Under the pieces are notes generated by a model. It saw only the letters and a program-made list of their open reading frames with translations, was not told where the DNA came from and made no database searches. From the IMG/VR virus record IMGVR_UViG_3300028809_000019, positions 1 through 50,088 of that record: a stretch of DNA of 50,088 bases; one strand, written 5' to 3'. Source of the DNA: a virus. Shown here one piece after another: positions 1 through 50,088 of the stretch. The translations under genes and the position numbers were made by a program. Position 1 is the first letter of the stretch; every line of letters starts with the position of its first letter.

Positions 1-9
1 TCCGCAGTT

Positions 10-135
10 CTCGCAGCCCGGCAATCCGCAGTGATCTTGCCATTCTTCATCGCGCCAGTCATGACGGCCATCAATAAACCGTCGCAACTCACTTTCGCTA
101 AACTCGGGTCGCCGATAATACGTCAGGTCGGCAAA
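10..135. repeat. Left copy of 126-bp terminal overlap
   Basis: Bases 10-135 are identical to 49963-50088. The overlap lies inside a single reading frame, and joining the two copies restores one uninterrupted gene. It is therefore best read as the assembly overlap of a circular or circularly permuted genome rather than a functional direct terminal repeat. Bases 1-9 do not match the sequence left of the right-hand copy (see findings). Confidence 0.9.
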
Positions 136-369
136 AGCGACCAAGAGGCCCTCGGGGCTCATTTCCCGGTCAACCGGTCCGGCTTTGCACGTAATTTCGA
201 TACGCCATGTGTCGAACAATGATTTAGTGCTGAACGGGTCGTCCCCACCCGCCTGAAATGGGCCGTGCGCGAAGTCCATCCCGTCGATCCATGCAGCACG
301 AATAGCCGTCCGTAGCTTTGCCTGAAGGCCGCGAACAGCGACGGCATGAGACGATATGTTCGGGTCCAC
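10..369 (-). CDS. Hypothetical protein, N-terminal part (gene crosses the contig join)
   Basis: This is the 5' part of a 134-residue minus-strand gene whose 3' part is at 49918-50088. The start is a GTG (367-369) two bases after the TAA of the upstream lipoprotein gene, the tight spacing seen throughout this operon. The protein begins MDPNISSHAVAVRGLQ and is rich in charged and aromatic residues (DLTYYRRPEFSESELRRF, then RHDWRDEEWQDH). It ends in a Cys-rich patch CGLPGCELC that could bind a metal. No signal peptide or membrane segment is visible. I do not recognise the family. It is the last gene of the leftward operon driven from the promoter near 2538. Confidence 0.75.
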
Positions 370-371
370 GG

Positions 372-740
372 TTAGAGCGCCTCACACTGGCCGGACCCGA
401 TCGTTACCCGTTCGTTGATCGTGGTCACGGTCGTTTCTAGCCGGCTGTTGAGCGTCACGGCGATCGTTCGGATGCCGTCCGTACTTGCCGCCGTATGGAT
501 CTCCGAGTCGGTCAGTTCCTCGTCGCGCGGCAAGGCCATGGTGGACAGCGAGGTCCGAACGATCATCTGGTCCGATTGGTCGTTGATCGTCATGCGGAAC
601 GACGGGCCCGGCGCGTCCGGTTCGACCACGCAGCCGACCAGACCGAAGCCGGGCAGTGCTGGCGGATCGGGGGCGCGTTCGGCTACGCACGCCGCGGTGA
701 GTACGGCGAGTCCTACAAGACCAACGGTAAAATTAGCCAT
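372..740 (-). CDS. Putative lipoprotein
   Basis: This 122-residue protein begins with a short charged-poor leader and hydrophobic core (VGLVGLAVL) followed by the lipobox LTAAC, with Cys 18 as the expected lipidation site. It should be exported and anchored in a membrane. The mature part is acidic and Thr-rich, with Cys 37 and Cys 118 available for a disulfide. The ATG overlaps the stop of the methyltransferase gene by 8 bases, so the two are translationally coupled. It lies in an accessory operon away from the lysis genes, so a superinfection-exclusion or host-envelope role is possible, but that is inference only. The family is not recognised. Confidence 0.75.
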   Translation of the reverse strand: MANFTVGLVGLAVLTAACVAERAPDPPALPGFGLVGCVVEPDAPGPSFRMTINDQSDQMIVRTSLSTMALPRDEELTDSEIHTAASTDGIRTIAVTLNSRLETTVTTINERVTIGSGQCEAL

Positions 741-2043
741 CTATCAGCTCCTTCACGGTTTCGCAGAATCGGGTCGCCGTTTCCGCGTCGAGCGCGTTAC
801 CATAGGCGCGCAGTCGTCCCACCCTGGCGGAAGCTCCATGAGCCAACGGGAATGAGCCGGATCGAGTTGCCCGCCACTTTCCATCCCGGCAGAACAGCCA
901 GTCTTTAGCGTACCGTCGGCCGTCAGTCGCATCGGTCCCGATATCGCTGCAAAGTCCTGCAAGCGTTGCTGGTTTTTCGTTCCGTCTTCCCGCGTCATCA
1001 CTACGGGCCGTGCGCTCCGATCGTTGCTTACCGAAGTCGTCGGCCAGCCCGACAACGGCTTGTTCGCGAAGCAGCCCGGAATCCGATCGTCCGGACAATT
1101 CCAGTCGGTCAGCCAAGCATCCTCCGGCAAATCCTGCTGTTTCTTGCTCGGATAGACCCGGCCCGCCGACTGGTCGCTGTCGTGACTGCGCGGACAGTTG
1201 GGGGTTTTCCATCCGACCAGCGGCGCGCAGCCCGGCAGTCCGCCCGCCCCCTGCGCGGGTCCCCCGTTCGGGCCGTCTTGCTGACATGGTGTCGGCCAGC
1301 CGCTCAAGGTCGCCGCATCCGTCATCGTCACGCCGCTGTTGAACGGCGCGTCCGATTTTCGATTGGCCGTCAGGTTCCCGGTACTCGCCGCGTCCCCCGC
1401 GGTAGTCGTCGGCCAGCCCGACAAAATAGAGTCGCTGGCGAATATGGTTTCCGCCCTCGTCGATATTTCCCGCGCCAGCCCAATCGGCAAAATCGCAAAG
1501 CATGGATCGAACGACGGGATCGACACAATCGTGAATGGCCCGGCGTAACCATTCGCCGCTTTGGGACTCTTGCCACTCCACGCCGATGCCCGCAGCGCAC
1601 AGATCGGTCGCCCCGAAGGCGTAACCCGCTCCTTCCATGTCAGTCGATACAAGATCGAGCCAGCCGAGGCCGTCCTTGCTCGCAACTTGTTCGCCAAGGA
1701 CAATTGGAGGGCGGCACTGCGAGATAAGCCAATGCCAGTGGGGCCATAGGTGCCGCTCGTCAGTAAACCCGCCTGCTCGGCCTGCCGCGCTGAAAGGCTG
1801 GCATGGGCAGCTGCCTGTCCAGATAGGCCGGTCGTCGCTAAATCCGGCCCGTCGCAGGGCGTGCGACCAGATTCCAATGCCGGCGAACATATGAACTTGG
1901 GTAAAACCGATAAGTTCTTCGGGTCTGACGTCACGGATATCTCTTTCGTCGACAACGCCCGGCGCGATCTGGCCAGCCGCTATAAGATTGCGCAGCCAGT
2001 GCGCGGCGTAGGGATCGTGTTCCCCGTAATAGGCGATCGACAC
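733..2043 (-). CDS. DNA (cytosine-5) methyltransferase
   Basis: At 436 residues this is a C5-cytosine methyltransferase, expected to methylate cytosine in phage DNA using S-adenosylmethionine, most likely to evade host restriction. Visible family motifs are motif I FAGIG at about 53-57, motif IV GSCPCQPFSAAG with the catalytic Cys at about 81, a motif VI equivalent GEQV at about 117-120, motif VIII RQRLYF at about 202-207, and motif X GNALDAETATRF near the C-terminus. The stretch between VIII and X is long and low in complexity and is the likely target-recognition region; the specificity cannot be read. The start is a GTG two bases after the upstream stop. No restriction endonuclease partner is adjacent. 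Confidence 0.92.
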   Translation of the reverse strand: MSIAYYGEHDPYAAHWLRNLIAAGQIAPGVVDERDIRDVRPEELIGFTQVHMFAGIGIWSHALRRAGFSDDRPIWTGSCPCQPFSAAGRAGGFTDERHLWPHWHWLISQCRPPIVLGEQVASKDGLGWLDLVSTDMEGAGYAFGATDLCAAGIGVEWQESQSGEWLRRAIHDCVDPVVRSMLCDFADWAGAGNIDEGGNHIRQRLYFVGLADDYRGGRGEYREPDGQSKIGRAVQQRRDDDGCGDLERLADTMSARRPERGTRAGGGRTAGLRAAGRMENPQLSAQSRQRPVGGPGLSEQETAGFAGGCLADRLELSGRSDSGLLREQAVVGLADDFGKQRSERTARSDDAGRRNEKPATLAGLCSDIGTDATDGRRYAKDWLFCRDGKWRATRSGSFPLAHGASARVGRLRAYGNALDAETATRFCETVKELIDG

Positions 2044-2045
2044 GG

Positions 2046-2270
2046 CTAGCGCACCATGACCGACAGGACCAACACGACCCCCGGAATGATGATAACGAGC
2101 AGGGTCGCCGTTGCGATCGATACGGCAAAGCCCCGCCAGTCGCCCAGCGACCGGATGACCCGGCTCGGCGTCGGTCGGATCGGGTCGGTATATTGCATCT
2201 CGCGCAGGGCGTCCGGATGGCTGGCACGGTTGAAAGCCTCTAGGGCGTCACGATGGGGGTTGTTGGTCAT
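2046..2270 (-). CDS. Small C-terminally anchored membrane protein
   Basis: This 74-residue protein has a hydrophilic N-terminal half (about 1-47) and one strong transmembrane segment (about 48-71, AVSIATATLLVIIIPGVVLV), ending VMVR. The ATG overlaps the TAA of the upstream gene as TAATG. It is the second gene of the leftward operon. I recognise no family; a tail-anchored inner-membrane protein is all the sequence supports. Confidence 0.7.
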   Translation of the reverse strand: MTNNPHRDALEAFNRASHPDALREMQYTDPIRPTPSRVIRSLGDWRGFAVSIATATLLVIIIPGVVLVLSVMVR

Positions 2271-2503
2271 TACAGTGCGCGCACTTCGACCGAAACAATC
2301 GTCACCATCGGGCCAGCCGTCAAATCTTCGTTGCGGCTGATGAGAGGCCGACCGATGTTGCGGCGATCCAAAACCGCATGATTTTCGGCAGTGACGAGGC
2401 TGCGCGTTTCGAACCGACGAACCTTGCCGCAGGCATAGGTCGTTATAACTTCATGGGTCTTCGGTGCGGCCAGTGCGGCGTTAATCAGGGTCATGGCGTC
2501 CAT
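2270..2503 (-). CDS. Hypothetical protein, first gene of leftward operon
   Basis: The protein has 77 residues and no recognised domain, signal peptide or membrane segment. The start at 2503 was chosen because AAGGAGAC lies 5 bases upstream and the promoter -10 (TATAGC, 2526-2531) would otherwise fall inside the gene. The sequence contains a single Cys and a basic stretch CGKVRRFETRSL. It begins the minus-strand operon that continues through the membrane protein, methyltransferase and lipoprotein genes. Confidence 0.7.
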   Translation of the reverse strand: MDAMTLINAALAAPKTHEVITTYACGKVRRFETRSLVTAENHAVLDRRNIGRPLISRNEDLTAGPMVTIVSVEVRAL

Positions 2504-2525
2504 CGGTTGTCTCCTTGTTGATCCT

Positions 2526-2554
2526 GCTATACCGGCCATTGACCGTCCCGTCAA
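2526..2554 (-). promoter_or_regulatory. Early-type leftward promoter
   Basis: On the minus strand the -35 is TTGACG (2549-2554), the spacer is 17 bases and the -10 is TATAGC (2526-2531). It is followed by a ribosome binding site and the ATG at 2503. The -35 is embedded in the palindrome at 2538-2555. The same arrangement recurs at the other sites of this promoter family. Confidence 0.8.
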
Positions 2555-2555
2555 T
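2538..2555. promoter_or_regulatory. Palindromic operator ATTGAC-N6-GTCAAT
   Basis: This is a perfect 6-base inverted repeat with a 6-base centre CGTCCC. It overlaps the -35 of the leftward promoter and directly abuts the -35 of the rightward late promoter. The same palindrome, exact or with one or two changes, occurs at 15285, 18332, 22105, 26971, 41708, 44397 and 47094, always at a transcription start region. Its position suggests binding by a dimeric regulator; this is inference. Confidence 0.75.
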
Positions 2556-2556
2556 A

Positions 2557-2587
2557 CCTTTCTTTCTATCAGTTCCGCCCGTATTGT
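2557..2587 (+). promoter_or_regulatory. Late-type rightward promoter (leaderless)
   Basis: The -35 is CCTTTCTT (2557-2564), the spacer 17 bases and the -10 TATTGT (2582-2587). It aligns without gaps with the sites at 44416, 47113 and 41727. The ATG of the first baseplate gene follows the -10 after six bases, so transcription should start at or next to the start codon. Confidence 0.7.
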
Positions 2588-2593
2588 TCGTCA

Positions 2594-2944
2594 ATGGCCG
2601 CAACCTTCCTTCTAGACCGTGACGCGTGGGACGTGGCGCTCGATGCGTCGGGCAATATTGCCGTTGCGACCGAACCATATAGTCAAGTCCAAGATGCGGC
2701 CAGCGCGGTCCGTGTCTTTGAGGGTGAGGCTTACTATAATACGACCCTCGGCGTCCCGTACTGGACGGACGTTCTGGGCCGCGCGCAACCTTCGCAAATC
2801 ATGCGGGCCCGAGCGCAGCAAGCCGCAATGACCGTCCCCGGCGTGATCGACGCAACCGCCGTACTGACCACGCTGCCGAACCGCACGCTCGGCGGGCAGA
2901 TCCAGATAAAGACCGCTACGGGCGAGATAGGGATTACCATATGA
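2594..2944 (+). CDS. Baseplate wedge protein, gp25/W-like
   Basis: This 116-residue protein has the size and pattern of the small baseplate wedge proteins of contractile phages (T4 gp25, P2 W, Mu gp46). It has an N-terminal strand region ending in DASGNIAVATEPYSQVQDAASAVRVFEGEAYY, split here for description, and the typical turn GVPYWTDVLG. It would join the baseplate core to the wedge arms. The next gene, a J-like protein, overlaps as ATGA, which is the classic W-J order. No Shine-Dalgarno sequence precedes the ATG; the promoter -10 is only six bases away, so the mRNA is probably leaderless. Confidence 0.8.
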   Translation: MAATFLLDRDAWDVALDASGNIAVATEPYSQVQDAASAVRVFEGEAYYNTTLGVPYWTDVLGRAQPSQIMRARAQQAAMTVPGVIDATAVLTTLPNRTLGGQIQIKTATGEIGITI

Positions 2945-4110
2945 CCGAAGTCCCGCCCCCGTCCTTCGGCCCGTTCGGCTTTACGTCACCGGAAGAACTA
3001 GCGATCCTCGCGGGCGTCATGGCCGACATGAATCAAGCGTTCGGCGGAAACCTGAACCCGTCGCTAAGCACGCCGCAGGGCCAATGGGCGACCAGCCTTG
3101 CCGCCGTCATCGGCGCGTCGAACGACCTGTTCGTCGACTTTACGAACCAAGTCGATCCGGCGTTCGCGAACGGTCGGATGCAGGACGCGATTGCGCGCAT
3201 CTATTACCTGACCCGCCGGGGCGCCACGCCGACGATCGTCACGGCCCGCTGTTCCGGTGCGACCGGCGTTAATCTCCCCAGCGGCTCCCTTGCGCGCGCG
3301 ACGGACGGCACGATCTACGCGTCGCTATCCGGCGGCTTGATCGAGTCGATCGGTTACGTCGATCTACAATTTGCCGCCCTCACCCCGGGACCGCTGGACC
3401 TACCGATCGGGGCGCTCTCCACGATCTATCGGACAGTCCCCGGATGGGACAGCGTGACCAATCTGACCGCCGGTACGCCGGGACGTGACGAAGAGAGTCG
3501 CGAGCAGATGGAGGAACGGCGGGCGCTGTCCGTCGCGTCCAATGCGGCCGGCATCCTTCCGGCGGTGCGCGGATCGGTCCTGTCGGTGCCGACCGTGCAG
3601 GACGCTTATGTGACCGAGAACGAGACCGGCACGGCGGCGACTATCGGCGGCGTGCTGATCGCGGCCCATAGTCTGTTCGTCTGCGTGCAGGGCGGGTCGG
3701 ACGCGGACGTTGCGCGAGCTATCTGGTTGAAAAAACCCCCCGGCTGCAATTACACCGGAACGACCAGTGTCGTCGTCGAAGATACGAATAGCGGCTATCT
3801 GACCCCGCCGACATATACCGTGAAGTTCGAGCGGGCCGCCGCCCTCGCCATCAATTTTGACGTGACGCTAGCGGCTGGTCCGGGCGTACCGGGCGACGCG
3901 GGGACTCTGGTCGAACAGGCCATTACGACACTCTTCCCGACGGTCGCGCGGATCGGCCAGTCCGTGTTCGCCTCGTCGTTCACTTGCGCCATTGCCGCGC
4001 TCGGACCGTGGGTGAAATTGCTGTCGATCGAGGTGAACGGCGCGGCCTTCCAGGCGGTCAATATCGACGAGATCCCCGCGCTCGGGACGATAACGGTTCT
4101 CGTCACATGA
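2941..4110 (+). CDS. Baseplate J-like protein
   Basis: At 389 residues it matches the baseplate assembly protein J family (P2 J, Mu gp47), the main component of the baseplate wedge. Visible family traits are the early GFTSPEELAILAGVMADMNQAFGG region, split for description, the conserved middle GTPGRDEESREQMEERR (about 180-196) and the loop with VTENETG. It overlaps the upstream wedge gene and the downstream DUF2612 gene by 4 bases each, so the three are co-translated. Length is typical. Confidence 0.9.
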   Translation: MTEVPPPSFGPFGFTSPEELAILAGVMADMNQAFGGNLNPSLSTPQGQWATSLAAVIGASNDLFVDFTNQVDPAFANGRMQDAIARIYYLTRRGATPTIVTARCSGATGVNLPSGSLARATDGTIYASLSGGLIESIGYVDLQFAALTPGPLDLPIGALSTIYRTVPGWDSVTNLTAGTPGRDEESREQMEERRALSVASNAAGILPAVRGSVLSVPTVQDAYVTENETGTAATIGGVLIAAHSLFVCVQGGSDADVARAIWLKKPPGCNYTGTTSVVVEDTNSGYLTPPTYTVKFERAAALAINFDVTLAAGPGVPGDAGTLVEQAITTLFPTVARIGQSVFASSFTCAIAALGPWVKLLSIEVNGAAFQAVNIDEIPALGTITVLVT

Positions 4111-4736
4111 CGGCTATTTTTCCCGTCGCGGTCGTTCCGCTGGGTGCCGTCGAGGACGTCCTTAACGCGGATATCGACCGGACGTTCTTCGACGTCAACG
4201 AGACGGTCCTGTCGCAATATGCGAACAGCCCGGTCATGCTGGCGGTGATCGCCAGTTTCTCGGCATGGCTGGATCTCGGCAACCCATTCAACCGCTTCTA
4301 TAATCTGATCTGGAATATCGACACGGCGGTCGGTCACGGTCTGGACGTCTGGGGCCGCATCCTTGGCGTCGGACGGGTGCTGCAAGTTCCGTCGGGCGAA
4401 TATATTGGGTTCGAGCAGCAACCCGAAGCCCAAACGTTCGGTCACGGCATATTGTTTCGCGGCATCAATCTGACGAACAGTGCGTCCTTGACCGACGACG
4501 CGTATCGCATCTTGCTCATGGCGAAGGCGGCGCTTAATATCACGGATGCGTCGATCCCGGCGATCAATCAGATTTTGTTGACGCTGTTCGGCGACGGGTA
4601 TGTGCGGGACAATTTGGATATGACCATGACCTACGTCTTTTCGGCACCCCTCGATCCGGTTCAGACGTCTATCGTCTTTAATTCGGGCGTGTTGCCCCGT
4701 CCGTGCGGCGTGTCCGCCACCGTGGAGACTCCGTAA
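4107..4736 (+). CDS. DUF2612-type baseplate protein
   Basis: The protein has 209 residues. The segment with FNRFYNLIWNIDTAVGHGLDVWG followed by RILGV, split for description, is the hallmark of the DUF2612 family found after J-like proteins in Mu- and P2-like phages, where the corresponding gene (I or gp48) links the wedge to the fibres. The start at 4107 overlaps the J-like stop as ATGA. The C-terminal FSAPLDPVQTSIVFNSGVLPRPCG also fits that family. The next gene starts at its stop codon (TAATG). Confidence 0.85.
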   Translation: MTAIFPVAVVPLGAVEDVLNADIDRTFFDVNETVLSQYANSPVMLAVIASFSAWLDLGNPFNRFYNLIWNIDTAVGHGLDVWGRILGVGRVLQVPSGEYIGFEQQPEAQTFGHGILFRGINLTNSASLTDDAYRILLMAKAALNITDASIPAINQILLTLFGDGYVRDNLDMTMTYVFSAPLDPVQTSIVFNSGVLPRPCGVSATVETP

Positions 4737-5509
4737 TGAACCTGTCCGATATCCCCGCATGGTTCGTTAAACGGTTCGCCGCCGACGCGACTGGCACGTT
4801 CGTTCGGCCCATTCCGACCACATCGGCCGACCCGAACGCCGCATCCCTGTCGCTCGGCTTTCCGCCAAATACTTTCGCCGCGATCGGTGCGGGCGGCTCC
4901 CCTCAAGACGGGCGGGACGTCAACGGCATCTTGAACCAACTGTCCGCGTGGGCTCAATGGATGGGTGTAGGCGGCCCGACCCCGTGGGCGTCCACGATCA
5001 GCTCGGCGGCCGGCGGCTATCCGCTCGGCGCGGTCGTGCTGTCCGGTACGGTTACGGGTCGCCTCTATCAGTCGCAGGTTAACGCCAACGTGACCAACCC
5101 CGATACGGGCGGCGCGGGCTGGGTTATCCTCGTCGATAAGGCCGCCTCGCCTGCCGACATGATCGCCGGGACCAGCAACGAAACGGTCGTCACGCCCGCG
5201 CAGCTGGCAACCGCGGGCTATGACCGGGTGGTCGCGCAAAGCCTGATCGCCAACGGCGGGTTCCGTGTGTTTGCGAGCGGCTATAAGGAATGTTGGGGGA
5301 CTCGAACCTATGCCGGGAATGGTTCCACGACCATAACTTACCCGATTACATTTACGTCCTTTTCCAATGCGACGGCTCAGGCCGCTTCGCTCATCGCGAA
5401 CGCTCAGGATAATAACCCGGCAGTCTACGAGTGCAATCTGACGACCTGCCGCGTGTGGAATGCTGTCGATAACAGCCTGGCCGGTTTCTGGCAGGCAAAA
5501 GGAGTATAG
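4736..5509 (+). CDS. Short tail fibre protein
   Basis: The protein has 257 residues. Residues 1-75 hold the N-terminal attachment pattern of many tail fibres, with GFPPNTFAAIGAGGSPQDG followed by DVNGILNQLSAWAQW. The C-terminal 60 residues (WGTRTYAGNGSTTITYP) resemble the beta-rich tip of collar-type fibres. A second, much larger tailspike is encoded at 33346, so this one is more likely a short or side fibre. It overlaps the upstream stop as TAATG and is followed by an AGGAG site for the next small gene. Receptor and binding residues cannot be read. Confidence 0.75.
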   Translation: MNLSDIPAWFVKRFAADATGTFVRPIPTTSADPNAASLSLGFPPNTFAAIGAGGSPQDGRDVNGILNQLSAWAQWMGVGGPTPWASTISSAAGGYPLGAVVLSGTVTGRLYQSQVNANVTNPDTGGAGWVILVDKAASPADMIAGTSNETVVTPAQLATAGYDRVVAQSLIANGGFRVFASGYKECWGTRTYAGNGSTTITYPITFTSFSNATAQAASLIANAQDNNPAVYECNLTTCRVWNAVDNSLAGFWQAKGV

Positions 5510-5511
5510 TA

Positions 5512-5709
5512 ATGAACGAACATGCCACATTGATTGCCGAAGCACTCGAGAAGGTCGAACAGACTCATCGGGCGCACGGCCGAGCAGTCGCCGCGCTGCA
5601 CAAGCTAATGGCGGCTGCAGTGGTCGAATACGGCCCGCTGGTCGGTCTTGATGATAGGTTGGTTGCTCGGGCTGTGGCCCCCAAAGATCCCCCGCCGATC
5701 GATGCTTGA
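5512..5709 (+). CDS. Small helical protein between fibre and lysis genes
   Basis: This 65-residue hydrophilic protein has a predicted long helix (LIAEALEKVEQTHRAHGRAV) and an Asp/Pro-rich tail. AAAGGAG lies 8 bases upstream of its ATG. It sits between the tail fibre and the membrane-protein genes. No family is recognised; a fibre chaperone is conceivable from position only. Confidence 0.6.
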   Translation: MNEHATLIAEALEKVEQTHRAHGRAVAALHKLMAAAVVEYGPLVGLDDRLVARAVAPKDPPPIDA

Positions 5710-6154
5710 TCTCGGGATCATCGTAACGGGCGCTGCTGTTCTTCTGGCCTACCATGGAGGGCGGGGAGCTTGGTTGCGGCGATTGTTGTTGATGTCATGG
5801 GCGGCAATGTTCGGGGTGTCTATCGTTGAGGCCCCCATGTCTGCCGTCGTATTTTTGATGATCGTCATGGACGGCCTTATCGCAGCTACGGCCCTCATCA
5901 TAAGCACGCGCGATCCGGGACGTTATGATGCACGCGCGGTGGGGGCCGTTTCTATGGCCATGATGCCGGCACATTGGATAATGGCCGCAACGCACGGAGC
6001 CCCTAATTGGGCGCTTTACGCAGCCGCATGTAACGGGGGATTCGTTTTCCAATGCCTTGTCGCGGGAGGGTGGTTAAATGGGGTGGGGCGCCGCATTCAT
6101 CGCATCTTCGGTCGGCGTGGTTCTTCTAATCCTATCCGCGGCGGGGGTCGGTAA
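5702..6154 (+). CDS. Multi-pass membrane protein of the lysis cassette
   Basis: This 150-residue protein has about four hydrophobic segments (about 3-18, 30-42, 46-65 and 78-120) and a very basic, Gly-rich tail. The start at 5702 was chosen because it overlaps the preceding stop by 8 bases; an upstream in-frame ATG at 5648 would bury most of the previous gene. It lies just before a holin-like gene and the endolysin. It could be a holin or antiholin, but the family is not recognised. Confidence 0.6.
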   Translation: MLDLGIIVTGAAVLLAYHGGRGAWLRRLLLMSWAAMFGVSIVEAPMSAVVFLMIVMDGLIAATALIISTRDPGRYDARAVGAVSMAMMPAHWIMAATHGAPNWALYAAACNGGFVFQCLVAGGWLNGVGRRIHRIFGRRGSSNPIRGGGR

Positions 6155-6194
6155 ATGGATATTGATCCGAGTTGGGCGGTGCATGCGAAACTAG
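6078..6194 (+). CDS. Tiny single-span membrane protein (overlapping ORF)
   Basis: This 38-residue ORF has GGGAGGG ending 7 bases upstream of its ATG. It encodes one hydrophobic span (AAFIASSVGVVLLILSAAGV) followed by a basic tail (KWILIRVGRCMRN). It overlaps the end of the preceding membrane gene and the start of the holin-like gene in another frame. That pattern (small, one span, positive tail, lysis cassette) resembles pinholins or spanin-like peptides, but function is not established. Confidence 0.5.
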   Translation: MGWGAAFIASSVGVVLLILSAAGVGKWILIRVGRCMRN

Positions 6195-6472
6195 CCTTTG
6201 CGGCGTTTTGCGGCGGGATGACTCGTTTGTTATTCCGGCCAGCCGCAACGTTCCTTAAAACCGTCTGGTTGCTATTCGGCTGCATGACCTGCGGATATTA
6301 CGGAACGCCTCTTGTTATGCATTGGTGGACGTTGGACTCGAGTTATGTGGGGGCCGTCGGCGCGTCGATCGGTTTCATCGGTCTGTCCGTCGCCGAGGCC
6401 GCGCTACGTTCGGCCGATAAACTCGACCTGCGCGAATGGCTCCGGTCGCTGCTTGCTAAGAAGGAAGCCTGA
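6155..6472 (+). CDS. Putative holin
   Basis: This 105-residue protein has about three hydrophobic segments (about 9-24, 35-52 and 63-84) and a charged C-terminal tail (DLREWLRSLLAKKEA). Both traits are usual for class I holins. It begins immediately after the previous stop codon and lies 2 bases ahead of the endolysin gene, the normal holin-endolysin order. It would form the inner-membrane lesion that releases the endolysin. Assignment rests on size, topology and position, not on a family-specific motif. Confidence 0.65.
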   Translation: MDIDPSWAVHAKLAFAAFCGGMTRLLFRPAATFLKTVWLLFGCMTCGYYGTPLVMHWWTLDSSYVGAVGASIGFIGLSVAEAALRSADKLDLREWLRSLLAKKEA

Positions 6473-6474
6473 CT

Positions 6475-7128
6475 ATGGCCGGCAATAGCCTCATATTCGA
6501 CACGATCCGCCCGTGGCTCGACCCGCAGGGCTTCACGTCCGCCCGCATCGCCGCGCTCGACTCGGCCTTGGCGACCTTCAAAACCGGCACGCTTCCGGCA
6601 ACACCGACGTCCGTCAAACTATCGGCGTTCGACCAGGCGATCGAAGCGCATTTACGTGTCGAAGAGGGCGACAAACCGCGGGCATATAGAGATCATCTGG
6701 GCTATTGGACCATCGGTATTGGCCGCCTGATCGACCCGCGCAAAGGCGGACGAATCACCGTCGAGGAACAGGCCATCTTGATCGCCAACGACCCGAGCCG
6801 TCGGGGCGGTACGATCATGGATTGGACGCTGACTCCTGCCGAACGGTCGATGCTGCTCAAAAACGACGTCAAGCGGTTCACTGATGCCATGAAAGACTGG
6901 CCGGCGTGGAAGCGCGTGCAGGGCGATATCCCCCGTATGGTTGCCATGACCGGCATGTGCTTCCAGTTGGGCGAAAAGGGCTTTGCCAAGTTCGTCAACA
7001 CGCTGGCGATGATCGCCGCAGGTCGATTTGCCGAAGCGGCCAGCAATATGTTAAAATCGAAATGGGCGACCGAAGACACGCCGGAACGCGCCATTCGGGT
7101 CGCAGCAATGATGAGGAACGGACGATGA
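6475..7128 (+). CDS. Endolysin, T4-type lysozyme (GH24)
   Basis: The protein has 217 residues. The GH24 muramidase catalytic triad is present with exact spacing: Glu 64, eight residues, Asp 73, five residues, Thr 79 (EEGDKPRAYRDHLGYWTIG). It would cleave the glycan bonds of peptidoglycan at lysis. An N-terminal extension of about 50 residues precedes the catalytic domain and lacks a clear signal peptide or SAR segment, so release through a holin is expected. Neighbours are the holin-like gene upstream and a lipoprotein gene that overlaps its stop as ATGA. Confidence 0.92.
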   Translation: MAGNSLIFDTIRPWLDPQGFTSARIAALDSALATFKTGTLPATPTSVKLSAFDQAIEAHLRVEEGDKPRAYRDHLGYWTIGIGRLIDPRKGGRITVEEQAILIANDPSRRGGTIMDWTLTPAERSMLLKNDVKRFTDAMKDWPAWKRVQGDIPRMVAMTGMCFQLGEKGFAKFVNTLAMIAAGRFAEAASNMLKSKWATEDTPERAIRVAAMMRNGR

Positions 7129-7577
7129 ATCGTAAAATTCTTATAGCCCTCGCCGCAATGTCGTTCGGACTCGCCGCAATGTCGTTCGGACTCGCCGCGT
7201 GCGCCGGGATTAATGGCGTCCCCACGTCGCCCGGTCAGGTCGCCAACGCCACGACGCTCGACGAGAAAACCGCCATCGCCGTCGAAACGCTTTACACGGC
7301 TGCGGCCGAAGCGGGCACGCTGGCTTTCCGTGCAGGGATCGTGAAAGTCACGACCGACCCGACCGCCCTGCGCGACGACTTTTGCGCGGTCGTGAAGACC
7401 GGCTATACCGCGCCGGATCGGGGCGCTGCGGTCCGTAAGCTCGAATGTCAGTTGCGCGCCGCGCGCGATGCGACTCGAAGTGCGTACGACGCGGGCAACG
7501 CGGCCAGTTACGCGCAGGCGTCCACTCTCGCGATCGACTTGGCTGGCAAGTTGCTGGCCGCCATCAAAGGACGATAA
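7125..7577 (+). CDS. Lipoprotein after endolysin (possible outer spanin)
   Basis: This 150-residue protein has a lipoprotein signal: basic start MNRKI, hydrophobic core and lipobox LAAC with Cys 26. The mature part is Ala-rich and helical, with two further Cys residues. Position directly after the endolysin suggests an envelope-disruption or spanin role, though the mature part is long for an Rz1-type protein. The signal peptide contains a 21-base tandem duplication (7149-7190) that repeats its hydrophobic core in frame. The start overlaps the endolysin stop as ATGA. Confidence 0.7.
   Translation: MNRKILIALAAMSFGLAAMSFGLAACAGINGVPTSPGQVANATTLDEKTAIAVETLYTAAAEAGTLAFRAGIVKVTTDPTALRDDFCAVVKTGYTAPDRGAAVRKLECQLRAARDATRSAYDAGNAASYAQASTLAIDLAGKLLAAIKGR
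7149..7190 (+). repeat. 21-bp tandem duplication in a signal peptide
   Basis: Two exact 21-base copies (unit begins ctcgccgcaatgtcg) are followed by an eight-base partial third copy. The duplication is in frame and lengthens the hydrophobic core of the lipoprotein signal by seven residues (LAAMSFG twice). Confidence 0.9.
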
Positions 7578-7580
7578 GCC

Positions 7581-7781
7581 ATGAACTTTACCGCCATCCT
7601 CAACGCCATCAATCTGGCAGGCGCCGCCGCCCCGGCTTTCAAAGCCCTGTTCGATACGGTCTTGCCGCTGTTCTCGGACGGCGAGCAGGAACAGCTTAAA
7701 GAGGCCTATGCGGCGGCCAAGGCTCGCAGCGATGCGGCCGAAGAACGGTTCGACGACGCGAGTCGCGGCCTGCCGGGTTAA
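7581..7781 (+). CDS. Small helical protein ending the lysis operon
   Basis: This 66-residue protein has a mildly hydrophobic N-terminal half (LNAINLAGAAAPAFKALF) and a charged coiled-coil-like C-terminal half (GEQEQLKEAYAAAKARSDAA). It begins four bases after the lipoprotein gene, with AAAGGA upstream. Its stop overlaps the stop of the convergent minus-strand gene by 4 bases. It could be an inner spanin partner of the lipoprotein, but no clear membrane anchor is seen. Confidence 0.6.
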   Translation: MNFTAILNAINLAGAAAPAFKALFDTVLPLFSDGEQEQLKEAYAAAKARSDAAEERFDDASRGLPG

Positions 7782-8272
7782 TCGAACGGGACGAAGGGCT
7801 GATCGCCGGGGAGACGAACGGGGTGGCGGGGGTGCCCGTCTTTGGTCGTGCCGAGGCAAAACAGCTTCGCGCCCCAATGCTTAGCCGACAGTTTGATCGC
7901 CTCGGCCCGTCCGAGGTGATCGCCGTTCGCGCCCCATGCCGCGAGTATCGGCGTGTCGGTCATCCCGGCAACCATAAATATTTCGCCCAGCACGGCGTTA
8001 CCCTCGGGGCCATACGGATCGGCGGCGGCTTTCATATCGTCGGGCGACGTGGCGCGGTAGGCGAACAGATTAACGACTCGAATCCCGCCGAATCCTTCGC
8101 GCTTGGCGAAAGAAATGCAGCGACGGATAGTCGGGTCGTCCTTGCTCGCGTCGGCGGTCGACGGGTTTAGCATAACGATAGGTAATGTCCGCAATGAGCG
8201 GTCCCAGACGCGGAGCAGCCAATAGCGGTAATCCCCGCACGGTGAAATTTCGGCGGCTTTATACATTGTCAT
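7778..8272 (-). CDS. DUF1643 family protein
   Basis: The protein has 164 residues. The sequence follows the DUF1643 pattern: MLNPSTADASKDDPT (about 33-47), RRCISFAKREGFGGIRVVN, LFAYRATSPDD, and a C-terminal H-P-R/P-x-Y-like end seen here as GHPRHPVRLPGDQPF. The biochemical role of the family is not known; it is common in phages beside nucleotide and DNA metabolism genes. It overlaps the DNA polymerase gene as ATGA and is the last gene of the long leftward replication operon. Confidence 0.85.
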   Translation of the reverse strand: MTMYKAAEISPCGDYRYWLLRVWDRSLRTLPIVMLNPSTADASKDDPTIRRCISFAKREGFGGIRVVNLFAYRATSPDDMKAAADPYGPEGNAVLGEIFMVAGMTDTPILAAWGANGDHLGRAEAIKLSAKHWGAKLFCLGTTKDGHPRHPVRLPGDQPFVPFD

Positions 8273-10587
8273 CCCTTTCTATAGCGGAATCCGGCCCAAC
8301 CGCCCGACGCACGGATCGGCCAGCCCTCTAACTCGGACGGCATGATCGCCAGCAAGTGTTCGACTTCCTGCACGTACGGGTCGAGCCCTTCAACCGGCGG
8401 CAGACCAAGCGTCAACGGCTTGTCGATCGGTATTTCGGCCACGTTCTCGTCATAGACCGACAGCACCAGCGGATAACCGTGCGCGGCCATCAGCTTCGCG
8501 CCGAACCGCTGGATATCGACTTCCACGCCCATGACGGCGTTTTCGGTCAGTCGGCCGCCCCAAGTCCCCATGCGTGTCCAGCCGCGCGCCCCGTAATTGG
8601 GGTTCGTATTCCACGTCATGTAACTGATCGCCAGTTCGTCCGGATTGCGCGCCGAGGGCGTCAGGCGCGGTTCGTGATAGCGGAGCGGTCGGCGGTGACC
8701 GTCGCAGGGCGGCAAGAGCATTTCGAGACAATCGGCCGCCTGGTCGTAAACGAAGCCGATCCCGCGGTAATCGAAATACTCGCCGGGGTTCTGGACCGCC
8801 GCGATAAACTTGCCTTCCAGCCCGAACAGTTCGGCCCGCTCGCGGCGCCATGGCGGACCGCGCCACTGGCCACCCCACATTTCGACGATCATGGGGTTAG
8901 CCGCACGCCACGCTAGGATAATCTCCTTAATCCGCGCGTCATCATATCCCGAGTCGACGCCCTGCTGAACCTCCATTGCGCGCCACGCGCCTATCCAGCC
9001 CTGAAAGCCGTTGGCCAATTCCGCCGTTTTTCCAGCCTGCCGATCCGGATGGTGGTCCCCCGTTTCCTCGGCGTACTTTTCGTACGTTTCGACCGGCACC
9101 CCCGTGATTTTGCTGGCCGCGAGCAGATAGAGGGGTTTCTTGTCGCGGAAGGCTTCGATTTTCCACTGCTCGCCGGCCAGACAGGCGGCCACGACGGCCT
9201 GCAAGCTGCTATAGTCGGTCGATACGAGGGTCTTGCCTTCCCCGGCGACGAACAGGCCGCGCACGCACCCTTGGATCGCGGTCATCGCGTCGCCAAAAAA
9301 CTGTTCGACCAGATCGAGCGACCCGAGCGACATGATCTCCAGCACGGGGGCGACCATCGGAGGTTGCCAGGCTTTCTTTAGTTCAGGCGGCTGAATCTCT
9401 CCGCACCATGGGCAGATGGGTGACGGGATCGACGGCTTGCCGCATAGGCACGTTGTGAGTTTTGGCCCGGCTTTTGGCAAGTTGAGCGGCTGGACGTCCG
9501 CGCCCGTAGGACGACCGGGCCGCGTGCCGTGATGCACGACCATATCGCGCATTCGGCTGTCGGCCGACAATCGGTTGAACAGGCCATAGGTCTTTTTGAC
9601 GCTCGCCGAGCCGGTCCGTTCGCGCAGTTCCAGCACGCGGCGCGGGATGCCGGTAATGTCGGGCCGCGCGAGCAAAGCCGCCATATGCTCGGCGTCGAGA
9701 CTGTCCGTACGGATGCCGAAAGCCGACAGCCAGCCCTTGAGCTTGTCCAGCTGCGTGACGTTGAAACCGGTCAGGTCGCGGCATTCCTGCCCGTACCGCT
9801 CGAGCACTTGGTTCAGGATATTGATGCACGCCTGCACGCCCTCCCGGTCCACGGCCATCCCGAGCGTATTTTGCGCCATGGTCATCTGCCAAGCCGCCAG
9901 TTCCATGTCGGACAGGGGCGGCAGACGTTCCATAGTGGCCATCTCGGTCCGCACGTCCTGATCGCAATATTCGCATAGGCGTTCGAAGTCTTCGGGGTCG
10001 TCATGCGGATAGATGCGGCGGGCGGGCTGGTCGGGCCGTTTGACGGCGCCGGTTTTCTTGTCGATCAGGCCGACAATCGGTTGCTGCGGGATGCAGAATT
10101 TTTTGATCAGCCGGTCGCCCTCTTTGTCCTTTTTTTCGGACAGGCCCAGCACGTCGCCAAGATTGGCCAGCGCGCCGGGACGCTGAGCGACCAGTGCCGT
10201 CGCCATCGAACAGCGCCATTTCGAGCGGTCCGGCACGACCCAACCGTGTTGCGGTCCGGCAATCTTTTCGACCCATGACAACTCAAAGAACGCATTGTGC
10301 GCTTCGATCGGCGCGTCCGGGTCGGACAGGTGGTTCATTAAGTCCCACGGCAACGTCTCGCCGGGCTTCCACCGACGGATGCCGCGCTGGTCGACCAGAT
10401 CATAGGAGACGGTCAGAATTTCAGTCGTGGGGTGCTCGCAGTAAACCGCCGCACCGACCGCGGCGATCCCCGGCTTGGCGGCACCCTCGGGGGCGACCCA
10501 TCGGCCTAGCGGGTATTTGTCGGTTGGTTGCTGCCAGACGAAACCCGACTCGGAATAGAGCTCGCCGTCGATCGTGGGTACGGGCAT
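8269..10587 (-). CDS. DNA polymerase, family A
   Basis: This 772-residue polymerase is the likely phage replicase. Polymerase motif A reads STDYSSLQAVV (about 451-461, keeping the catalytic Asp), motif B RQAGKTAELANGFQG (about 512-526, with the Arg and Lys of the O-helix) and motif C LSVYDENVAE (about 707-716, with Asp-Glu). An N-terminal 3'-5' exonuclease-like region shows AHNAFFELSW and YCDQDVRTE. A Cys-rich insertion CLCGKPSIPSPICPWCG at about 376-394 looks like a zinc knuckle. The ATG follows directly on the TAA of the preceding gene. Canonical Gln-Ile-Glu of motif A and His of motif C are replaced (see findings). Confidence 0.93.
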   Translation of the reverse strand: MPVPTIDGELYSESGFVWQQPTDKYPLGRWVAPEGAAKPGIAAVGAAVYCEHPTTEILTVSYDLVDQRGIRRWKPGETLPWDLMNHLSDPDAPIEAHNAFFELSWVEKIAGPQHGWVVPDRSKWRCSMATALVAQRPGALANLGDVLGLSEKKDKEGDRLIKKFCIPQQPIVGLIDKKTGAVKRPDQPARRIYPHDDPEDFERLCEYCDQDVRTEMATMERLPPLSDMELAAWQMTMAQNTLGMAVDREGVQACINILNQVLERYGQECRDLTGFNVTQLDKLKGWLSAFGIRTDSLDAEHMAALLARPDITGIPRRVLELRERTGSASVKKTYGLFNRLSADSRMRDMVVHHGTRPGRPTGADVQPLNLPKAGPKLTTCLCGKPSIPSPICPWCGEIQPPELKKAWQPPMVAPVLEIMSLGSLDLVEQFFGDAMTAIQGCVRGLFVAGEGKTLVSTDYSSLQAVVAACLAGEQWKIEAFRDKKPLYLLAASKITGVPVETYEKYAEETGDHHPDRQAGKTAELANGFQGWIGAWRAMEVQQGVDSGYDDARIKEIILAWRAANPMIVEMWGGQWRGPPWRRERAELFGLEGKFIAAVQNPGEYFDYRGIGFVYDQAADCLEMLLPPCDGHRRPLRYHEPRLTPSARNPDELAISYMTWNTNPNYGARGWTRMGTWGGRLTENAVMGVEVDIQRFGAKLMAAHGYPLVLSVYDENVAEIPIDKPLTLGLPPVEGLDPYVQEVEHLLAIMPSELEGWPIRASGGWAGFRYRKG

Positions 10588-10782
10588 TTACCAGACCCGC
10601 AGTTCGCGGCCGATTCGGATCGGTAGGTAAAAAATCAGAGCGATGAGTCCGGCAGCAATTGCGATAGGCCAAAGCGCCGCCAGAAATACCGCCGGGGTTT
10701 CTTCCAAATCGTTATAGCCGCAAATGATCAACAAGATGAAAGCCCCGACCATCCATCCGAGCAAGAACCAAAGCGGGTTCAC
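10588..10782 (-). CDS. Small two-span membrane protein
   Basis: This 64-residue protein has two hydrophobic segments (about 4-21 and 32-52) joined by an acidic loop CGYNDLEETP, and a basic end RIGRELRVW. The start is a GTG overlapping the TGA of the zinc-ribbon gene (GTGA). It lies immediately before the polymerase gene. No family is recognised. Confidence 0.65.
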   Translation of the reverse strand: MNPLWFLLGWMVGAFILLIICGYNDLEETPAVFLAALWPIAIAAGLIALIFYLPIRIGRELRVW

Positions 10783-10949
10783 GTCGTCGGCTCCTTACAA
10801 TCCGGGCAGACGTGCTTCCCGCCCGCGCAATACCAGCCGAGCCCAACGAGCCCGCGGTTCATCATCAGATCCTCGGTCGGCGGATTGTGCTTGCCGCACT
10901 TGTCGCAGCGGATCGCCACGAACTCGCCCTTGTCGTCGTACTCAACCAT
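10779..10949 (-). CDS. Small zinc-ribbon protein
   Basis: This 56-residue ORF carries two Cys pairs, CDKCGKH near residue 15 and CAGGKHVCPDC near residue 41-51, which fits a zinc ribbon. The start overlaps the upstream stop by 8 bases and its own stop overlaps the next start as GTGA. Zinc ribbons of this size in phages are often DNA- or RNA-polymerase-interacting, but no target is evident here. Confidence 0.65.
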   Translation of the reverse strand: MVEYDDKGEFVAIRCDKCGKHNPPTEDLMMNRGLVGLGWYCAGGKHVCPDCKEPTT

Positions 10950-11166
10950 TGGACGCGCCGTAACCGTGGTTCCGGGGCGCTTCGTGAGCGGCGCGCAGTT
11001 CAGCCAGTTCGCGGCGTAGCACTAAGTTGGCCTTGTCGAGACTGGCCGCCCGCTGGTTTGCTGCGCCTGCCCGAGTGACCAGATCCGCAACTTTACCGGC
11101 GGTCATCACGGCTGCGAGAATGAAACCCGCGATCAGGCCGCCCGATAGGCATAGAAAATACCACAT
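10942..11166 (-). CDS. Membrane-anchored coiled-coil protein
   Basis: This 74-residue protein has an N-terminal membrane span (WYFLCLSGGLIAGFILAAV) followed by a helical, probably coiled-coil segment (ANQRAASLDKANLVLRRELA). GGGGAGAC lies 6 bases upstream of the ATG. The topology resembles an inner spanin (Rz), but the gene is in the replication operon rather than the lysis cassette, so the function is left open. Confidence 0.6.
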   Translation of the reverse strand: MWYFLCLSGGLIAGFILAAVMTAGKVADLVTRAGAANQRAASLDKANLVLRRELAELRAAHEAPRNHGYGASNG

Positions 11167-11186
11167 TATTAGTCTCCCCGTAAGTG

Positions 11187-11213
11187 GCGGGCGGTACGCG
11201 ACGTACCGCCCGC
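11187..11213 (-). terminator. Perfect GC-rich hairpin between operon genes
   Basis: A perfect 12-bp stem (gcgggcggtacg / cgtaccgcccgc) with a 3-base loop lies between the ssDNA-binding gene and the next gene of the leftward operon. No U-tract follows on either strand, so it is more likely an mRNA stabiliser, processing site or attenuator than a full intrinsic terminator. Confidence 0.6.
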
Positions 11214-11221
11214 GCTAGTCG

Positions 11222-12136
11222 TCAGGCAATATAGCCGTGCGTGCGAAGCTGATCGTCAGTCCATCCCGCCTTCGTGAAGGACTCGTAAGTCTTGCCGCCT
11301 GCTTTGGCCGTCATGGTCGGGCCGCTCGGAGGGGGCGGCGCGTCATCACCGGGCGGCGGGGGCGCGGCGTCCTCGCGATATCCGCTATACGGCTGGTCAC
11401 CCGCCGCGCCCGAGGCAGTCCCCGATCCCGACGTCCCAGCTGCACCGTTCGACTGGCCAGCCGCAGGGGCACCGTTTCCCCCGCGCGCGCCGAGCGCCTG
11501 GTTCGGATCGACCGCGGTTGCCGCGACGATCAGTTCGCCTTCCTGTTCGAAGCTGACCGTATCGAAGTTCATATACATGCCCGGCGACTCGGTCGACTGG
11601 TTCGTCTCGCACGTCCCGCTGACGGTCACATAGTCCCCCAGCTTGATTTTGCGTTCGCTGTGGGGCGTCAGTTCGACCCAGCCGTTCGACCATTCGTATA
11701 CCTTCGGAGCAAAGCCGTTCGACACCTTGACGACCCAGCAACCGGCCCAACCTTCCTTCAGGTTGTTCGGCTTGCCGCTTTCGTCGTACCCGTCGCCGTC
11801 CTGAATTTTGTTGGCGAATTTCGGGTTCGAACAGTCCATCGGCAAAGAGGCTTCGAACTGCAGGCCGGCGGGCCGCTGGTATTGCGGGTTGAACATGTTG
11901 GGCCATGCGGCACGGGCGGCGGCGTCGATTTTCGCCTTTTCTTCCTCGTACGAAGGGTTCCCGTCGATGACGAACCGCTTGGCCGGATCCTTCGGAATGG
12001 CGATCGCATAGAAGAACGGCGCGTCGGGCTCGCCATCCTTGCGAAATTTCAGGACGCCGGCTTTGTCCTTGCGCTGCGGGCCTGCCTTCATCGGGTCGCC
12101 CTGAACGGCGCGGCCGGTAAACGTAAAACGTGTCAT
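11222..12136 (-). CDS. DUF2815-like single-stranded DNA-binding protein
   Basis: At 304 residues the N-terminal two thirds (FTFTGRAVQGDPMKAGPQRK, FFYAIAIPKDP, PMDCSNPKFANKIQDGDGYD, KLGDYVTVSGTCETN) follow the DUF2815/T7 gp2.5-like ssDNA-binding pattern of phage replication modules. A Gly/Ser/Pro-rich acidic linker (about 215-280) leads to a C-terminal GWTDDQLRTHGY motif, a short tail seen in other phage proteins of this type. It should coat ssDNA for the family A polymerase. The start at 12136 has GGGAG 9 bases upstream; a longer ORF upstream lacks one. Confidence 0.8.
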   Translation of the reverse strand: MTRFTFTGRAVQGDPMKAGPQRKDKAGVLKFRKDGEPDAPFFYAIAIPKDPAKRFVIDGNPSYEEEKAKIDAAARAAWPNMFNPQYQRPAGLQFEASLPMDCSNPKFANKIQDGDGYDESGKPNNLKEGWAGCWVVKVSNGFAPKVYEWSNGWVELTPHSERKIKLGDYVTVSGTCETNQSTESPGMYMNFDTVSFEQEGELIVAATAVDPNQALGARGGNGAPAAGQSNGAAGTSGSGTASGAAGDQPYSGYREDAAPPPPGDDAPPPPSGPTMTAKAGGKTYESFTKAGWTDDQLRTHGYIA

Positions 12137-12168
12137 ATTGGTATGCTCCCTTAATGGTGGTCGGCTGG

Positions 12169-12309
12169 TTAGTCGGTCGGCTCGTCGATACCGAAAGCGT
12201 CGCAAAGTTCAGCGAACGCCGAGTCGGCATTGACCTGACCATACGAAAGGTCGTCACCTCTGGTCGAATTTTCAATCTCGGCGATAATCAGATTGCGAAG
12301 TGCGACCAT
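12169..12309 (-). CDS. Small acidic protein
   Basis: This 46-residue ORF overlaps the end of the preceding gene by 38 bases in another frame. The sequence (ALRNLIIAEIENSTRGDD, ending CDAFGIDEPTD) has the acidic, helical look of a real small phage protein, and the reading frame stays protein-like to its stop. No good Shine-Dalgarno site precedes the ATG, so translational coupling would be needed. No family is recognised. Confidence 0.45.
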   Translation of the reverse strand: MVALRNLIIAEIENSTRGDDLSYGQVNADSAFAELCDAFGIDEPTD

Positions 12310-12424
12310 TTGCGGGAACCGAAGCAATGGTCGGCTGATTGATCCGCAGGATCGGCGAATCCGTGTCCCAATCGACGTCGTACGTTTTCCCATCGAGCTT
12401 CGAAACGATCTGAAATAGCGGCAT
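12272..12424 (-). CDS. Small hypothetical protein
   Basis: This 50-residue ORF begins MPLFQIVSKLDGKTYDVDWD and has AGGGAGAC 7 bases upstream of the ATG, the favoured ribosome binding site of this phage. It lies 27 bases after the DUF2800 gene. The pattern of a short beta-strand protein is visible but no family is recognised. Confidence 0.6.
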   Translation of the reverse strand: MPLFQIVSKLDGKTYDVDWDTDSPILRINQPTIASVPANGRTSQSDYRRD

Positions 12425-12451
12425 TTTAACGTCTCCCTGAATTGTGGAGGC

Positions 12452-13603
12452 CTAGCGGCGTCCGAGAATTTTAGATGCGGTCGAGTCGTCAACCCGTAAG
12501 AGCTTCCGACTCGGTTCGTTCCGTCGGGTGTAGGGGGTAATGACCGACCCGTCAACACCCTGTTTGATGCACTGCGAAGGGGTCGGCAGAGCCACGCCGG
12601 GCTGCACGTCCACGCCGAACATGGCGACGATGCTGGCCGCTTCGGCCTGTCGGTCTTTTTCCCACGCCAAACGCGGTTGGGTCCAGCCGAGCGAATGGAA
12701 CGGAACGGCCTCGCCGCGTCCGAGCAACGCCAAGGCTTGCGCGTCCAGGGCGGACAGTCTGGCCTTAACGAAGTCCATCGCTTCGGCCAGTACCTTCGCC
12801 TCCACGCCGATCGACCGCGGGTCCATATGCGACGAGCCTTGTCCGCGAATGACGTCCAGTGCCGCCCCGCCCGCCCGTTGGTTCGCCGGGCAGTCCCATT
12901 GCGCCCGACAGTCCCGACAGTGCGGGCCGGTGCGGAGCATGGCGTGGGGCGCTCGTGCGGCGTGGGCGGCTATCCGCAGCGCGTCGATCAGCGGCGCAAG
13001 CTCGGCGCCCGATACGAACCATTCGCGCAGCGTACCGCCCAATTCGTCACGTTCGAAACAACGCGGCTGGGCGATCGTCAGCGTAAACGACCAATCCCGC
13101 CAGTCGTCTATTTTAGCGTCTTCAATGACGCACGCCGCATAGTCGATCAGCTGCCAGCAACGATAAGCGTCGACGAACCGATGGCCGTATTTGAAGTCCC
13201 AAATATGGACGGTCTTGCGGCTGAACTGCACGAAGTACGCGTCGGGCGTGCAGTCATTGTCGGGATGGATTATCTTGTGGCCGTGGACACGCTGTTCGAT
13301 CTGATAATAGTCGCCCGGCTTGCATCCTTTGAGCGTGTCGTTCACGTCTTCGACCAGTTCGACGATAGCTTCGCGCATCTCGTCATTGATCGGCACGCCG
13401 TTCGGGGCGACCGCATCGGCCGGCACCGTCAGTTTTAGCAGCGTCTGGGCGAGCAGCCAGTGCGCGGCGTCTCCCTCGCGGCTCTCCTCGGTCGGTTCCT
13501 GCTCGGGCTGGCGGGCTTCCATGGCGACCGACCCGGCGCAACCGTCCGGTCCCCAACGATCGGCGCCGGACGGGGGTAGGATGGCGTGCTGGTTGTCAGT
13601 CAT
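12452..13603 (-). CDS. DUF2800 family, PD-(D/E)XK nuclease-like
   Basis: The protein has 383 residues. The start LPPSGADRWGPDGCAGSV and the segment REGDAAHWL are typical of DUF2800, a RecB/Cas4-like nuclease family in phage replication modules. The likely active-site region is CTPDAYF followed by HIWDFKYGHRFVDA (about 118-145, Asp and the D-x-K of PD-(D/E)XK). Further Cys residues (CRDCRAQWDC, about 230-239) could hold an iron-sulfur cluster as in Cas4. It would act on DNA ends in recombination-dependent replication. The start overlaps the preceding small gene by 8 bases. Confidence 0.85.
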   Translation of the reverse strand: MTDNQHAILPPSGADRWGPDGCAGSVAMEARQPEQEPTEESREGDAAHWLLAQTLLKLTVPADAVAPNGVPINDEMREAIVELVEDVNDTLKGCKPGDYYQIEQRVHGHKIIHPDNDCTPDAYFVQFSRKTVHIWDFKYGHRFVDAYRCWQLIDYAACVIEDAKIDDWRDWSFTLTIAQPRCFERDELGGTLREWFVSGAELAPLIDALRIAAHAARAPHAMLRTGPHCRDCRAQWDCPANQRAGGAALDVIRGQGSSHMDPRSIGVEAKVLAEAMDFVKARLSALDAQALALLGRGEAVPFHSLGWTQPRLAWEKDRQAEAASIVAMFGVDVQPGVALPTPSQCIKQGVDGSVITPYTRRNEPSRKLLRVDDSTASKILGRR

Positions 13604-13718
13604 GGCGGGGCCCCTTCAACAGTCGATCGCACCGACCGCGCCACCACCATCCGAACGAATAGGATCCGACGGCAAGAGCCATGACTGACATGGTTGCGAA
13701 AATTCCGAGGGCCGTCAC
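13596..13718 (-). CDS. Tiny single-span membrane protein
   Basis: This 40-residue ORF starts with GTG overlapping the upstream TGA (GTGA) and ends 8 bases inside the DUF2800 start. It encodes one hydrophobic span (LGIFATMSVMALAVGSYSFG) then WWWRGRCDRLLKGPRHD. Both overlaps match the gene-packing style of this genome, which supports it. Function unknown. Confidence 0.55.
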   Translation of the reverse strand: MTALGIFATMSVMALAVGSYSFGWWWRGRCDRLLKGPRHD

Positions 13719-14254
13719 GGTCGGTTCCCTTCGATCAGAAAGTGCGCGCGGGTCAAAATTTCCTGCACGTAAGCCCGGTCATCATCGTTCAGAATACCGG
13801 AAAGTTCGGATAGAATTTCCTTAGCTTCAGACATCGCGTCCGTCTCGGCTTTGCGGAATACGAAGCTAGGACTCCCGCTCGCCGCTTCCAGCACTTGCAG
13901 CAACGCCCAGCCTTCGAGTCGGTCCATCGCGTCCAGATAGACGGTCAGATGCTGCAGCGACGGCCGAAAGCCCTTGCCGATCGCGTAGCGCCCGTTGACG
14001 GTCCAGTCGGTGAATGCGCGGATCGGCGACTCGTGCGTGAAGCCGTCCGGTTCGGGTTGGGCGTGGAGCGACTCCAGCCGATAGGCTACGACGTCGTCCG
14101 GGCCGCCCGCGTGGCTCCACAGTACGTCGGTCGAATCTTTAATACGAACCTGATCGCCTGCGCGAAAACGAACCGTGCATGGCGTTTGCCGGGGGATAGG
14201 GGCGTTCCGTCCGCCCGCCCAATTGGTCCAGCCGTCTTTGTCGGGCGCGGTCAT
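13715..14254 (-). CDS. Hypothetical phage protein with GW-NWAGG domain
   Basis: This 179-residue protein has an N-terminal module DGWTNWAGGRNAPIP followed by VRFRAGDQVRIKDS, a small beta domain that recurs in many phage proteins of unknown function. The middle contains VYLDAMDRLEGWALLQVLE and the C-terminal half is an acidic helical segment. The start at 14254 overlaps the MazG-like stop as ATGA. No catalytic motif is seen. Confidence 0.65.
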   Translation of the reverse strand: MTAPDKDGWTNWAGGRNAPIPRQTPCTVRFRAGDQVRIKDSTDVLWSHAGGPDDVVAYRLESLHAQPEPDGFTHESPIRAFTDWTVNGRYAIGKGFRPSLQHLTVYLDAMDRLEGWALLQVLEAASGSPSFVFRKAETDAMSEAKEILSELSGILNDDDRAYVQEILTRAHFLIEGNRP

Positions 14255-14490
14255 TGCGGTTCCTCCGAAATAGCGACACGAAGGCGAATTATGCACCCTT
14301 CCAGGTCGTCCAGTTCGCGAAGGATCCAAGCGCGATTCGTTTCCTGCTCGTCTTTCGGCAGTTCCGGATTAACGCTATCGAGTCCCCAACGTTGGGTTTT
14401 ACCAGCGGCGGCCAAAGCCTCGCCGGCTTCCTCGACGAAATGCGCGAGGGCGAACGGAAGACCGTCGCGAAGGTATTTCGGATGGACCAT
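14251..14490 (-). CDS. MazG-like nucleotide pyrophosphohydrolase (putative)
   Basis: The protein has 79 residues. HFVEEAGEALAAAGK (about 17-31) followed about 28 residues later by RELDDLEGC (about 58-66) fits the EExxE ... ExxD metal-binding pattern of all-alpha NTP pyrophosphatases (MazG/dUTPase-like), although the protein is short for the family. Such phage enzymes clear non-canonical nucleotides or lower ppGpp. A GGGAG site precedes the ATG. It is the second gene of the leftward replication operon. Confidence 0.6.
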   Translation of the reverse strand: MVHPKYLRDGLPFALAHFVEEAGEALAAAGKTQRWGLDSVNPELPKDEQETNRAWILRELDDLEGCIIRLRVAISEEPQ

Positions 14491-14518
14491 GCTTCAACTC
14501 CCTGTCGAAGAAAAGGAA

Positions 14519-14555
14519 CGGGCCGACTATCAGCTGGGGGGCACTAGCCGACCCG
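14519..14555 (-). promoter_or_regulatory. Intergenic hairpin (possible attenuator)
   Basis: On the minus-strand RNA an 11-pair stem (9 Watson-Crick, 2 G-U; arms 14545-14555 and 14519-14529) encloses a 15-base loop. It is followed by UUCCUUUUCUUCG, a broken U-rich run. It sits between the first and second genes of the operon, so partial termination that lowers downstream expression is plausible. Confidence 0.5.
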
Positions 14556-14561
14556 TCCGAG

Positions 14562-15236
14562 TTAACCGATCATCGAAAAGAACATGTCCCATTTGTCGGC
14601 ATGGTCTTTCAGATCCTTAAATGCGGCGACACCGACGACCCCGGCCATCTCGTTCAGTTCCGCATAGGTCTTGCCGTGCTTGGCGACCGCCGCGACGAAC
14701 GACGCGAAGTCGGGAAAGTTGCCGTCACCAGCGACCGGCGCACTTGCCGCAGGCGCGGGTTCCGAAGGCGTTTCCGCCGTGGGGGCAGGCGGCGCCGGAA
14801 CCTGCTCGTCTGCCGGCACCGTCGGGGCCAAAGGGACTTCTTCGTCCGCAGGGGGCGGCGGGGGCGCGGTGTCGGCCAGTTCGGCCATAACCTCGGCGAA
14901 CAGTTCGTCCGATACGCCACGCCGTTTACGCCACGTACCGTCGGCAACGGTCGCCTTGCTCTCGCTATGAATTCGGGCATCCCACGGGGTTCCCTTCGAG
15001 TCGACTTCGCCGCCCGAGCCGCCGGTAATTTCCGCCGTCTCTTCGTCGTCCTGTTCAGCCGCCACTTCGGCAACGGCTTGCGCGACGGCGGCGCGCGCTT
15101 CGTCCGCGTCGATCTTGACGACGATATTACCAACAGTCGTGTTGTTCGGCAGTCGGCCGCCGAGCGATGCGAGCAGCGCGATCAGTGCCGTCAGTTCGTC
15201 CGTGGACGACTCGGCCGTATTGAGCGTGATTTGCAT
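14562..15236 (-). CDS. Phage protein with WDARIHS domain and Pro-rich linker
   Basis: The protein has 224 residues. The segment GTPWDARIHSESKATVADG followed by TWRKRRGV (about 82-108) is a conserved module found in many phage proteins next to ssDNA-binding and recombination genes. It is flanked by an acidic N-terminal part and a long Pro/Ala/Glu linker (about 125-170), then a C-terminal helical domain (DFASFVAAVAKHGKTYAELN). It is the first gene of the leftward replication operon, about 37 bases below the promoter -10. Function is unknown; a DNA-transaction role is inferred from context. Confidence 0.75.
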   Translation of the reverse strand: MQITLNTAESSTDELTALIALLASLGGRLPNNTTVGNIVVKIDADEARAAVAQAVAEVAAEQDDEETAEITGGSGGEVDSKGTPWDARIHSESKATVADGTWRKRRGVSDELFAEVMAELADTAPPPPPADEEVPLAPTVPADEQVPAPPAPTAETPSEPAPAASAPVAGDGNFPDFASFVAAVAKHGKTYAELNEMAGVVGVAAFKDLKDHADKWDMFFSMIG

Positions 15237-15272
15237 AATTAAAAGCCTCTCTGGATTGGGTTGACGACCTGC

Positions 15273-15301
15273 TACCTAACGGCTAGTGACGGGTTGGTCA
15301 A
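15273..15301 (-). promoter_or_regulatory. Early-type leftward promoter for the replication operon
   Basis: On the minus strand: -35 TTGACC (15296-15301), 17-base spacer, -10 TAGGTA (15273-15278) preceded by GCCGT, as in the other early promoters (AGCCGCTA). It drives the operon from 15236 down to 7778. Confidence 0.75.
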
Positions 15302-15302
15302 T
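15285..15302. promoter_or_regulatory. Palindromic operator AGTGAC-N6-GTCAAT
   Basis: This copy of the recurring palindrome (one arm AGTGAC, the other GTCAAT, 6-base centre GGGTTG) lies between the divergent replication operon and the plus-strand operon starting at 15331. On the plus strand a weaker promoter can be drawn (GTGACG, then TAAATT after 15 bases). Confidence 0.65.
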
Positions 15303-15330
15303 ACCGTAAATTACCGACAGGGAGCAAGCC

Positions 15331-15684
15331 GTGCCGATTAAGAGAACCTTTAGACACGATTGGGCGCCCGGTTCCCGCCGTCGCGAGTATGACGGATATG
15401 CGATCAGCCCCGACAGCCCCTTTACGGTCTTCAAAGACCAGTCGGACGGGCGGTGGACGGTCGGTCACGAGCGGTCGGGGCTCGCTATCAATATGCTGAT
15501 CCCGCCGAAGCTCATGCGGTCAAAATTGCGGCTCCTTATGTGGCTGGAAGACATGGCGCGCGACATGCCGCTCGAGGTCGCCATGCTCGGTCTGGTCGAG
15601 TCGTCGGCCATGCTGTTCGGCGACGAGTTCCACGAATACGCGCAGTCATTGCTGGACTGGTCGGGGCGGTACGAGTGCATATGA
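15331..15684 (+). CDS. Hypothetical protein, first gene of rightward early operon
   Basis: The protein has 117 residues. The start is a GTG with AGGGAG 7 bases upstream. The sequence has an N-terminal basic part (IKRTFRHDWAPGSRRREYDG), a central beta segment and a helical C-terminal half (RLLMWLEDMARDMPLEVAM). It overlaps the next gene as ATGA. No family is recognised. Confidence 0.65.
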   Translation: MPIKRTFRHDWAPGSRRREYDGYAISPDSPFTVFKDQSDGRWTVGHERSGLAINMLIPPKLMRSKLRLLMWLEDMARDMPLEVAMLGLVESSAMLFGDEFHEYAQSLLDWSGRYECI

Positions 15685-16448
15685 TCGAGCGGGACGCAAG
15701 CGGCGTAGCGCATATTGTCGCCCTGTCCGGCGGCCACGACTCGACAATTATGTCGTTCTTGCTGAAGGAACGCGAACCCCGCCCGTATAATTATGTTTGC
15801 ACTCCGACCGGCGACGAGTTGCCCGAAATGTTCGGTTTCTGGAAGTGGCTCGGCTCGGACGAAGGGCTTGGTCGTCGATTGATTCCAATAATGAACGGAA
15901 CGTTGGCGTCGGTGATTGCCGATAATAAAACGCTCCCGAATTTCCGGCGACGGTTCTGCACGCGGATCCTGAAAATCGAGCCGTACCGTAAATTTCTAAT
16001 TGCTACGGCGGCCGAAGGTCCGGTCGTTTCGTATGTCGGATTATGGCACGACGAGCCGGGGCGTGCTGGCGGCGCGTATGCGGATATCGAAGGCGTCGAA
16101 ATGCGCTTCCCGCTGCGCGATTGGGAAATGGGCGAAACTGAAGTCCAGGCCGGTCTAGCCGAACGCGGCATTAAATGCCCAAACCGTACCGACTGCGCGC
16201 GCTGCTACCATCAGCGAATCGGCGAATGGTGGGAATTATGGTGGCATCATCGCGACCTTTGGGACTCGGCGGTCGCTGACGAACAAAAATATGGGGAGAC
16301 TTATCGAACGCCGGGTCGCGATAGCTGGCCCGCCGCGCTGATCGACCTGCAAACCCTGTTCGAACAAGGGACGTGGCCCGACATATCGCTTCAACGGATG
16401 GTCCGCGAGCGCCAGCAAAGCGGCTCTTGTAGGGTTTGTTCGCTATGA
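15681..16448 (+). CDS. PAPS reductase/DndC-like adenine nucleotide hydrolase family protein
   Basis: The protein has 255 residues. The PP-loop motif ALSGGHDSTIMSFLL (about 14-28) defines the adenine nucleotide alpha-hydrolase superfamily, which includes PAPS reductase and the DNA phosphorothioation protein DndC. Further support comes from TPTGDELPEMFGFW, RRFCTRILKIEPYRKFL (a conserved Cys-x(3)-K-x-x-P pattern) and Cys pairs in CPNRTDCARCYHQR and the terminal CRVCSL, which could hold an iron-sulfur cluster. The substrate cannot be read. Its place between early genes and the helicase favours a nucleic-acid or nucleotide modification role over sulfur assimilation. Confidence 0.8.
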   Translation: MIERDASGVAHIVALSGGHDSTIMSFLLKEREPRPYNYVCTPTGDELPEMFGFWKWLGSDEGLGRRLIPIMNGTLASVIADNKTLPNFRRRFCTRILKIEPYRKFLIATAAEGPVVSYVGLWHDEPGRAGGAYADIEGVEMRFPLRDWEMGETEVQAGLAERGIKCPNRTDCARCYHQRIGEWWELWWHHRDLWDSAVADEQKYGETYRTPGRDSWPAALIDLQTLFEQGTWPDISLQRMVRERQQSGSCRVCSL

Positions 16449-16598
16449 GCCGCGGGGAGTTTTTTTGCCAAATTGGCCGAACTGGAAAATTTCGCGGAAC
16501 AGCGGGCCGACACGTACCCGGAATATTCTGCCGAACGGGGGACGTGGAGTCGCGTTGCGCAATGCCTAGACCAAGCGCGCCGGGAGTTTCCCGAATGA
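16445..16598 (+). pseudogene. Small gene with a one-base frameshift in a run of seven T
   Basis: An ATG at 16445 overlaps the upstream TGA as ATGA, and a TGA at 16596 overlaps the helicase ATG as ATGA, exactly the packing used elsewhere. Between them the frame breaks at TTTTTTT (16460-16466). With one T removed (or a +1/-2 slip) the ORF reads MSRGEFFAKLAELENFAEQR and continues ADTYPEYSAERGTWSRVAQC to a 50-residue acidic helical protein. Either the run contains a sequencing or assembly error, the gene is decaying, or slippage is used. It is not a confident single-frame CDS as given. Confidence 0.65.
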
Positions 16599-18358
16599 TC
16601 CTGCGGCCATATCAGTCCGACATTACCAGCGAAGTCCGCCTATGGTGGGAACTCGGCCATAAAGTCGTCTGCGTCCAGCTGTCGACCGGCGGCGGCAAGA
16701 CTCCGATCCTGTCCGATCTGATCAACAATCACGGGGGGTTCGTTTGTGCCATTGCGCATCGTGATCGACTCGTAGAGCAGATTAGTTTGACGCTCGCCAA
16801 GGCCGGAATACGCCACGATCTAATCTGTTCGGACCGGTCGAAGAAGCTGATCGCCAAAAAGCACGTCCGCAAGCTCGGGCAATGCTTTTACGTGCCGGGC
16901 GCCCGCTGCCGGGTCGCATCGATCGACACGCTTGTCCGCGCCAAGGGGATCGACAAGTGGGCCGCGCAGGTCACGCTGTGGGTTGTCGACGAGGCGCACC
17001 ATCTGCTCCGCGCGAACAAATGGGGCCGCGGGCTCGAGCATTTTACCCATCCCCAATGCCACGGCCTGATGCTGACCGCCACGCCTGGACGGCCCGATCG
17101 GAAGGGACTCGGCAGGCACCGCAAGGGCTGCAACGGCGGGCCGTGCGAGGGGTGCGGCGATGGGCTGGCCGACGCGCTGGTTATCGGTCCGCCGATGCGC
17201 TGGCTGATCGACGAAGGGTATCTGTGCGACTATGACGTGGTTTGCCCGCCGACCGATCTTGTGGCGGCCGAAGCGCCGCGCGGGTCCGATGGCGACCTGA
17301 CGCGCGATCAGGTCCGCGAGGCCGAACGCGCCAGCCATATCGTCGGCGACATTCCGTCCCACTATCTCGAATGGGCGAAGGGTCTGTCGGGCGTTACGTT
17401 CGTCGGGTCGATCGAGACGGCAACCGACGTCGTGCGGTCGTTCAGAGAACGCGGCGTACCAGCGGAACTGATAACCGGCGATACTGACCCGACCGTTCGT
17501 GACCATATTTTCGAGAAGGCCGAAAGCGGCGAGATCCTGCAAATTGTGGCGGTCGACGTGATCAGCGAGGGCGTGGATATCCCAGCCCTGCAGGTCGGTT
17601 CGTTCGGGCGGTTGACCTGCTCGCATATCGTCTGGCTGCAGCAGTTGGGCCGCCTGCTCCGTCCGATCTATGCGCCGGGGTTCGATCTGGCGACTCGCAT
17701 GGGCCGACTGGCCGCTATCGCCGCGTCAAAGAAACCGAAGGCGCTGTTGATCGACCATATCGGCGGGTTCTGCAATCCATCGCTCGGACCGCCCGACAAG
17801 CCGCGGGTCTGGTCGCTCGAGCCGGGCGAGTCGCGCCAGGCGGCGGCCGATCCGGACGACATACCGAACCGCGTTTGCCTCAATCCCGACCCGCTACCGT
17901 CAGGCCGGCGGTGCTTCGCGCCTTATCCGCGCACGATGCGTAAATGTCCGAAATGCGGCTGGCACCCCGAACCGGCCAGTCGGGCCGCTCCTGAACATGT
18001 TGACGGCGATCTGCAACTGATGGACCCCGACGCGCTGGCAATCCTGCAGGGGCGGGTCATTCCGACGGATATGGACCGGACGACGCATGACGCGCAGCAA
18101 CTGGCCAAGGGCGCGCGGCCGGAATGGCTCGGGCGGCACTGGCGGAATTATGAGGCGACCAGTACGGCGCAATTGGCGCTGCGGGACGCGATGGACCGAT
18201 GGGCTGGCCGACTACACGCTGAGGGGCGGGCGGACTATGAGATTCAACGCGCATTCTATCTGGGGTACGGGGTGGACGTCGTGTCCGCGCAGTCGCTCGG
18301 GGCGGCGGACGCTACGGCCCTCAAATTGCGTATTGACGGTTCGGTCAATGGCCGCTAG
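16595..18358 (+). CDS. SF2 DEAH-box helicase
   Basis: This 587-residue superfamily 2 helicase is likely to be involved in phage DNA replication or recombination. Motifs in order: Walker A STGGGKT (about 29-35), Walker B DEAH (about 131-134), motif III TATPGR, a Cys/His-rich insertion CNGGPCEGCGDG after motif III, motif V region VISEGVDIPAL and motif VI QQLGRLLRP. A Cys pair near the C-terminus (CPKCGWHPEP) forms a second possible zinc site. The start at 16595 has CGGGAG 8 bases upstream and begins ILRPYQSDI, the usual Q-motif position. The last codons also encode the next promoter's operator. Confidence 0.92.
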   Translation: MILRPYQSDITSEVRLWWELGHKVVCVQLSTGGGKTPILSDLINNHGGFVCAIAHRDRLVEQISLTLAKAGIRHDLICSDRSKKLIAKKHVRKLGQCFYVPGARCRVASIDTLVRAKGIDKWAAQVTLWVVDEAHHLLRANKWGRGLEHFTHPQCHGLMLTATPGRPDRKGLGRHRKGCNGGPCEGCGDGLADALVIGPPMRWLIDEGYLCDYDVVCPPTDLVAAEAPRGSDGDLTRDQVREAERASHIVGDIPSHYLEWAKGLSGVTFVGSIETATDVVRSFRERGVPAELITGDTDPTVRDHIFEKAESGEILQIVAVDVISEGVDIPALQVGSFGRLTCSHIVWLQQLGRLLRPIYAPGFDLATRMGRLAAIAASKKPKALLIDHIGGFCNPSLGPPDKPRVWSLEPGESRQAAADPDDIPNRVCLNPDPLPSGRRCFAPYPRTMRKCPKCGWHPEPASRAAPEHVDGDLQLMDPDALAILQGRVIPTDMDRTTHDAQQLAKGARPEWLGRHWRNYEATSTAQLALRDAMDRWAGRLHAEGRADYEIQRAFYLGYGVDVVSAQSLGAADATALKLRIDGSVNGR

Positions 18359-18361
18359 GGC
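18332..18361 (+). promoter_or_regulatory. Early-type rightward promoter with operator
   Basis: The operator ATTGAC-GGTTCG-GTCAAT is at 18332-18349. The -35 is TTGACG (18333-18338), the spacer 17 bases and the -10 TAGGGC (18356-18361), preceded by GCCGC. The TAG of the -10 is the stop codon of the helicase gene. It matches the Caulobacter-type TTGACGG, 14 bases, GCTA pattern. Confidence 0.75.
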
Positions 18362-18386
18362 TGATCGTATTTAGGGAGACTTAAAG

Positions 18387-18587
18387 ATGAGTCGAGAATT
18401 TATGGTCCTGATCGTTCCCGAGCCTTCGGAAGATGCGATCGATTTGGACGACTCGCCGGCCCGCATTTTCATGCGATTTACCGAACCGCCCAGCGACGAC
18501 TTTCTGGGTCGACTGGCCGACGGAAATCCGGGTCACCGCGTTTACTGCCTGATGGGCGCGTCCTCTTGGTATTCGGGGCGGACATGA
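18387..18587 (+). CDS. Small acidic hypothetical protein
   Basis: This 66-residue protein, first of the operon after the 18332 promoter, has AGGGAGAC 7 bases upstream of its ATG. It begins MSREFMVLIVPEPSEDAID and is acidic throughout its first half. No family, signal or membrane segment is recognised. Confidence 0.65.
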   Translation: MSREFMVLIVPEPSEDAIDLDDSPARIFMRFTEPPSDDFLGRLADGNPGHRVYCLMGASSWYSGRT

Positions 18588-18609
18588 CCATATTTAAAGG
18601 AGACGAAAA

Positions 18610-19245
18610 ATGACCAACAGAGCTTTTCATAACGACACGTCGCTGGCTGTAACTGTCCGTACGCAGGTAGCCGACCACACGGTAGCCGACGAGATTATCC
18701 AAGGGAAATATTGGGAGAAAGGCAAAGGCTGCTTTATCGGCTGTATTGCCCATGGTTCGGACCCGTCGATCGTCGAGCAACTGACGGGCTTTCCGCTTAT
18801 GCTGACGAAACTGGCGGAAGGTATTTTCGAAAGCCTGCCGAACGAAGTGGCCAAAGGTTTCCCGCAGCGAATTATCGAAGCGCCTCGCATCGGCGCGGAC
18901 TTGTCGCTCGTGTCGTGGAAATTTCTGCATTGGCTGATTGACGACGTTCTGACGGAACATGCGGACGACAAGACTCGCGCGGCCTGCTCGCCGGCTCTTG
19001 AAATCGTTGCGGCAAAATCACGTGGTGAAGAAGTTTCTTCCGATGCCGCCGCCCGCGCCGCCGATGCCGCCGATGCCGCCGCCTATGCCGCCGCCTATGC
19101 CGCCGATGCCGCCGCCCGTGCCGCCCGTGCCGCCCGTGCCGCCGCCCGCGCCGCCGATGCCGCCGCCCGTGCCGCCGATGCCGCCGATGCCGCCGCCCGA
19201 ATCCGGCAGGCTGATAAACTGGTCGAACTACTAGGTGCGGCGTGA
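18610..19245 (+). CDS. Protein with long Ala-Asp/Arg repeat tail
   Basis: The protein has 211 residues. Residues 1-138 form an ordinary domain (GCFIGCIAHGSDPSIVEQL, GFPLMLTKLAEGIFESLP, FLHWLIDDVL) resembling phage proteins annotated as hypothetical beside helicases. From about 145 to 198 the sequence is a pentad-like repeat of Ala with Asp, Arg or Tyr (AARAADAADAAAYAAAYAAD), then RIRQADKLVELLGAA. Comparable repeat tails occur in many phage and bacterial proteins and would form long right-handed or helical stacks. AAAGGAGAC precedes the ATG. Function unknown. Confidence 0.75.
   Translation: MTNRAFHNDTSLAVTVRTQVADHTVADEIIQGKYWEKGKGCFIGCIAHGSDPSIVEQLTGFPLMLTKLAEGIFESLPNEVAKGFPQRIIEAPRIGADLSLVSWKFLHWLIDDVLTEHADDKTRAACSPALEIVAAKSRGEEVSSDAAARAADAADAAAYAAAYAADAAARAARAARAAARAADAAARAADAADAAARIRQADKLVELLGAA
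19043..19198 (+). repeat. GCC-rich trinucleotide/pentadecamer repeat
   Basis: The coding DNA of the Ala-rich tail consists of near-identical units such as gccgccgatgccgcc and gccgcccgtgccgcc. Units differ at the codons for Asp, Arg and Tyr only. Such arrays change length readily by slippage. Confidence 0.85.
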
Positions 19246-19466
19246 TGAAAGCCGCCATCAAAGACGCGTATATCGCCAAGCTCCAACAGCATTATCCGAC
19301 GCTCTATCTGCCGGGGTCCCGTCCGCTCGATCTGGCCGTAATGGCCGCCGACCGGGCGCTGGCCGGCGCGCTCAAACTGGAAGGCGAATGTTGGTCGGCC
19401 GCCGTCGAGGACGTTACGGGCCTGACGCGCTGGACGATGGCCGACCTTGCGAGGTTGCCGGAATGA
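19245..19466 (+). CDS. Small hypothetical protein
   Basis: This protein of 73 residues (74 if the adjacent GTG at 19242 is used) begins MKAAIKDAYIAKLQQHYPTL. The start overlaps the upstream TGA (TGATG). The middle ALAGALKLEGECWSAAVED is helical. The stop overlaps the next start as ATGA. The phrase GECWSAAVEDVTGL suggests a short nucleic-acid-associated protein, but no family is recognised. Confidence 0.65.
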   Translation: MKAAIKDAYIAKLQQHYPTLYLPGSRPLDLAVMAADRALAGALKLEGECWSAAVEDVTGLTRWTMADLARLPE

Positions 19467-19834
19467 GTTGGGCGAGCGACATTCTGCAGGCGTTGGAAAA
19501 CGGCCCGATGACCAATGCGCAATTGCAGACGGCAACGGGCATACGGTCCGCCAACATATCGAGCATTTGCAATTATTTGATCCGTAACGGGCGGATCCGC
19601 CGAGTCGATAGCGAAAAACCCGGTCGGGGCTATCCCGCCACCTACGCCACAACGGGCAAGCCCCCGCCGATAAAGAGCCTTACTCGGCTTCGCGCAACGA
19701 ACGCCGGGCTGCTAGAGGCGACGAGCCGCGCGCTGAAAATTCTAGAACGTAATCTCCATCGGCAAACCGAGAAATGCGACGACGCGGTAACGATCCTTCG
19801 TAAGGCGCTCTCCGATTATGGGGACTTGACGTGA
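19463..19834 (+). CDS. Winged-helix DNA-binding protein
   Basis: The protein has 123 residues. Residues 5-50 (DILQALENGPMTNAQLQTAT, then GIRSANISSICNYLIRNGRI and RRV) have the helix-turn-helix and wing arrangement of MarR/LexA-like winged helices. The C-terminal half is a helix (LEATSRALKILERNLHRQTE) that could dimerise. It is a candidate phage transcription regulator in the rightward early region. ATGA overlap with the upstream gene; GTGA overlap with the next. Confidence 0.7.
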   Translation: MSWASDILQALENGPMTNAQLQTATGIRSANISSICNYLIRNGRIRRVDSEKPGRGYPATYATTGKPPPIKSLTRLRATNAGLLEATSRALKILERNLHRQTEKCDDAVTILRKALSDYGDLT

Positions 19835-20109
19835 CGAGGGGTATCGTCCGCCCGATGGACTCGGCGCCTCGCACCGACGGCACGCGTATTCTGGTCCGTG
19901 TCGCGCAACTCGGTTCGATCCTTTTTCAACGCGAGCCCCGACCGCACCCCAAATATGGTTGGTTTAAGCTGAACGGCTGGGCCTGGCAGGAATGCTGGTT
20001 CGACGGCACGCATTGGCAACCGTGGTCCGGCAATTACGCCACGAAGTCGACTGGCGCTTGGCCCGACGATTTTGACTATGTGTCCGGTTGGTCCGAGTTG
20101 CCCGCATGA
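19831..20109 (+). CDS. DUF551-like small protein
   Basis: This 92-residue protein starts with GTG in a GTGA overlap. The N-terminal PMDSAPRTDGTRILVRV and the Trp-rich middle GWAWQECWFDGTHWQPW match the small beta domain found in many phage proteins (often labelled DUF551 or similar). It probably binds no cofactor; no catalytic residues are evident. Confidence 0.6.
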   Translation: MTRGIVRPMDSAPRTDGTRILVRVAQLGSILFQREPRPHPKYGWFKLNGWAWQECWFDGTHWQPWSGNYATKSTGAWPDDFDYVSGWSELPA

Positions 20110-20522
20110 GCGAGTCAGCCAATCAAAATCACATACGGCGCGTCCAGCACGACAAGGGCGATCGGCTCTATCGCAATAACCGCGGCGTGCTGAAAAACGA
20201 GAACGGCGTGCCTGTCCGTTACGGTCTGGCCAACTCGTCCAAAGAGGAAGCCGAGGTGCTTAAACCGGGCGACCTGATCGGCTGGGAGACGAGGCTAGTG
20301 ACCCCCGATATGGTCGGCACGCATGTTGCCGTTTTCAAGTCGATCGAGGTCAAGCCGGATGGCTGGAAACCGCCGGGCGTCGGGCCGATCAAAGACGCGC
20401 GCGGAAAGCTGACCGCTTACGGGCATTTTCTCGGTCAGAAAAATTGGGCGGATTTAGTGAACGACGAGGGCGGTATCGCCGGCTTTATGATCGATCCGGA
20501 TAGAGGGTTTGAACAGCTATGA
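20106..20522 (+). CDS. VRR-NUC domain nuclease
   Basis: The protein has 138 residues. The pattern VRYGLANSS, KPGDLIGWETRLVTPDM (D of the PD-(D/E)XK core), VAVFKSIEVKPDG (E-x-K) and GHFLGQKNWADLVNDEGG fits the stand-alone VRR-NUC family of PD-(D/E)XK nucleases. In phages these lie beside helicases and polymerases and are thought to act on branched DNA. The helicase gene is about 1.7 kb upstream in the same direction. ATGA overlaps at both ends. Confidence 0.85.
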   Translation: MSESANQNHIRRVQHDKGDRLYRNNRGVLKNENGVPVRYGLANSSKEEAEVLKPGDLIGWETRLVTPDMVGTHVAVFKSIEVKPDGWKPPGVGPIKDARGKLTAYGHFLGQKNWADLVNDEGGIAGFMIDPDRGFEQL

Positions 20523-20749
20523 GTATTATCCAGAATATCGAAGAATTTACGGCCGCTCGCCAAGCCGTCGAAGCGCATTGCATGTGTGCGCGGATCGAAG
20601 ACGCGGCGGGGAAACTGATCGTCTATTATCCCGAAGGGGACTTCCGGACGGCGGGTCTGCGGATCGATCGAAATGCCGTTATGCTGCGGCGGGCTCTTGA
20701 AATTATGGAACGCGAATGGCTCGCTTCGTTTCCGGGTGCCGCGTCGTGA
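20519..20749 (+). CDS. Small hypothetical protein
   Basis: This 76-residue protein begins MSIIQNIEEFTAARQAVEAH and contains a Cys pair (CMCA). It overlaps the nuclease stop as ATGA and its stop overlaps the methyltransferase start as GTGA. No family is recognised. Confidence 0.65.
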   Translation: MSIIQNIEEFTAARQAVEAHCMCARIEDAAGKLIVYYPEGDFRTAGLRIDRNAVMLRRALEIMEREWLASFPGAAS

Positions 20750-22131
20750 CTTGGGAACTGCACGAAATGGACTGTCGGCTCGCTATGGGGATGTTGATGG
20801 ATGCTGATAGCGTCGACAGTATCGTCTGCGATCCGCCTTATGGATTGAGCAAGGAACCGGACATGGCCGAGGTCTTGACGCACTGGCTGGCGGGCGACGA
20901 CTATGTGCATACCGGCTCGGGTTTTATGGGCAAGTCCTGGGACTCGTTCGTCCCCGGTCCGTCGGTATGGCGCGAAGCCTATCGCGTCCTGAAGCCCGGC
21001 GGTCATCTGGTCGCTTTTTTCGGGACGCGCACTTACGATCTGGGCGTGCTGGCGTTGCGCTTGGCGGGGTTCGAAATTCGCGATCAGCTTGCTTGGGTTT
21101 TTGGGTCAGGATTCCCGAAATCGCATGACGTGTCGAAGGGTATTGATAAGGCGCTCGGCGCGGAGCGGGCGAAGGTTGCTCCGCGTTCCGTCATTGGTCA
21201 TCAGCGCAATATCGGCAACCGCCGGCCCTATATGGACGACCCGGACCATCAGACCGACTCCGACGAACCTGCGAGCCCCGAAGCGGCCCAATGGCAAGGA
21301 TGGGGAACGGCGCTCAAACCGGCATACGAACCGATCGTCCTTGCCCGCAAGCCGCTGGTCGGGACGGTCGCGCGGAACGTCCTGTCGCATGGTACGGGGG
21401 CGCTTAATATCGATGGGTGTCGGGTGGGCGACGAGGGCGGCACGAAGGCCGTAAATCACGTCAAAAAAGCTGATGGTCGTTTGGAACGATGGGACGAACA
21501 GTTTGCGGGGGCGCGCAACGAAATTGAGTCGATCGGCAAGGGGAGGTGGCCTGCAAATTTTGCCCATGATGGAAGTCCGGAAGTGCTGGCGGAATTTCCC
21601 GTAACCGGCGCATCCAAGGCAACTCGCGGCCGGCGGACGGGCAAGTCCGCCGGGGTTCTCGGTGAATTTGCCGGACAGGACGACGTGACGATGGGCCACG
21701 ACGATCAGGGCGGGTCGGCTGCGCGCTTTTTCTATTGCGCCAAGGCCAGCAAGTCGGACCGTAACGAAGGGCTCGACGATCTGCCCGAGCAGCCCAGCGC
21801 CGCCAGTGAGTTTCGCCCGAACCACACTGCCAAAGCCGAAGCGGGCGAGGATGGCAACCCCTATGGCCGCTGGTCGCCCGTGCGCAATAATCACGCTACG
21901 GTAAAACCTACGGCCCTGATGCAATGGTTGGTTCGGCTCGTCACCCCGCCCGGCGGAACGGTCCTAGATCCGTTTACGGGTTCGGGCAGCACCGGCGTTG
22001 CGTGCGCTCGGGAAGGCTTTTCGTTTATTGGGTGCGAGATGACCACCGAGTACGTGCCGATCATTCGGGGACGGGTCGGCTACGCGTACGACAAGGCTGC
22101 GAGAGTTGACCATGCCGTCAATAGCCGCTAA
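20746..22131 (+). CDS. DNA N6-adenine or N4-cytosine methyltransferase
   Basis: The protein has 461 residues. Motif IV DPPYGLS (about 31-37) comes before motif I DPFTGSGSTGVAC (about 407-419), the order of beta-class amino-methyltransferases such as CcrM. GEVFMGKSWDSF-type text, PGGHLVAFFGTR and KPTALMQWLVRLVTPPGGTV are further family features. A long middle part (about 150-370) is the target-recognition region; the target cannot be deduced. It probably protects phage DNA from restriction, complementing the C5 enzyme at 733. The GTG start overlaps the upstream TGA; longer upstream ORF sequence would bury the previous gene. The stop codon is part of the next promoter. Confidence 0.9.
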   Translation: MTWELHEMDCRLAMGMLMDADSVDSIVCDPPYGLSKEPDMAEVLTHWLAGDDYVHTGSGFMGKSWDSFVPGPSVWREAYRVLKPGGHLVAFFGTRTYDLGVLALRLAGFEIRDQLAWVFGSGFPKSHDVSKGIDKALGAERAKVAPRSVIGHQRNIGNRRPYMDDPDHQTDSDEPASPEAAQWQGWGTALKPAYEPIVLARKPLVGTVARNVLSHGTGALNIDGCRVGDEGGTKAVNHVKKADGRLERWDEQFAGARNEIESIGKGRWPANFAHDGSPEVLAEFPVTGASKATRGRRTGKSAGVLGEFAGQDDVTMGHDDQGGSAARFFYCAKASKSDRNEGLDDLPEQPSAASEFRPNHTAKAEAGEDGNPYGRWSPVRNNHATVKPTALMQWLVRLVTPPGGTVLDPFTGSGSTGVACAREGFSFIGCEMTTEYVPIIRGRVGYAYDKAARVDHAVNSR

Positions 22132-22134
22132 GTC
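22105..22134 (+). promoter_or_regulatory. Early-type rightward promoter with operator
   Basis: The operator GTTGAC-CATGCC-GTCAAT is at 22105-22122. The -35 is TTGACC (22106-22111), the spacer 17 bases and the -10 TAAGTC (22129-22134), preceded by GCCGC. The TAA of the -10 is the stop codon of the methyltransferase gene, as at 18356. Confidence 0.75.
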
Positions 22135-22159
22135 TGCGCGAACCAACGGAGGCCAGACC

Positions 22160-22507
22160 ATGACGACCACGATTGATATTGACCCCCGCAACCACGAGCG
22201 GGACGCGGCGATCCTTGACGGGGCGCGTCGCCTTATCCGCAAGGAAGGACTCGAGCAGTTGCGGCGGGCCAAGCTCGCCAAATACGCCGGGATCAGTCCG
22301 ACCAGCGTTAATAATTTCGGACGGACCAGCCTGTCCAGCACGACGGCGGACCCTGCCGACGGTGGCTATCGCTCGCGGATCCTCAAAGTCCTGATGAAAC
22401 AGGCCGTCACCGATCGCGACATCGTCCTGATCGGCGCGGGGCTGGTCGATGGCTGTCTGTCGGCGGACGATCTGGACGGCGAGTTGCGCGCTATTATGGG
22501 GGTTTGA
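22160..22507 (+). CDS. TetR-like helix-turn-helix protein, candidate repressor
   Basis: The protein has 115 residues. Residues 15-60 (ILDGARRLIRKEGLEQLRRA, KLAKYAGISPTSVNNFGR) resemble the N-terminal DNA-binding domain of TetR-type regulators, with the turn AGIS and recognition helix TSVNNF. The remaining 55 residues are too short for a full ligand-binding domain. It is the first gene behind an operator-bearing promoter (22105), so autoregulation through the ATTGAC-N6-GTCAAT palindrome is an attractive inference. The ATG at 22160 has CGGAGG 8 bases upstream. Confidence 0.65.
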   Translation: MTTTIDIDPRNHERDAAILDGARRLIRKEGLEQLRRAKLAKYAGISPTSVNNFGRTSLSSTTADPADGGYRSRILKVLMKQAVTDRDIVLIGAGLVDGCLSADDLDGELRAIMGV

Positions 22508-22510
22508 CCG

Positions 22511-22690
22511 ATGGCCTATGCCGCCAACACGACGGTCCCGCTGGAATATCAGACTGGTCGTGCGGGTCCGCTGTTGCTGACCGAAGATACGGACGACGAT
22601 TACGGCTGCGAATATTGTCGGAATGACGGGCGACTTGTCGACGGCCGTTGTCCGAAGTGTGGTGCCGAATATTGGGATGACGAAGAATAG
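22511..22690 (+). CDS. Small zinc-ribbon protein
   Basis: This 59-residue ORF starts three bases after the HTH gene. It has an acidic centre (TEDTDDDYG) and two Cys pairs, CEYC and CPKC, spaced as in a rubredoxin-like zinc ribbon, ending GAEYWDDEE. It may act with the upstream regulator or with RNA polymerase, but this is inferred from size and position alone. Confidence 0.65.
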   Translation: MAYAANTTVPLEYQTGRAGPLLLTEDTDDDYGCEYCRNDGRLVDGRCPKCGAEYWDDEE

Positions 22691-22754
22691 GGGCGACCCC
22701 CCGTCCGCAGATTGATCGCCCCGACCATCCGTGCGCCCAGGGAGTAAACGCAAA

Positions 22755-22865
22755 GTGGCTGACCGAGACGTAGCACGGTTGACACTATTAGGTCTATCGG
22801 GGATTAAGGGCGGGCGGGGCGAGAATGCCGTTCTCTGCCGCCGCCCTGACCAACTACGTAGATGA
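22755..22865 (+). CDS. Possible 36-residue protein
   Basis: A GTG-start ORF preceded by GGGAG at 12 bases encodes MADRDVARLTLLGLSGIKGG then RGENAVLCRRPDQLRR. The spacing to the ribosome binding site is long and the composition is unremarkable. It fills most of the gap between two Cys-rich genes. Low confidence. Confidence 0.35.
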   Translation: MADRDVARLTLLGLSGIKGGRGENAVLCRRPDQLRR

Positions 22866-22875
22866 AGGATACGCT

Positions 22876-23118
22876 GTGGCTGACTTTTCTTTACAGTCTC
22901 AATTCCCCCGTTGCAAGAGTTGCCGGTTTTGGGCCGTCCCTTTGTCCGATTACGATAACGTAGCGGAATGCCGACGGAACCCGCCGAGCGTTGCGGGCGA
23001 CAAGATGCTGATCGGCATCCGCGGTAAGTCGCGGATAGGCAATCCGGTCGGTCCTCGCGGTATTTGGCCGCTTACCAACCAAGCGGACGGCTGCGGTCAG
23101 CACGAGCCGGACGCGTGA
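22876..23118 (+). CDS. Cys-rich metal-binding protein
   Basis: The protein has 80 residues from a GTG with AAGGA 6 bases upstream. CKSCRFW, CRRNPPS and the terminal GCGQHEPDA supply four spaced Cys residues, a pattern common in small phage proteins next to primases. The upstream in-frame ATG at 22825 would overlap the preceding ORF and lacks a binding site. The stop overlaps the primase start as GTGA. Confidence 0.65.
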   Translation: MADFSLQSQFPRCKSCRFWAVPLSDYDNVAECRRNPPSVAGDKMLIGIRGKSRIGNPVGPRGIWPLTNQADGCGQHEPDA

Positions 23119-25418
23119 CCGCCGATTGGTCCTTTGCCGCCCGCGGCTTTTCCGTCTTTCCGCTCGCCCATCACGCCAAGACTCCCGCAATCGAAGAGTG
23201 GATGCCTTACATGCACGCGCCGGCCTCGCCGTCGCTCATTGACGGGTGGGCCGCGCAATCATCGCTTAATATGGCCGTGGCTACCGGCGCGGTGTCAGGC
23301 TGTATCGTTCTCGACGCCGACAGCCTCTTATGTCGGATCGAAGTTGAAGCCCGAGGCATCCCCCGCACGCTGACCGTCCGAACTCCCCGCGGCACGCATT
23401 TTTATTTTGCGCACCCGGGTTGGCCTGTGTCAAACCGGGCTGGCGATAGGTGGGCCGGTATCTCGGGGCTCGATTTGCGAGCCGACGGCGGGTACGTGGT
23501 CGGCCCCGGCAGCTATTACGTCCCGACACCGGCCGAACTGGCCAAAGGCAAGGTCGAAGGCGGCTATGCCGTCGAGATAGACGCACCGCTTGCCCCCGCG
23601 CCTGACTGGCTGCTCGAGCTTACCATGGCCAAGGGACCGATCGCGCCAGCCGTGGCGCCCTGCTCGGCCGAAGAAACCAGCCCGTACGGTCGGGCCGCTT
23701 TGCACGGCGAGATTACCAAGCTGATCGAATGCAACGAAGGCGTCAGCAATCAGATTTACGTGACGGTTGCCCGTATTGCCGAACTGGTCGCGGGCGGCGA
23801 GATCCGCGAAGACGAGGGATGGGGTGCGATCGAAGAAGCGCTGCAGGCCAAAGGACTCGGCGACGAGGCGAAAGCCAACGGCACGGTCCATCGCGCTTGG
23901 GAAAAAGGATGTTCCAACCCCAAGGCGGTCAGGCATGCCGAACCGTTCGATCTGATGGCGGCATTAGGTTCCCGCGCTATGGTCGCACTTGACGACGTTC
24001 CGCCCCCGCCGACTCCCTATTTCGTGCCGCGGCGCAAGCCTGCGCATATCGGCGGAAATGAGCTTCAATGGTATTTCGAAGGCGTCGTCTATGTGGCGCG
24101 CCGTAATGAAATGTTCCTGCCGTCCGGCGTTATGGTCAAATCGAGCAGCTTCGACGGGATTTACGGCGGCCCCTCGTTTCATGTCGAGATGGACGGCGGC
24201 AAGCCCACGAAAAGCGCCTGGTCGATGTTCCGCGAGAATGTCCATATTGACATGCCAAAGGTCTGGGATATTTGCTTTCGGCCCGAGATGCCCCCCGGCC
24301 AGATCGTCCAGCTTGAGGGTCTGCCCTATCTGAACGTCTATGTCCCGATCGTCACGCCGCGCGCGGCCGGCGACCCTTCGCCGTTCGTCAACCATCTGCG
24401 CAAGATGTTGCCTTACGGGACCGATTGCGACTTGTTGCTCCATTGGATGGCGAGCGCGGTCCAGAACCACGGCAAGAAATTCTTCTGGTGGCCGGTCGTC
24501 CAGGGCGCGAAGGGCAACGGCAAGTCGCTCTTGCTGGAAGTGATGATCAAGGCGATCGGCGAGCGGTATAGCCATATGGTCCGCGCCGATGCGGTCCTGA
24601 AGACCGGGAACCAGTTCAACGACTGGCTGGTCGGCAAGCTGTTCCTCGGGTTCGGTGAGATTCGTTCGTCCGAGGGCAAGCGCGATTTTGTCGAGATTAT
24701 GAAGGACACGGTGACCGACCGCCGAGTCGCGACCGAAGGCAAAGGCCTCGGGCAGTCGACGAGCGACAACCGGGCCAACGGCATGATGCTCACTAACTGG
24801 CGGGATGCCTGCCCGATCGACGATGACGAACGGCGCTGGGGGGTCTTCTATACCGCCCAACAGAAAGCCGAGGATATCGCCCGCGACGGCATGGACGGCG
24901 ATTATTTCCCCGACCTTTACAAATGGCTCGACGCGGGCGGCTATGCGATCGTCACGCACTATCTGGCCAACTTCCCGCTGCGTGCGGAGATGGATCCGGC
25001 CCGCGGCCTGCACCGCGCGCCAGCCACGACCAGCACTGCCGCCGCAATCAACGAGTCGCTCGGCCTGGTCGAACAGGAACTGCAAGAGGCGATCGAGACG
25101 GGCGCCATGGGCTTCCGGGGTGGCGTGGCCACGTCGACCGGCCTGCGGGGCGTGCTATCCGCGCTGCGCAAGACGATTACCCCCAAGCGGTTCACGGCGA
25201 TCATGGAGTCGATCGGCTACGTCCGGCACCCCGCGCTCGAGTCGAATAAGTGGCGAGCCCATAACGCACTGTCCGACGGCTCGCGCCCGGTCCTTTATTT
25301 TACCGTCGGCCATGAATTGCTGACGCTGACAGATCCGATGGAAATTAAGGAAGGGGTTGAAGCGGCGCTAATTGGCAATCCTTCGGCCCCGTCGAATGTG
25401 GTCCCGTTCAGACGGTAA
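23115..25418 (+). CDS. Bifunctional primase-polymerase with SF3/D5-like helicase
   Basis: The protein has 767 residues. The N-terminal 190 residues match the archaeo-eukaryotic primase-polymerase (Prim-Pol, PF09250-type) domain: FAARGFSVFPLAHHAKTP, NMAVATGAVSGCIVLDAD (metal-binding D-x-D) and TPRGTHFYF. The C-terminal half is a D5/DUF5906-like helicase with Walker A GAKGNGKS (about 464-471), a Walker B-like FLGFGEI and the MMLTNW sensor region. It should prime and unwind at the origin, which appears to lie directly downstream (25498-25744). GTG start with GTGA overlap. Confidence 0.9.
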   Translation: MTADWSFAARGFSVFPLAHHAKTPAIEEWMPYMHAPASPSLIDGWAAQSSLNMAVATGAVSGCIVLDADSLLCRIEVEARGIPRTLTVRTPRGTHFYFAHPGWPVSNRAGDRWAGISGLDLRADGGYVVGPGSYYVPTPAELAKGKVEGGYAVEIDAPLAPAPDWLLELTMAKGPIAPAVAPCSAEETSPYGRAALHGEITKLIECNEGVSNQIYVTVARIAELVAGGEIREDEGWGAIEEALQAKGLGDEAKANGTVHRAWEKGCSNPKAVRHAEPFDLMAALGSRAMVALDDVPPPPTPYFVPRRKPAHIGGNELQWYFEGVVYVARRNEMFLPSGVMVKSSSFDGIYGGPSFHVEMDGGKPTKSAWSMFRENVHIDMPKVWDICFRPEMPPGQIVQLEGLPYLNVYVPIVTPRAAGDPSPFVNHLRKMLPYGTDCDLLLHWMASAVQNHGKKFFWWPVVQGAKGNGKSLLLEVMIKAIGERYSHMVRADAVLKTGNQFNDWLVGKLFLGFGEIRSSEGKRDFVEIMKDTVTDRRVATEGKGLGQSTSDNRANGMMLTNWRDACPIDDDERRWGVFYTAQQKAEDIARDGMDGDYFPDLYKWLDAGGYAIVTHYLANFPLRAEMDPARGLHRAPATTSTAAAINESLGLVEQELQEAIETGAMGFRGGVATSTGLRGVLSALRKTITPKRFTAIMESIGYVRHPALESNKWRAHNALSDGSRPVLYFTVGHELLTLTDPMEIKEGVEAALIGNPSAPSNVVPFRR

Positions 25419-25447
25419 ATTACATAAAATTATGGAAGCGGCTATAA

Positions 25448-25476
25448 GGCTCGGTAGGCAACTATCGGGCCTTTTT
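25448..25476 (+). terminator. Intrinsic terminator after primase-helicase
   Basis: A 10-pair stem (ggctcggtag / ctatcgggcc, two G-U pairs) with loop GCAA is followed directly by TTTTT. It lies 30 bases after the end of the early operon and separates it from the origin region. Confidence 0.8.
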
Positions 25477-25497
25477 AGTAATTATGGGTTTTTGATC

Positions 25498-25744
25498 GTG
25501 GATAACGTGTATTTATAAACCCACGGTTTTCTGCGGTTATCCACCATTATCCACGAATCCACGTAGAATCAGTTCGGTGGCTATGGGTGCGTGTGTATGT
25601 GCGCGCACGTATGTAACAATGTGTATATATGGTGGATAAGGTGGATAAGGTGGATAATATTATAAATAACTATTAGTTTTCAACTACTTAATGAACTATC
25701 CACGATTTTTCATAATTTATAGAATGGTGGATATGGGTGGATAA
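25498..25744. other. Putative replication origin with DnaA-box-like repeats
   Basis: This non-coding, AT-rich stretch holds TTATCCAC (or its complement GTGGATAA) exactly at 25498, 25537, 25547, 25632, 25641, 25650 and 25737. Seven-of-eight matches lie at 25696 and 25727. Three copies form a perfect tandem of the 9-mer GGTGGATAA at 25631-25657. TTATCCAC is the core of the bacterial DnaA box. An AT-only-like segment (ATATTATAAATAACTATTAG) follows the tandem and would melt easily. Location next to the primase-helicase gene supports an origin. Between 25745 and 25867 I see no further structure. Confidence 0.75.
25587..25615. other. 29-base alternating purine-pyrimidine tract (Z-DNA-prone)
   Basis: Every base alternates purine and pyrimidine for 29 positions, including the palindrome GTGCGCGCAC at the centre. 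Such tracts adopt left-handed DNA under negative supercoiling. It lies inside the origin region between the two groups of DnaA-like boxes. Confidence 0.7.
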
Positions 25745-25867
25745 CGCTAAATTACTGACAGATGCGGGTTGTCCGGTGGGACGCGGTTGGTTCGGGCAGA
25801 CGGGCAGGATTAGCGGTGATTGGCCGGACGCACCCGCAAGCCCGCTAACTTCGCGCGTGAACCGTCC

Positions 25868-25898
25868 CCTTGCCCCGGCCAGCCCCGGCCCGTATATT
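25868..25898 (+). promoter_or_regulatory. Late-type promoter of the packaging operon (leaderless)
   Basis: The -35 is CCTTGCCC (25868-25875), the spacer 17 bases and the -10 TATATT (25893-25898). The TerS ATG starts 7 bases after the -10 and has no Shine-Dalgarno site. It has no ATTGAC palindrome beside it. Confidence 0.6.
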
Positions 25899-25905
25899 GA
25901 CCGCC

Positions 25906-26331
25906 ATGTCAAAGACCGACGATTACGGCGACACCCTCGAGGCCCAAATGCTGGCGGACTACGTGACCGACGGCATGACGATGATCGACGCTTGCGCGAC
26001 GATGGGTATTCCTCTGCGGACGGCTTACGATCGCCTGAAGGCCAACCCGAAATTTGCCGCACTGATGGACGAGGCGCGGGCCGCCGGCTTCGACGCGATT
26101 GCGAACGGCATCCGCAAAGTTACCCGCGGCGAGCAGGGCCATTCGTCAGGCGACGTGAAGCGCGACCGACTGATCGCCGAGATGGACGCGAAACTGCTAG
26201 CCAAATGGCACCCGAAGAAATACGGCGAAAAGCTCGAGATCGAACAGAAGTCGGCCAGCGTGTCCATCCCCGTCGGCAACGATCCGATCGCTGCGCAGCG
26301 AGCCTACGAGTCTCTCCTGAAAGGCGGCTAA
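25906..26331 (+). CDS. Terminase small subunit
   Basis: The protein has 141 residues. A helix-turn-helix region (DYVTDGMTMIDACATMGIP, RTAYDRLKANPKF) is followed by a helical part and LAKWHPKKYGEKLEIEQK, a C-terminal pattern shared by many phage small terminases. It would bind the packaging site and load the large subunit. The start at 25906 is the ATG next to the promoter -10; an upstream in-frame ATG would precede the predicted transcription start. TerL lies 3 kb downstream, separated by a structural gene and an accessory cassette. Confidence 0.85.
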   Translation: MSKTDDYGDTLEAQMLADYVTDGMTMIDACATMGIPLRTAYDRLKANPKFAALMDEARAAGFDAIANGIRKVTRGEQGHSSGDVKRDRLIAEMDAKLLAKWHPKKYGEKLEIEQKSASVSIPVGNDPIAAQRAYESLLKGG

Positions 26332-26335
26332 TCCC

Positions 26336-26968
26336 ATGTCTATCTTCGTCCCCTCGGTCGCTCTGCCGGATGGTAGCCGCCAGTCGGTCGTCCCGACGAT
26401 CCCAGTCGACCAGGAGGGCGCATATACGCCCGTCCCTGACGTGCTGGTGAGCGGTGGCGGCCTGGACGGCACGAACCCCCGGCTGCGGGTGGACGTGGGC
26501 GAACCGAGTTTCTTTGACGGCCGGCAGTTCCGCACGTTCCACGAGTTCAACATGATCCTGGCCGCCGTGCAGGTCATCAAGATCGTCGTGCCGGTGAACG
26601 TCATCCTTTACGGGCTGGTCGTAGCCATCGCGACGGGCGAGATCCGCGTCGAGACGGTAGCGGCCGGCACCGAAGGCGGATCGTTCGCCACGCCCCTGCC
26701 GATCTTCCCGCGCAACACGATGACCGAGCGCCCGACGCCGCTTTACGTCCCGCTCGTCACGATGACGACTGGCGGCACTCTCGCGGGCGGAACGCTACTC
26801 GACGCGCTGATCGTCAAGACGGCGGGCAATACCAACTTCAGCTCGTCGGTCGGCGCGGCTGTCGGTGACGAGCGGGGCGTCGGGCCGGGGACATATTATT
26901 TCCGGTTGACGGCGGTCGAGGCGACGCGCGGCATCCTTCGGGCTCGCTGGGAAGAGCGGTTGCCGTAG
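26336..26968 (+). CDS. Putative virion structural protein
   Basis: The 210-residue protein has a beta-rich, Thr/Gly/Val-rich sequence. The middle DGRQFRTFHEFNMILAAVQV then IKIVVPVNVILYGLVVAI suggests an assembly or interface helix, and the C-terminal part (GPGTYYFRLTAVEATRG) resembles virion attachment domains. It starts four bases after TerS. Composition and place among packaging genes suggest a head or tail-surface protein; the family is not recognised. Confidence 0.6.
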   Translation: MSIFVPSVALPDGSRQSVVPTIPVDQEGAYTPVPDVLVSGGGLDGTNPRLRVDVGEPSFFDGRQFRTFHEFNMILAAVQVIKIVVPVNVILYGLVVAIATGEIRVETVAAGTEGGSFATPLPIFPRNTMTERPTPLYVPLVTMTTGGTLAGGTLLDALIVKTAGNTNFSSSVGAAVGDERGVGPGTYYFRLTAVEATRGILRARWEERLP

Positions 26969-26970
26969 GG

Positions 26971-27000
26971 CTTGACGGCGCGGTCAATACTCGCTAGCTG
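26971..27000 (+). promoter_or_regulatory. Early-type promoter of the inserted cassette
   Basis: The operator CTTGAC-GGCGCG-GTCAAT is at 26971-26988. The -35 is TTGACG (26972-26977), the spacer 17 bases and the -10 TAGCTG (26995-27000), preceded by CTCGC. It places an early-type promoter in the middle of the late region. Confidence 0.75.
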
Positions 27001-27008
27001 TCGGGGCG

Positions 27009-27194
27009 AAGGGAGACTGACCGATGACCGTAACCGACAAGCAACGAGCAGCACGAGCCGCCGCATGGCGCAAGGCGCGCGAAAAGCTCGCCCCGTCCCT
27101 ATGGGTGCGTGCGGCGATTGACGGCCACCTTCAGGGCCGCTCGCCTATAGGCGTTGATCTGGCCGCCTCGCCCCGTAAGGGAGACTGACCGATG
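27009..27194 (+). repeat. Duplicated 18-bp ribosome-binding leader
   Basis: The string aagggagactgaccgatg occurs exactly at 27009-27026 and 27177-27194, each time carrying the binding site and ATG of a small gene. This points to a duplicated leader or to insertion of genes with a shared upstream module. Confidence 0.85.
27024..27188 (+). CDS. Small basic protein of accessory cassette
   Basis: This 54-residue ORF has AAGGGAGAC upstream. It begins MTVTDKQRAARAAAWRKARE and is strongly basic in the first half, so nucleic-acid binding is possible. It is the first gene after the 26971 promoter. No family is recognised. Confidence 0.6.
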   Translation: MTVTDKQRAARAAAWRKAREKLAPSLWVRAAIDGHLQGRSPIGVDLAASPRKGD

Positions 27195-27362
27195 CCGGGA
27201 CCACGAGGCAATCGAAAGCCCGTTAACGCCAGACGAACGGCTCGACGAGCCGACCCGGACGTCCCGTTCCCTTGGGCGGACCAACACCGCCAGCACCAGC
27301 AAGGCGATGAGATTGCCTGTTCGTGCGGTCGCCGCTGGCCGGTCGGGGAGAACCACCCGTGA
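27192..27362 (+). CDS. Small basic protein with Cys pair
   Basis: This 56-residue ORF begins MPGPRGNRKPVNARRTARRA and ends with CSCGRRWPVGENHP. Binding site GGGAGAC precedes it. The CSCGRRW element recurs in short phage zinc-binding proteins. Its stop overlaps the next gene's GTG (GTGA). Confidence 0.55.
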   Translation: MPGPRGNRKPVNARRTARRADPDVPFPWADQHRQHQQGDEIACSCGRRWPVGENHP

Positions 27363-27775
27363 TTGACGGCTCCTATCTCCTATCGCTGGCGGAGCAGGCC
27401 GAGGCGGCGGCTGGGCCGGACATGGCATTGGATGCTGAGATTGCCCTCGTCACCGGTTGGGAACGGATGCCCGAAAAGCTCCACGCTTGGAAGTCGCCGG
27501 ACGGGATTTATGACCGCTGCCTTATATCGTTCACCGAATCTCTCGACGCTGCGATGACGCTGATACCGCCTGACGCCTTCAAGAAGGTCGCGGTTGGATC
27601 GGGGACGAAGCGCGCGTTCGCCCAATTGATCCACCATCCCGGCGGACCGTTCGGAGGGATCAAGCGCCCCTCAATCTATGTCACAGCCGCAACCCCCGCG
27701 CTCGCTCTCTGCGCCGCCGCCCTGAAAGCCCGCGCCTCTCAATCCCACAGTCAGACAGAGAGGGGGGAGGCGTGA
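27359..27775 (+). CDS. Hypothetical phage protein
   Basis: The 138-residue protein starts with GTG. The N-terminal SLAEQAEAAAGPDMALDAEI followed by ALVTGW resembles a domain common in phage accessory proteins. A Ser/Thr-rich central portion, ATPALALCAAALKARASQS and an acidic end follow. No catalytic motif is apparent. GTGA overlap with the next gene. Confidence 0.65.
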   Translation: MIDGSYLLSLAEQAEAAAGPDMALDAEIALVTGWERMPEKLHAWKSPDGIYDRCLISFTESLDAAMTLIPPDAFKKVAVGSGTKRAFAQLIHHPGGPFGGIKRPSIYVTAATPALALCAAALKARASQSHSQTERGEA

Positions 27776-28104
27776 GCCACAGCATCGTCCGCATCCGTGT
27801 GATCTCCATGTGGGAGAGTTGCAACCGGACCACCTTCTACGTCGAACTGACGACGGACGAGGGCTTCACCATGACGCCCTGCGGCCATGCGACGGGCAGC
27901 GATTACACCGATGGCAAGGGCCTGAGCATCGGAGAGGCGCGGGACCGTGCGCTGACCGATGCGGGCACATGGGGCGACTTTCTGGGCATCGCGCCCGACC
28001 CGTTCCTTGTGGACGGGCAAGAGGCCAAGCCGATCATGCCGATGGAATTGTACACGACGCGCCGAGTTTTGGCCGCGCGCCGAAATCAGGAGACCCCCTC
28101 ATGA
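27772..28104 (+). CDS. Hypothetical protein of accessory cassette
   Basis: This 110-residue protein starts with GTG in a GTGA overlap. It contains a beta-rich half (IVRIRVISMWESCNRTTFYV) and GLSIGEARDRALTDAGTWGD. No family is recognised. The next gene overlaps as ATGA. Confidence 0.6.
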   Translation: MSHSIVRIRVISMWESCNRTTFYVELTTDEGFTMTPCGHATGSDYTDGKGLSIGEARDRALTDAGTWGDFLGIAPDPFLVDGQEAKPIMPMELYTTRRVLAARRNQETPS

Positions 28105-28355
28105 CCCATTCTGACAAAGCGCCCACCGCTGAGCAGGTGGCTAGGAATGTTCCCGAAGCGGCGCGGACATGCGGCGATCTGCTGGACGACTTCCCGTGCA
28201 TCCAGTGCGGTGCGAAAAGCCCTAGCGGCTGTCCGCTAACTCCCCCGCTCACAATCCCGGCAGGAGAAGCCCTCAACCGCACGATTGGGCTGGGGAACCT
28301 GTTGCGCCGCCGTGTCGCGAAGATGCGCGCCCAATCTACGGAGAAAAACCCATGA
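28101..28355 (+). CDS. Hypothetical protein with four Cys
   Basis: The 84-residue protein has CGDLLDDFPCIQCGAKSPSG followed by C, a possible small metal site, and a basic C-terminus (NLLRRRVAKMRAQSTEKN). The sequence is typical of small phage early proteins. ATGA overlaps at both ends. Confidence 0.6.
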   Translation: MTHSDKAPTAEQVARNVPEAARTCGDLLDDFPCIQCGAKSPSGCPLTPPLTIPAGEALNRTIGLGNLLRRRVAKMRAQSTEKNP

Positions 28356-28522
28356 CTAAACCGCCCCAACCCGTGGTGACGGTGGATGACGTGACGGAAT
28401 TCCTTAACTTCGCGTTCCGCCATATCCGCTTGCCCCTTCTCGACGCCGGGGACATTGACGACATTCGCGCGGGCCTTGAGCAATTCGCCCGCCTCGCGCT
28501 GAAAGGAGCCGGTGACCCATGA
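28352..28522 (+). CDS. Small acidic helical protein
   Basis: This 56-residue ORF begins MTKPPQPVVTVDDVTEFLNF and reads LPLLDAGDIDDIRAGLEQFA before GAGDP. It is the last gene of the cassette. An ATGA at its stop opens a nine-codon ORF (28519-28548) that ends just before the next -10 and is not counted as a gene. Confidence 0.6.
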   Translation: MTKPPQPVVTVDDVTEFLNFAFRHIRLPLLDAGDIDDIRAGLEQFARLALKGAGDP

Positions 28523-28525
28523 CGT

Positions 28526-28556
28526 TCTTGCCGTCCGACCAGCCCTAAGCTATTGT
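28526..28556 (+). promoter_or_regulatory. Late-type promoter restarting the packaging operon
   Basis: The -35 is TCTTGCCG (28526-28533), the spacer 17 bases and the -10 TATTGT (28551-28556). The -35 agrees with the TerS promoter CCTTGCCC at six of eight positions. It lies just after the accessory cassette and about 30 bases before the next structural gene. Confidence 0.55.
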
Positions 28557-28587
28557 CCGCACGAGCAACCCAACCGGAGCCGCGCGA

Positions 28588-28863
28588 ATGACCACGATGA
28601 TCAGCCAAGCCCTCGCCACTACTGGTGCCTGGACGGAGATTGCCGTCGGACCGATCGCGAACATCCTGATCGCCGGCCCGGCAAATGGATGGGAAATATA
28701 CATCGACACAACCGCGCCGGGCGTTGAAGACGTCGGGATGCCCATCACGTCGGTGGATGGCGCGTGGACCTCGAGCGTACTGGCAGCTGGCGAAAGTGTC
28801 TTTGCCCGCCCGTTCGGATCGCGCGCGCAGTCCGGCATGACCATCAGTGGGATGTTCAACTAA
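28588..28863 (+). CDS. Small virion-like protein
   Basis: This 91-residue protein is beta-rich (GAWTEIAVGPIANILIAG, ANGWEIYIDTTAPG, SGMTISGMFN) and likely an accessory virion protein. Binding site CGGAG is 9 bases upstream. The next ATG overlaps its TAA. The family is not recognised. Confidence 0.6.
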   Translation: MTTMISQALATTGAWTEIAVGPIANILIAGPANGWEIYIDTTAPGVEDVGMPITSVDGAWTSSVLAAGESVFARPFGSRAQSGMTISGMFN

Positions 28864-29393
28864 TGGCCCTGCAATTCGGACCAGATGGCGGAGCGGGCGG
28901 CGGTGCTCTGCCGAGCAATCAGGCTATCGTTACCGACGGAGACACAGTGACGGCTTCGGGCGGCCAGACGATCGACATTTCCGTGGCGGACAACGTGGCG
29001 AGTTTTAGCGTCCGATCCTTTCCGTTTTGGGAGCCGTTCACCGTGACGGCAGCAGCGGTTGCGGAATTTGAAGGAAGTTGTGGATTTGTCGCAGGTGATG
29101 CCGGATCTATAACGAATGAACCAGTTGATGGTTTTTCCTTAGTAAAATGCTACACCTATATGGCGGACCTAGTGCCGACTCTGTTCTTTCAAATCAACGG
29201 CCCGACCCCCCTTCGCGATAATTTATGGGGCGCATTGCTCGGAGTGAACGCCGTTGATTTTACTCTTGATGACTATAGCGTTTTTACTGTGATCGGAGCA
29301 GAAGGAGGGTTCGATACGTCTTTTGAAGTACCGGGCGTCACCATGTGGACGGTCGGTCAGGCCGTACCGATCGTAATTATCCCCCAATCGTGA
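28863..29393 (+). CDS. Putative virion structural protein
   Basis: This 176-residue protein begins with a Gly-rich stretch (FGPDGGAGGGALPSNQAIV) and continues with beta-rich sequence; the second half (from about residue 80) is noticeably lower in GC and in codon bias than its neighbours, suggesting a transferred or exchangeable domain, for example a head decoration or fibre-tip domain. It precedes TerL with a GTGA overlap. Confidence 0.6.
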   Translation: MALQFGPDGGAGGGALPSNQAIVTDGDTVTASGGQTIDISVADNVASFSVRSFPFWEPFTVTAAAVAEFEGSCGFVAGDAGSITNEPVDGFSLVKCYTYMADLVPTLFFQINGPTPLRDNLWGALLGVNAVDFTLDDYSVFTVIGAEGGFDTSFEVPGVTMWTVGQAVPIVIIPQS

Positions 29394-30985
29394 CCCCCGA
29401 TAATTTCGACTGGAAGCACCCCGAGTACGGCCCGATCATAGTCGAACGGTTCCGGCGGCTTCAATATATCCGGGAAAACCCCGAGATCCTGCCCGACCTG
29501 AAGCGTTTCTATCGCGATCAGCCATGGCAGTTCCTGACGGATTGGGGTTGGACCGCCGATCCCCGTAACGTCGAAGTCGGCCTGCCCGTACTCGTGCCGT
29601 TCATCCTGTTCCCGAAGCAGATTGAGTTTGCCAAATGGATCGTCGAACGCTGGAAGGCTCGTGAGCCCGGTGCGGCCGGCAAGTCTCGCGAAGTCGGCGC
29701 GACGTGGGTGGCGGGCAGTCTCGCGGCAACTATGTGCATGTTCAATGACGATCTGGCGATCGGTGTCGGGTCGCGCAAGCTCGAACTTGTCGACTCGCTG
29801 GACGACCCGAAGGCGATCATGCCGAAAATCCGGCAGTTCCTGAACAACTGTCCGCGCGACTTTACCGGCGAATGGTCGAGCCGCGAAAAACTGATCAAAT
29901 TTGCCAACGGATCGACCATTGCGGGCGAAGGGGGCGACGATATTGGCCGCGGCGGCCGAACCTCATGGTATCTGGTCGACGAAAGCGCTTTCCTGCAGCA
30001 CCCCGAGTCGATCGACGCGTCGCTATCGGCCAACACGAACTGCCGTATCGATTTGTCCACGCCGAACGGTTCGGCCAATTCGTTCGCCCGCAAGTTTCTC
30101 GGCTGGCCAGCGAACCGCGTCTTTCAACTCCACTGGCGCGACGATCCCCGCAAGGACGAGGCGTGGTATCAGAAACAGAAAGACCAGTTGGATCCGGTCG
30201 TCCTGGCGCAGGAAGTCGACATGGACTTCAGCGCGTCGGTCGAAGGGATCGTCATTCCATCCGCATGGGTGCAAGCAGCCATCGACGCACATATTCATCT
30301 GGACATTAAGCCGACCGGCGAGCGACTGGCCGCACTGGACATTGCCGACCGCGGCAAGGATCTGAACGCCCTCGCCGCCTGCCGCGGCGTCCTGATCGAC
30401 CATGTGGACCAGTGGACCGGCAAGGACGGCGATATTTATGCGTCGGTCGTCAAGGCATTCGGCCAGTGCGACGATCTGGACGTCGAAGACCTGTTGTACG
30501 ATGCGGACGGCATGGGCGCGGGCGTGCGGGGCGATGCGCGCATGATCAACGAGGCGCGACGGGCGGACGGCTACGAGCATAGCCACGTCCCCCGGCTGAT
30601 CAATGTTCGGGGCTTCCACGGTAGCGGCAAGGTCGAGAAGCCCGATACGAAGATATACCCCGGCGCGAACCGAACGAACGCCGACTATTACAAGAACCTG
30701 AAGGCGCAAAGCTGGGGCAACCTGCGACGGCTATTCCGCGAGACTTTCCGCGCGCGCAGCGAGCCGGGTTATAATTACGATCCGTCCCAGATTATCAGCC
30801 TTTGCAGCAAAATGCCGCTCTTGCAGAAGCTGACGACCGAACTGTCTCAACCGACGTGGGAGCCGGACAATACGGGCAAGATGGTCGTCAACAAACAGCC
30901 TGACGATAGTAAATCGCCAAACCTTGCCGACGCTGTTATGATGGTGAAAAGCGGCGCGCGTCGTCGCATGATTATCAATAGGTAG
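29390..30985 (+). CDS. Terminase large subunit
   Basis: At 531 residues it is the ATPase-nuclease motor that packages DNA into proheads. An N-terminal ATPase domain shows a Walker A-like element AAGKSREVGATW (about 95-106) and Walker B with TSWYLVDESAF (about 193-203). The nuclease domain shows the acidic residues of an RNase H-like fold in LAALDIADRGKD, DLLYDADGMGAG and NLADAVMM. The GTG start overlaps the upstream stop as GTGA; the in-frame ATG at 29345 would overlap the previous gene. Portal follows. Confidence 0.92.
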   Translation: MTPDNFDWKHPEYGPIIVERFRRLQYIRENPEILPDLKRFYRDQPWQFLTDWGWTADPRNVEVGLPVLVPFILFPKQIEFAKWIVERWKAREPGAAGKSREVGATWVAGSLAATMCMFNDDLAIGVGSRKLELVDSLDDPKAIMPKIRQFLNNCPRDFTGEWSSREKLIKFANGSTIAGEGGDDIGRGGRTSWYLVDESAFLQHPESIDASLSANTNCRIDLSTPNGSANSFARKFLGWPANRVFQLHWRDDPRKDEAWYQKQKDQLDPVVLAQEVDMDFSASVEGIVIPSAWVQAAIDAHIHLDIKPTGERLAALDIADRGKDLNALAACRGVLIDHVDQWTGKDGDIYASVVKAFGQCDDLDVEDLLYDADGMGAGVRGDARMINEARRADGYEHSHVPRLINVRGFHGSGKVEKPDTKIYPGANRTNADYYKNLKAQSWGNLRRLFRETFRARSEPGYNYDPSQIISLCSKMPLLQKLTTELSQPTWEPDNTGKMVVNKQPDDSKSPNLADAVMMVKSGARRRMIINR

Positions 30986-30993
30986 GATGGCGG

Positions 30994-32529
30994 ATGCTCG
31001 ATCGGTTCAAACAGTGGCTGAAAGCCTCCCCGGCGCCGGTAGTCGAGCAGCCCGTCGAGTCTGCGCGTCCGTCGATGACGATCAGCCTCGGGTCGCTCGC
31101 GCTCGCCAAGACACGGCCCGCTTCGACCAAAGCCGACCCTATGAAGCGCCCCGCCGAAGAGGTTTACGCGCCCTACCAATACGCGCCGGGCGTCGTCCCC
31201 GCCGAGATGGCGATGGACCATTCGGGACCGCTCGGCGGAAGCCAACTGACCAACTGGGCTCAGAGTGCACTATTCCACGAGGGCCAAGGGTTCTTCGGGT
31301 TCCCCTATCTGTCCGAACTGTTACAGCGGGCGGAATACCGGCACGCGGCGACTATCTGGGCCGAACATGCTGTCCGTAAGTGGATCAAGATAACGGGCGG
31401 CTCGGCCGACCAGCGCGCAAAGGTCGAGGCGGAATTTGACCGACTGGACGTGCGGACCGTTACGGAAGAATGGTGTTTTCTCGATCAAGGCTATGGGCGC
31501 GGTCAGATATTTCTGGACTTTGGCGACGCGGATAAGCCCGCCGAGCTGATCACGCCTTTGCGTCTGACAAAAACCAAGGTCAACCAGCGTCGACCGCTTC
31601 AGGCGCTCAAGGTCGTCGAACCCGTATGGGCGGCACCGGGCGTCTATGAGACGAGCAACCCGCTAAAGCAGAGTTTTTATAAGCCGAGCGAATGGATCGT
31701 TTACGGCAAGCGCGTGCATCACTCGCGGATGCTGACCATGACCAGCCGCCCCCTATCGGACATGCTGAAGCCCGCCTATGCGTTTGCGGGCCTATCGCTC
31801 GTCCAGATGATGAAGCCCTACGTGGATAACTGGCTGCGCACACGGCAAGCGGTATCCGATATGGTCAACAGCTATTCGATCCTGAACCTCAAGACGGACA
31901 TGTCGTCCACGATGGCCGGCGGCGATTGCTCGGAAGTTTTCAAGCGAGTCGAACTTGCCAACGACGGGCGCGACAACCGAGGCATGTGGGTCACGGACAA
32001 AGACACCGAGGAACTGGTAAATATTGCTGTCCCGCTGTCCGGTCTGCACGAATTGCAGCGGCAAGCCCACGAGCAATTGGCAAGCGTGGCGCGCATCCCG
32101 TTGTCGATCTATATTCAGGTATCGCCCACCGGTCTGAACGCGAACAGCGAGGGGGAGGCGCGCAATTTCTATGCGGACGTCCATTCGCTGCAAGAAAAGA
32201 ACATGCGGCCCGGTCTTTGCGTCATCTTGAAGGCCGTCCAACTCTCCCTGTTCGGCGAGTTGATCGACGGGATGGACTTTGAGTTCCTGCCGCTCTGGGA
32301 GATGGACGACAAGGACAAGGCCGAGATGCGCAAGGTCGATGCGGAGGCCGACGTGGCTTACACAACCGCAGGTATTGTCGATCCCGAAGAGGTCCGCACA
32401 CGCCTGTCGAACGACGAGAATAGCCTATACCACGGGGTCGATCTGACCGATCCGCCGCCCGGCTTTGGGAACGAAGGGACCGACGAAGACCCGAAGGACG
32501 GGGGGGCGCCCGATGCCCAAGACACTTAA
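30994..32529 (+). CDS. Portal protein (DUF1073-like)
   Basis: The protein has 511 residues. The order (after TerL, before the MuF-like gene) and text such as LLQRAEYRHAATIWAEHAVR, SRMLTMTSRPLSDMLKPAYA, LNLKTDMSS and PLSIYIQVSPTGLNANSEGE match the DUF1073 portal family. The ring would form the head vertex and DNA channel. The acidic C-terminus (DEDPKDGGAPDAQD) overlaps the next gene by 17 bases. AGGA lies upstream of the ATG. Confidence 0.9.
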   Translation: MLDRFKQWLKASPAPVVEQPVESARPSMTISLGSLALAKTRPASTKADPMKRPAEEVYAPYQYAPGVVPAEMAMDHSGPLGGSQLTNWAQSALFHEGQGFFGFPYLSELLQRAEYRHAATIWAEHAVRKWIKITGGSADQRAKVEAEFDRLDVRTVTEEWCFLDQGYGRGQIFLDFGDADKPAELITPLRLTKTKVNQRRPLQALKVVEPVWAAPGVYETSNPLKQSFYKPSEWIVYGKRVHHSRMLTMTSRPLSDMLKPAYAFAGLSLVQMMKPYVDNWLRTRQAVSDMVNSYSILNLKTDMSSTMAGGDCSEVFKRVELANDGRDNRGMWVTDKDTEELVNIAVPLSGLHELQRQAHEQLASVARIPLSIYIQVSPTGLNANSEGEARNFYADVHSLQEKNMRPGLCVILKAVQLSLFGELIDGMDFEFLPLWEMDDKDKAEMRKVDAEADVAYTTAGIVDPEEVRTRLSNDENSLYHGVDLTDPPPGFGNEGTDEDPKDGGAPDAQDT

Positions 32530-33298
32530 CCCCATCCGCCCGGCGGCCCCGACGCGCATCCAGTACCAGAAGCGAGTCGACGCGCTGATCGACGAGATGG
32601 CGGATAGCCTGATGTACTGGCTGAAGGCGGCCTATCGCGCCAACGAGCCCGCCACGGTCGACCTCGGCCATGACGCCCTGCCGTTGCAGAACGCTTTCGA
32701 CAAGCTGCGGCGCCGCTGGCTCCGTCGGTTCGATACGCTCTCCGAGCAACTTTCCGAATGGTTCGCAACGAGCGTCGAGAACCGTGTCGATCGGAATATG
32801 AAAGCGGACATGCGGAAAGCCGGGTTTACCGTCAAGTTCCAGCAGTCTCCGGCCATGCGGGAAGCCTTCGAAGCGGTGGTCGCCGAGAACGTCGCGCTTA
32901 TCAAGTCGATCGGCGCGCAGCATCTGGAAGGCGTGCAGGTCGCCCTGTCGCAGTCCGTCGCCACTGGTCGCGACCTCGCGTCACTGACCGAACATTTGAC
33001 CAAGCGCGTCGGCATCACCAAACGACGGGCCGCGCTCATTGCGCGCGATCAGACGAACAAGGCGACCGCGATGATGGTCCGTACGCGGGCGCTCGAGAAC
33101 GGCATAACCAAGGCGCGCTGGCAGCACTCGGCCGGCGGCAAGACCCCTCGTCCCGAACACGTTCGGGCCAGCCGCGATCGGCTCGTATTCAATCTCGCGG
33201 ACGGCGTGGACTTTGAGAACGGCGAAGGGACGGTCTGGCCGGGGACCGCGATTAACTGCAGGTGCGTGGCGATACCCGTAATTCCCGGCTTTGATTAG
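32513..33298 (+). CDS. MuF-like minor head protein
   Basis: This 261-residue protein is the Mu gpF / SPP1 gp7 family head morphogenesis protein. The C-terminal fold is clear: RDQTNKATAMMVRTRALENG, then ARWQHSAGGKTPRPEHVRAS (the D/E-x-x-R-x-x-H region of the family) and TVWPGTAINCRCVAIPV with the diagnostic C-R-C. It overlaps the portal gene by 17 bases, the usual order. A few copies are packaged in the head. Confidence 0.9.
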   Translation: MPKTLNPIRPAAPTRIQYQKRVDALIDEMADSLMYWLKAAYRANEPATVDLGHDALPLQNAFDKLRRRWLRRFDTLSEQLSEWFATSVENRVDRNMKADMRKAGFTVKFQQSPAMREAFEAVVAENVALIKSIGAQHLEGVQVALSQSVATGRDLASLTEHLTKRVGITKRRAALIARDQTNKATAMMVRTRALENGITKARWQHSAGGKTPRPEHVRASRDRLVFNLADGVDFENGEGTVWPGTAINCRCVAIPVIPGFD

Positions 33299-33318
33299 CC
33301 GCCGCCTTGCCGTATTGT
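33288..33318 (+). promoter_or_regulatory. Possible late-type promoter before the tailspike
   Basis: The -35 is GCTTTGAT (33288-33295), the spacer 17 bases and the -10 TATTGT (33313-33318). The leader of about 20 bases carries GGAG at 33336. The -35 is the weakest of the set, so this is tentative. Confidence 0.45.
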
Positions 33319-33345
33319 AGGCTTTCATAATTATTGGAGCCCCCA

Positions 33346-35769
33346 ATGGCCGACAGTTCCACCCTCATTGATCGAGTCAAGATTTTCGCGGAGTCGAGCG
33401 GTAGCGGTCCGTTCGTGCTGGGCAATGCGGTTCCGGCATTCCGGGGGGCGGAAGTTCTTACCGACGGTCTGACCTACAGCTACGCCGTCGAGAACGGGGC
33501 CGACTACGAGGCGGGCCAGTGCGTCTATGTCGCCGGAGCGAACCAGCTTCTCCGCACCCCGTCCATTTCCAGTGCGGGCGGTGCGCCCGTTCCCTTCCCG
33601 GCGAACGTGGCGATCATATTTACCGCCCTTGCCGCCGATCTGACTTCTTCGCTCGAGGGGACCGGCACGGTCCGCAGTGTCTCCGCGGATGGGGGGACGA
33701 CAGGTCTTGGCTTTACTGGAAGCCCGATCCAAGTCGAAGGGACGCTGGTTCTCGGCGGCGTGCTGAACGTTACGAATGGCGGCACGGGCGGGTCGACTGG
33801 GGCGGAAGCGCGAGCGGGTCTCGGGCTCGGCAATGTCGATAATACGAGCGACGCGAATAAACCGGTCAGCACCGCCACGCAGGTCGCTTTGGACACTAAA
33901 GTCGCTACGGCCGATCTAGCGGCGGCGGGCGGCAGTAGTCTTGTCGGCTATCAGCGCGCGGGCGCCGGAACGATTCTTTCGTCGGCAGCTAATCAATTTT
34001 CGCAACGTCTGTCCATTGACGATTTCGTCGGTGCCGACCGTACCGGGACGACGAGCAGTACCGCCGCAGCCGCCGCAGCCGCCGCCGTTTTGACCGATCA
34101 ACTTGGCGGACTTTCGCATTTTCAGGCAGGCACATATTTGTGCGCGATAACGATCGGCAACTCGCAGAATTGGCGGGGCGAAGGACCGACGTCCGAAATT
34201 AGTATCCCAGCGCCGTCCACGATCAAAAAAAATACGAATGGCGCAACCGTGACGATCGATGGCTACGCGGCCAGTCTATCCGAAATCGGGATAGACGGAA
34301 ATTCTGCGAACTTTTCCGGTGTTGGTGTCCATATCAAAAAAGCGCGTTTTCGGGCTTCGGGCGTTTCGATTAACGACACGGAGAGTCATGCCTTCCATCT
34401 TGATCCTGGCGCCGGGATCAATGGCAACGCGTGGCGGCTGAGTTCGATTTATTCCAACAGCGTCCTCGGCAGCGGTATGTATATCGACCATACCGGCAAC
34501 ACCCCGACGGGTTCATTTCCGTTCGGGCCGCCCGATATCAATGCGGGCTTCTCCGATCACGCCGTTATACTAAGTTCGACCGAGTACGGCGTCTATGGCG
34601 GAAACTCCATTGACAATGTCTTCATGGCTCCGGTCATCCAGAGCTGCGGGCGAGAGGGGATTTTCCTCGACGTTGGCGCGCAAGGGTATAAGATTTTCGC
34701 ACCATATCTGGAGGCCAATGGTTCTGATGCCTCTGGAAATGAACTGATCATCAAAGCCGGATCGACCCAGCATATTGTTATAGGAAACCGATATTGCCTG
34801 CCGGGGGCGGGCAGTAAATATCTTGATGAGAACGCGCCGGGCAAGAATTATATCGTCACCTATGAGGACGGAATTGGCCGTTTTGCTCATTGGGGCGAAA
34901 TTTCTGTTCTGAATCCTGATTTTACTGCCACCGGAGAAGTTCATTACCGTGCTTTTCTCGGCGCCAACGCCGACAACGTGTTCAACATGGTTGGAACGAT
35001 TCCGGCAGGTAATGGCGGTGCATGGGGCGTCGAAACAAAGCGCCTTGGTGATACGGCCATACGGCGGCTTTCGATCGATCACCTCGGTAATGGCTACGTG
35101 CAAAACGCCACCGCATGGACTTTCGGCAAGGCCGCAGCAGATACGACAACGCCGGGGCTTACGGTTTATGCCAATGGATCGCCGCGACTTGATTTTGTCG
35201 GGTCCGGCAGCGACCCGACGACCCTCACCGCGCACTACAACGCGAACGGCTTCGTTGGCGGCATTAGCATGTCGGGATCGGCGACGACTTACGGCACTTC
35301 GTCTGACCGACGGTTGAAAAAGAAGATCCAGCCGCTAGAGGGCGGTCTGGAACTGGTCGTCAAACTTCGTCCAGTTACCTTCGAATTTCGCAAAGATAAG
35401 TCCGGTGATCGCCACCAGGGTTTTATTGCAGATGAAGTTCAGAAGTTGCTACCTCTGGCGGTGATCGGCGATCCTGATGGCGAAATACAGCTTGGTCGGA
35501 TTGTCTTCAACGACACGAACGGCAGCGGTGAGGCGATCGAAGCCGCAGGCACGATCGTTATGGAGGATGTCCCGGAGCCTGTGCGACTGCCGGATGATAC
35601 GCACTTTGAGCCGACCAGAATGGGCAAGTGGTATCAAAGTCTCGACTTGGCGAAGATCGTGCCTGCGCTGACGGGCGCAGTTCAGGAACTCGCACGACGC
35701 GACGAGGCGAAAGACGTGGTGATTGCGGAGCTTATGCGCCGCCTGTCCGCTCTGGAAAAACGAGGATAG
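33346..35769 (+). CDS. Tailspike with S74 intramolecular chaperone
   Basis: The protein has 807 residues. The N-terminal part (about 1-110) is an attachment-like domain, followed by a collagen-like/neck region (GGTGGSTGAEARAGLGLGNV) and a beta-helix-like region (about 210-540, with FQAGTYLCAITIGNSQNWRG typical of pectate-lyase-like spikes). The C-terminal 155 residues contain TSSDRRLKKKIQPLEGG, the start of the peptidase S74 auto-cleaving chaperone with its Ser-Asp and Lys residues, and end in a coiled coil. The ATG at 33346 has GGAG 6 bases upstream. It lies among head genes, an unusual site for a receptor-binding protein. Confidence 0.88.
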   Translation: MADSSTLIDRVKIFAESSGSGPFVLGNAVPAFRGAEVLTDGLTYSYAVENGADYEAGQCVYVAGANQLLRTPSISSAGGAPVPFPANVAIIFTALAADLTSSLEGTGTVRSVSADGGTTGLGFTGSPIQVEGTLVLGGVLNVTNGGTGGSTGAEARAGLGLGNVDNTSDANKPVSTATQVALDTKVATADLAAAGGSSLVGYQRAGAGTILSSAANQFSQRLSIDDFVGADRTGTTSSTAAAAAAAAVLTDQLGGLSHFQAGTYLCAITIGNSQNWRGEGPTSEISIPAPSTIKKNTNGATVTIDGYAASLSEIGIDGNSANFSGVGVHIKKARFRASGVSINDTESHAFHLDPGAGINGNAWRLSSIYSNSVLGSGMYIDHTGNTPTGSFPFGPPDINAGFSDHAVILSSTEYGVYGGNSIDNVFMAPVIQSCGREGIFLDVGAQGYKIFAPYLEANGSDASGNELIIKAGSTQHIVIGNRYCLPGAGSKYLDENAPGKNYIVTYEDGIGRFAHWGEISVLNPDFTATGEVHYRAFLGANADNVFNMVGTIPAGNGGAWGVETKRLGDTAIRRLSIDHLGNGYVQNATAWTFGKAAADTTTPGLTVYANGSPRLDFVGSGSDPTTLTAHYNANGFVGGISMSGSATTYGTSSDRRLKKKIQPLEGGLELVVKLRPVTFEFRKDKSGDRHQGFIADEVQKLLPLAVIGDPDGEIQLGRIVFNDTNGSGEAIEAAGTIVMEDVPEPVRLPDDTHFEPTRMGKWYQSLDLAKIVPALTGAVQELARRDEAKDVVIAELMRRLSALEKRG

Positions 35770-35773
35770 TCGA

Positions 35774-37048
35774 ATGATTCTTCTAGCCATGGACCGAACC
35801 CCGTCCGTCCGCACGTTCGATGTGGACGGACGGCTGCACGTCGCGGTCAGCCCGATCAGTAAGGCGAACGTGTGCCCGTATCTCGGCCGCGAAATCCCCG
35901 ACTGGGAGCGGCTAGGCCTCCAGCCCGACTCGGTCTATCAGTTGCTGCGCGATCCCGAAGAATTGGCGCGCGCCGCGCCGACCTTCAATAACCTGCAGGT
36001 TCTATCCGAACACGTCCCCGTGACCAGCTGGGACGACGAAAGCCATATGGCCGAACTTACGGTCGGTTCGACAGGCACGGACGCCCTGTTCGCGGAAGAC
36101 TATCTGACCAACAGCCTGGTCGTCTGGGCGCGCCGGTCGATCGACGGGATCGAGAGTGACGAACAGCGCGAAATTTCGAGCGCGTATCGCTATCGCGCGG
36201 ACATGACGCCCGGCAATTATAAGGGCGTTGCATATGACGGGATTATGCGCGATATTATAGGCAACCATGTGGCGCTCGTGTTTGAGGGTCGCGCGGGGCC
36301 GGACGTATTTGTTGGAGACGCACAACCCATGGCTATCAAGTCAAAACGGGCGCTGATGGTGGCAGGGAGCCTTAGCGGCCTTCTCCGTCCGCATCTCGCC
36401 GCCGACGCCAAGCTCGATATTTCGGGCGCCCTGAACGGTCTGACCGACGGCACGATCAAAAAGGCGGGTGCCGTTGCTGCACTGGCCGATAAGGTCTTCG
36501 GTCTGGTCCAGCCGCAGCTTGCCGCCGATGCGGCCCTGACGGTTGCCGACGTGAAGCTCGCGATCGACGCCGCCAAGGACTTGCCGCTCGGCGAGGACGA
36601 GGAAGACCCGGAAGTCGCCGAGGACGCGGATCCCGAAGTGGCGGAAGACGAACAGGACGACGAGATCGCCGAGGACGAAGAACAGGAAGTCGCTATGGAC
36701 GCGGCGGCCGTCAAGGCATTGATCGCCAAGGGCGTCACGGCTGGCCGTAAGTCGGCACTTGCGGAAGGTGCGGCCATCCGTACCGCCGAACGTGAAGTTT
36801 TTCCGGTAACGGGCGAACTGGCCGTTGCTTTCGACAGTGCCGCGGACGTCTATCGCGCCGGACTGGAAGGTCTGGGCGTTGCGCTCGACGGCCTGCCCCG
36901 TTCGTCCTACGGCGCGACGTTCCGTGCAGTTCATACGGCCACTGCGGCTGCTCCGAAAGTCGCGCAGGACTCGACGATGACCGGCACGGCTCGCGAGAAT
37001 TTCAACAAGCGCTACCCCAAGCGCGCCACGATCCTGAAAGGGGTTTAA
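35774..37048 (+). CDS. Prohead protease/scaffold (DUF2213-like)
   Basis: The protein has 424 residues. Residues 1-180 (RTFDVDGRLHVAVSPISKAN, CPYLGREIPDW, LSEHVPVT, EISSAYRYRADMTPGNYKG and HVALVFEGRAGPD) fit the DUF2213 prohead protease family, with His and Ser candidates in NNLQVLSEHVPV and EISSAY. Residues 185-330 are a helical, extremely acidic scaffold-like part (EDEEDPEVAEDADPEVAEDE). A possible internal start at 36329 (GGAG 11 bases upstream) would give a free 239-residue scaffold, as in lambda C/Nu3. GAGGA precedes the main start. Confidence 0.8.
   Translation: MILLAMDRTPSVRTFDVDGRLHVAVSPISKANVCPYLGREIPDWERLGLQPDSVYQLLRDPEELARAAPTFNNLQVLSEHVPVTSWDDESHMAELTVGSTGTDALFAEDYLTNSLVVWARRSIDGIESDEQREISSAYRYRADMTPGNYKGVAYDGIMRDIIGNHVALVFEGRAGPDVFVGDAQPMAIKSKRALMVAGSLSGLLRPHLAADAKLDISGALNGLTDGTIKKAGAVAALADKVFGLVQPQLAADAALTVADVKLAIDAAKDLPLGEDEEDPEVAEDADPEVAEDEQDDEIAEDEEQEVAMDAAAVKALIAKGVTAGRKSALAEGAAIRTAEREVFPVTGELAVAFDSAADVYRAGLEGLGVALDGLPRSSYGATFRAVHTATAAAPKVAQDSTMTGTARENFNKRYPKRATILKGV
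36329..37048 (+). CDS. Possible nested scaffold protein (internal start)
   Basis: An in-frame ATG at 36329 within the protease gene begins MAIKSKRALMVAGSLSGLL. It is preceded by TTGGAGACG, similar to the binding site GGAGAC used widely here. It would make the helical, acidic C-terminal part alone. Nested scaffolds are known in lambda-type protease genes, so this is plausible but not proven. Confidence 0.35.
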   Translation: MAIKSKRALMVAGSLSGLLRPHLAADAKLDISGALNGLTDGTIKKAGAVAALADKVFGLVQPQLAADAALTVADVKLAIDAAKDLPLGEDEEDPEVAEDADPEVAEDEQDDEIAEDEEQEVAMDAAAVKALIAKGVTAGRKSALAEGAAIRTAEREVFPVTGELAVAFDSAADVYRAGLEGLGVALDGLPRSSYGATFRAVHTATAAAPKVAQDSTMTGTARENFNKRYPKRATILKGV

Positions 37049-37051
37049 GTC

Positions 37052-37798
37052 ATGCCGTTCCAGACTACTGCCGCTCAGCGCTATATCGCCCCCGGCGTAA
37101 AGGGTGGGTGGGCGTCGGCTAACCCCCACGCCTCTCTGCTCCAGTCGAACAACGGCGATCTTGGCGAAACCGCAACACCAATCGCCGTTTGGATGGTTGG
37201 TGCGGCTGGCGCGATCGTCGGCCAGTTCGCCTTTGCCGACACTGTGTCGGGCGAAGTGACGTCGACCAGCCCCGGCGGAGCGTTGATAACCGACACGACT
37301 GCGGGCACTGTCCGGGTCGGGTTTGTCCAGCGCGACCAGTTCGCCCTGATCACGCCGTATATGGCGGGTTCGACCGAAACGCTGTTCGAAGGCCAGCCGA
37401 TTACGCTGCTCGCCGAGGGTGACGTCTGGGCGGAATTTGCTGCGGGCGCACCGATGGGTTCGTTCGTGTTCGCCAGCTATGCCGACGGTTCTGCCATCGC
37501 GGGCGCCACTTCGACGCCCCCGGTTGCCGCCGCAACGACCGTCACCAATACCAGCGGCCAGCCCACGCTGACCGTCACCGCCGGCCCCATCCCGGCTGTC
37601 GGTTCGCCGATCACCGGGACGGGCGTTCCCGCAGGCGCGCGCGTAATTAGCGTGGTCGGTGCGGTCGTCACCATGTCGGCCAACTCGACGGCGGGCGTTA
37701 CGTCCATTGTGGCGACCACCGCCGCACCCACCGGCTATCGCGCCGTAAGCGTGGCGGCCAACGGCGATATTGCCAAAATCTCCGTTCAGGGGGCTTAA
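37052..37798 (+). CDS. Capsid decoration protein
   Basis: This 248-residue protein is beta-rich and Ala/Thr/Gly-rich. Residues 1-130 (IAVWMVGAAGAIVGQFAFAD, TVRVGFVQRDQFALITPY, SFVFASYADGSAI) match structural cement proteins that sit between protease and major capsid genes. The C-terminal part carries an Ig-like stretch GQPTLTVTAGPIPAVGSPIT. It would stabilise the head surface. It lies directly between protease and capsid genes. Confidence 0.78.
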   Translation: MPFQTTAAQRYIAPGVKGGWASANPHASLLQSNNGDLGETATPIAVWMVGAAGAIVGQFAFADTVSGEVTSTSPGGALITDTTAGTVRVGFVQRDQFALITPYMAGSTETLFEGQPITLLAEGDVWAEFAAGAPMGSFVFASYADGSAIAGATSTPPVAAATTVTNTSGQPTLTVTAGPIPAVGSPITGTGVPAGARVISVVGAVVTMSANSTAGVTSIVATTAAPTGYRAVSVAANGDIAKISVQGA

Positions 37799-37802
37799 TA
37801 CA

Positions 37803-38831
37803 ATGCGCGACAATAACGAACGGCGACTCCTGGCTGAGAATGGCGTCATCATGCTGGACAACGCGGTTTACGCGCTGGACGGATGGGGCGGCGATTATCA
37901 GATGGCTCTGGACGCCCAGCCGCAACTCGTAACCACGCTCAATCAAGGCATCCCGGCATTCCTCGCGCAGATCGTCGATCCGGTCGTGCTGGAAGTCGTC
38001 CTGCAGCCTCTTCGCATTGCCGACGTGGCGGGTGGCGAGGTCATGAAGGGCGACTGGCTCTCGCAGTCGATGCTCATGCCGCTCGCCGAGTCGGCGGGGC
38101 ACGTCGTCACCTATGGCGATTACGACATGGGCGGAACGGTCGACTTTAACGTCGAATGGGTGTCGCGTCAGCCGTGGCACTATCAGACGATCAAGCGGAC
38201 CGGCGAGAAACAAATCGGCCATTGGGGCCTCGCGGCTATCGACGCGAACGCCCGCATGGACACCAGCGTCGCGCAGACGTTCAATCGCATCCGCAACCGT
38301 TCGTATGCCTATGGCGTGTTGGGCTTGCAGAACTACGGGATCCTCAACGACCCGTCGCTCTCGACCCCAATCGTGCCAAATACTAAGGCAGGCGGCGGCA
38401 CGTCGTGGGCGAACGCAACAGCCATCGAAATTTATAACGATGTGCTGAAGCTGTTCACCGCGCTGCAGGTCCAGATGGGCGGCAATCTTACCCGTAACGA
38501 CGAGCTTGTTCTCGCCCTGTCGCCGGAAAAAGAAGCAGCCCTGTCGAACGTCTCGCCGTTCAACGTGCCGACCCGCACGACCCTTATGGAAAATTTCCCC
38601 GGTCTGCGGATCGAGCCGGTTCCCGAATACGACACGGCGGCGGGTCAGGTCATGCAGTTGATTGTCCCGCAATGGGACGGCCAGCAGACCGTCTGGACCG
38701 CGTTCACGGAAAAGATGCGCGCCCATCCGGTTGTTCAGGAACTTTCGGCCTGGAGCCAGAAGTTTTCGGGCGGCACTTGGGGTTCGATCATCCGCCGGCC
38801 CATTGCGGTCAAGCAGATGCTCGGCATTTGA
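37803..38831 (+). CDS. Major capsid protein (DUF2184-like)
   Basis: The 342-residue length, order and sequence (LQPLRIADVAGGEVMKGDWL, QPWHYQTIKRTGEKQIGHWG, LALSPEKEAALSNVSPFNVP, VWTAFTEKMRAHPVV) fit the DUF2184 group of HK97-fold capsid proteins. The start at 37803 follows the decoration gene. It is followed by a hairpin that probably reduces downstream transcription so that capsid is made in excess. Confidence 0.88.
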   Translation: MRDNNERRLLAENGVIMLDNAVYALDGWGGDYQMALDAQPQLVTTLNQGIPAFLAQIVDPVVLEVVLQPLRIADVAGGEVMKGDWLSQSMLMPLAESAGHVVTYGDYDMGGTVDFNVEWVSRQPWHYQTIKRTGEKQIGHWGLAAIDANARMDTSVAQTFNRIRNRSYAYGVLGLQNYGILNDPSLSTPIVPNTKAGGGTSWANATAIEIYNDVLKLFTALQVQMGGNLTRNDELVLALSPEKEAALSNVSPFNVPTRTTLMENFPGLRIEPVPEYDTAAGQVMQLIVPQWDGQQTVWTAFTEKMRAHPVVQELSAWSQKFSGGTWGSIIRRPIAVKQMLGI

Positions 38832-38852
38832 ATTAAATCCTGTCTCCCACTA

Positions 38853-38887
38853 GCCCCGACGGTGTTTCCCCTTTCCGCCGTCGGGGC
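38853..38887 (+). terminator. Hairpin after major capsid gene
   Basis: A perfect 10-bp stem (gccccgacgg / ccgtcggggc) with a 15-base loop lies between the capsid gene and the next gene. No T-run follows, so partial termination or 3'-end protection of the capsid mRNA is more likely than complete termination. Confidence 0.65.
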
Positions 38888-38911
38888 GCTGATGAAACAG
38901 GAGAGTAATCT

Positions 38912-39331
38912 ATGTCTTTTTACGCTTGCAAACTGCCGCACGGGCTCCACGTCGAACACGAAGGTACGACGATCATCCTCCACGGTGGGAACATCGGCGA
39001 GGAACTGGAAAACCCGAGCAAGAACGGTTCGCCCCGCGAGAACCGCCAGCGCGTCTATGGTTTCGGTCTGACCGAACTGTCCGACAAGCAGACCGACGCG
39101 TTCGAGTCGTGGCGCAAGGAAGTCACGACCGGCCCTGACGGCGCCAAGATCAAGGACGGCTTCGTGGCGTTCGATAACGGCTCGATCCTCGGCCCGTTCA
39201 AAACGCGCGCCGAAGCCGAGAAGGAATGCGGTGCGGTCAGTTCGATCGTGACGACCGGCTTTGAAGGCGTGGACCCTGAAGTCGAAGCGGCGAAGAAAAC
39301 CGGCGTCAAGGTTAAGACGCGCGAAGATTAA
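38912..39331 (+). CDS. Conserved head-region protein
   Basis: The protein has 139 residues. LEVEHEGTTIILHGGNIG-type text at about 13-28 (GLHVEHEGTTIILHGGNIGE) and GFGLTELSDKQTDAFESWRK indicate a compact domain found between capsid and connector genes in related phages. The tail (AAKKTGVKVKTRED) is basic. Role in head completion is inferred from position only. GGAGAGT lies upstream. Confidence 0.65.
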   Translation: MSFYACKLPHGLHVEHEGTTIILHGGNIGEELENPSKNGSPRENRQRVYGFGLTELSDKQTDAFESWRKEVTTGPDGAKIKDGFVAFDNGSILGPFKTRAEAEKECGAVSSIVTTGFEGVDPEVEAAKKTGVKVKTRED

Positions 39332-39342
39332 GGGATACGAAC

Positions 39343-39804
39343 ATGGCGGTCGCGGTATTCGACTATGCGAAATGGTCCGCCATGTTCCCCTATCTGGCTG
39401 CGGGCGGTGTCACCGAACCGATAGCCCAAGGGTTTTTCGACATTGCCGGGCTTCTGCTCGCCAACGATGACTGTTCGCCAATTACCGATCTGGACAAGCG
39501 ACTCGTCCTCCTCAACTACGTGACCGCCCATCTTGCCCGTCTCGCCGGTTATCCGATCCCTGCGGGCGGCACGGCGCAACCCGACGGTATGGTCGGCCGT
39601 GTGTCGAGCGCCACCGAAGGTACGGTCAGTGTCAGCACGGATTATGGCGCGGTCCGCGAGAACCAAGCCTGGTGGCTGCAAACTCAAGAGGGCGCGACGT
39701 TCTGGCAGCTGACGCGCTTCCTCCGCACCGCCCGGTACATCGCGCCCCCGCCCCGCAACTTCGGGCCTGCTCGCCGGTCGTTCGGTGGCATATGGCGACC
39801 ATAA
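39343..39804 (+). CDS. Head-tail connector, DUF4054-like adaptor
   Basis: The 153-residue protein begins FDYAKWSAMFPYLAAGGVTE and continues with helices LDKRLVLLNYVTAHLARLAG, then a Thr/Ser-rich loop and WWLQTQEGATFWQLTRFLRT. This is the helical adaptor (gp6-like, DUF4054) pattern that binds the portal. It overlaps the following gene by 13 bases. Confidence 0.8.
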   Translation: MAVAVFDYAKWSAMFPYLAAGGVTEPIAQGFFDIAGLLLANDDCSPITDLDKRLVLLNYVTAHLARLAGYPIPAGGTAQPDGMVGRVSSATEGTVSVSTDYGAVRENQAWWLQTQEGATFWQLTRFLRTARYIAPPPRNFGPARRSFGGIWRP

Positions 39805-40337
39805 GTCTATCCGGCGGCGAAAAGCTCGAGCGTCGACTAGCCGCGCTCTCCCAGCAGATCGCTAAAGGCGGAACGCTCCGGGTCGGCTTCCTCGAGGGCA
39901 GCACGTACCCCGACGGTACGTCCGTGCCGATGGTCGCCGCGGCCCAGAACTTCGGCGCGCCCGGCGCAGGCATTCCGCCCCGCCCGTTTTTCAATAAATT
40001 TATCGACGACAATAAGGACGAATGGGGCGCGCAACTCGCGCGGTTACTCCAGGGCTCGGGGTTCGACGTCGAAAAGTCGCTGAACATCATGGGCATGGGG
40101 ATGGTCGGCCAGTTGCAGACCGCAATAATTGAAACGAACGACCCGCCCCTGTCGCCGGTAACTTTGCTGCTCCGGTCGCGCTTCCCGACTGGCGACTATG
40201 AGGCGGGCGACGTATGGCAAGCTTTCGCGGATATTGCGGCCGGCGAAGTCCCGAGCGGCGGCAGTAGCAAGCCGTTGGTCTGGTCAGGCCACATGCTCGC
40301 ATCGGTTGATTATGAAGTGGTGACGGACGATGGTTAA
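39792..40337 (+). CDS. Neck/tail-completion protein
   Basis: The protein has 181 residues. RRLAALSQQIAKGGTLRVGF and FGAPGAGIPPRPFFNKFIDD followed by a helix (VGQLQTAIIETNDPPLSPVT) and WSGHMLASVDYEV match phage neck or tail-completion proteins of the HK97 gp10/Mu G type. The start at 39792 has no strong binding site and relies on overlap with the upstream gene. Confidence 0.72.
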   Translation: MATISLSGGEKLERRLAALSQQIAKGGTLRVGFLEGSTYPDGTSVPMVAAAQNFGAPGAGIPPRPFFNKFIDDNKDEWGAQLARLLQGSGFDVEKSLNIMGMGMVGQLQTAIIETNDPPLSPVTLLLRSRFPTGDYEAGDVWQAFADIAAGEVPSGGSSKPLVWSGHMLASVDYEVVTDDG

Positions 40338-40719
40338 TTTGCGAGCTCGCGCGAACGTACTGACCAGCCGGATCAATCCGAACCTGTCGATCGGCTATCG
40401 CCGCTATGCGGGTCGCACGGTCAATCCCGACGGCACGCAGGTCGCCGAGTATGACCCGCAGACGTCCGTCGTCGCGCAGGTCCAGTCGCTCGGCAAAAAA
40501 GAGGCCGTCCATCTGTCGTCGCTGCGCATCTCAAATTGCGAGCGCATGGTCTATGTGAACTTCCAGCTTCAGGCGACCGACCGAGTCGAACAGACCGGCG
40601 GCGATCTGGTCGTGTTCGAAGGTGCGGTCTGGCAGGTTGAAGCGATTTTGGAAGGCTGGTCGACCGCGGGCTGGTCGCGCGGCGCAGTCAGTAAGCAGAT
40701 GGACGCTCCGACAGGATGA
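40330..40719 (+). CDS. Head-closure/stopper-like protein
   Basis: This 129-residue beta-rich protein (FQLQATDRVEQTGGDLVVFE, VWQVEAILEGWSTAGWSRGA) lies in the slot of the stopper or tail-tube-adaptor protein between the connector and tail genes. It overlaps the upstream gene by 8 bases. Its last 32 bases overlap the end of the convergent minus-strand gene at 40688. Confidence 0.65.
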   Translation: MVNLRARANVLTSRINPNLSIGYRRYAGRTVNPDGTQVAEYDPQTSVVAQVQSLGKKEAVHLSSLRISNCERMVYVNFQLQATDRVEQTGGDLVVFEGAVWQVEAILEGWSTAGWSRGAVSKQMDAPTG

Positions 40720-41089
40720 CGGCTAGTGCGTGCGCTTGGTTGATGGGGGTTTTCGCAAAACGATCCGTTAGACGACGACCCGCTGAATCCGCTCGTAAAA
40801 TTGATAGCATTTCGGGATTTTCGCGAAACCACCGTTGCCAAAGCCCCAAATAGGCTAGCCATAAATCCTCTTTCGATATGGAAACGACGGGCGGTTTGCC
40901 CTTCCCGACTCTCCACGAAGTGCCTCCGGTCTGTCGGTATCCTTTGACGTCGAGTTGATAGGCTTCTTCAATGGTGCGACCATCGGATAGTCGGGCGAAA
41001 AGCGCGGAAAATCGCCGGTCGCCACGGCTCGATACTTCGTATCCGTCGGCGGCATAGCGCGCCCAACCCCCGCCAGCCGTCGCGGTCAT
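40688..41089 (-). CDS. Conserved accessory protein, minus-strand cassette
   Basis: This 133-residue protein contains EVSSRGDRRFSALFARLSDG followed by RTIEEAYQLDVKGY, then a Trp-rich segment LWLAYLGLWQRWFRENPEML and a helical end RFAKTPINQAHALAVIL. I have the impression of a conserved phage and mobile-element domain but cannot name it. It is the third gene of a minus-strand cassette inserted in the tail operon; ATGA overlap with the zinc-finger gene. A counter-defence role is possible from context alone. Confidence 0.65.
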   Translation of the reverse strand: MTATAGGGWARYAADGYEVSSRGDRRFSALFARLSDGRTIEEAYQLDVKGYRQTGGTSWRVGKGKPPVVSISKEDLWLAYLGLWQRWFRENPEMLSILRADSAGRRLTDRFAKTPINQAHALAVILSERPSAY

Positions 41090-41235
41090 CTTGTTTCCTT
41101 CCGTCGGCGAGCAGCCCGCGCCGACCGCTGGCGCTCCCGGTCCGCCTCGTGACGGACAATATGATTGGTTGCGAGCGATAGCGTATTGCTCGAATAGCGA
41201 CAGCCGGGGACGGTGCAGCGGTATTTATCGAACAT
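41086..41235 (-). CDS. C2H2 zinc-finger-like microprotein
   Basis: This 49-residue ORF has Cys 7, Cys 12, His 25 and His 29 in the order C-x4-C-x12-H-x3-H (YRCTVPGCRYSSN, LSLATNHIVRH), the classic C2H2 finger spacing. The remainder is basic (ADRERQRSARAARRRKETR), which suits DNA or RNA binding. It starts four bases after the upstream stop. Single C2H2 fingers are uncommon in phages. Confidence 0.65.
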   Translation of the reverse strand: MFDKYRCTVPGCRYSSNTLSLATNHIVRHEADRERQRSARAARRRKETR

Positions 41236-41239
41236 CAGA

Positions 41240-41674
41240 TCACCACGTCCGGTGCGTTTCGGCGACCCATTCCAGCCCGTCGTAATTTTCGATTTGCCAC
41301 GATACGCCGGAGGGGATCGAGGTTACGTCGAGTTTCGCAAACTCCCCGTTCGCTTCGTCACCGAGTTCCTCGATAGCCGCGATCAAAGCCAGATCATCTC
41401 GGTCGATATCGCATGGCGTCAGGCTGGCAGCATCCCACGCCGCGTTTGATGCTTGACGTTCTTCCAGCGACATTTCGTGGAAATTATCCTGATCCGGCGG
41501 GCGTTGCTCGACAGGAACGAGCCAATACGTCCAGAACCCATATGGTTTTCCGTCATGTTCGGGATAGAGCGTGATGCCTTTGTGGCGCGCGTAGGCAAGC
41601 ACGCCTGCATGGCTTAGGCCGAACCCCCCGTGGCAGCGGTTAACGACGATTTTTTGAATACCTGTTTCGGACAC
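41240..41674 (-). CDS. Accessory protein, first gene of minus-strand cassette
   Basis: This 144-residue protein starts with GTG, with AAGGAGA 8 bases upstream. It begins QKIVVNRCHGGFGLSHAGVL and contains a Trp-rich Y-W segment (GFWTYWLVPVEQRP) and DRDDLALIAAIEELGDEANG, then TSIPSGVSWQIENYDGLEWV. The N-terminal phrase recurs in phage proteins of unknown function that accompany cloned accessory modules. Expressed from the leftward promoter in node 41708. Confidence 0.68.
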   Translation of the reverse strand: MSETGIQKIVVNRCHGGFGLSHAGVLAYARHKGITLYPEHDGKPYGFWTYWLVPVEQRPPDQDNFHEMSLEERQASNAAWDAASLTPCDIDRDDLALIAAIEELGDEANGEFAKLDVTSIPSGVSWQIENYDGLEWVAETHRTW

Positions 41675-41696
41675 GGTTCAATCTCCTTGAGCGGCC

Positions 41697-41724
41697 ACCT
41701 TACGCATATTGACCGTCCCGTCAA
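41697..41724 (-). promoter_or_regulatory. Early-type leftward promoter
   Basis: On the minus strand: -35 TTGACG (41719-41724), -10 TAAGGT (41697-41702) after 16 bases. It drives the minus-strand cassette ending at 40688. Confidence 0.65.
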
Positions 41725-41725
41725 T
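41708..41725. promoter_or_regulatory. Palindromic operator ATTGAC-CGTCCC-GTCAAT
   Basis: This is an exact copy, including the centre CGTCCC, of the operators at 2538 and 47094. It separates the leftward cassette promoter from the rightward tail promoter. Confidence 0.75.
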
Positions 41726-41726
41726 A

Positions 41727-41757
41727 CCTATTTTTCCCCCGCGTCCTGTCGTATGCT
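41727..41757 (+). promoter_or_regulatory. Late-type rightward promoter (leaderless)
   Basis: The -35 is CCTATTTT (41727-41734), the spacer 17 bases and the -10 TATGCT (41752-41757). The ATG of the tail terminator gene is 7 bases after the -10. A run of five C follows the -35, as at 47113. Confidence 0.6.
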
Positions 41758-41764
41758 CCCCGCC

Positions 41765-42295
41765 ATGGCCGCAACCGTAGACTTAACCGAACAAGCCGTC
41801 TTTACCGGCCTGCGCGCGTTCGTCCTCGACGTGCTGACGGTCGGGCCGACCAACGTCATCAAGGGCCAAGCGAACCGCGTGCCGATGCCCGCCGGTCCGA
41901 ACTTCGTAATCCTGACGCCGACGGGCCGCGCGCAACTTGCCACGACCAAACGCACCTACCTACCGTCAGCCCAGCCCGCCCCGGCACCCGGCCAGCGCGA
42001 CACGCAGCGGCAAACCCGGCTGGACGTGCAGTTCGATGTGTACGGCCCGGCAGCGGCCGAGAACGTCCAGATTATCTCCACGCTGCTCCGCGACATGTAC
42101 GGCTGCGACTTCCTGCGACCCCATCAGGTCCAGCCGCTCTATTGTGGCGACCCCAAGCAATTGCCGCTCGTCACGGGCGAATTGCAATATCTGGCGCGGT
42201 GGATGCTCGGGGCGACTTTGCAATTCAATCCTACGGTATCGACAAGCCAGCAGTTTGCCGATATTGTGGACGTCACCCTAGTAGAGGCGGATTAA
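41765..42295 (+). CDS. Tail terminator protein
   Basis: This 176-residue protein lies before the sheath gene. The pattern RQTRLDVQFDVYGPAAAENV, RDMYGCDFL and PLVTGELQYLARWMLGATLQ corresponds to the neck or tail-terminator family (LIC_12616-like) found in this slot of contractile phages. The start at 41765 is 7 bases after the -10, without a Shine-Dalgarno site; an in-frame ATG at 41753 lies inside the -10 itself. Confidence 0.78.
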   Translation: MAATVDLTEQAVFTGLRAFVLDVLTVGPTNVIKGQANRVPMPAGPNFVILTPTGRAQLATTKRTYLPSAQPAPAPGQRDTQRQTRLDVQFDVYGPAAAENVQIISTLLRDMYGCDFLRPHQVQPLYCGDPKQLPLVTGELQYLARWMLGATLQFNPTVSTSQQFADIVDVTLVEAD

Positions 42296-42297
42296 AA

Positions 42298-43782
42298 ATG
42301 GCGAATAGCATCCCGGCGAAAGATATCGTCAATGTCGTGCCGGGTGTCGTCAGCCCCGGCGGAACCGGCCTCGATATGGTCGGGCTGATCCTGACCGAGT
42401 CCGTCCGTGCGCCGGTCGGCCAAGTCCTACGGTTCCCGACCGCGCGCGCCGTCTCCGATTATTTCGGTCCGACCAGCGACGAGGCGAACGCCGCGACCAT
42501 CTATTTTAACGGCTACGCCGGCGCGACGTCGGTTCCGGCGTTCATCCTGTTCTCGGCGCACACGCTGACCGCCCGTGCTGGCTGGATCCGCGGCGCCGCG
42601 CTCGGTCTGACGCTGGCCGAACTGCAAGCCCTGACCGGCACGCTGACGATCGACTTCGGCGGCACCCCCATCACCAGCGCCGCAATCGTGCTGACCACCG
42701 CCACGAGCTTTTCGAACGCCGCGACCATCATTCAGGCGGCCTTTACGTCGCCGGACTTCGCGGTCACTTACGACGGCCTGACCGGATCGTTCCTGTTCAC
42801 CAGCACGGCGACGGGTGACGTGGCGACGATCGTCTATGCGACCGGCACGATCGCGGCGGGTCTGAAGCTGACCGAAGCGACTGGCGCGACCCTCTCCCAG
42901 GGGCAGGACGCCCAGACCGCCGCCGAGACGATGGACGCGGTAACGGACGCAACGCAGAACTTCGTGACCTTTACGCATCTGGCCGAACTGACCGACGACG
43001 AGATCGTCGAGTTCGCGACGTGGAACGGCACGCAGGACGACCGGTTCCTTTACGTCGCCTGGACGGACTCGCCGGCCGCCATCACGAACAGCGACACGAC
43101 CAGCCCCGCCGTGCGGATCGCCGCGCTCGAACTGTCGGGAACGGCAAGCATCTGGTCGCCGACGTTCCACAAGGCCGTGTTTATTCTCGGTTACGCAGCG
43201 GCGATCGACTTCAACCGCGACAATGGCCGCACGGTCGCCGCGTTCCGTCGGGGCCAAGGGCTCGCCGCGGACGTGACGAACCAGACGATCGCGAACAACC
43301 TGCTCGCCAACGGCTATAGTTTCTATGGCACCTACGCGACGGCCAACGACGACTTCACGTGGATTTATAACGGCACGGTCAGCGGCCCGTTCGCGTTCAT
43401 CGACTCGTATCTCAATCAGATTTGGATGAACAACGCGTTCCAGCTGTCGCTGATGAACCTGCTTGGGCAGGTCGGCCAGATCCCCTATAATGATGACGGT
43501 TACGAGCTGATCGGCGCCGGCTTGACCACCGATATTTCCAACGCGGTCGACTTCGGCGCGATCCGTGCGGGCGTGGTCCTGTCCGAAGCGCAAAAGACGA
43601 TCATTATCGGAATCGCCGGTTCGGACATTTCTGACATTCTCTTTACCCGCGGCTGGGAACTGACAATCCAAGATCCCGGCCCGGCTGTCCGTGCCGAACG
43701 CGGCTCGCCGATCTGCACGTTCTTTTATACGGATGGTCAGTCGGTCCAGAAGATCACTCTCTCCAGCCTGATGGTGCAATAA
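42298..43782 (+). CDS. Tail sheath protein (DUF3383-like)
   Basis: The protein has 494 residues. The start IPAKDIVNVVPGVVSPGGTG, the segments SDEANAATIYFNGYAGATSV and AALELSGTASIWSPTFHKAV, and the order sheath-tube fit the DUF3383 contractile sheath family. It forms the outer contracting layer of the tail. It begins three bases after the terminator gene and is followed by the tube gene four bases later. Confidence 0.88.
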   Translation: MANSIPAKDIVNVVPGVVSPGGTGLDMVGLILTESVRAPVGQVLRFPTARAVSDYFGPTSDEANAATIYFNGYAGATSVPAFILFSAHTLTARAGWIRGAALGLTLAELQALTGTLTIDFGGTPITSAAIVLTTATSFSNAATIIQAAFTSPDFAVTYDGLTGSFLFTSTATGDVATIVYATGTIAAGLKLTEATGATLSQGQDAQTAAETMDAVTDATQNFVTFTHLAELTDDEIVEFATWNGTQDDRFLYVAWTDSPAAITNSDTTSPAVRIAALELSGTASIWSPTFHKAVFILGYAAAIDFNRDNGRTVAAFRRGQGLAADVTNQTIANNLLANGYSFYGTYATANDDFTWIYNGTVSGPFAFIDSYLNQIWMNNAFQLSLMNLLGQVGQIPYNDDGYELIGAGLTTDISNAVDFGAIRAGVVLSEAQKTIIIGIAGSDISDILFTRGWELTIQDPGPAVRAERGSPICTFFYTDGQSVQKITLSSLMVQ

Positions 43783-43786
43783 GACT

Positions 43787-44227
43787 ATGGCCAACAATCG
43801 GACTCTCACCGCCGCGAACGCCATCATCATGATCGGCGTGCAGGGCCTATTCGACACGCCTCGTCGCTTGCAGGGCTTCGCGGCGGATAACGTCACGACG
43901 ATCGACCCGGTATCGAACGCCGAGACGTCCATGGGTATCGACGGGCGGCTGTCGGCCGGTTTCATTCACAACCCGATCCAACAGGCCATCACGCTCCAGG
44001 CGGACAGCGAGTCGGTCGACATGTTCGAATTTTGGAACGCCTCGCAGCGTCAGCGCCGGGAGGCCTATGTGTGCTTCGGGTCGATCCTCCTGCGCGCTAC
44101 GGGCAAACGCTACGTGATGACGCGCGGCTTCCTGACCACGGCGAGCCTGATGCCTGCCATTAACAAGACGCTCCAGCCGCGCCAGTTTACGCTGATGTGG
44201 GAGAACGTCACGGTCGGGCCGGCTTAA
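43787..44227 (+). CDS. Tail tube protein
   Basis: This 146-residue protein follows the sheath gene. Sequence such as GFAADNVTTIDPVSNAETSM and GFIHNPIQQAITLQADSESV, with a final QPRQFTLMWENVTVGPA, fits the tube (DUF3277-type) proteins of contractile phages. A strong terminator follows 28 bases after the stop. Confidence 0.82.
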   Translation: MANNRTLTAANAIIMIGVQGLFDTPRRLQGFAADNVTTIDPVSNAETSMGIDGRLSAGFIHNPIQQAITLQADSESVDMFEFWNASQRQRREAYVCFGSILLRATGKRYVMTRGFLTTASLMPAINKTLQPRQFTLMWENVTVGPA

Positions 44228-44254
44228 CGAATACCTGCTCCTTGGGTCGCAAAG

Positions 44255-44290
44255 AAAACCCCCGGTAGCTTACGAGCCGCCGGGGGTTTT
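44255..44290. terminator. Strong bidirectional intrinsic terminator
   Basis: The 11-bp perfect stem AAAACCCCCGG / CCGGGGGTTTT with a 14-base loop has T runs on both strands, so it ends rightward transcripts of the tube operon and leftward transcripts from the 44397 node. The plus-strand arm is followed by TTTTTCG. Confidence 0.9.
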
Positions 44291-44291
44291 T

Positions 44292-44310
44292 CGTTCGTAG
44301 GGGGCGAACG
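44292..44310. terminator. Second, weaker hairpin
   Basis: A 6-bp stem CGTTCG / CGAACG encloses TAGGGG. It is followed by GTTTT on the plus strand and by AAAAACCCC of the first hairpin on the minus strand. It probably assists the neighbouring terminator. Confidence 0.55.
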
Positions 44311-44410
44311 GTTTTACTTATATCCGCGCATTTTGGCCTCCTGGGTTAGAGAATCAAAACAAGCACTACACTTCTAACCCCGCCAGATTGCCCGCATCTG
44401 ACCGCCCCGT
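44310..44410 (-). other. Minimal leftward transcription unit with five-codon ORF
   Basis: Below the leftward early-type promoter (-35 TTGACG at 44408-44413, weak -10 CAATCT at 44385-44390) the minus strand holds an 8-bp hairpin (arms 44373-44380 and 44343-44350), AGGAGG with ATG 7 bases later, and codons for Met-Arg-Gly-Tyr-Lys then TAA, and then the two terminators. The whole transcript would be about 120 bases. It could be a small RNA, a leader peptide or the remnant of a lost accessory gene. Nothing else is seen in 44228-44486. Confidence 0.5.
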
Positions 44411-44446
44411 CAATACCTTTCTTTCCTCCCGCGCGAGCCTTATTGT
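44397..44446 (+). promoter_or_regulatory. Operator and late-type rightward promoter
   Basis: The imperfect operator TCTGAC-CGCCCC-GTCAAT (44397-44414) is followed by -35 CCTTTCTT (44416-44423), a 17-base spacer and -10 TATTGT (44441-44446). Unlike its relatives it has a leader of about 35 bases with a small hairpin (44455-44469) and a ribosome binding site AGGGAG. Confidence 0.7.
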
Positions 44447-44486
44447 CGGCCCCGGCCCCTCACGGGGGCTAATCAGGGAGTGACCA

Positions 44487-44996
44487 ATGGCACGCAAAGT
44501 AAAGATGATCCGCATACCGGCAGACCCGCCGAGTCGGGACGCGGGCAAGACCTTCCAGCTGACCGAAATGTCCGCCGCGCAGTCCGAAAAATGGGCCCTT
44601 CGCGCGCTCGGGGCTATCGCGAACAGCGGCATGGAAATTCCCGAAGACGTGATGCGCCTCGGTATGGGCGCCCTCGTGGCGGTCGGCTTCAAAGGTCTGC
44701 TGACCATGCAGTTCGACGAGGCCGAGCCGCTGCTGGACGAAATGATGGATTGCATCGTGATCGTGCCGGACCCGAAGAACCCCGGCGTCGTCCGGCCCGT
44801 CGATGACGAGGATATTGAGGACGTGACGACCCGCCTGACTTTGCGTTCGGAGGTGTTCGAATTGCACACGGGTTTTTCGCCGGCCGGCTTCCTCTCGAAA
44901 TTAGGGACGTCGGCGAAACAGACCCCGGTTACGTCGGATTTGCCAACGTCCCCCAAACCATCGGCAACGCCGTCGCCAGCGGACGGGCAACCCTGA
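44487..44996 (+). CDS. Tail assembly chaperone, zero-frame product
   Basis: This 169-residue protein lies immediately before the tape-measure region. The helical sequence FQLTEMSAAQSEKWALRALG, GMGALVAVGFKGLLTMQFDE and DVTTRLTLRSEVFELHTGF fits tail-assembly chaperones (lambda G-like). At 44870-44876 the frame contains G GGT TTT, a -1 slippery heptamer, after which a second frame continues to the tape-measure start. The leader carries a hairpin (44455-44469) and AGGGAG. Confidence 0.8.
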   Translation: MARKVKMIRIPADPPSRDAGKTFQLTEMSAAQSEKWALRALGAIANSGMEIPEDVMRLGMGALVAVGFKGLLTMQFDEAEPLLDEMMDCIVIVPDPKNPGVVRPVDDEDIEDVTTRLTLRSEVFELHTGFSPAGFLSKLGTSAKQTPVTSDLPTSPKPSATPSPADGQP

Positions 44997-45115
44997 TCGA
45001 GCTGCAAACCGTCTACGGCCTGGAGGATCTTTACGACCTGCTGGAAATTGGCCGGATCGAGTCGTATAACGAACGTCTGGCGCACGAGGCCGCCGCTAAT
45101 CGGGACGACGGATAA
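44487..45115 (+). CDS. Tail assembly chaperone, -1 frameshift fusion product
   Basis: A -1 slip at G GGT TTT (44870-44876) joins the first 130 residues to a 79-residue extension that stays open to TAA at 45113-45115. The extension has FAGRLPLEIRDVGETDPGYV, NAVASGRATLIELQTVYGLE and DLYDLLEIGRIESYNERL. This -1 frame has no good start of its own. The tape-measure ATG overlaps its stop as TAATG. The arrangement equals lambda G/GT and P2 E/E' and is needed at a fixed ratio for tail assembly. Confidence 0.75.
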
Positions 45116-46770
45116 TGGCTGAAATTGTGGATGCCTTTGTTGCGACCCTTGGGCTTGACGATACTGATTACAAAAAGAAAAGCCGCGAATATCGGGACGA
45201 CCGCAAGCGGCTGGCCGAAGAGGAACAGAAGCAAAATCGCATCTCGCAGGACGGCCAGTCCCGCACGGTCGCCGGGCTCCGCACGCTGCGGAATGAAACC
45301 GCCGGTTTCCTGCTTATGCTGGCCGGGGCGACCAGTCTCGTCGGGTTCGCCAAGGACATGCTTACCGCCGATGCCGCGACGGGTCGCTTTGCCCGAAATA
45401 CCGGCATGGCGACCGAGCGCGTCTCGGTCTGGGAGAACGCGCTTAAACAGGTCGGCGGGACGGCGCAGGAAGCCCAGCAAGCCCTCGGGACGCTGTTCGG
45501 TATCTTCCAGAACTACCAGCTTACCGGAGACCTATCGAAAGGCGGCGCGCTCGCATTTTTCGGCCTGTCCGAACGCGACCTGAAAGACCCGGAAGCCGCG
45601 TTGCTCCGCATCTCCGAGGTCGTCAAGAACATGCCTCGTGAGGACGTCGAGGCGCGACTAGCCACGCTAGGTCTGTCCGGGTCGATCGTCGGGCTGTTGG
45701 CGGGCGACCGCGGCGAATTGGGTAAGCTCCTGGCGTCGGTTGAGGCGGCAGGCGTGGCCAATGATGATTCGGCCGAAGCGGCGATGGACCTCGAGGCGGA
45801 ACTGGCCAAGACCGCCCAGACCCTCCAAGGCATCGCGCGACCTGCCGTTACCGAACTGGCGACCGCCTTCACGCAGCTTACCGGGATCGTGAACGACATG
45901 ATCGGTCCGATGGGTGCCGTACGCGATTGGTTTATGTCGATCGCGGATAGCAATGTCGGGAAGATGATTTCCGGCGGCGACTATAAAAACATCTGGGATT
46001 ATATCGGCGAGGGCGTAGGCGGTCGGGGCGGCCAGTTGCTTAAGGAACGGTGGGGCTCGCAGGGCAAAGGAGGTTCGGGCGGCGGAGGTGCCGGTATTGG
46101 CGGTATGATCCAGCGGAACCTCGATCTATTTTCGGGCGCCATGGGCGGCGGGAGCAACGGCACGCCCCCGGCAACCGGCGGACGGCCACGTGGTCGACTC
46201 ACACGTGCGGAGCGCAATAACAATCCCGGCAATATCGAGGACGGCGCGTTCGCTCGTCGCCAGTACGGTTATGTCGGCGGGGATGGGCGGTTCGCCAAGT
46301 TCTCGTCGGCCGATGCGGGCTTCGCGGCCATGGAAAACTTGCTGCGCGGTCGGGGCTATGCGGGCGGCGGGCGCAATACGATCGCCAAAATTATCAGCAA
46401 ATACGCCCCATCGTCCGAAAATAATGTCGGTGCCTATGCTTCGGCGGTTGAACGGGCGACCGGGATCAACCGTCACAAACCGTTGAGCCCCGCCGAGATA
46501 CGGGCCGTGTCACGCGCAATGGCCCGCCACGAGGGCTATCGGGGCGGGAGCGTGGATATTGCGGCAGGTTCGACCTACGTCGCCCGGCGCGGCCCGCAGT
46601 CGTCCCGTGCGGCTGGTGGCGCGTCGAGCAACCAATCGAACGTGACGACCGTCGGCCAGATCAACGTCTATACGCCCGCGGCGAATGCGGAGGGTATCAC
46701 TCGCGATATTCGTAGCGCTATGGCTGCGCGCGGCCTCGTCGTGCAGGCTGGGAACGGCTTGCGACCCTGA
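45115..46770 (+). CDS. Tape-measure protein with lysozyme-like domain
   Basis: This 551-residue protein determines tail length; its small size implies a short contractile tail. Residues 1-60 form a helical start (YKKKSREYRDDRKRLAEEEQ), then a hydrophobic region (ETAGFLLMLAGATSLVGFAK) and long helices. Residues of about 365-480 contain AERNNNPGNIEDG and YGYVGGDGRFAKFSSADAGF, a motif set of phage structural peptidoglycan-cleaving domains, with a likely role in cell-wall penetration. A Gly-rich linker precedes that domain. Last 53 bases overlap the convergent minus-strand gene. Confidence 0.85.
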   Translation: MAEIVDAFVATLGLDDTDYKKKSREYRDDRKRLAEEEQKQNRISQDGQSRTVAGLRTLRNETAGFLLMLAGATSLVGFAKDMLTADAATGRFARNTGMATERVSVWENALKQVGGTAQEAQQALGTLFGIFQNYQLTGDLSKGGALAFFGLSERDLKDPEAALLRISEVVKNMPREDVEARLATLGLSGSIVGLLAGDRGELGKLLASVEAAGVANDDSAEAAMDLEAELAKTAQTLQGIARPAVTELATAFTQLTGIVNDMIGPMGAVRDWFMSIADSNVGKMISGGDYKNIWDYIGEGVGGRGGQLLKERWGSQGKGGSGGGGAGIGGMIQRNLDLFSGAMGGGSNGTPPATGGRPRGRLTRAERNNNPGNIEDGAFARRQYGYVGGDGRFAKFSSADAGFAAMENLLRGRGYAGGGRNTIAKIISKYAPSSENNVGAYASAVERATGINRHKPLSPAEIRAVSRAMARHEGYRGGSVDIAAGSTYVARRGPQSSRAAGGASSNQSNVTTVGQINVYTPAANAEGITRDIRSAMAARGLVVQAGNGLRP

Positions 46771-46885
46771 CCGCCTCGGCGCGCAACCGCTTGTGCCGTC
46801 GGGCTTCCAGATAGTCGGCAATATGCTGGACGTGGGCGCGACGCCCGGTCTCGTCGGGGAAATACGCGGCTTCAGAATATACCAT
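46718..46885 (-). CDS. Small basic protein of minus-strand cassette
   Basis: This 55-residue ORF follows the neighbour's TGA by three bases. It reads VYSEAAYFPDETGRRAHVQH then IADYLEARRHKRLRAEAVRV and ends in a Arg-rich tail. The helix after residue 15 and the tail suit nucleic-acid or protein binding. Its 3' part is antisense to the end of the tape-measure gene. Function unknown. Confidence 0.58.
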   Translation of the reverse strand: MVYSEAAYFPDETGRRAHVQHIADYLEARRHKRLRAEAVRVASRSQPARRGRAQP

Positions 46886-46888
46886 CGG

Positions 46889-47059
46889 TCAGGCGATCGA
46901 GATCAAGAGGTCGGCAACCTCCGACACGTCCATCGAAATCAGATAGCCCTCGATTTCGGCGGGATTGCTGGCGGCGTATTTAGCCGCCTTCGCCGCGCCG
47001 TGCATTCCGAGAGCTTTCATTTCAGTCAGTTCGGTGATTACGTCGTTAATGTCGGCCAT
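46889..47059 (-). CDS. Small acidic protein of minus-strand cassette
   Basis: This 56-residue ORF begins ADINDVITELTEMKALGMHG and reads AAKYAASNPAEIEGYLISMD before a Val-Leu-rich end. AAGGAGAC lies 5 bases upstream, and the promoter -10 (47082-47087) follows the operator node at 47094. Start 47059 is chosen over the upstream in-frame ATG because the latter would lie inside the operator. Function unknown. Confidence 0.65.
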   Translation of the reverse strand: MADINDVITELTEMKALGMHGAAKAAKYAASNPAEIEGYLISMDVSEVADLLISIA

Positions 47060-47081
47060 GTCGTGTCTCCTTGTTGACCCC

Positions 47082-47110
47082 CGTTTACCTACCATTGACC
47101 GTCCCGTCAA
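47082..47110 (-). promoter_or_regulatory. Early-type leftward promoter
   Basis: On the minus strand: -35 TTGACG (47105-47110), 17-base spacer, -10 TAAACG (47082-47087). It drives the two small genes ending at 46718. Confidence 0.72.
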
Positions 47111-47111
47111 T
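47094..47111. promoter_or_regulatory. Palindromic operator ATTGAC-CGTCCC-GTCAAT
   Basis: Exact copy of the operators at 2538 and 41708, placed between divergent promoters. Confidence 0.75.
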
Positions 47112-47112
47112 A

Positions 47113-47143
47113 CCTATTTTTCCCCCCGCCCATGTGGCATTGT
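47113..47143 (+). promoter_or_regulatory. Late-type rightward promoter (leaderless)
   Basis: The -35 is CCTATTTT (47113-47120), the spacer 17 bases and the -10 CATTGT (47138-47143). The ATG of the baseplate gene follows after six bases with no Shine-Dalgarno site. Confidence 0.62.
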
Positions 47144-47149
47144 CGGACC

Positions 47150-48076
47150 ATGAGCGCGCTTTACCCTAATGTGCCGGACGTCCCCGGCGTCCCGGTCGTC
47201 AATCGCGCGACCACGGCCATATCAACAGCGATCGACGGTGCCGCGCAATCACGCAGCGCCTCGCAGGTCGGTCTGGACCTGATCGAAGCGGGCGACTTCC
47301 CGACTGCGGCCCTGTCGTTCATAGCGGGCGGCAACCTTGCGCAAGCGGCCCTCGTGCTGGTCGATCCCGTATTTGCCAGCGGCTCGTTACCGTCCGGGGC
47401 GCTCAACTCGGCGGCGGGCATGGCGCAAGGTGCGGCCAACGCTCTTACATCCGGCGACATTGCGGGCGCGGTCAACGCGGGCCTTCAGTCGATCAGCTAT
47501 GCGACCGAAGCGATCCTGTCGATGCGGGACGTCCTCAACCCGCCGGGCGTGCCGATACTGGCCGACAGCGGTCCCGAGGTTCAAGCCGATATCGCCCAGC
47601 AATGGGGGCTTTACGATCAGAGCGGATTGCCTGCCGTTCTCGCCGATAACGTCCAATCGCTGGAAGTCACGCTCGAGGCGCAAATTAGCGACTTCCCCGT
47701 CGAGAACGGCGGGTTCGCCTCGTATAATAAAGTGATCCGCCCTTTCGACGTGCGAGTCGCCATGACGAAAGGCGGATCGGTAGAGGATCGCCAGGCGTTC
47801 GTGCAGCAAGTGCAGGACGCGTGGCAATCGCTCGAGCTGTTTAATGTGGTCACGCCTGAGGTCGTTTATCTGGACGTCAACGTCGTGGGCGTGCGGCGAC
47901 TGGTCGAGTCGGACCGCGGTGTCGGGTTAATGATGCTCGACGTATCTTTACGCAAGGTCCGTCAGACCGGGCGTCTGGCATTTACCAGCACGGCGCAACC
48001 GGCGAGCGCGGGCGTCAACAATAACGGCGCGGTCCAGACGCAAACAGACTTCCGGTATGAAGGGACCGTCAGCTAA
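47150..48076 (+). CDS. Dit-like tail/baseplate protein
   Basis: The protein has 308 residues. The C-terminal half (SDFPVENGGFASYNKVIRPF, DVRVAMTKGGSVEDRQAFVQ) resembles the Dit-like or baseplate tail-end domain that connects tube and hub in phages of this type. The N-terminal half is helical and Ala/Gly-rich. Order (tape measure, this gene, plug, hub, spike) fits. The start at 47150 is 6 bases after the -10; an in-frame ATG at 47132 would lie upstream of the predicted transcription start. Confidence 0.72.
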   Translation: MSALYPNVPDVPGVPVVNRATTAISTAIDGAAQSRSASQVGLDLIEAGDFPTAALSFIAGGNLAQAALVLVDPVFASGSLPSGALNSAAGMAQGAANALTSGDIAGAVNAGLQSISYATEAILSMRDVLNPPGVPILADSGPEVQADIAQQWGLYDQSGLPAVLADNVQSLEVTLEAQISDFPVENGGFASYNKVIRPFDVRVAMTKGGSVEDRQAFVQQVQDAWQSLELFNVVTPEVVYLDVNVVGVRRLVESDRGVGLMMLDVSLRKVRQTGRLAFTSTAQPASAGVNNNGAVQTQTDFRYEGTVS

Positions 48077-48381
48077 TGGCCGTCGAGCGCATCCCCCTCA
48101 ATCCGCAGCCCTCGCAAGTCCTGTCGGTCCAGCTGGGCGGCCAGTCCTGTCGCATTGCCGTCCGCCAGCGCCGCACGGGCGTCTTTGTCGACCTGTACGT
48201 GCAGGACGCGCCGATCGGTCTCGGCATGAAGGCGCTGGATCGTAAATTTATGGTTCGGGCCGCCTATACCGGATTTATTGGCGATCTGTTTTTCGTGGAC
48301 ACGCAGGGCGAAGAGGATCCGCAATATGCCGGGCTCGGCTCGCGCTGGCAGCTGGCGTGGGACTCGGCGGCCGCGATATGA
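48076..48381 (+). CDS. Baseplate plug protein
   Basis: The protein has 101 residues. RIPLNPQPSQVLSVQLGGQS and CRIAVRQRRTGVFVDLYVQD match the small plug-type baseplate proteins that seal the end of the tube next to the spike. It overlaps the upstream stop as TAATG and the hub start as ATGA. Two Cys residues may form a disulfide. Confidence 0.75.
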   Translation: MAVERIPLNPQPSQVLSVQLGGQSCRIAVRQRRTGVFVDLYVQDAPIGLGMKALDRKFMVRAAYTGFIGDLFFVDTQGEEDPQYAGLGSRWQLAWDSAAAI

Positions 48382-49265
48382 CCTTCGTCCGCCGGGAGAT
48401 TAATTTAGCGTTCGTGCTGGGTGAAGGGTCGTTCGGCGAGGGCGACTCGAACGCTGTCGAGATTACCGGCCTTCGCACGTCCGCCCAGATCACGCGGGCG
48501 GGCGGCGTGTCCATGAGTTCGCTTAACCTGCGGGTCTGGGGGATGCCACTGGACGTCATGCAAAAACTGTCGGTCCTTAATATCCTGGCGCTTCAGCAAT
48601 ACCGCCGGAACGTCGTGACCGTCACGGCTGGCGACGCGGAAAATGGCTTCGGGGTCGTTTTTTCCGGCGAGATTAAGGAAGCGTGGGTCGACGCGGAAAA
48701 CTCCCCGGACGTATGTTTCACCCTGACCGCCTTCGAAGGCATGACGGACAAGGTGCGGCCAGTTGCGCCCAATAGCTTCAAGGGCTCGGCGTCGGTGGAC
48801 GTGCTGATGGGCAGTATCGCCCGGCAGATGCAGCCGCCGCGAACGTTCGAAAATAACGGCGTCGATGTGACGCTCGATAATGTTTATCTGCCCGGCACGT
48901 TGGACGCGCAGGTCCGCAAGATTGCCGATGCGGCACAATGTGTCGTCTATATGGATAGTGCGGTTCTCGCCATCTGGCCGGTCGGCAGCGCGCGGGGCGG
49001 CGCGATCCTCGAACTGTCCGCAGCGAACGGTCTGGTCGGTTATCCGCAGTTCTCGCAGACCGGCGTGTCGCTGACCGTCCTCTATACGCCGTCGCTCAGC
49101 TACGGGCAGAAAATACGGCTCCGATCGACGCTCGGCTCTCCCGCCAATGGCGACTGGATCGTGGCGAACGTCACGCACAATCTGGACAGCGAGACGCCCG
49201 GCGGCCAGTGGTTTACCTATGTCGAGTGCGGGCGGGACGGCTTCCCGACTCCGGTGATCGGATGA
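48378..49265 (+). CDS. Baseplate hub protein
   Basis: The protein has 295 residues. The pattern of beta domains (NVVTVTAGDAENGFGVVFSG, FTLTAFEGMTDKVRPVAPN) and the C-terminal LRSTLGSPANGDWIVANVTH then WFTYVECGRDG fit hub proteins of the P2 D / T4 gp27-type slot between plug and spike. It would bind the central spike. ATGA overlaps at both ends. Confidence 0.78.
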   Translation: MTFVRREINLAFVLGEGSFGEGDSNAVEITGLRTSAQITRAGGVSMSSLNLRVWGMPLDVMQKLSVLNILALQQYRRNVVTVTAGDAENGFGVVFSGEIKEAWVDAENSPDVCFTLTAFEGMTDKVRPVAPNSFKGSASVDVLMGSIARQMQPPRTFENNGVDVTLDNVYLPGTLDAQVRKIADAAQCVVYMDSAVLAIWPVGSARGGAILELSAANGLVGYPQFSQTGVSLTVLYTPSLSYGQKIRLRSTLGSPANGDWIVANVTHNLDSETPGGQWFTYVECGRDGFPTPVIG

Positions 49266-49921
49266 CCGCCAACGAACAAGCCTATACGACCTTCGGGTCG
49301 CTGCCGGACACGACCGACGAGTTTAACCGCATGTCGTTCGTCGTGCGGTCGATAATGGCGCAGCAAGCGACCACGACGCTGGTTATCGTGCGGGCAGTCG
49401 AGGACGGCTCGGTCGACGTGCAGCCGATGGTCGCGCAGGTCGACGGGGCGGGCAATGCGGTCGATCACGGCATTATCCACGGTCTGCCCGTCTGGCGGCT
49501 CCAGGGGGGCAGCAGTGCTGTCATTGTCGAGCCGACCGTCGGTGATATCGGTCTAGCCGTCTTTGCCAGCACGGACATATCGAACGTCAAGCGCGCGAAG
49601 GAACCGACCACGCCGGGCAGTTTCCGCCGGTTCGATTGGTCGGACGGGATTTATCTGGGTGGTCTGTTGAACGCCGCGCCGAGCCAGTTCGTGCGGATGG
49701 ACGACGAGGGCGTGACGATCACCGCGGCCCCTGGTCTGCCGGTTACGTTCAACGCCGACAGCGTAGTCATCAACGCTGATACGGTCAGTATGTCCGGCGA
49801 TCTGACCGTTGCGGGTAGCATAACGAGCGGGCCCGGCAGCACGTTCGATGGCGTCGCGTTCGACACGCACGTCCATTCGGGCGTTACAACGGGTGGCGGG
49901 TCGAGCGGGCCGCCTGTTTAG
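49262..49921 (+). CDS. Baseplate spike (gpV/gp138-like)
   Basis: The protein has 219 residues. An N-terminal OB-like region (VIVRAVEDGSVDVQPMVAQV, PVWRLQGGSSAVIVEPTVGD) is followed by a beta-helical shaft (VTFNADSVVINADTVSMSGD) and a tip FDTHVHSGVTTGGGSSGPP. The H-x-H of the tip (about 202-204) is the iron-binding motif of the P2 V and gp138 membrane-piercing spikes. Its stop overlaps the convergent gene by 4 bases. Confidence 0.88.
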   Translation: MTANEQAYTTFGSLPDTTDEFNRMSFVVRSIMAQQATTTLVIVRAVEDGSVDVQPMVAQVDGAGNAVDHGIIHGLPVWRLQGGSSAVIVEPTVGDIGLAVFASTDISNVKRAKEPTTPGSFRRFDWSDGIYLGGLLNAAPSQFVRMDDEGVTITAAPGLPVTFNADSVVINADTVSMSGDLTVAGSITSGPGSTFDGVAFDTHVHSGVTTGGGSSGPPV

Positions 49922-50088
49922 AGTTGCTGCCAGTGCGCGGCGACTTCCCCGCCTTCGCAAAGCTCGCAGCCCGGCAATCCGCAGTGATCTTGCCATTCTT
50001 CATCGCGCCAGTCATGACGGCCATCAATAAACCGTCGCAACTCACTTTCGCTAAACTCGGGTCGCCGATAATACGTCAGGTCGGCAAA
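49918..50088 (-). CDS. Hypothetical protein, C-terminal part (gene crosses the contig join)
   Basis: 3' end of the gene whose start is at 369 in this window. The last residues read CELCEGGEVAAHWQQL then TAA (49918-49920), overlapping the stop of the baseplate spike gene. At the left contig end the frame after GCE differs because bases 1-9 are not the true neighbour sequence. Confidence 0.75.
   Translation of the reverse strand, partial: FADLTYYRRPEFSESELRRFIDGRHDWRDEEWQDHCGLPGCELCEGGEVAAHWQQL
49963..50088. repeat. Right copy of 126-bp terminal overlap
   Basis: Identical to bases 10-135. Trimming one copy gives a circular map of about 49,953 bp. Confidence 0.9.

Follow-up and report, generated by a model that had tools for sequence, protein, structure and literature searches.

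A predicted phage replication origin of nine iterons, directly downstream of a PrimPol-helicase gene and exchanged together with it

The window, meaning the whole stretch of 50,088 nucleotides analyzed here (IMG/VR record IMGVR_UViG_3300028809_000019), is a phage genome of about 50 kb with terminase, portal, protease and tail genes, and is not an integrated satellite island. A direct terminal repeat of 126 bp (10-135 = 49963-50088) is a sign that the genome is complete and was assembled as a circle, so that an earlier note, made from the letters of the sequence, was correct to call it a phage; the first nine bases of the record fall outside the repeat match. The lineage is apparently virulent, and the phage has its own DNA polymerase gene (8269-10587). 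Two DNA methyltransferase genes occur at 733-2043 (minus strand) and 20716-22131 (plus strand), the second within the early/replication block. A phosphoadenosine phosphosulfate reductase-like gene (15453-16448, phrog_424) adjoins a DEAD-type helicase gene, and a tail-fibre-like gene (33334-35769) has an unusual place between the portal gene (30994-32529) and the head maturation protease gene (35723-37048). Dense GCATCGGCGGCA-type repeats are found at 18887-19350, within ORF 18610-19245, which encodes a protein without a family match.

The primase-helicase gene spans 23115-25418 on the plus strand. The listed open reading frame runs from 23064 to 25418; relatives, together with a break in homology at 23120, indicate the GTG at 23115 as the likely start. 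A hairpin followed by a run of T at the end of the gene (25446-25480, plus strand), seen by eye and by folding, resembles a terminator and was missed by a consensus terminator scan. From the stop codon to the gene for the terminase small subunit (TerS; Sf6-like, PF20901; 25906-26331, plus strand) lies a non-coding gap of 487 bp, 25419-25905 if the terS ATG is at 25906, which is AT-rich in the part that holds the array. The first iteron starts at 25497, placing the array immediately 3' of the PrimPol/DUF5906 gene, as the earlier note had said, and upstream of terS. That note also described the only long non-coding gap in the genome. By our survey, made with a crude ORF caller, it is the longest, but another of 354 bp lies at 26969-27322 and there are several of 150-290 bp. 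No GC-skew switch is seen at 25.6 kb; the cumulative minimum falls at about 14-15 kb, where gene orientation changes. Being dominated by gene strand in the window, GC skew was rejected as an indicator of an origin.

Motif search recovers TTATCCAC in seven exact copies, at 25537 and 25547 on the plus strand and at 25498, 25632, 25641, 25650 and 25737 on the minus strand, plus two copies with one change, CTATCCAC at 25696 (plus) and ATATCCAC at 25727 (minus), all within 247 bases. Of the nine or ten copies first proposed, nine stand; the possible tenth, ATAGCCACC at 25576, is weaker, with 2 mismatches in 9 bases. Outside the array only two exact copies occur (31822 and 49473). Dinucleotide shuffles predict 0.74 exact copies for the whole genome; shuffles of the gap itself give an expectation of 0.03 and a maximum of 2, against 7 observed.

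Taken as nine-base units, the iterons form an ordered series. Iteron 1 (TTATCCACG) is at 25497-25505 on the minus strand, and iterons 2 and 3 (TTATCCACC, TTATCCACG) make up a left inverted pair at 25537-25555 on the plus strand. Iterons 4-6 are a perfect threefold tandem of GGTGGATAA with a 9-bp pitch (25631-25657, minus strand), followed, as first described, by AT-rich DNA. This AT-rich core (25658-25695), a proposed melting site, reaches to iteron 7 (CTATCCACG, 25696-25704, plus strand), which opposes the tandem at 47 bp from its last copy. Iterons 8 and 9 (ATATCCACC, TTATCCACC) form a right pair at 25726-25744 on the minus strand. Between the left pair and the tandem lies a 29-bp tract of alternating purines and pyrimidines, prone to Z-DNA (GTGCGTGTGTATGTGCGCGCACGTATGTA, 25587-25615). 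Such tracts exceed the lengths found in shuffles (at most 3 of 500 shuffles) in the window and in the relatives L071, L076, L112, L114 and L117, and do so in most of the relatives with a DUF5906-type helicase that were examined; by the same comparison the tract is absent in L010 and L072. The array strand folds better than its shuffles (z -4.1), partly because the iterons are inverted, and the best stem pairs iterons 2-3 with the tandem copies. In the left arm, an element resembling TTTTCTGCGG is shared by some relatives only and was left out of the analysis. A search of viral contigs for exact GGTGGATAAGGTGGATAA returned one chance match, within a coding gene (L003), and BLASTN of the gap against phage records returned a single match of 30 bp.

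The primase-helicase carries PrimPol (PF09250) and DUF5906 (PF19263) domains, and its AlphaFold2 model has a mean pLDDT of 83.9. In the modelled protein a PrimPol domain (about residues 20-185) is followed by a helix bundle (207-284) and, after a disordered linker, by an SF3-type helicase (330-650); the C-terminus (668-750) resembles a winged helix. VIA-align gives the C-terminal region (CTR) of the NrS-1 protein, 6k9c, as the best structural match of the helicase part (Z 25.4, rmsd 5.2, 372 residues aligned), so that here a PrimPol domain is joined to a ring helicase of NrS-1 type. For the helicase part the same method also gives the SaPI5 primase-helicase 7ola at Z 17.8 and PriRep1 with double-stranded DNA, 7pds, at Z 13.9, and it scores the pRN1 primase 3m1m at Z 14.7. 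The predicted winged helix, encoded at about 25065-25313 on the plus strand, is our proposed reader of the iterons. Modelled alone it has a core pLDDT of about 90; fold comparison brings up mainly winged-helix proteins, weakly (best Z 6.1), and a Foldseek search with this model found no significant similarity. The primase was not recovered by single-protein scans of viral and genome contigs, and an alignment scan of the genome contigs gave one distant match, L192, which suggests that few such primase genes exist in the bacterial genomes searched.

Gaps in relatives, which we designate by L numbers, have similar layouts built from different words. These include GTGGGTA (L074, L076), GTGTGTA (L113), GTGTGGGA/AGGTGTG (L112), CGGGTTA (L114), GGACCGA (L115), AGGTGTA (L117), CGGGGTA (L116, L119 and phage JD001), TGGGAAG (L127), GTGGTA (L133) and CTGTCA (L189). 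Counting as significant any gap whose repeat score exceeded those of all 100 shuffles, we found 32 of 156 gaps significant downstream of the primase gene and 0 of 75 upstream (93 loci; Fisher p 2e-6, an optimistic value since the relatives are not independent); one of the 32, AGTTCAT in JD001, is something other than the proposed origin. By the strict test, 35 relatives whose sequence continues for at least 4.5 kb downstream have no significant array; some of them (L004, L166, L167 and L132) have degenerate or smaller ones. Repeats were also seen in other settings. In L007 (Agrobacterium phage 7-7-1), AAAGACTC / ATTGAGTC occurs five times in an AT-rich gap far from the primase gene (40732-41056), whereas the search next to that gene yielded no array. 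In a non-coding gap of L164 (8711-8820), a tandem of AGCGGCTACA units runs to about ten nearly perfect copies, and similar words, GCGGCTA, occur in L138, L141 and L152.

The distance that separates the last copy of the tandem from the first opposing iteron, across the AT-rich core, is 41-47 bp in 14 arrays and in two more when the motif is relaxed. It is 47 bp in the window and L133; 46 in L074, L073, L076, L113, L112 and L117; 45 in L010, L189 and L166; 44 in L119; 43 in L116 and JD001; and 41 in L127 and LAPP1. The relaxed motif gives 45 bp in L114 and 43 in L171. L072, with 52 bp between strict copies or about 43 if a degenerate third copy is used, was left uncounted. Being closely related, L073, L074 and L076 are best taken as a single case, and the spacing is missing in other arrays, among them L163, L128, L132, L173 and L184. 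Since the motifs were picked by eye for each array, the spacing is a pattern to test rather than a blinded statistic.

The closest relative of the window, IMGVR_UViG_3300006033_000079 (L010/L069), differs from it by what appears to be a natural exchange. Its TerS, TerL and portal proteins are 97%, 89% and 77% identical to those of the window, and DNA identity is 82-92% on both flanks (22807-23120, and from 25806 onwards). Blocks of homology run from 16595 to 23120, just inside the start codon of the primase-helicase gene, and resume at 25806, so that only this gene and the iteron gap have been replaced (exchange cassette 23121-25805, plus strand). The L010 primase-helicase has VapE-like and NrS-1 helix-bundle Pfam domains and did not match the window protein in protein comparison. 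Its gap has a layout comparable to that of the window, with RGGAAC/GGTTCC eight times (GGTTCCC words), including inverted copies on the left and on the right and, as a tandem of three, TAGGAACC TAGGAACC TAGGAACT.

Replacement of the array along with the primase-helicase, while the neighbouring genes and terS are kept, counts against a reading of the repeats by host DnaA, by neighbouring regulators or by TerS. An array between the early/replication genes and terS, near genes for HTH-like proteins, might be the operator of a phage regulator for late genes from terS on. The HTH-like or small neighbour genes are kept in L010, however (22106-22507 at 94%, 22825-23118 at 79%), as is the sequence just upstream of terS (25806-25905); what the two phages share does not set iteron identity, and we regard an operator as very unlikely. 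Packaging sites (pac or cos) usually lie just upstream of terS, which is where the array stands, yet a TerS 97% identical faces a wholly different array in L010, making recognition by the small terminase extremely improbable.

The earlier note left the choice between host DnaA and an iteron binder of the phage's own. For DnaA, which would start replication through an oriC-like open complex, there is the fact that the first eight bases of the repeat, TTATCCAC, are the core of an E. coli-type DnaA box and that the copies flank an AT-rich stretch, as in the box clusters of bacterial oriC. Unlike in those clusters, TTATCCAC is followed by C or G in each of the nine copies and never by the consensus A, the word varies among relatives, and the repeats are inherited with a phage gene. 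TTWTNCACA has no match in the window gap or in 18 equivalent gaps of relatives, including that of the Klebsiella phage JD001, and close relatives, JD001 again among them, have the same layout with unrelated words. Moreover, the word was swapped with the primase-helicase between phages whose near-identical flanks suggest a similar host. We therefore consider recruitment of DnaA quite unlikely, and the resemblance is best seen as chance, arising in one iteron of a series that varies greatly. The other half of the suggestion, an iteron binder of the phage's own, is supported by the cassette swap, by the conserved geometry and by a natural chimera.

This chimera is the primase-helicase of L072. 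Its PrimPol half (residues 1-304) is 52% identical to that of the window, its helicase/C-terminal half is 55% identical to that of L010, and its gap has RGGAAC seven times, at offsets from the gene stop close to those in L010. A window-like PrimPol half thus occurs with iterons of L010 type, and iteron type appears to follow the C-terminal half of the initiator, which ends in the predicted winged helix. Swap and chimera were each seen once. Across 26 loci, iteron similarity correlates weakly and positively with protein identity (Mantel r 0.14-0.22), too weakly to separate the domains, and the C-terminal domain is not singled out.

The chimera also bears on another reading, in which the PrimPol domain at the N-terminus primes de novo on the repeats as template sites, and these are not double-strand iterons bound by a winged helix. 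Its models are the GTG motif used by pRN1 ORF904 and the TTTGGTTA / GTGG sites of the NrS-1 polymerase. Every iteron of the window holds GTGG, described as an efficient priming motif of the NrS-1 polymerase, and one that contains the GTG of ORF904 (PMC8718748). The PrimPol domain of the window is related to ORF904, and SCCmec elements prime at iterons (PMC7581432). L072, however, combines a window-like PrimPol half with RGGAAC iterons; L114, L115 and L071 also align with the N-terminal half of the window protein and have iterons without GTG; TTTGGTTA has 0 matches in the window; and the strict spacing and convergent orientation suit assembly on double-stranded DNA better. Priming sites instead of iterons thus seem unlikely, although the two roles could coexist.

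We conclude, with a probability of roughly 0.78, that the region is the replication origin of the phage and that its nine iterons are read by the adjoining PrimPol-helicase through its C-terminal winged helix; the assignment of reading to that domain draws on the swap and the chimera. On the model of SaPI Rep and SCCmec Cch2, monomers of the initiator would attach to the tandem and to the opposing iterons, which flank the core of about 38 bp. SF3-type helicase domains would then assemble at the core, probably as two hexamers, the AT-rich DNA would melt, the PrimPol domain would prime the exposed strands, and the phage's own DNA polymerase would extend them; DnaA would not be the reader of the repeats. 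The recurring parts (tandem iterons, an AT-rich gap of about 45 bp, an opposing iteron and often a Z-DNA-prone tract) may represent an undescribed class of origin in a large, apparently virulent phage lineage, in which a helicase loading site of fixed geometry carries a fast-diversifying word of 7-9 bp and is exchanged with its initiator gene, a proposal to which we give even odds. If true, each phage would have a private replication code.

Literature searches, in which few subscription journals were covered, turned up no published iteron origin for a phage with this helicase, and no mapping of origin and initiator for Jedunavirus-like phages or others with a DUF5906-type helicase. The analysis predicts both, including for the cultured phages JD001 and LAPP1, where direct tests are possible, and its interest is for that reason moderate to good. 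The natural swap and the natural chimera are ready tests, and variable words at fixed spacing are a data set for winged-helix specificity. As a warning, clusters resembling DnaA boxes in phages should not be called DnaA origins.

Several known systems share parts of this arrangement. The alpha protein of satellite phage P4 unites primase, helicase and origin binder, as proposed here, and acts with short iterons near AT-rich DNA; P4, unlike the window, needs two separate sites (ori1 and crr). The NrS-1 primase-polymerase has the same succession of PrimPol domain, helix bundle and ring helicase. The accessible parts of the reports on it describe two copies of an 8-nt template site in mid-genome, a possible origin (PMC7102993, PMC8718748), and describe no iteron array; TTTGGTTA, absent from the window, belongs to NrS-1 and need not apply to its relatives. 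In pRN1, ORF904 has a PrimPol domain, an SF3 helicase and a winged helix, and an essential origin-like element, a stem-loop of about 100 bp, lies directly downstream of its own gene (PMC4234260). Its authors proposed that related phages do likewise and found no origin-like iterons in phage BIP-1 (PMC4234260); in the window iterons dominate, though the strand folds better than its shuffles.

The best reading is a self-contained origin like those of SaPIs and other PICIs, with the phage primase-helicase as initiator. PICI origins have two sets of iterons around an AT-rich region just 3' of pri-rep, a layout that the authors of that work found in no other known replicon (PMC6092414). The C-terminal domain of SaPI Rep binds iterons directly downstream of its gene, and the isolated C-terminal domain of SCCmec Cch2 binds its repeats (PMC7581432). 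The window likewise has two iteron sets flanking an AT-rich region directly 3' of the initiator gene, a helicase of similar fold (7ola, 7pds) and, by prediction, a C-terminal winged helix that may read the iterons. It differs as a complete phage with its own virion and polymerase genes and a helicase of NrS-1/DUF5906 type, and a PICI-type layout in phages of full size would connect the replication modules of satellites and phages. What sets the window and its relatives apart from SaPIs and PICIs is the recurring tandem of two or three copies, the constant gap of 41-47 bp and the alternating purine-pyrimidine tract.
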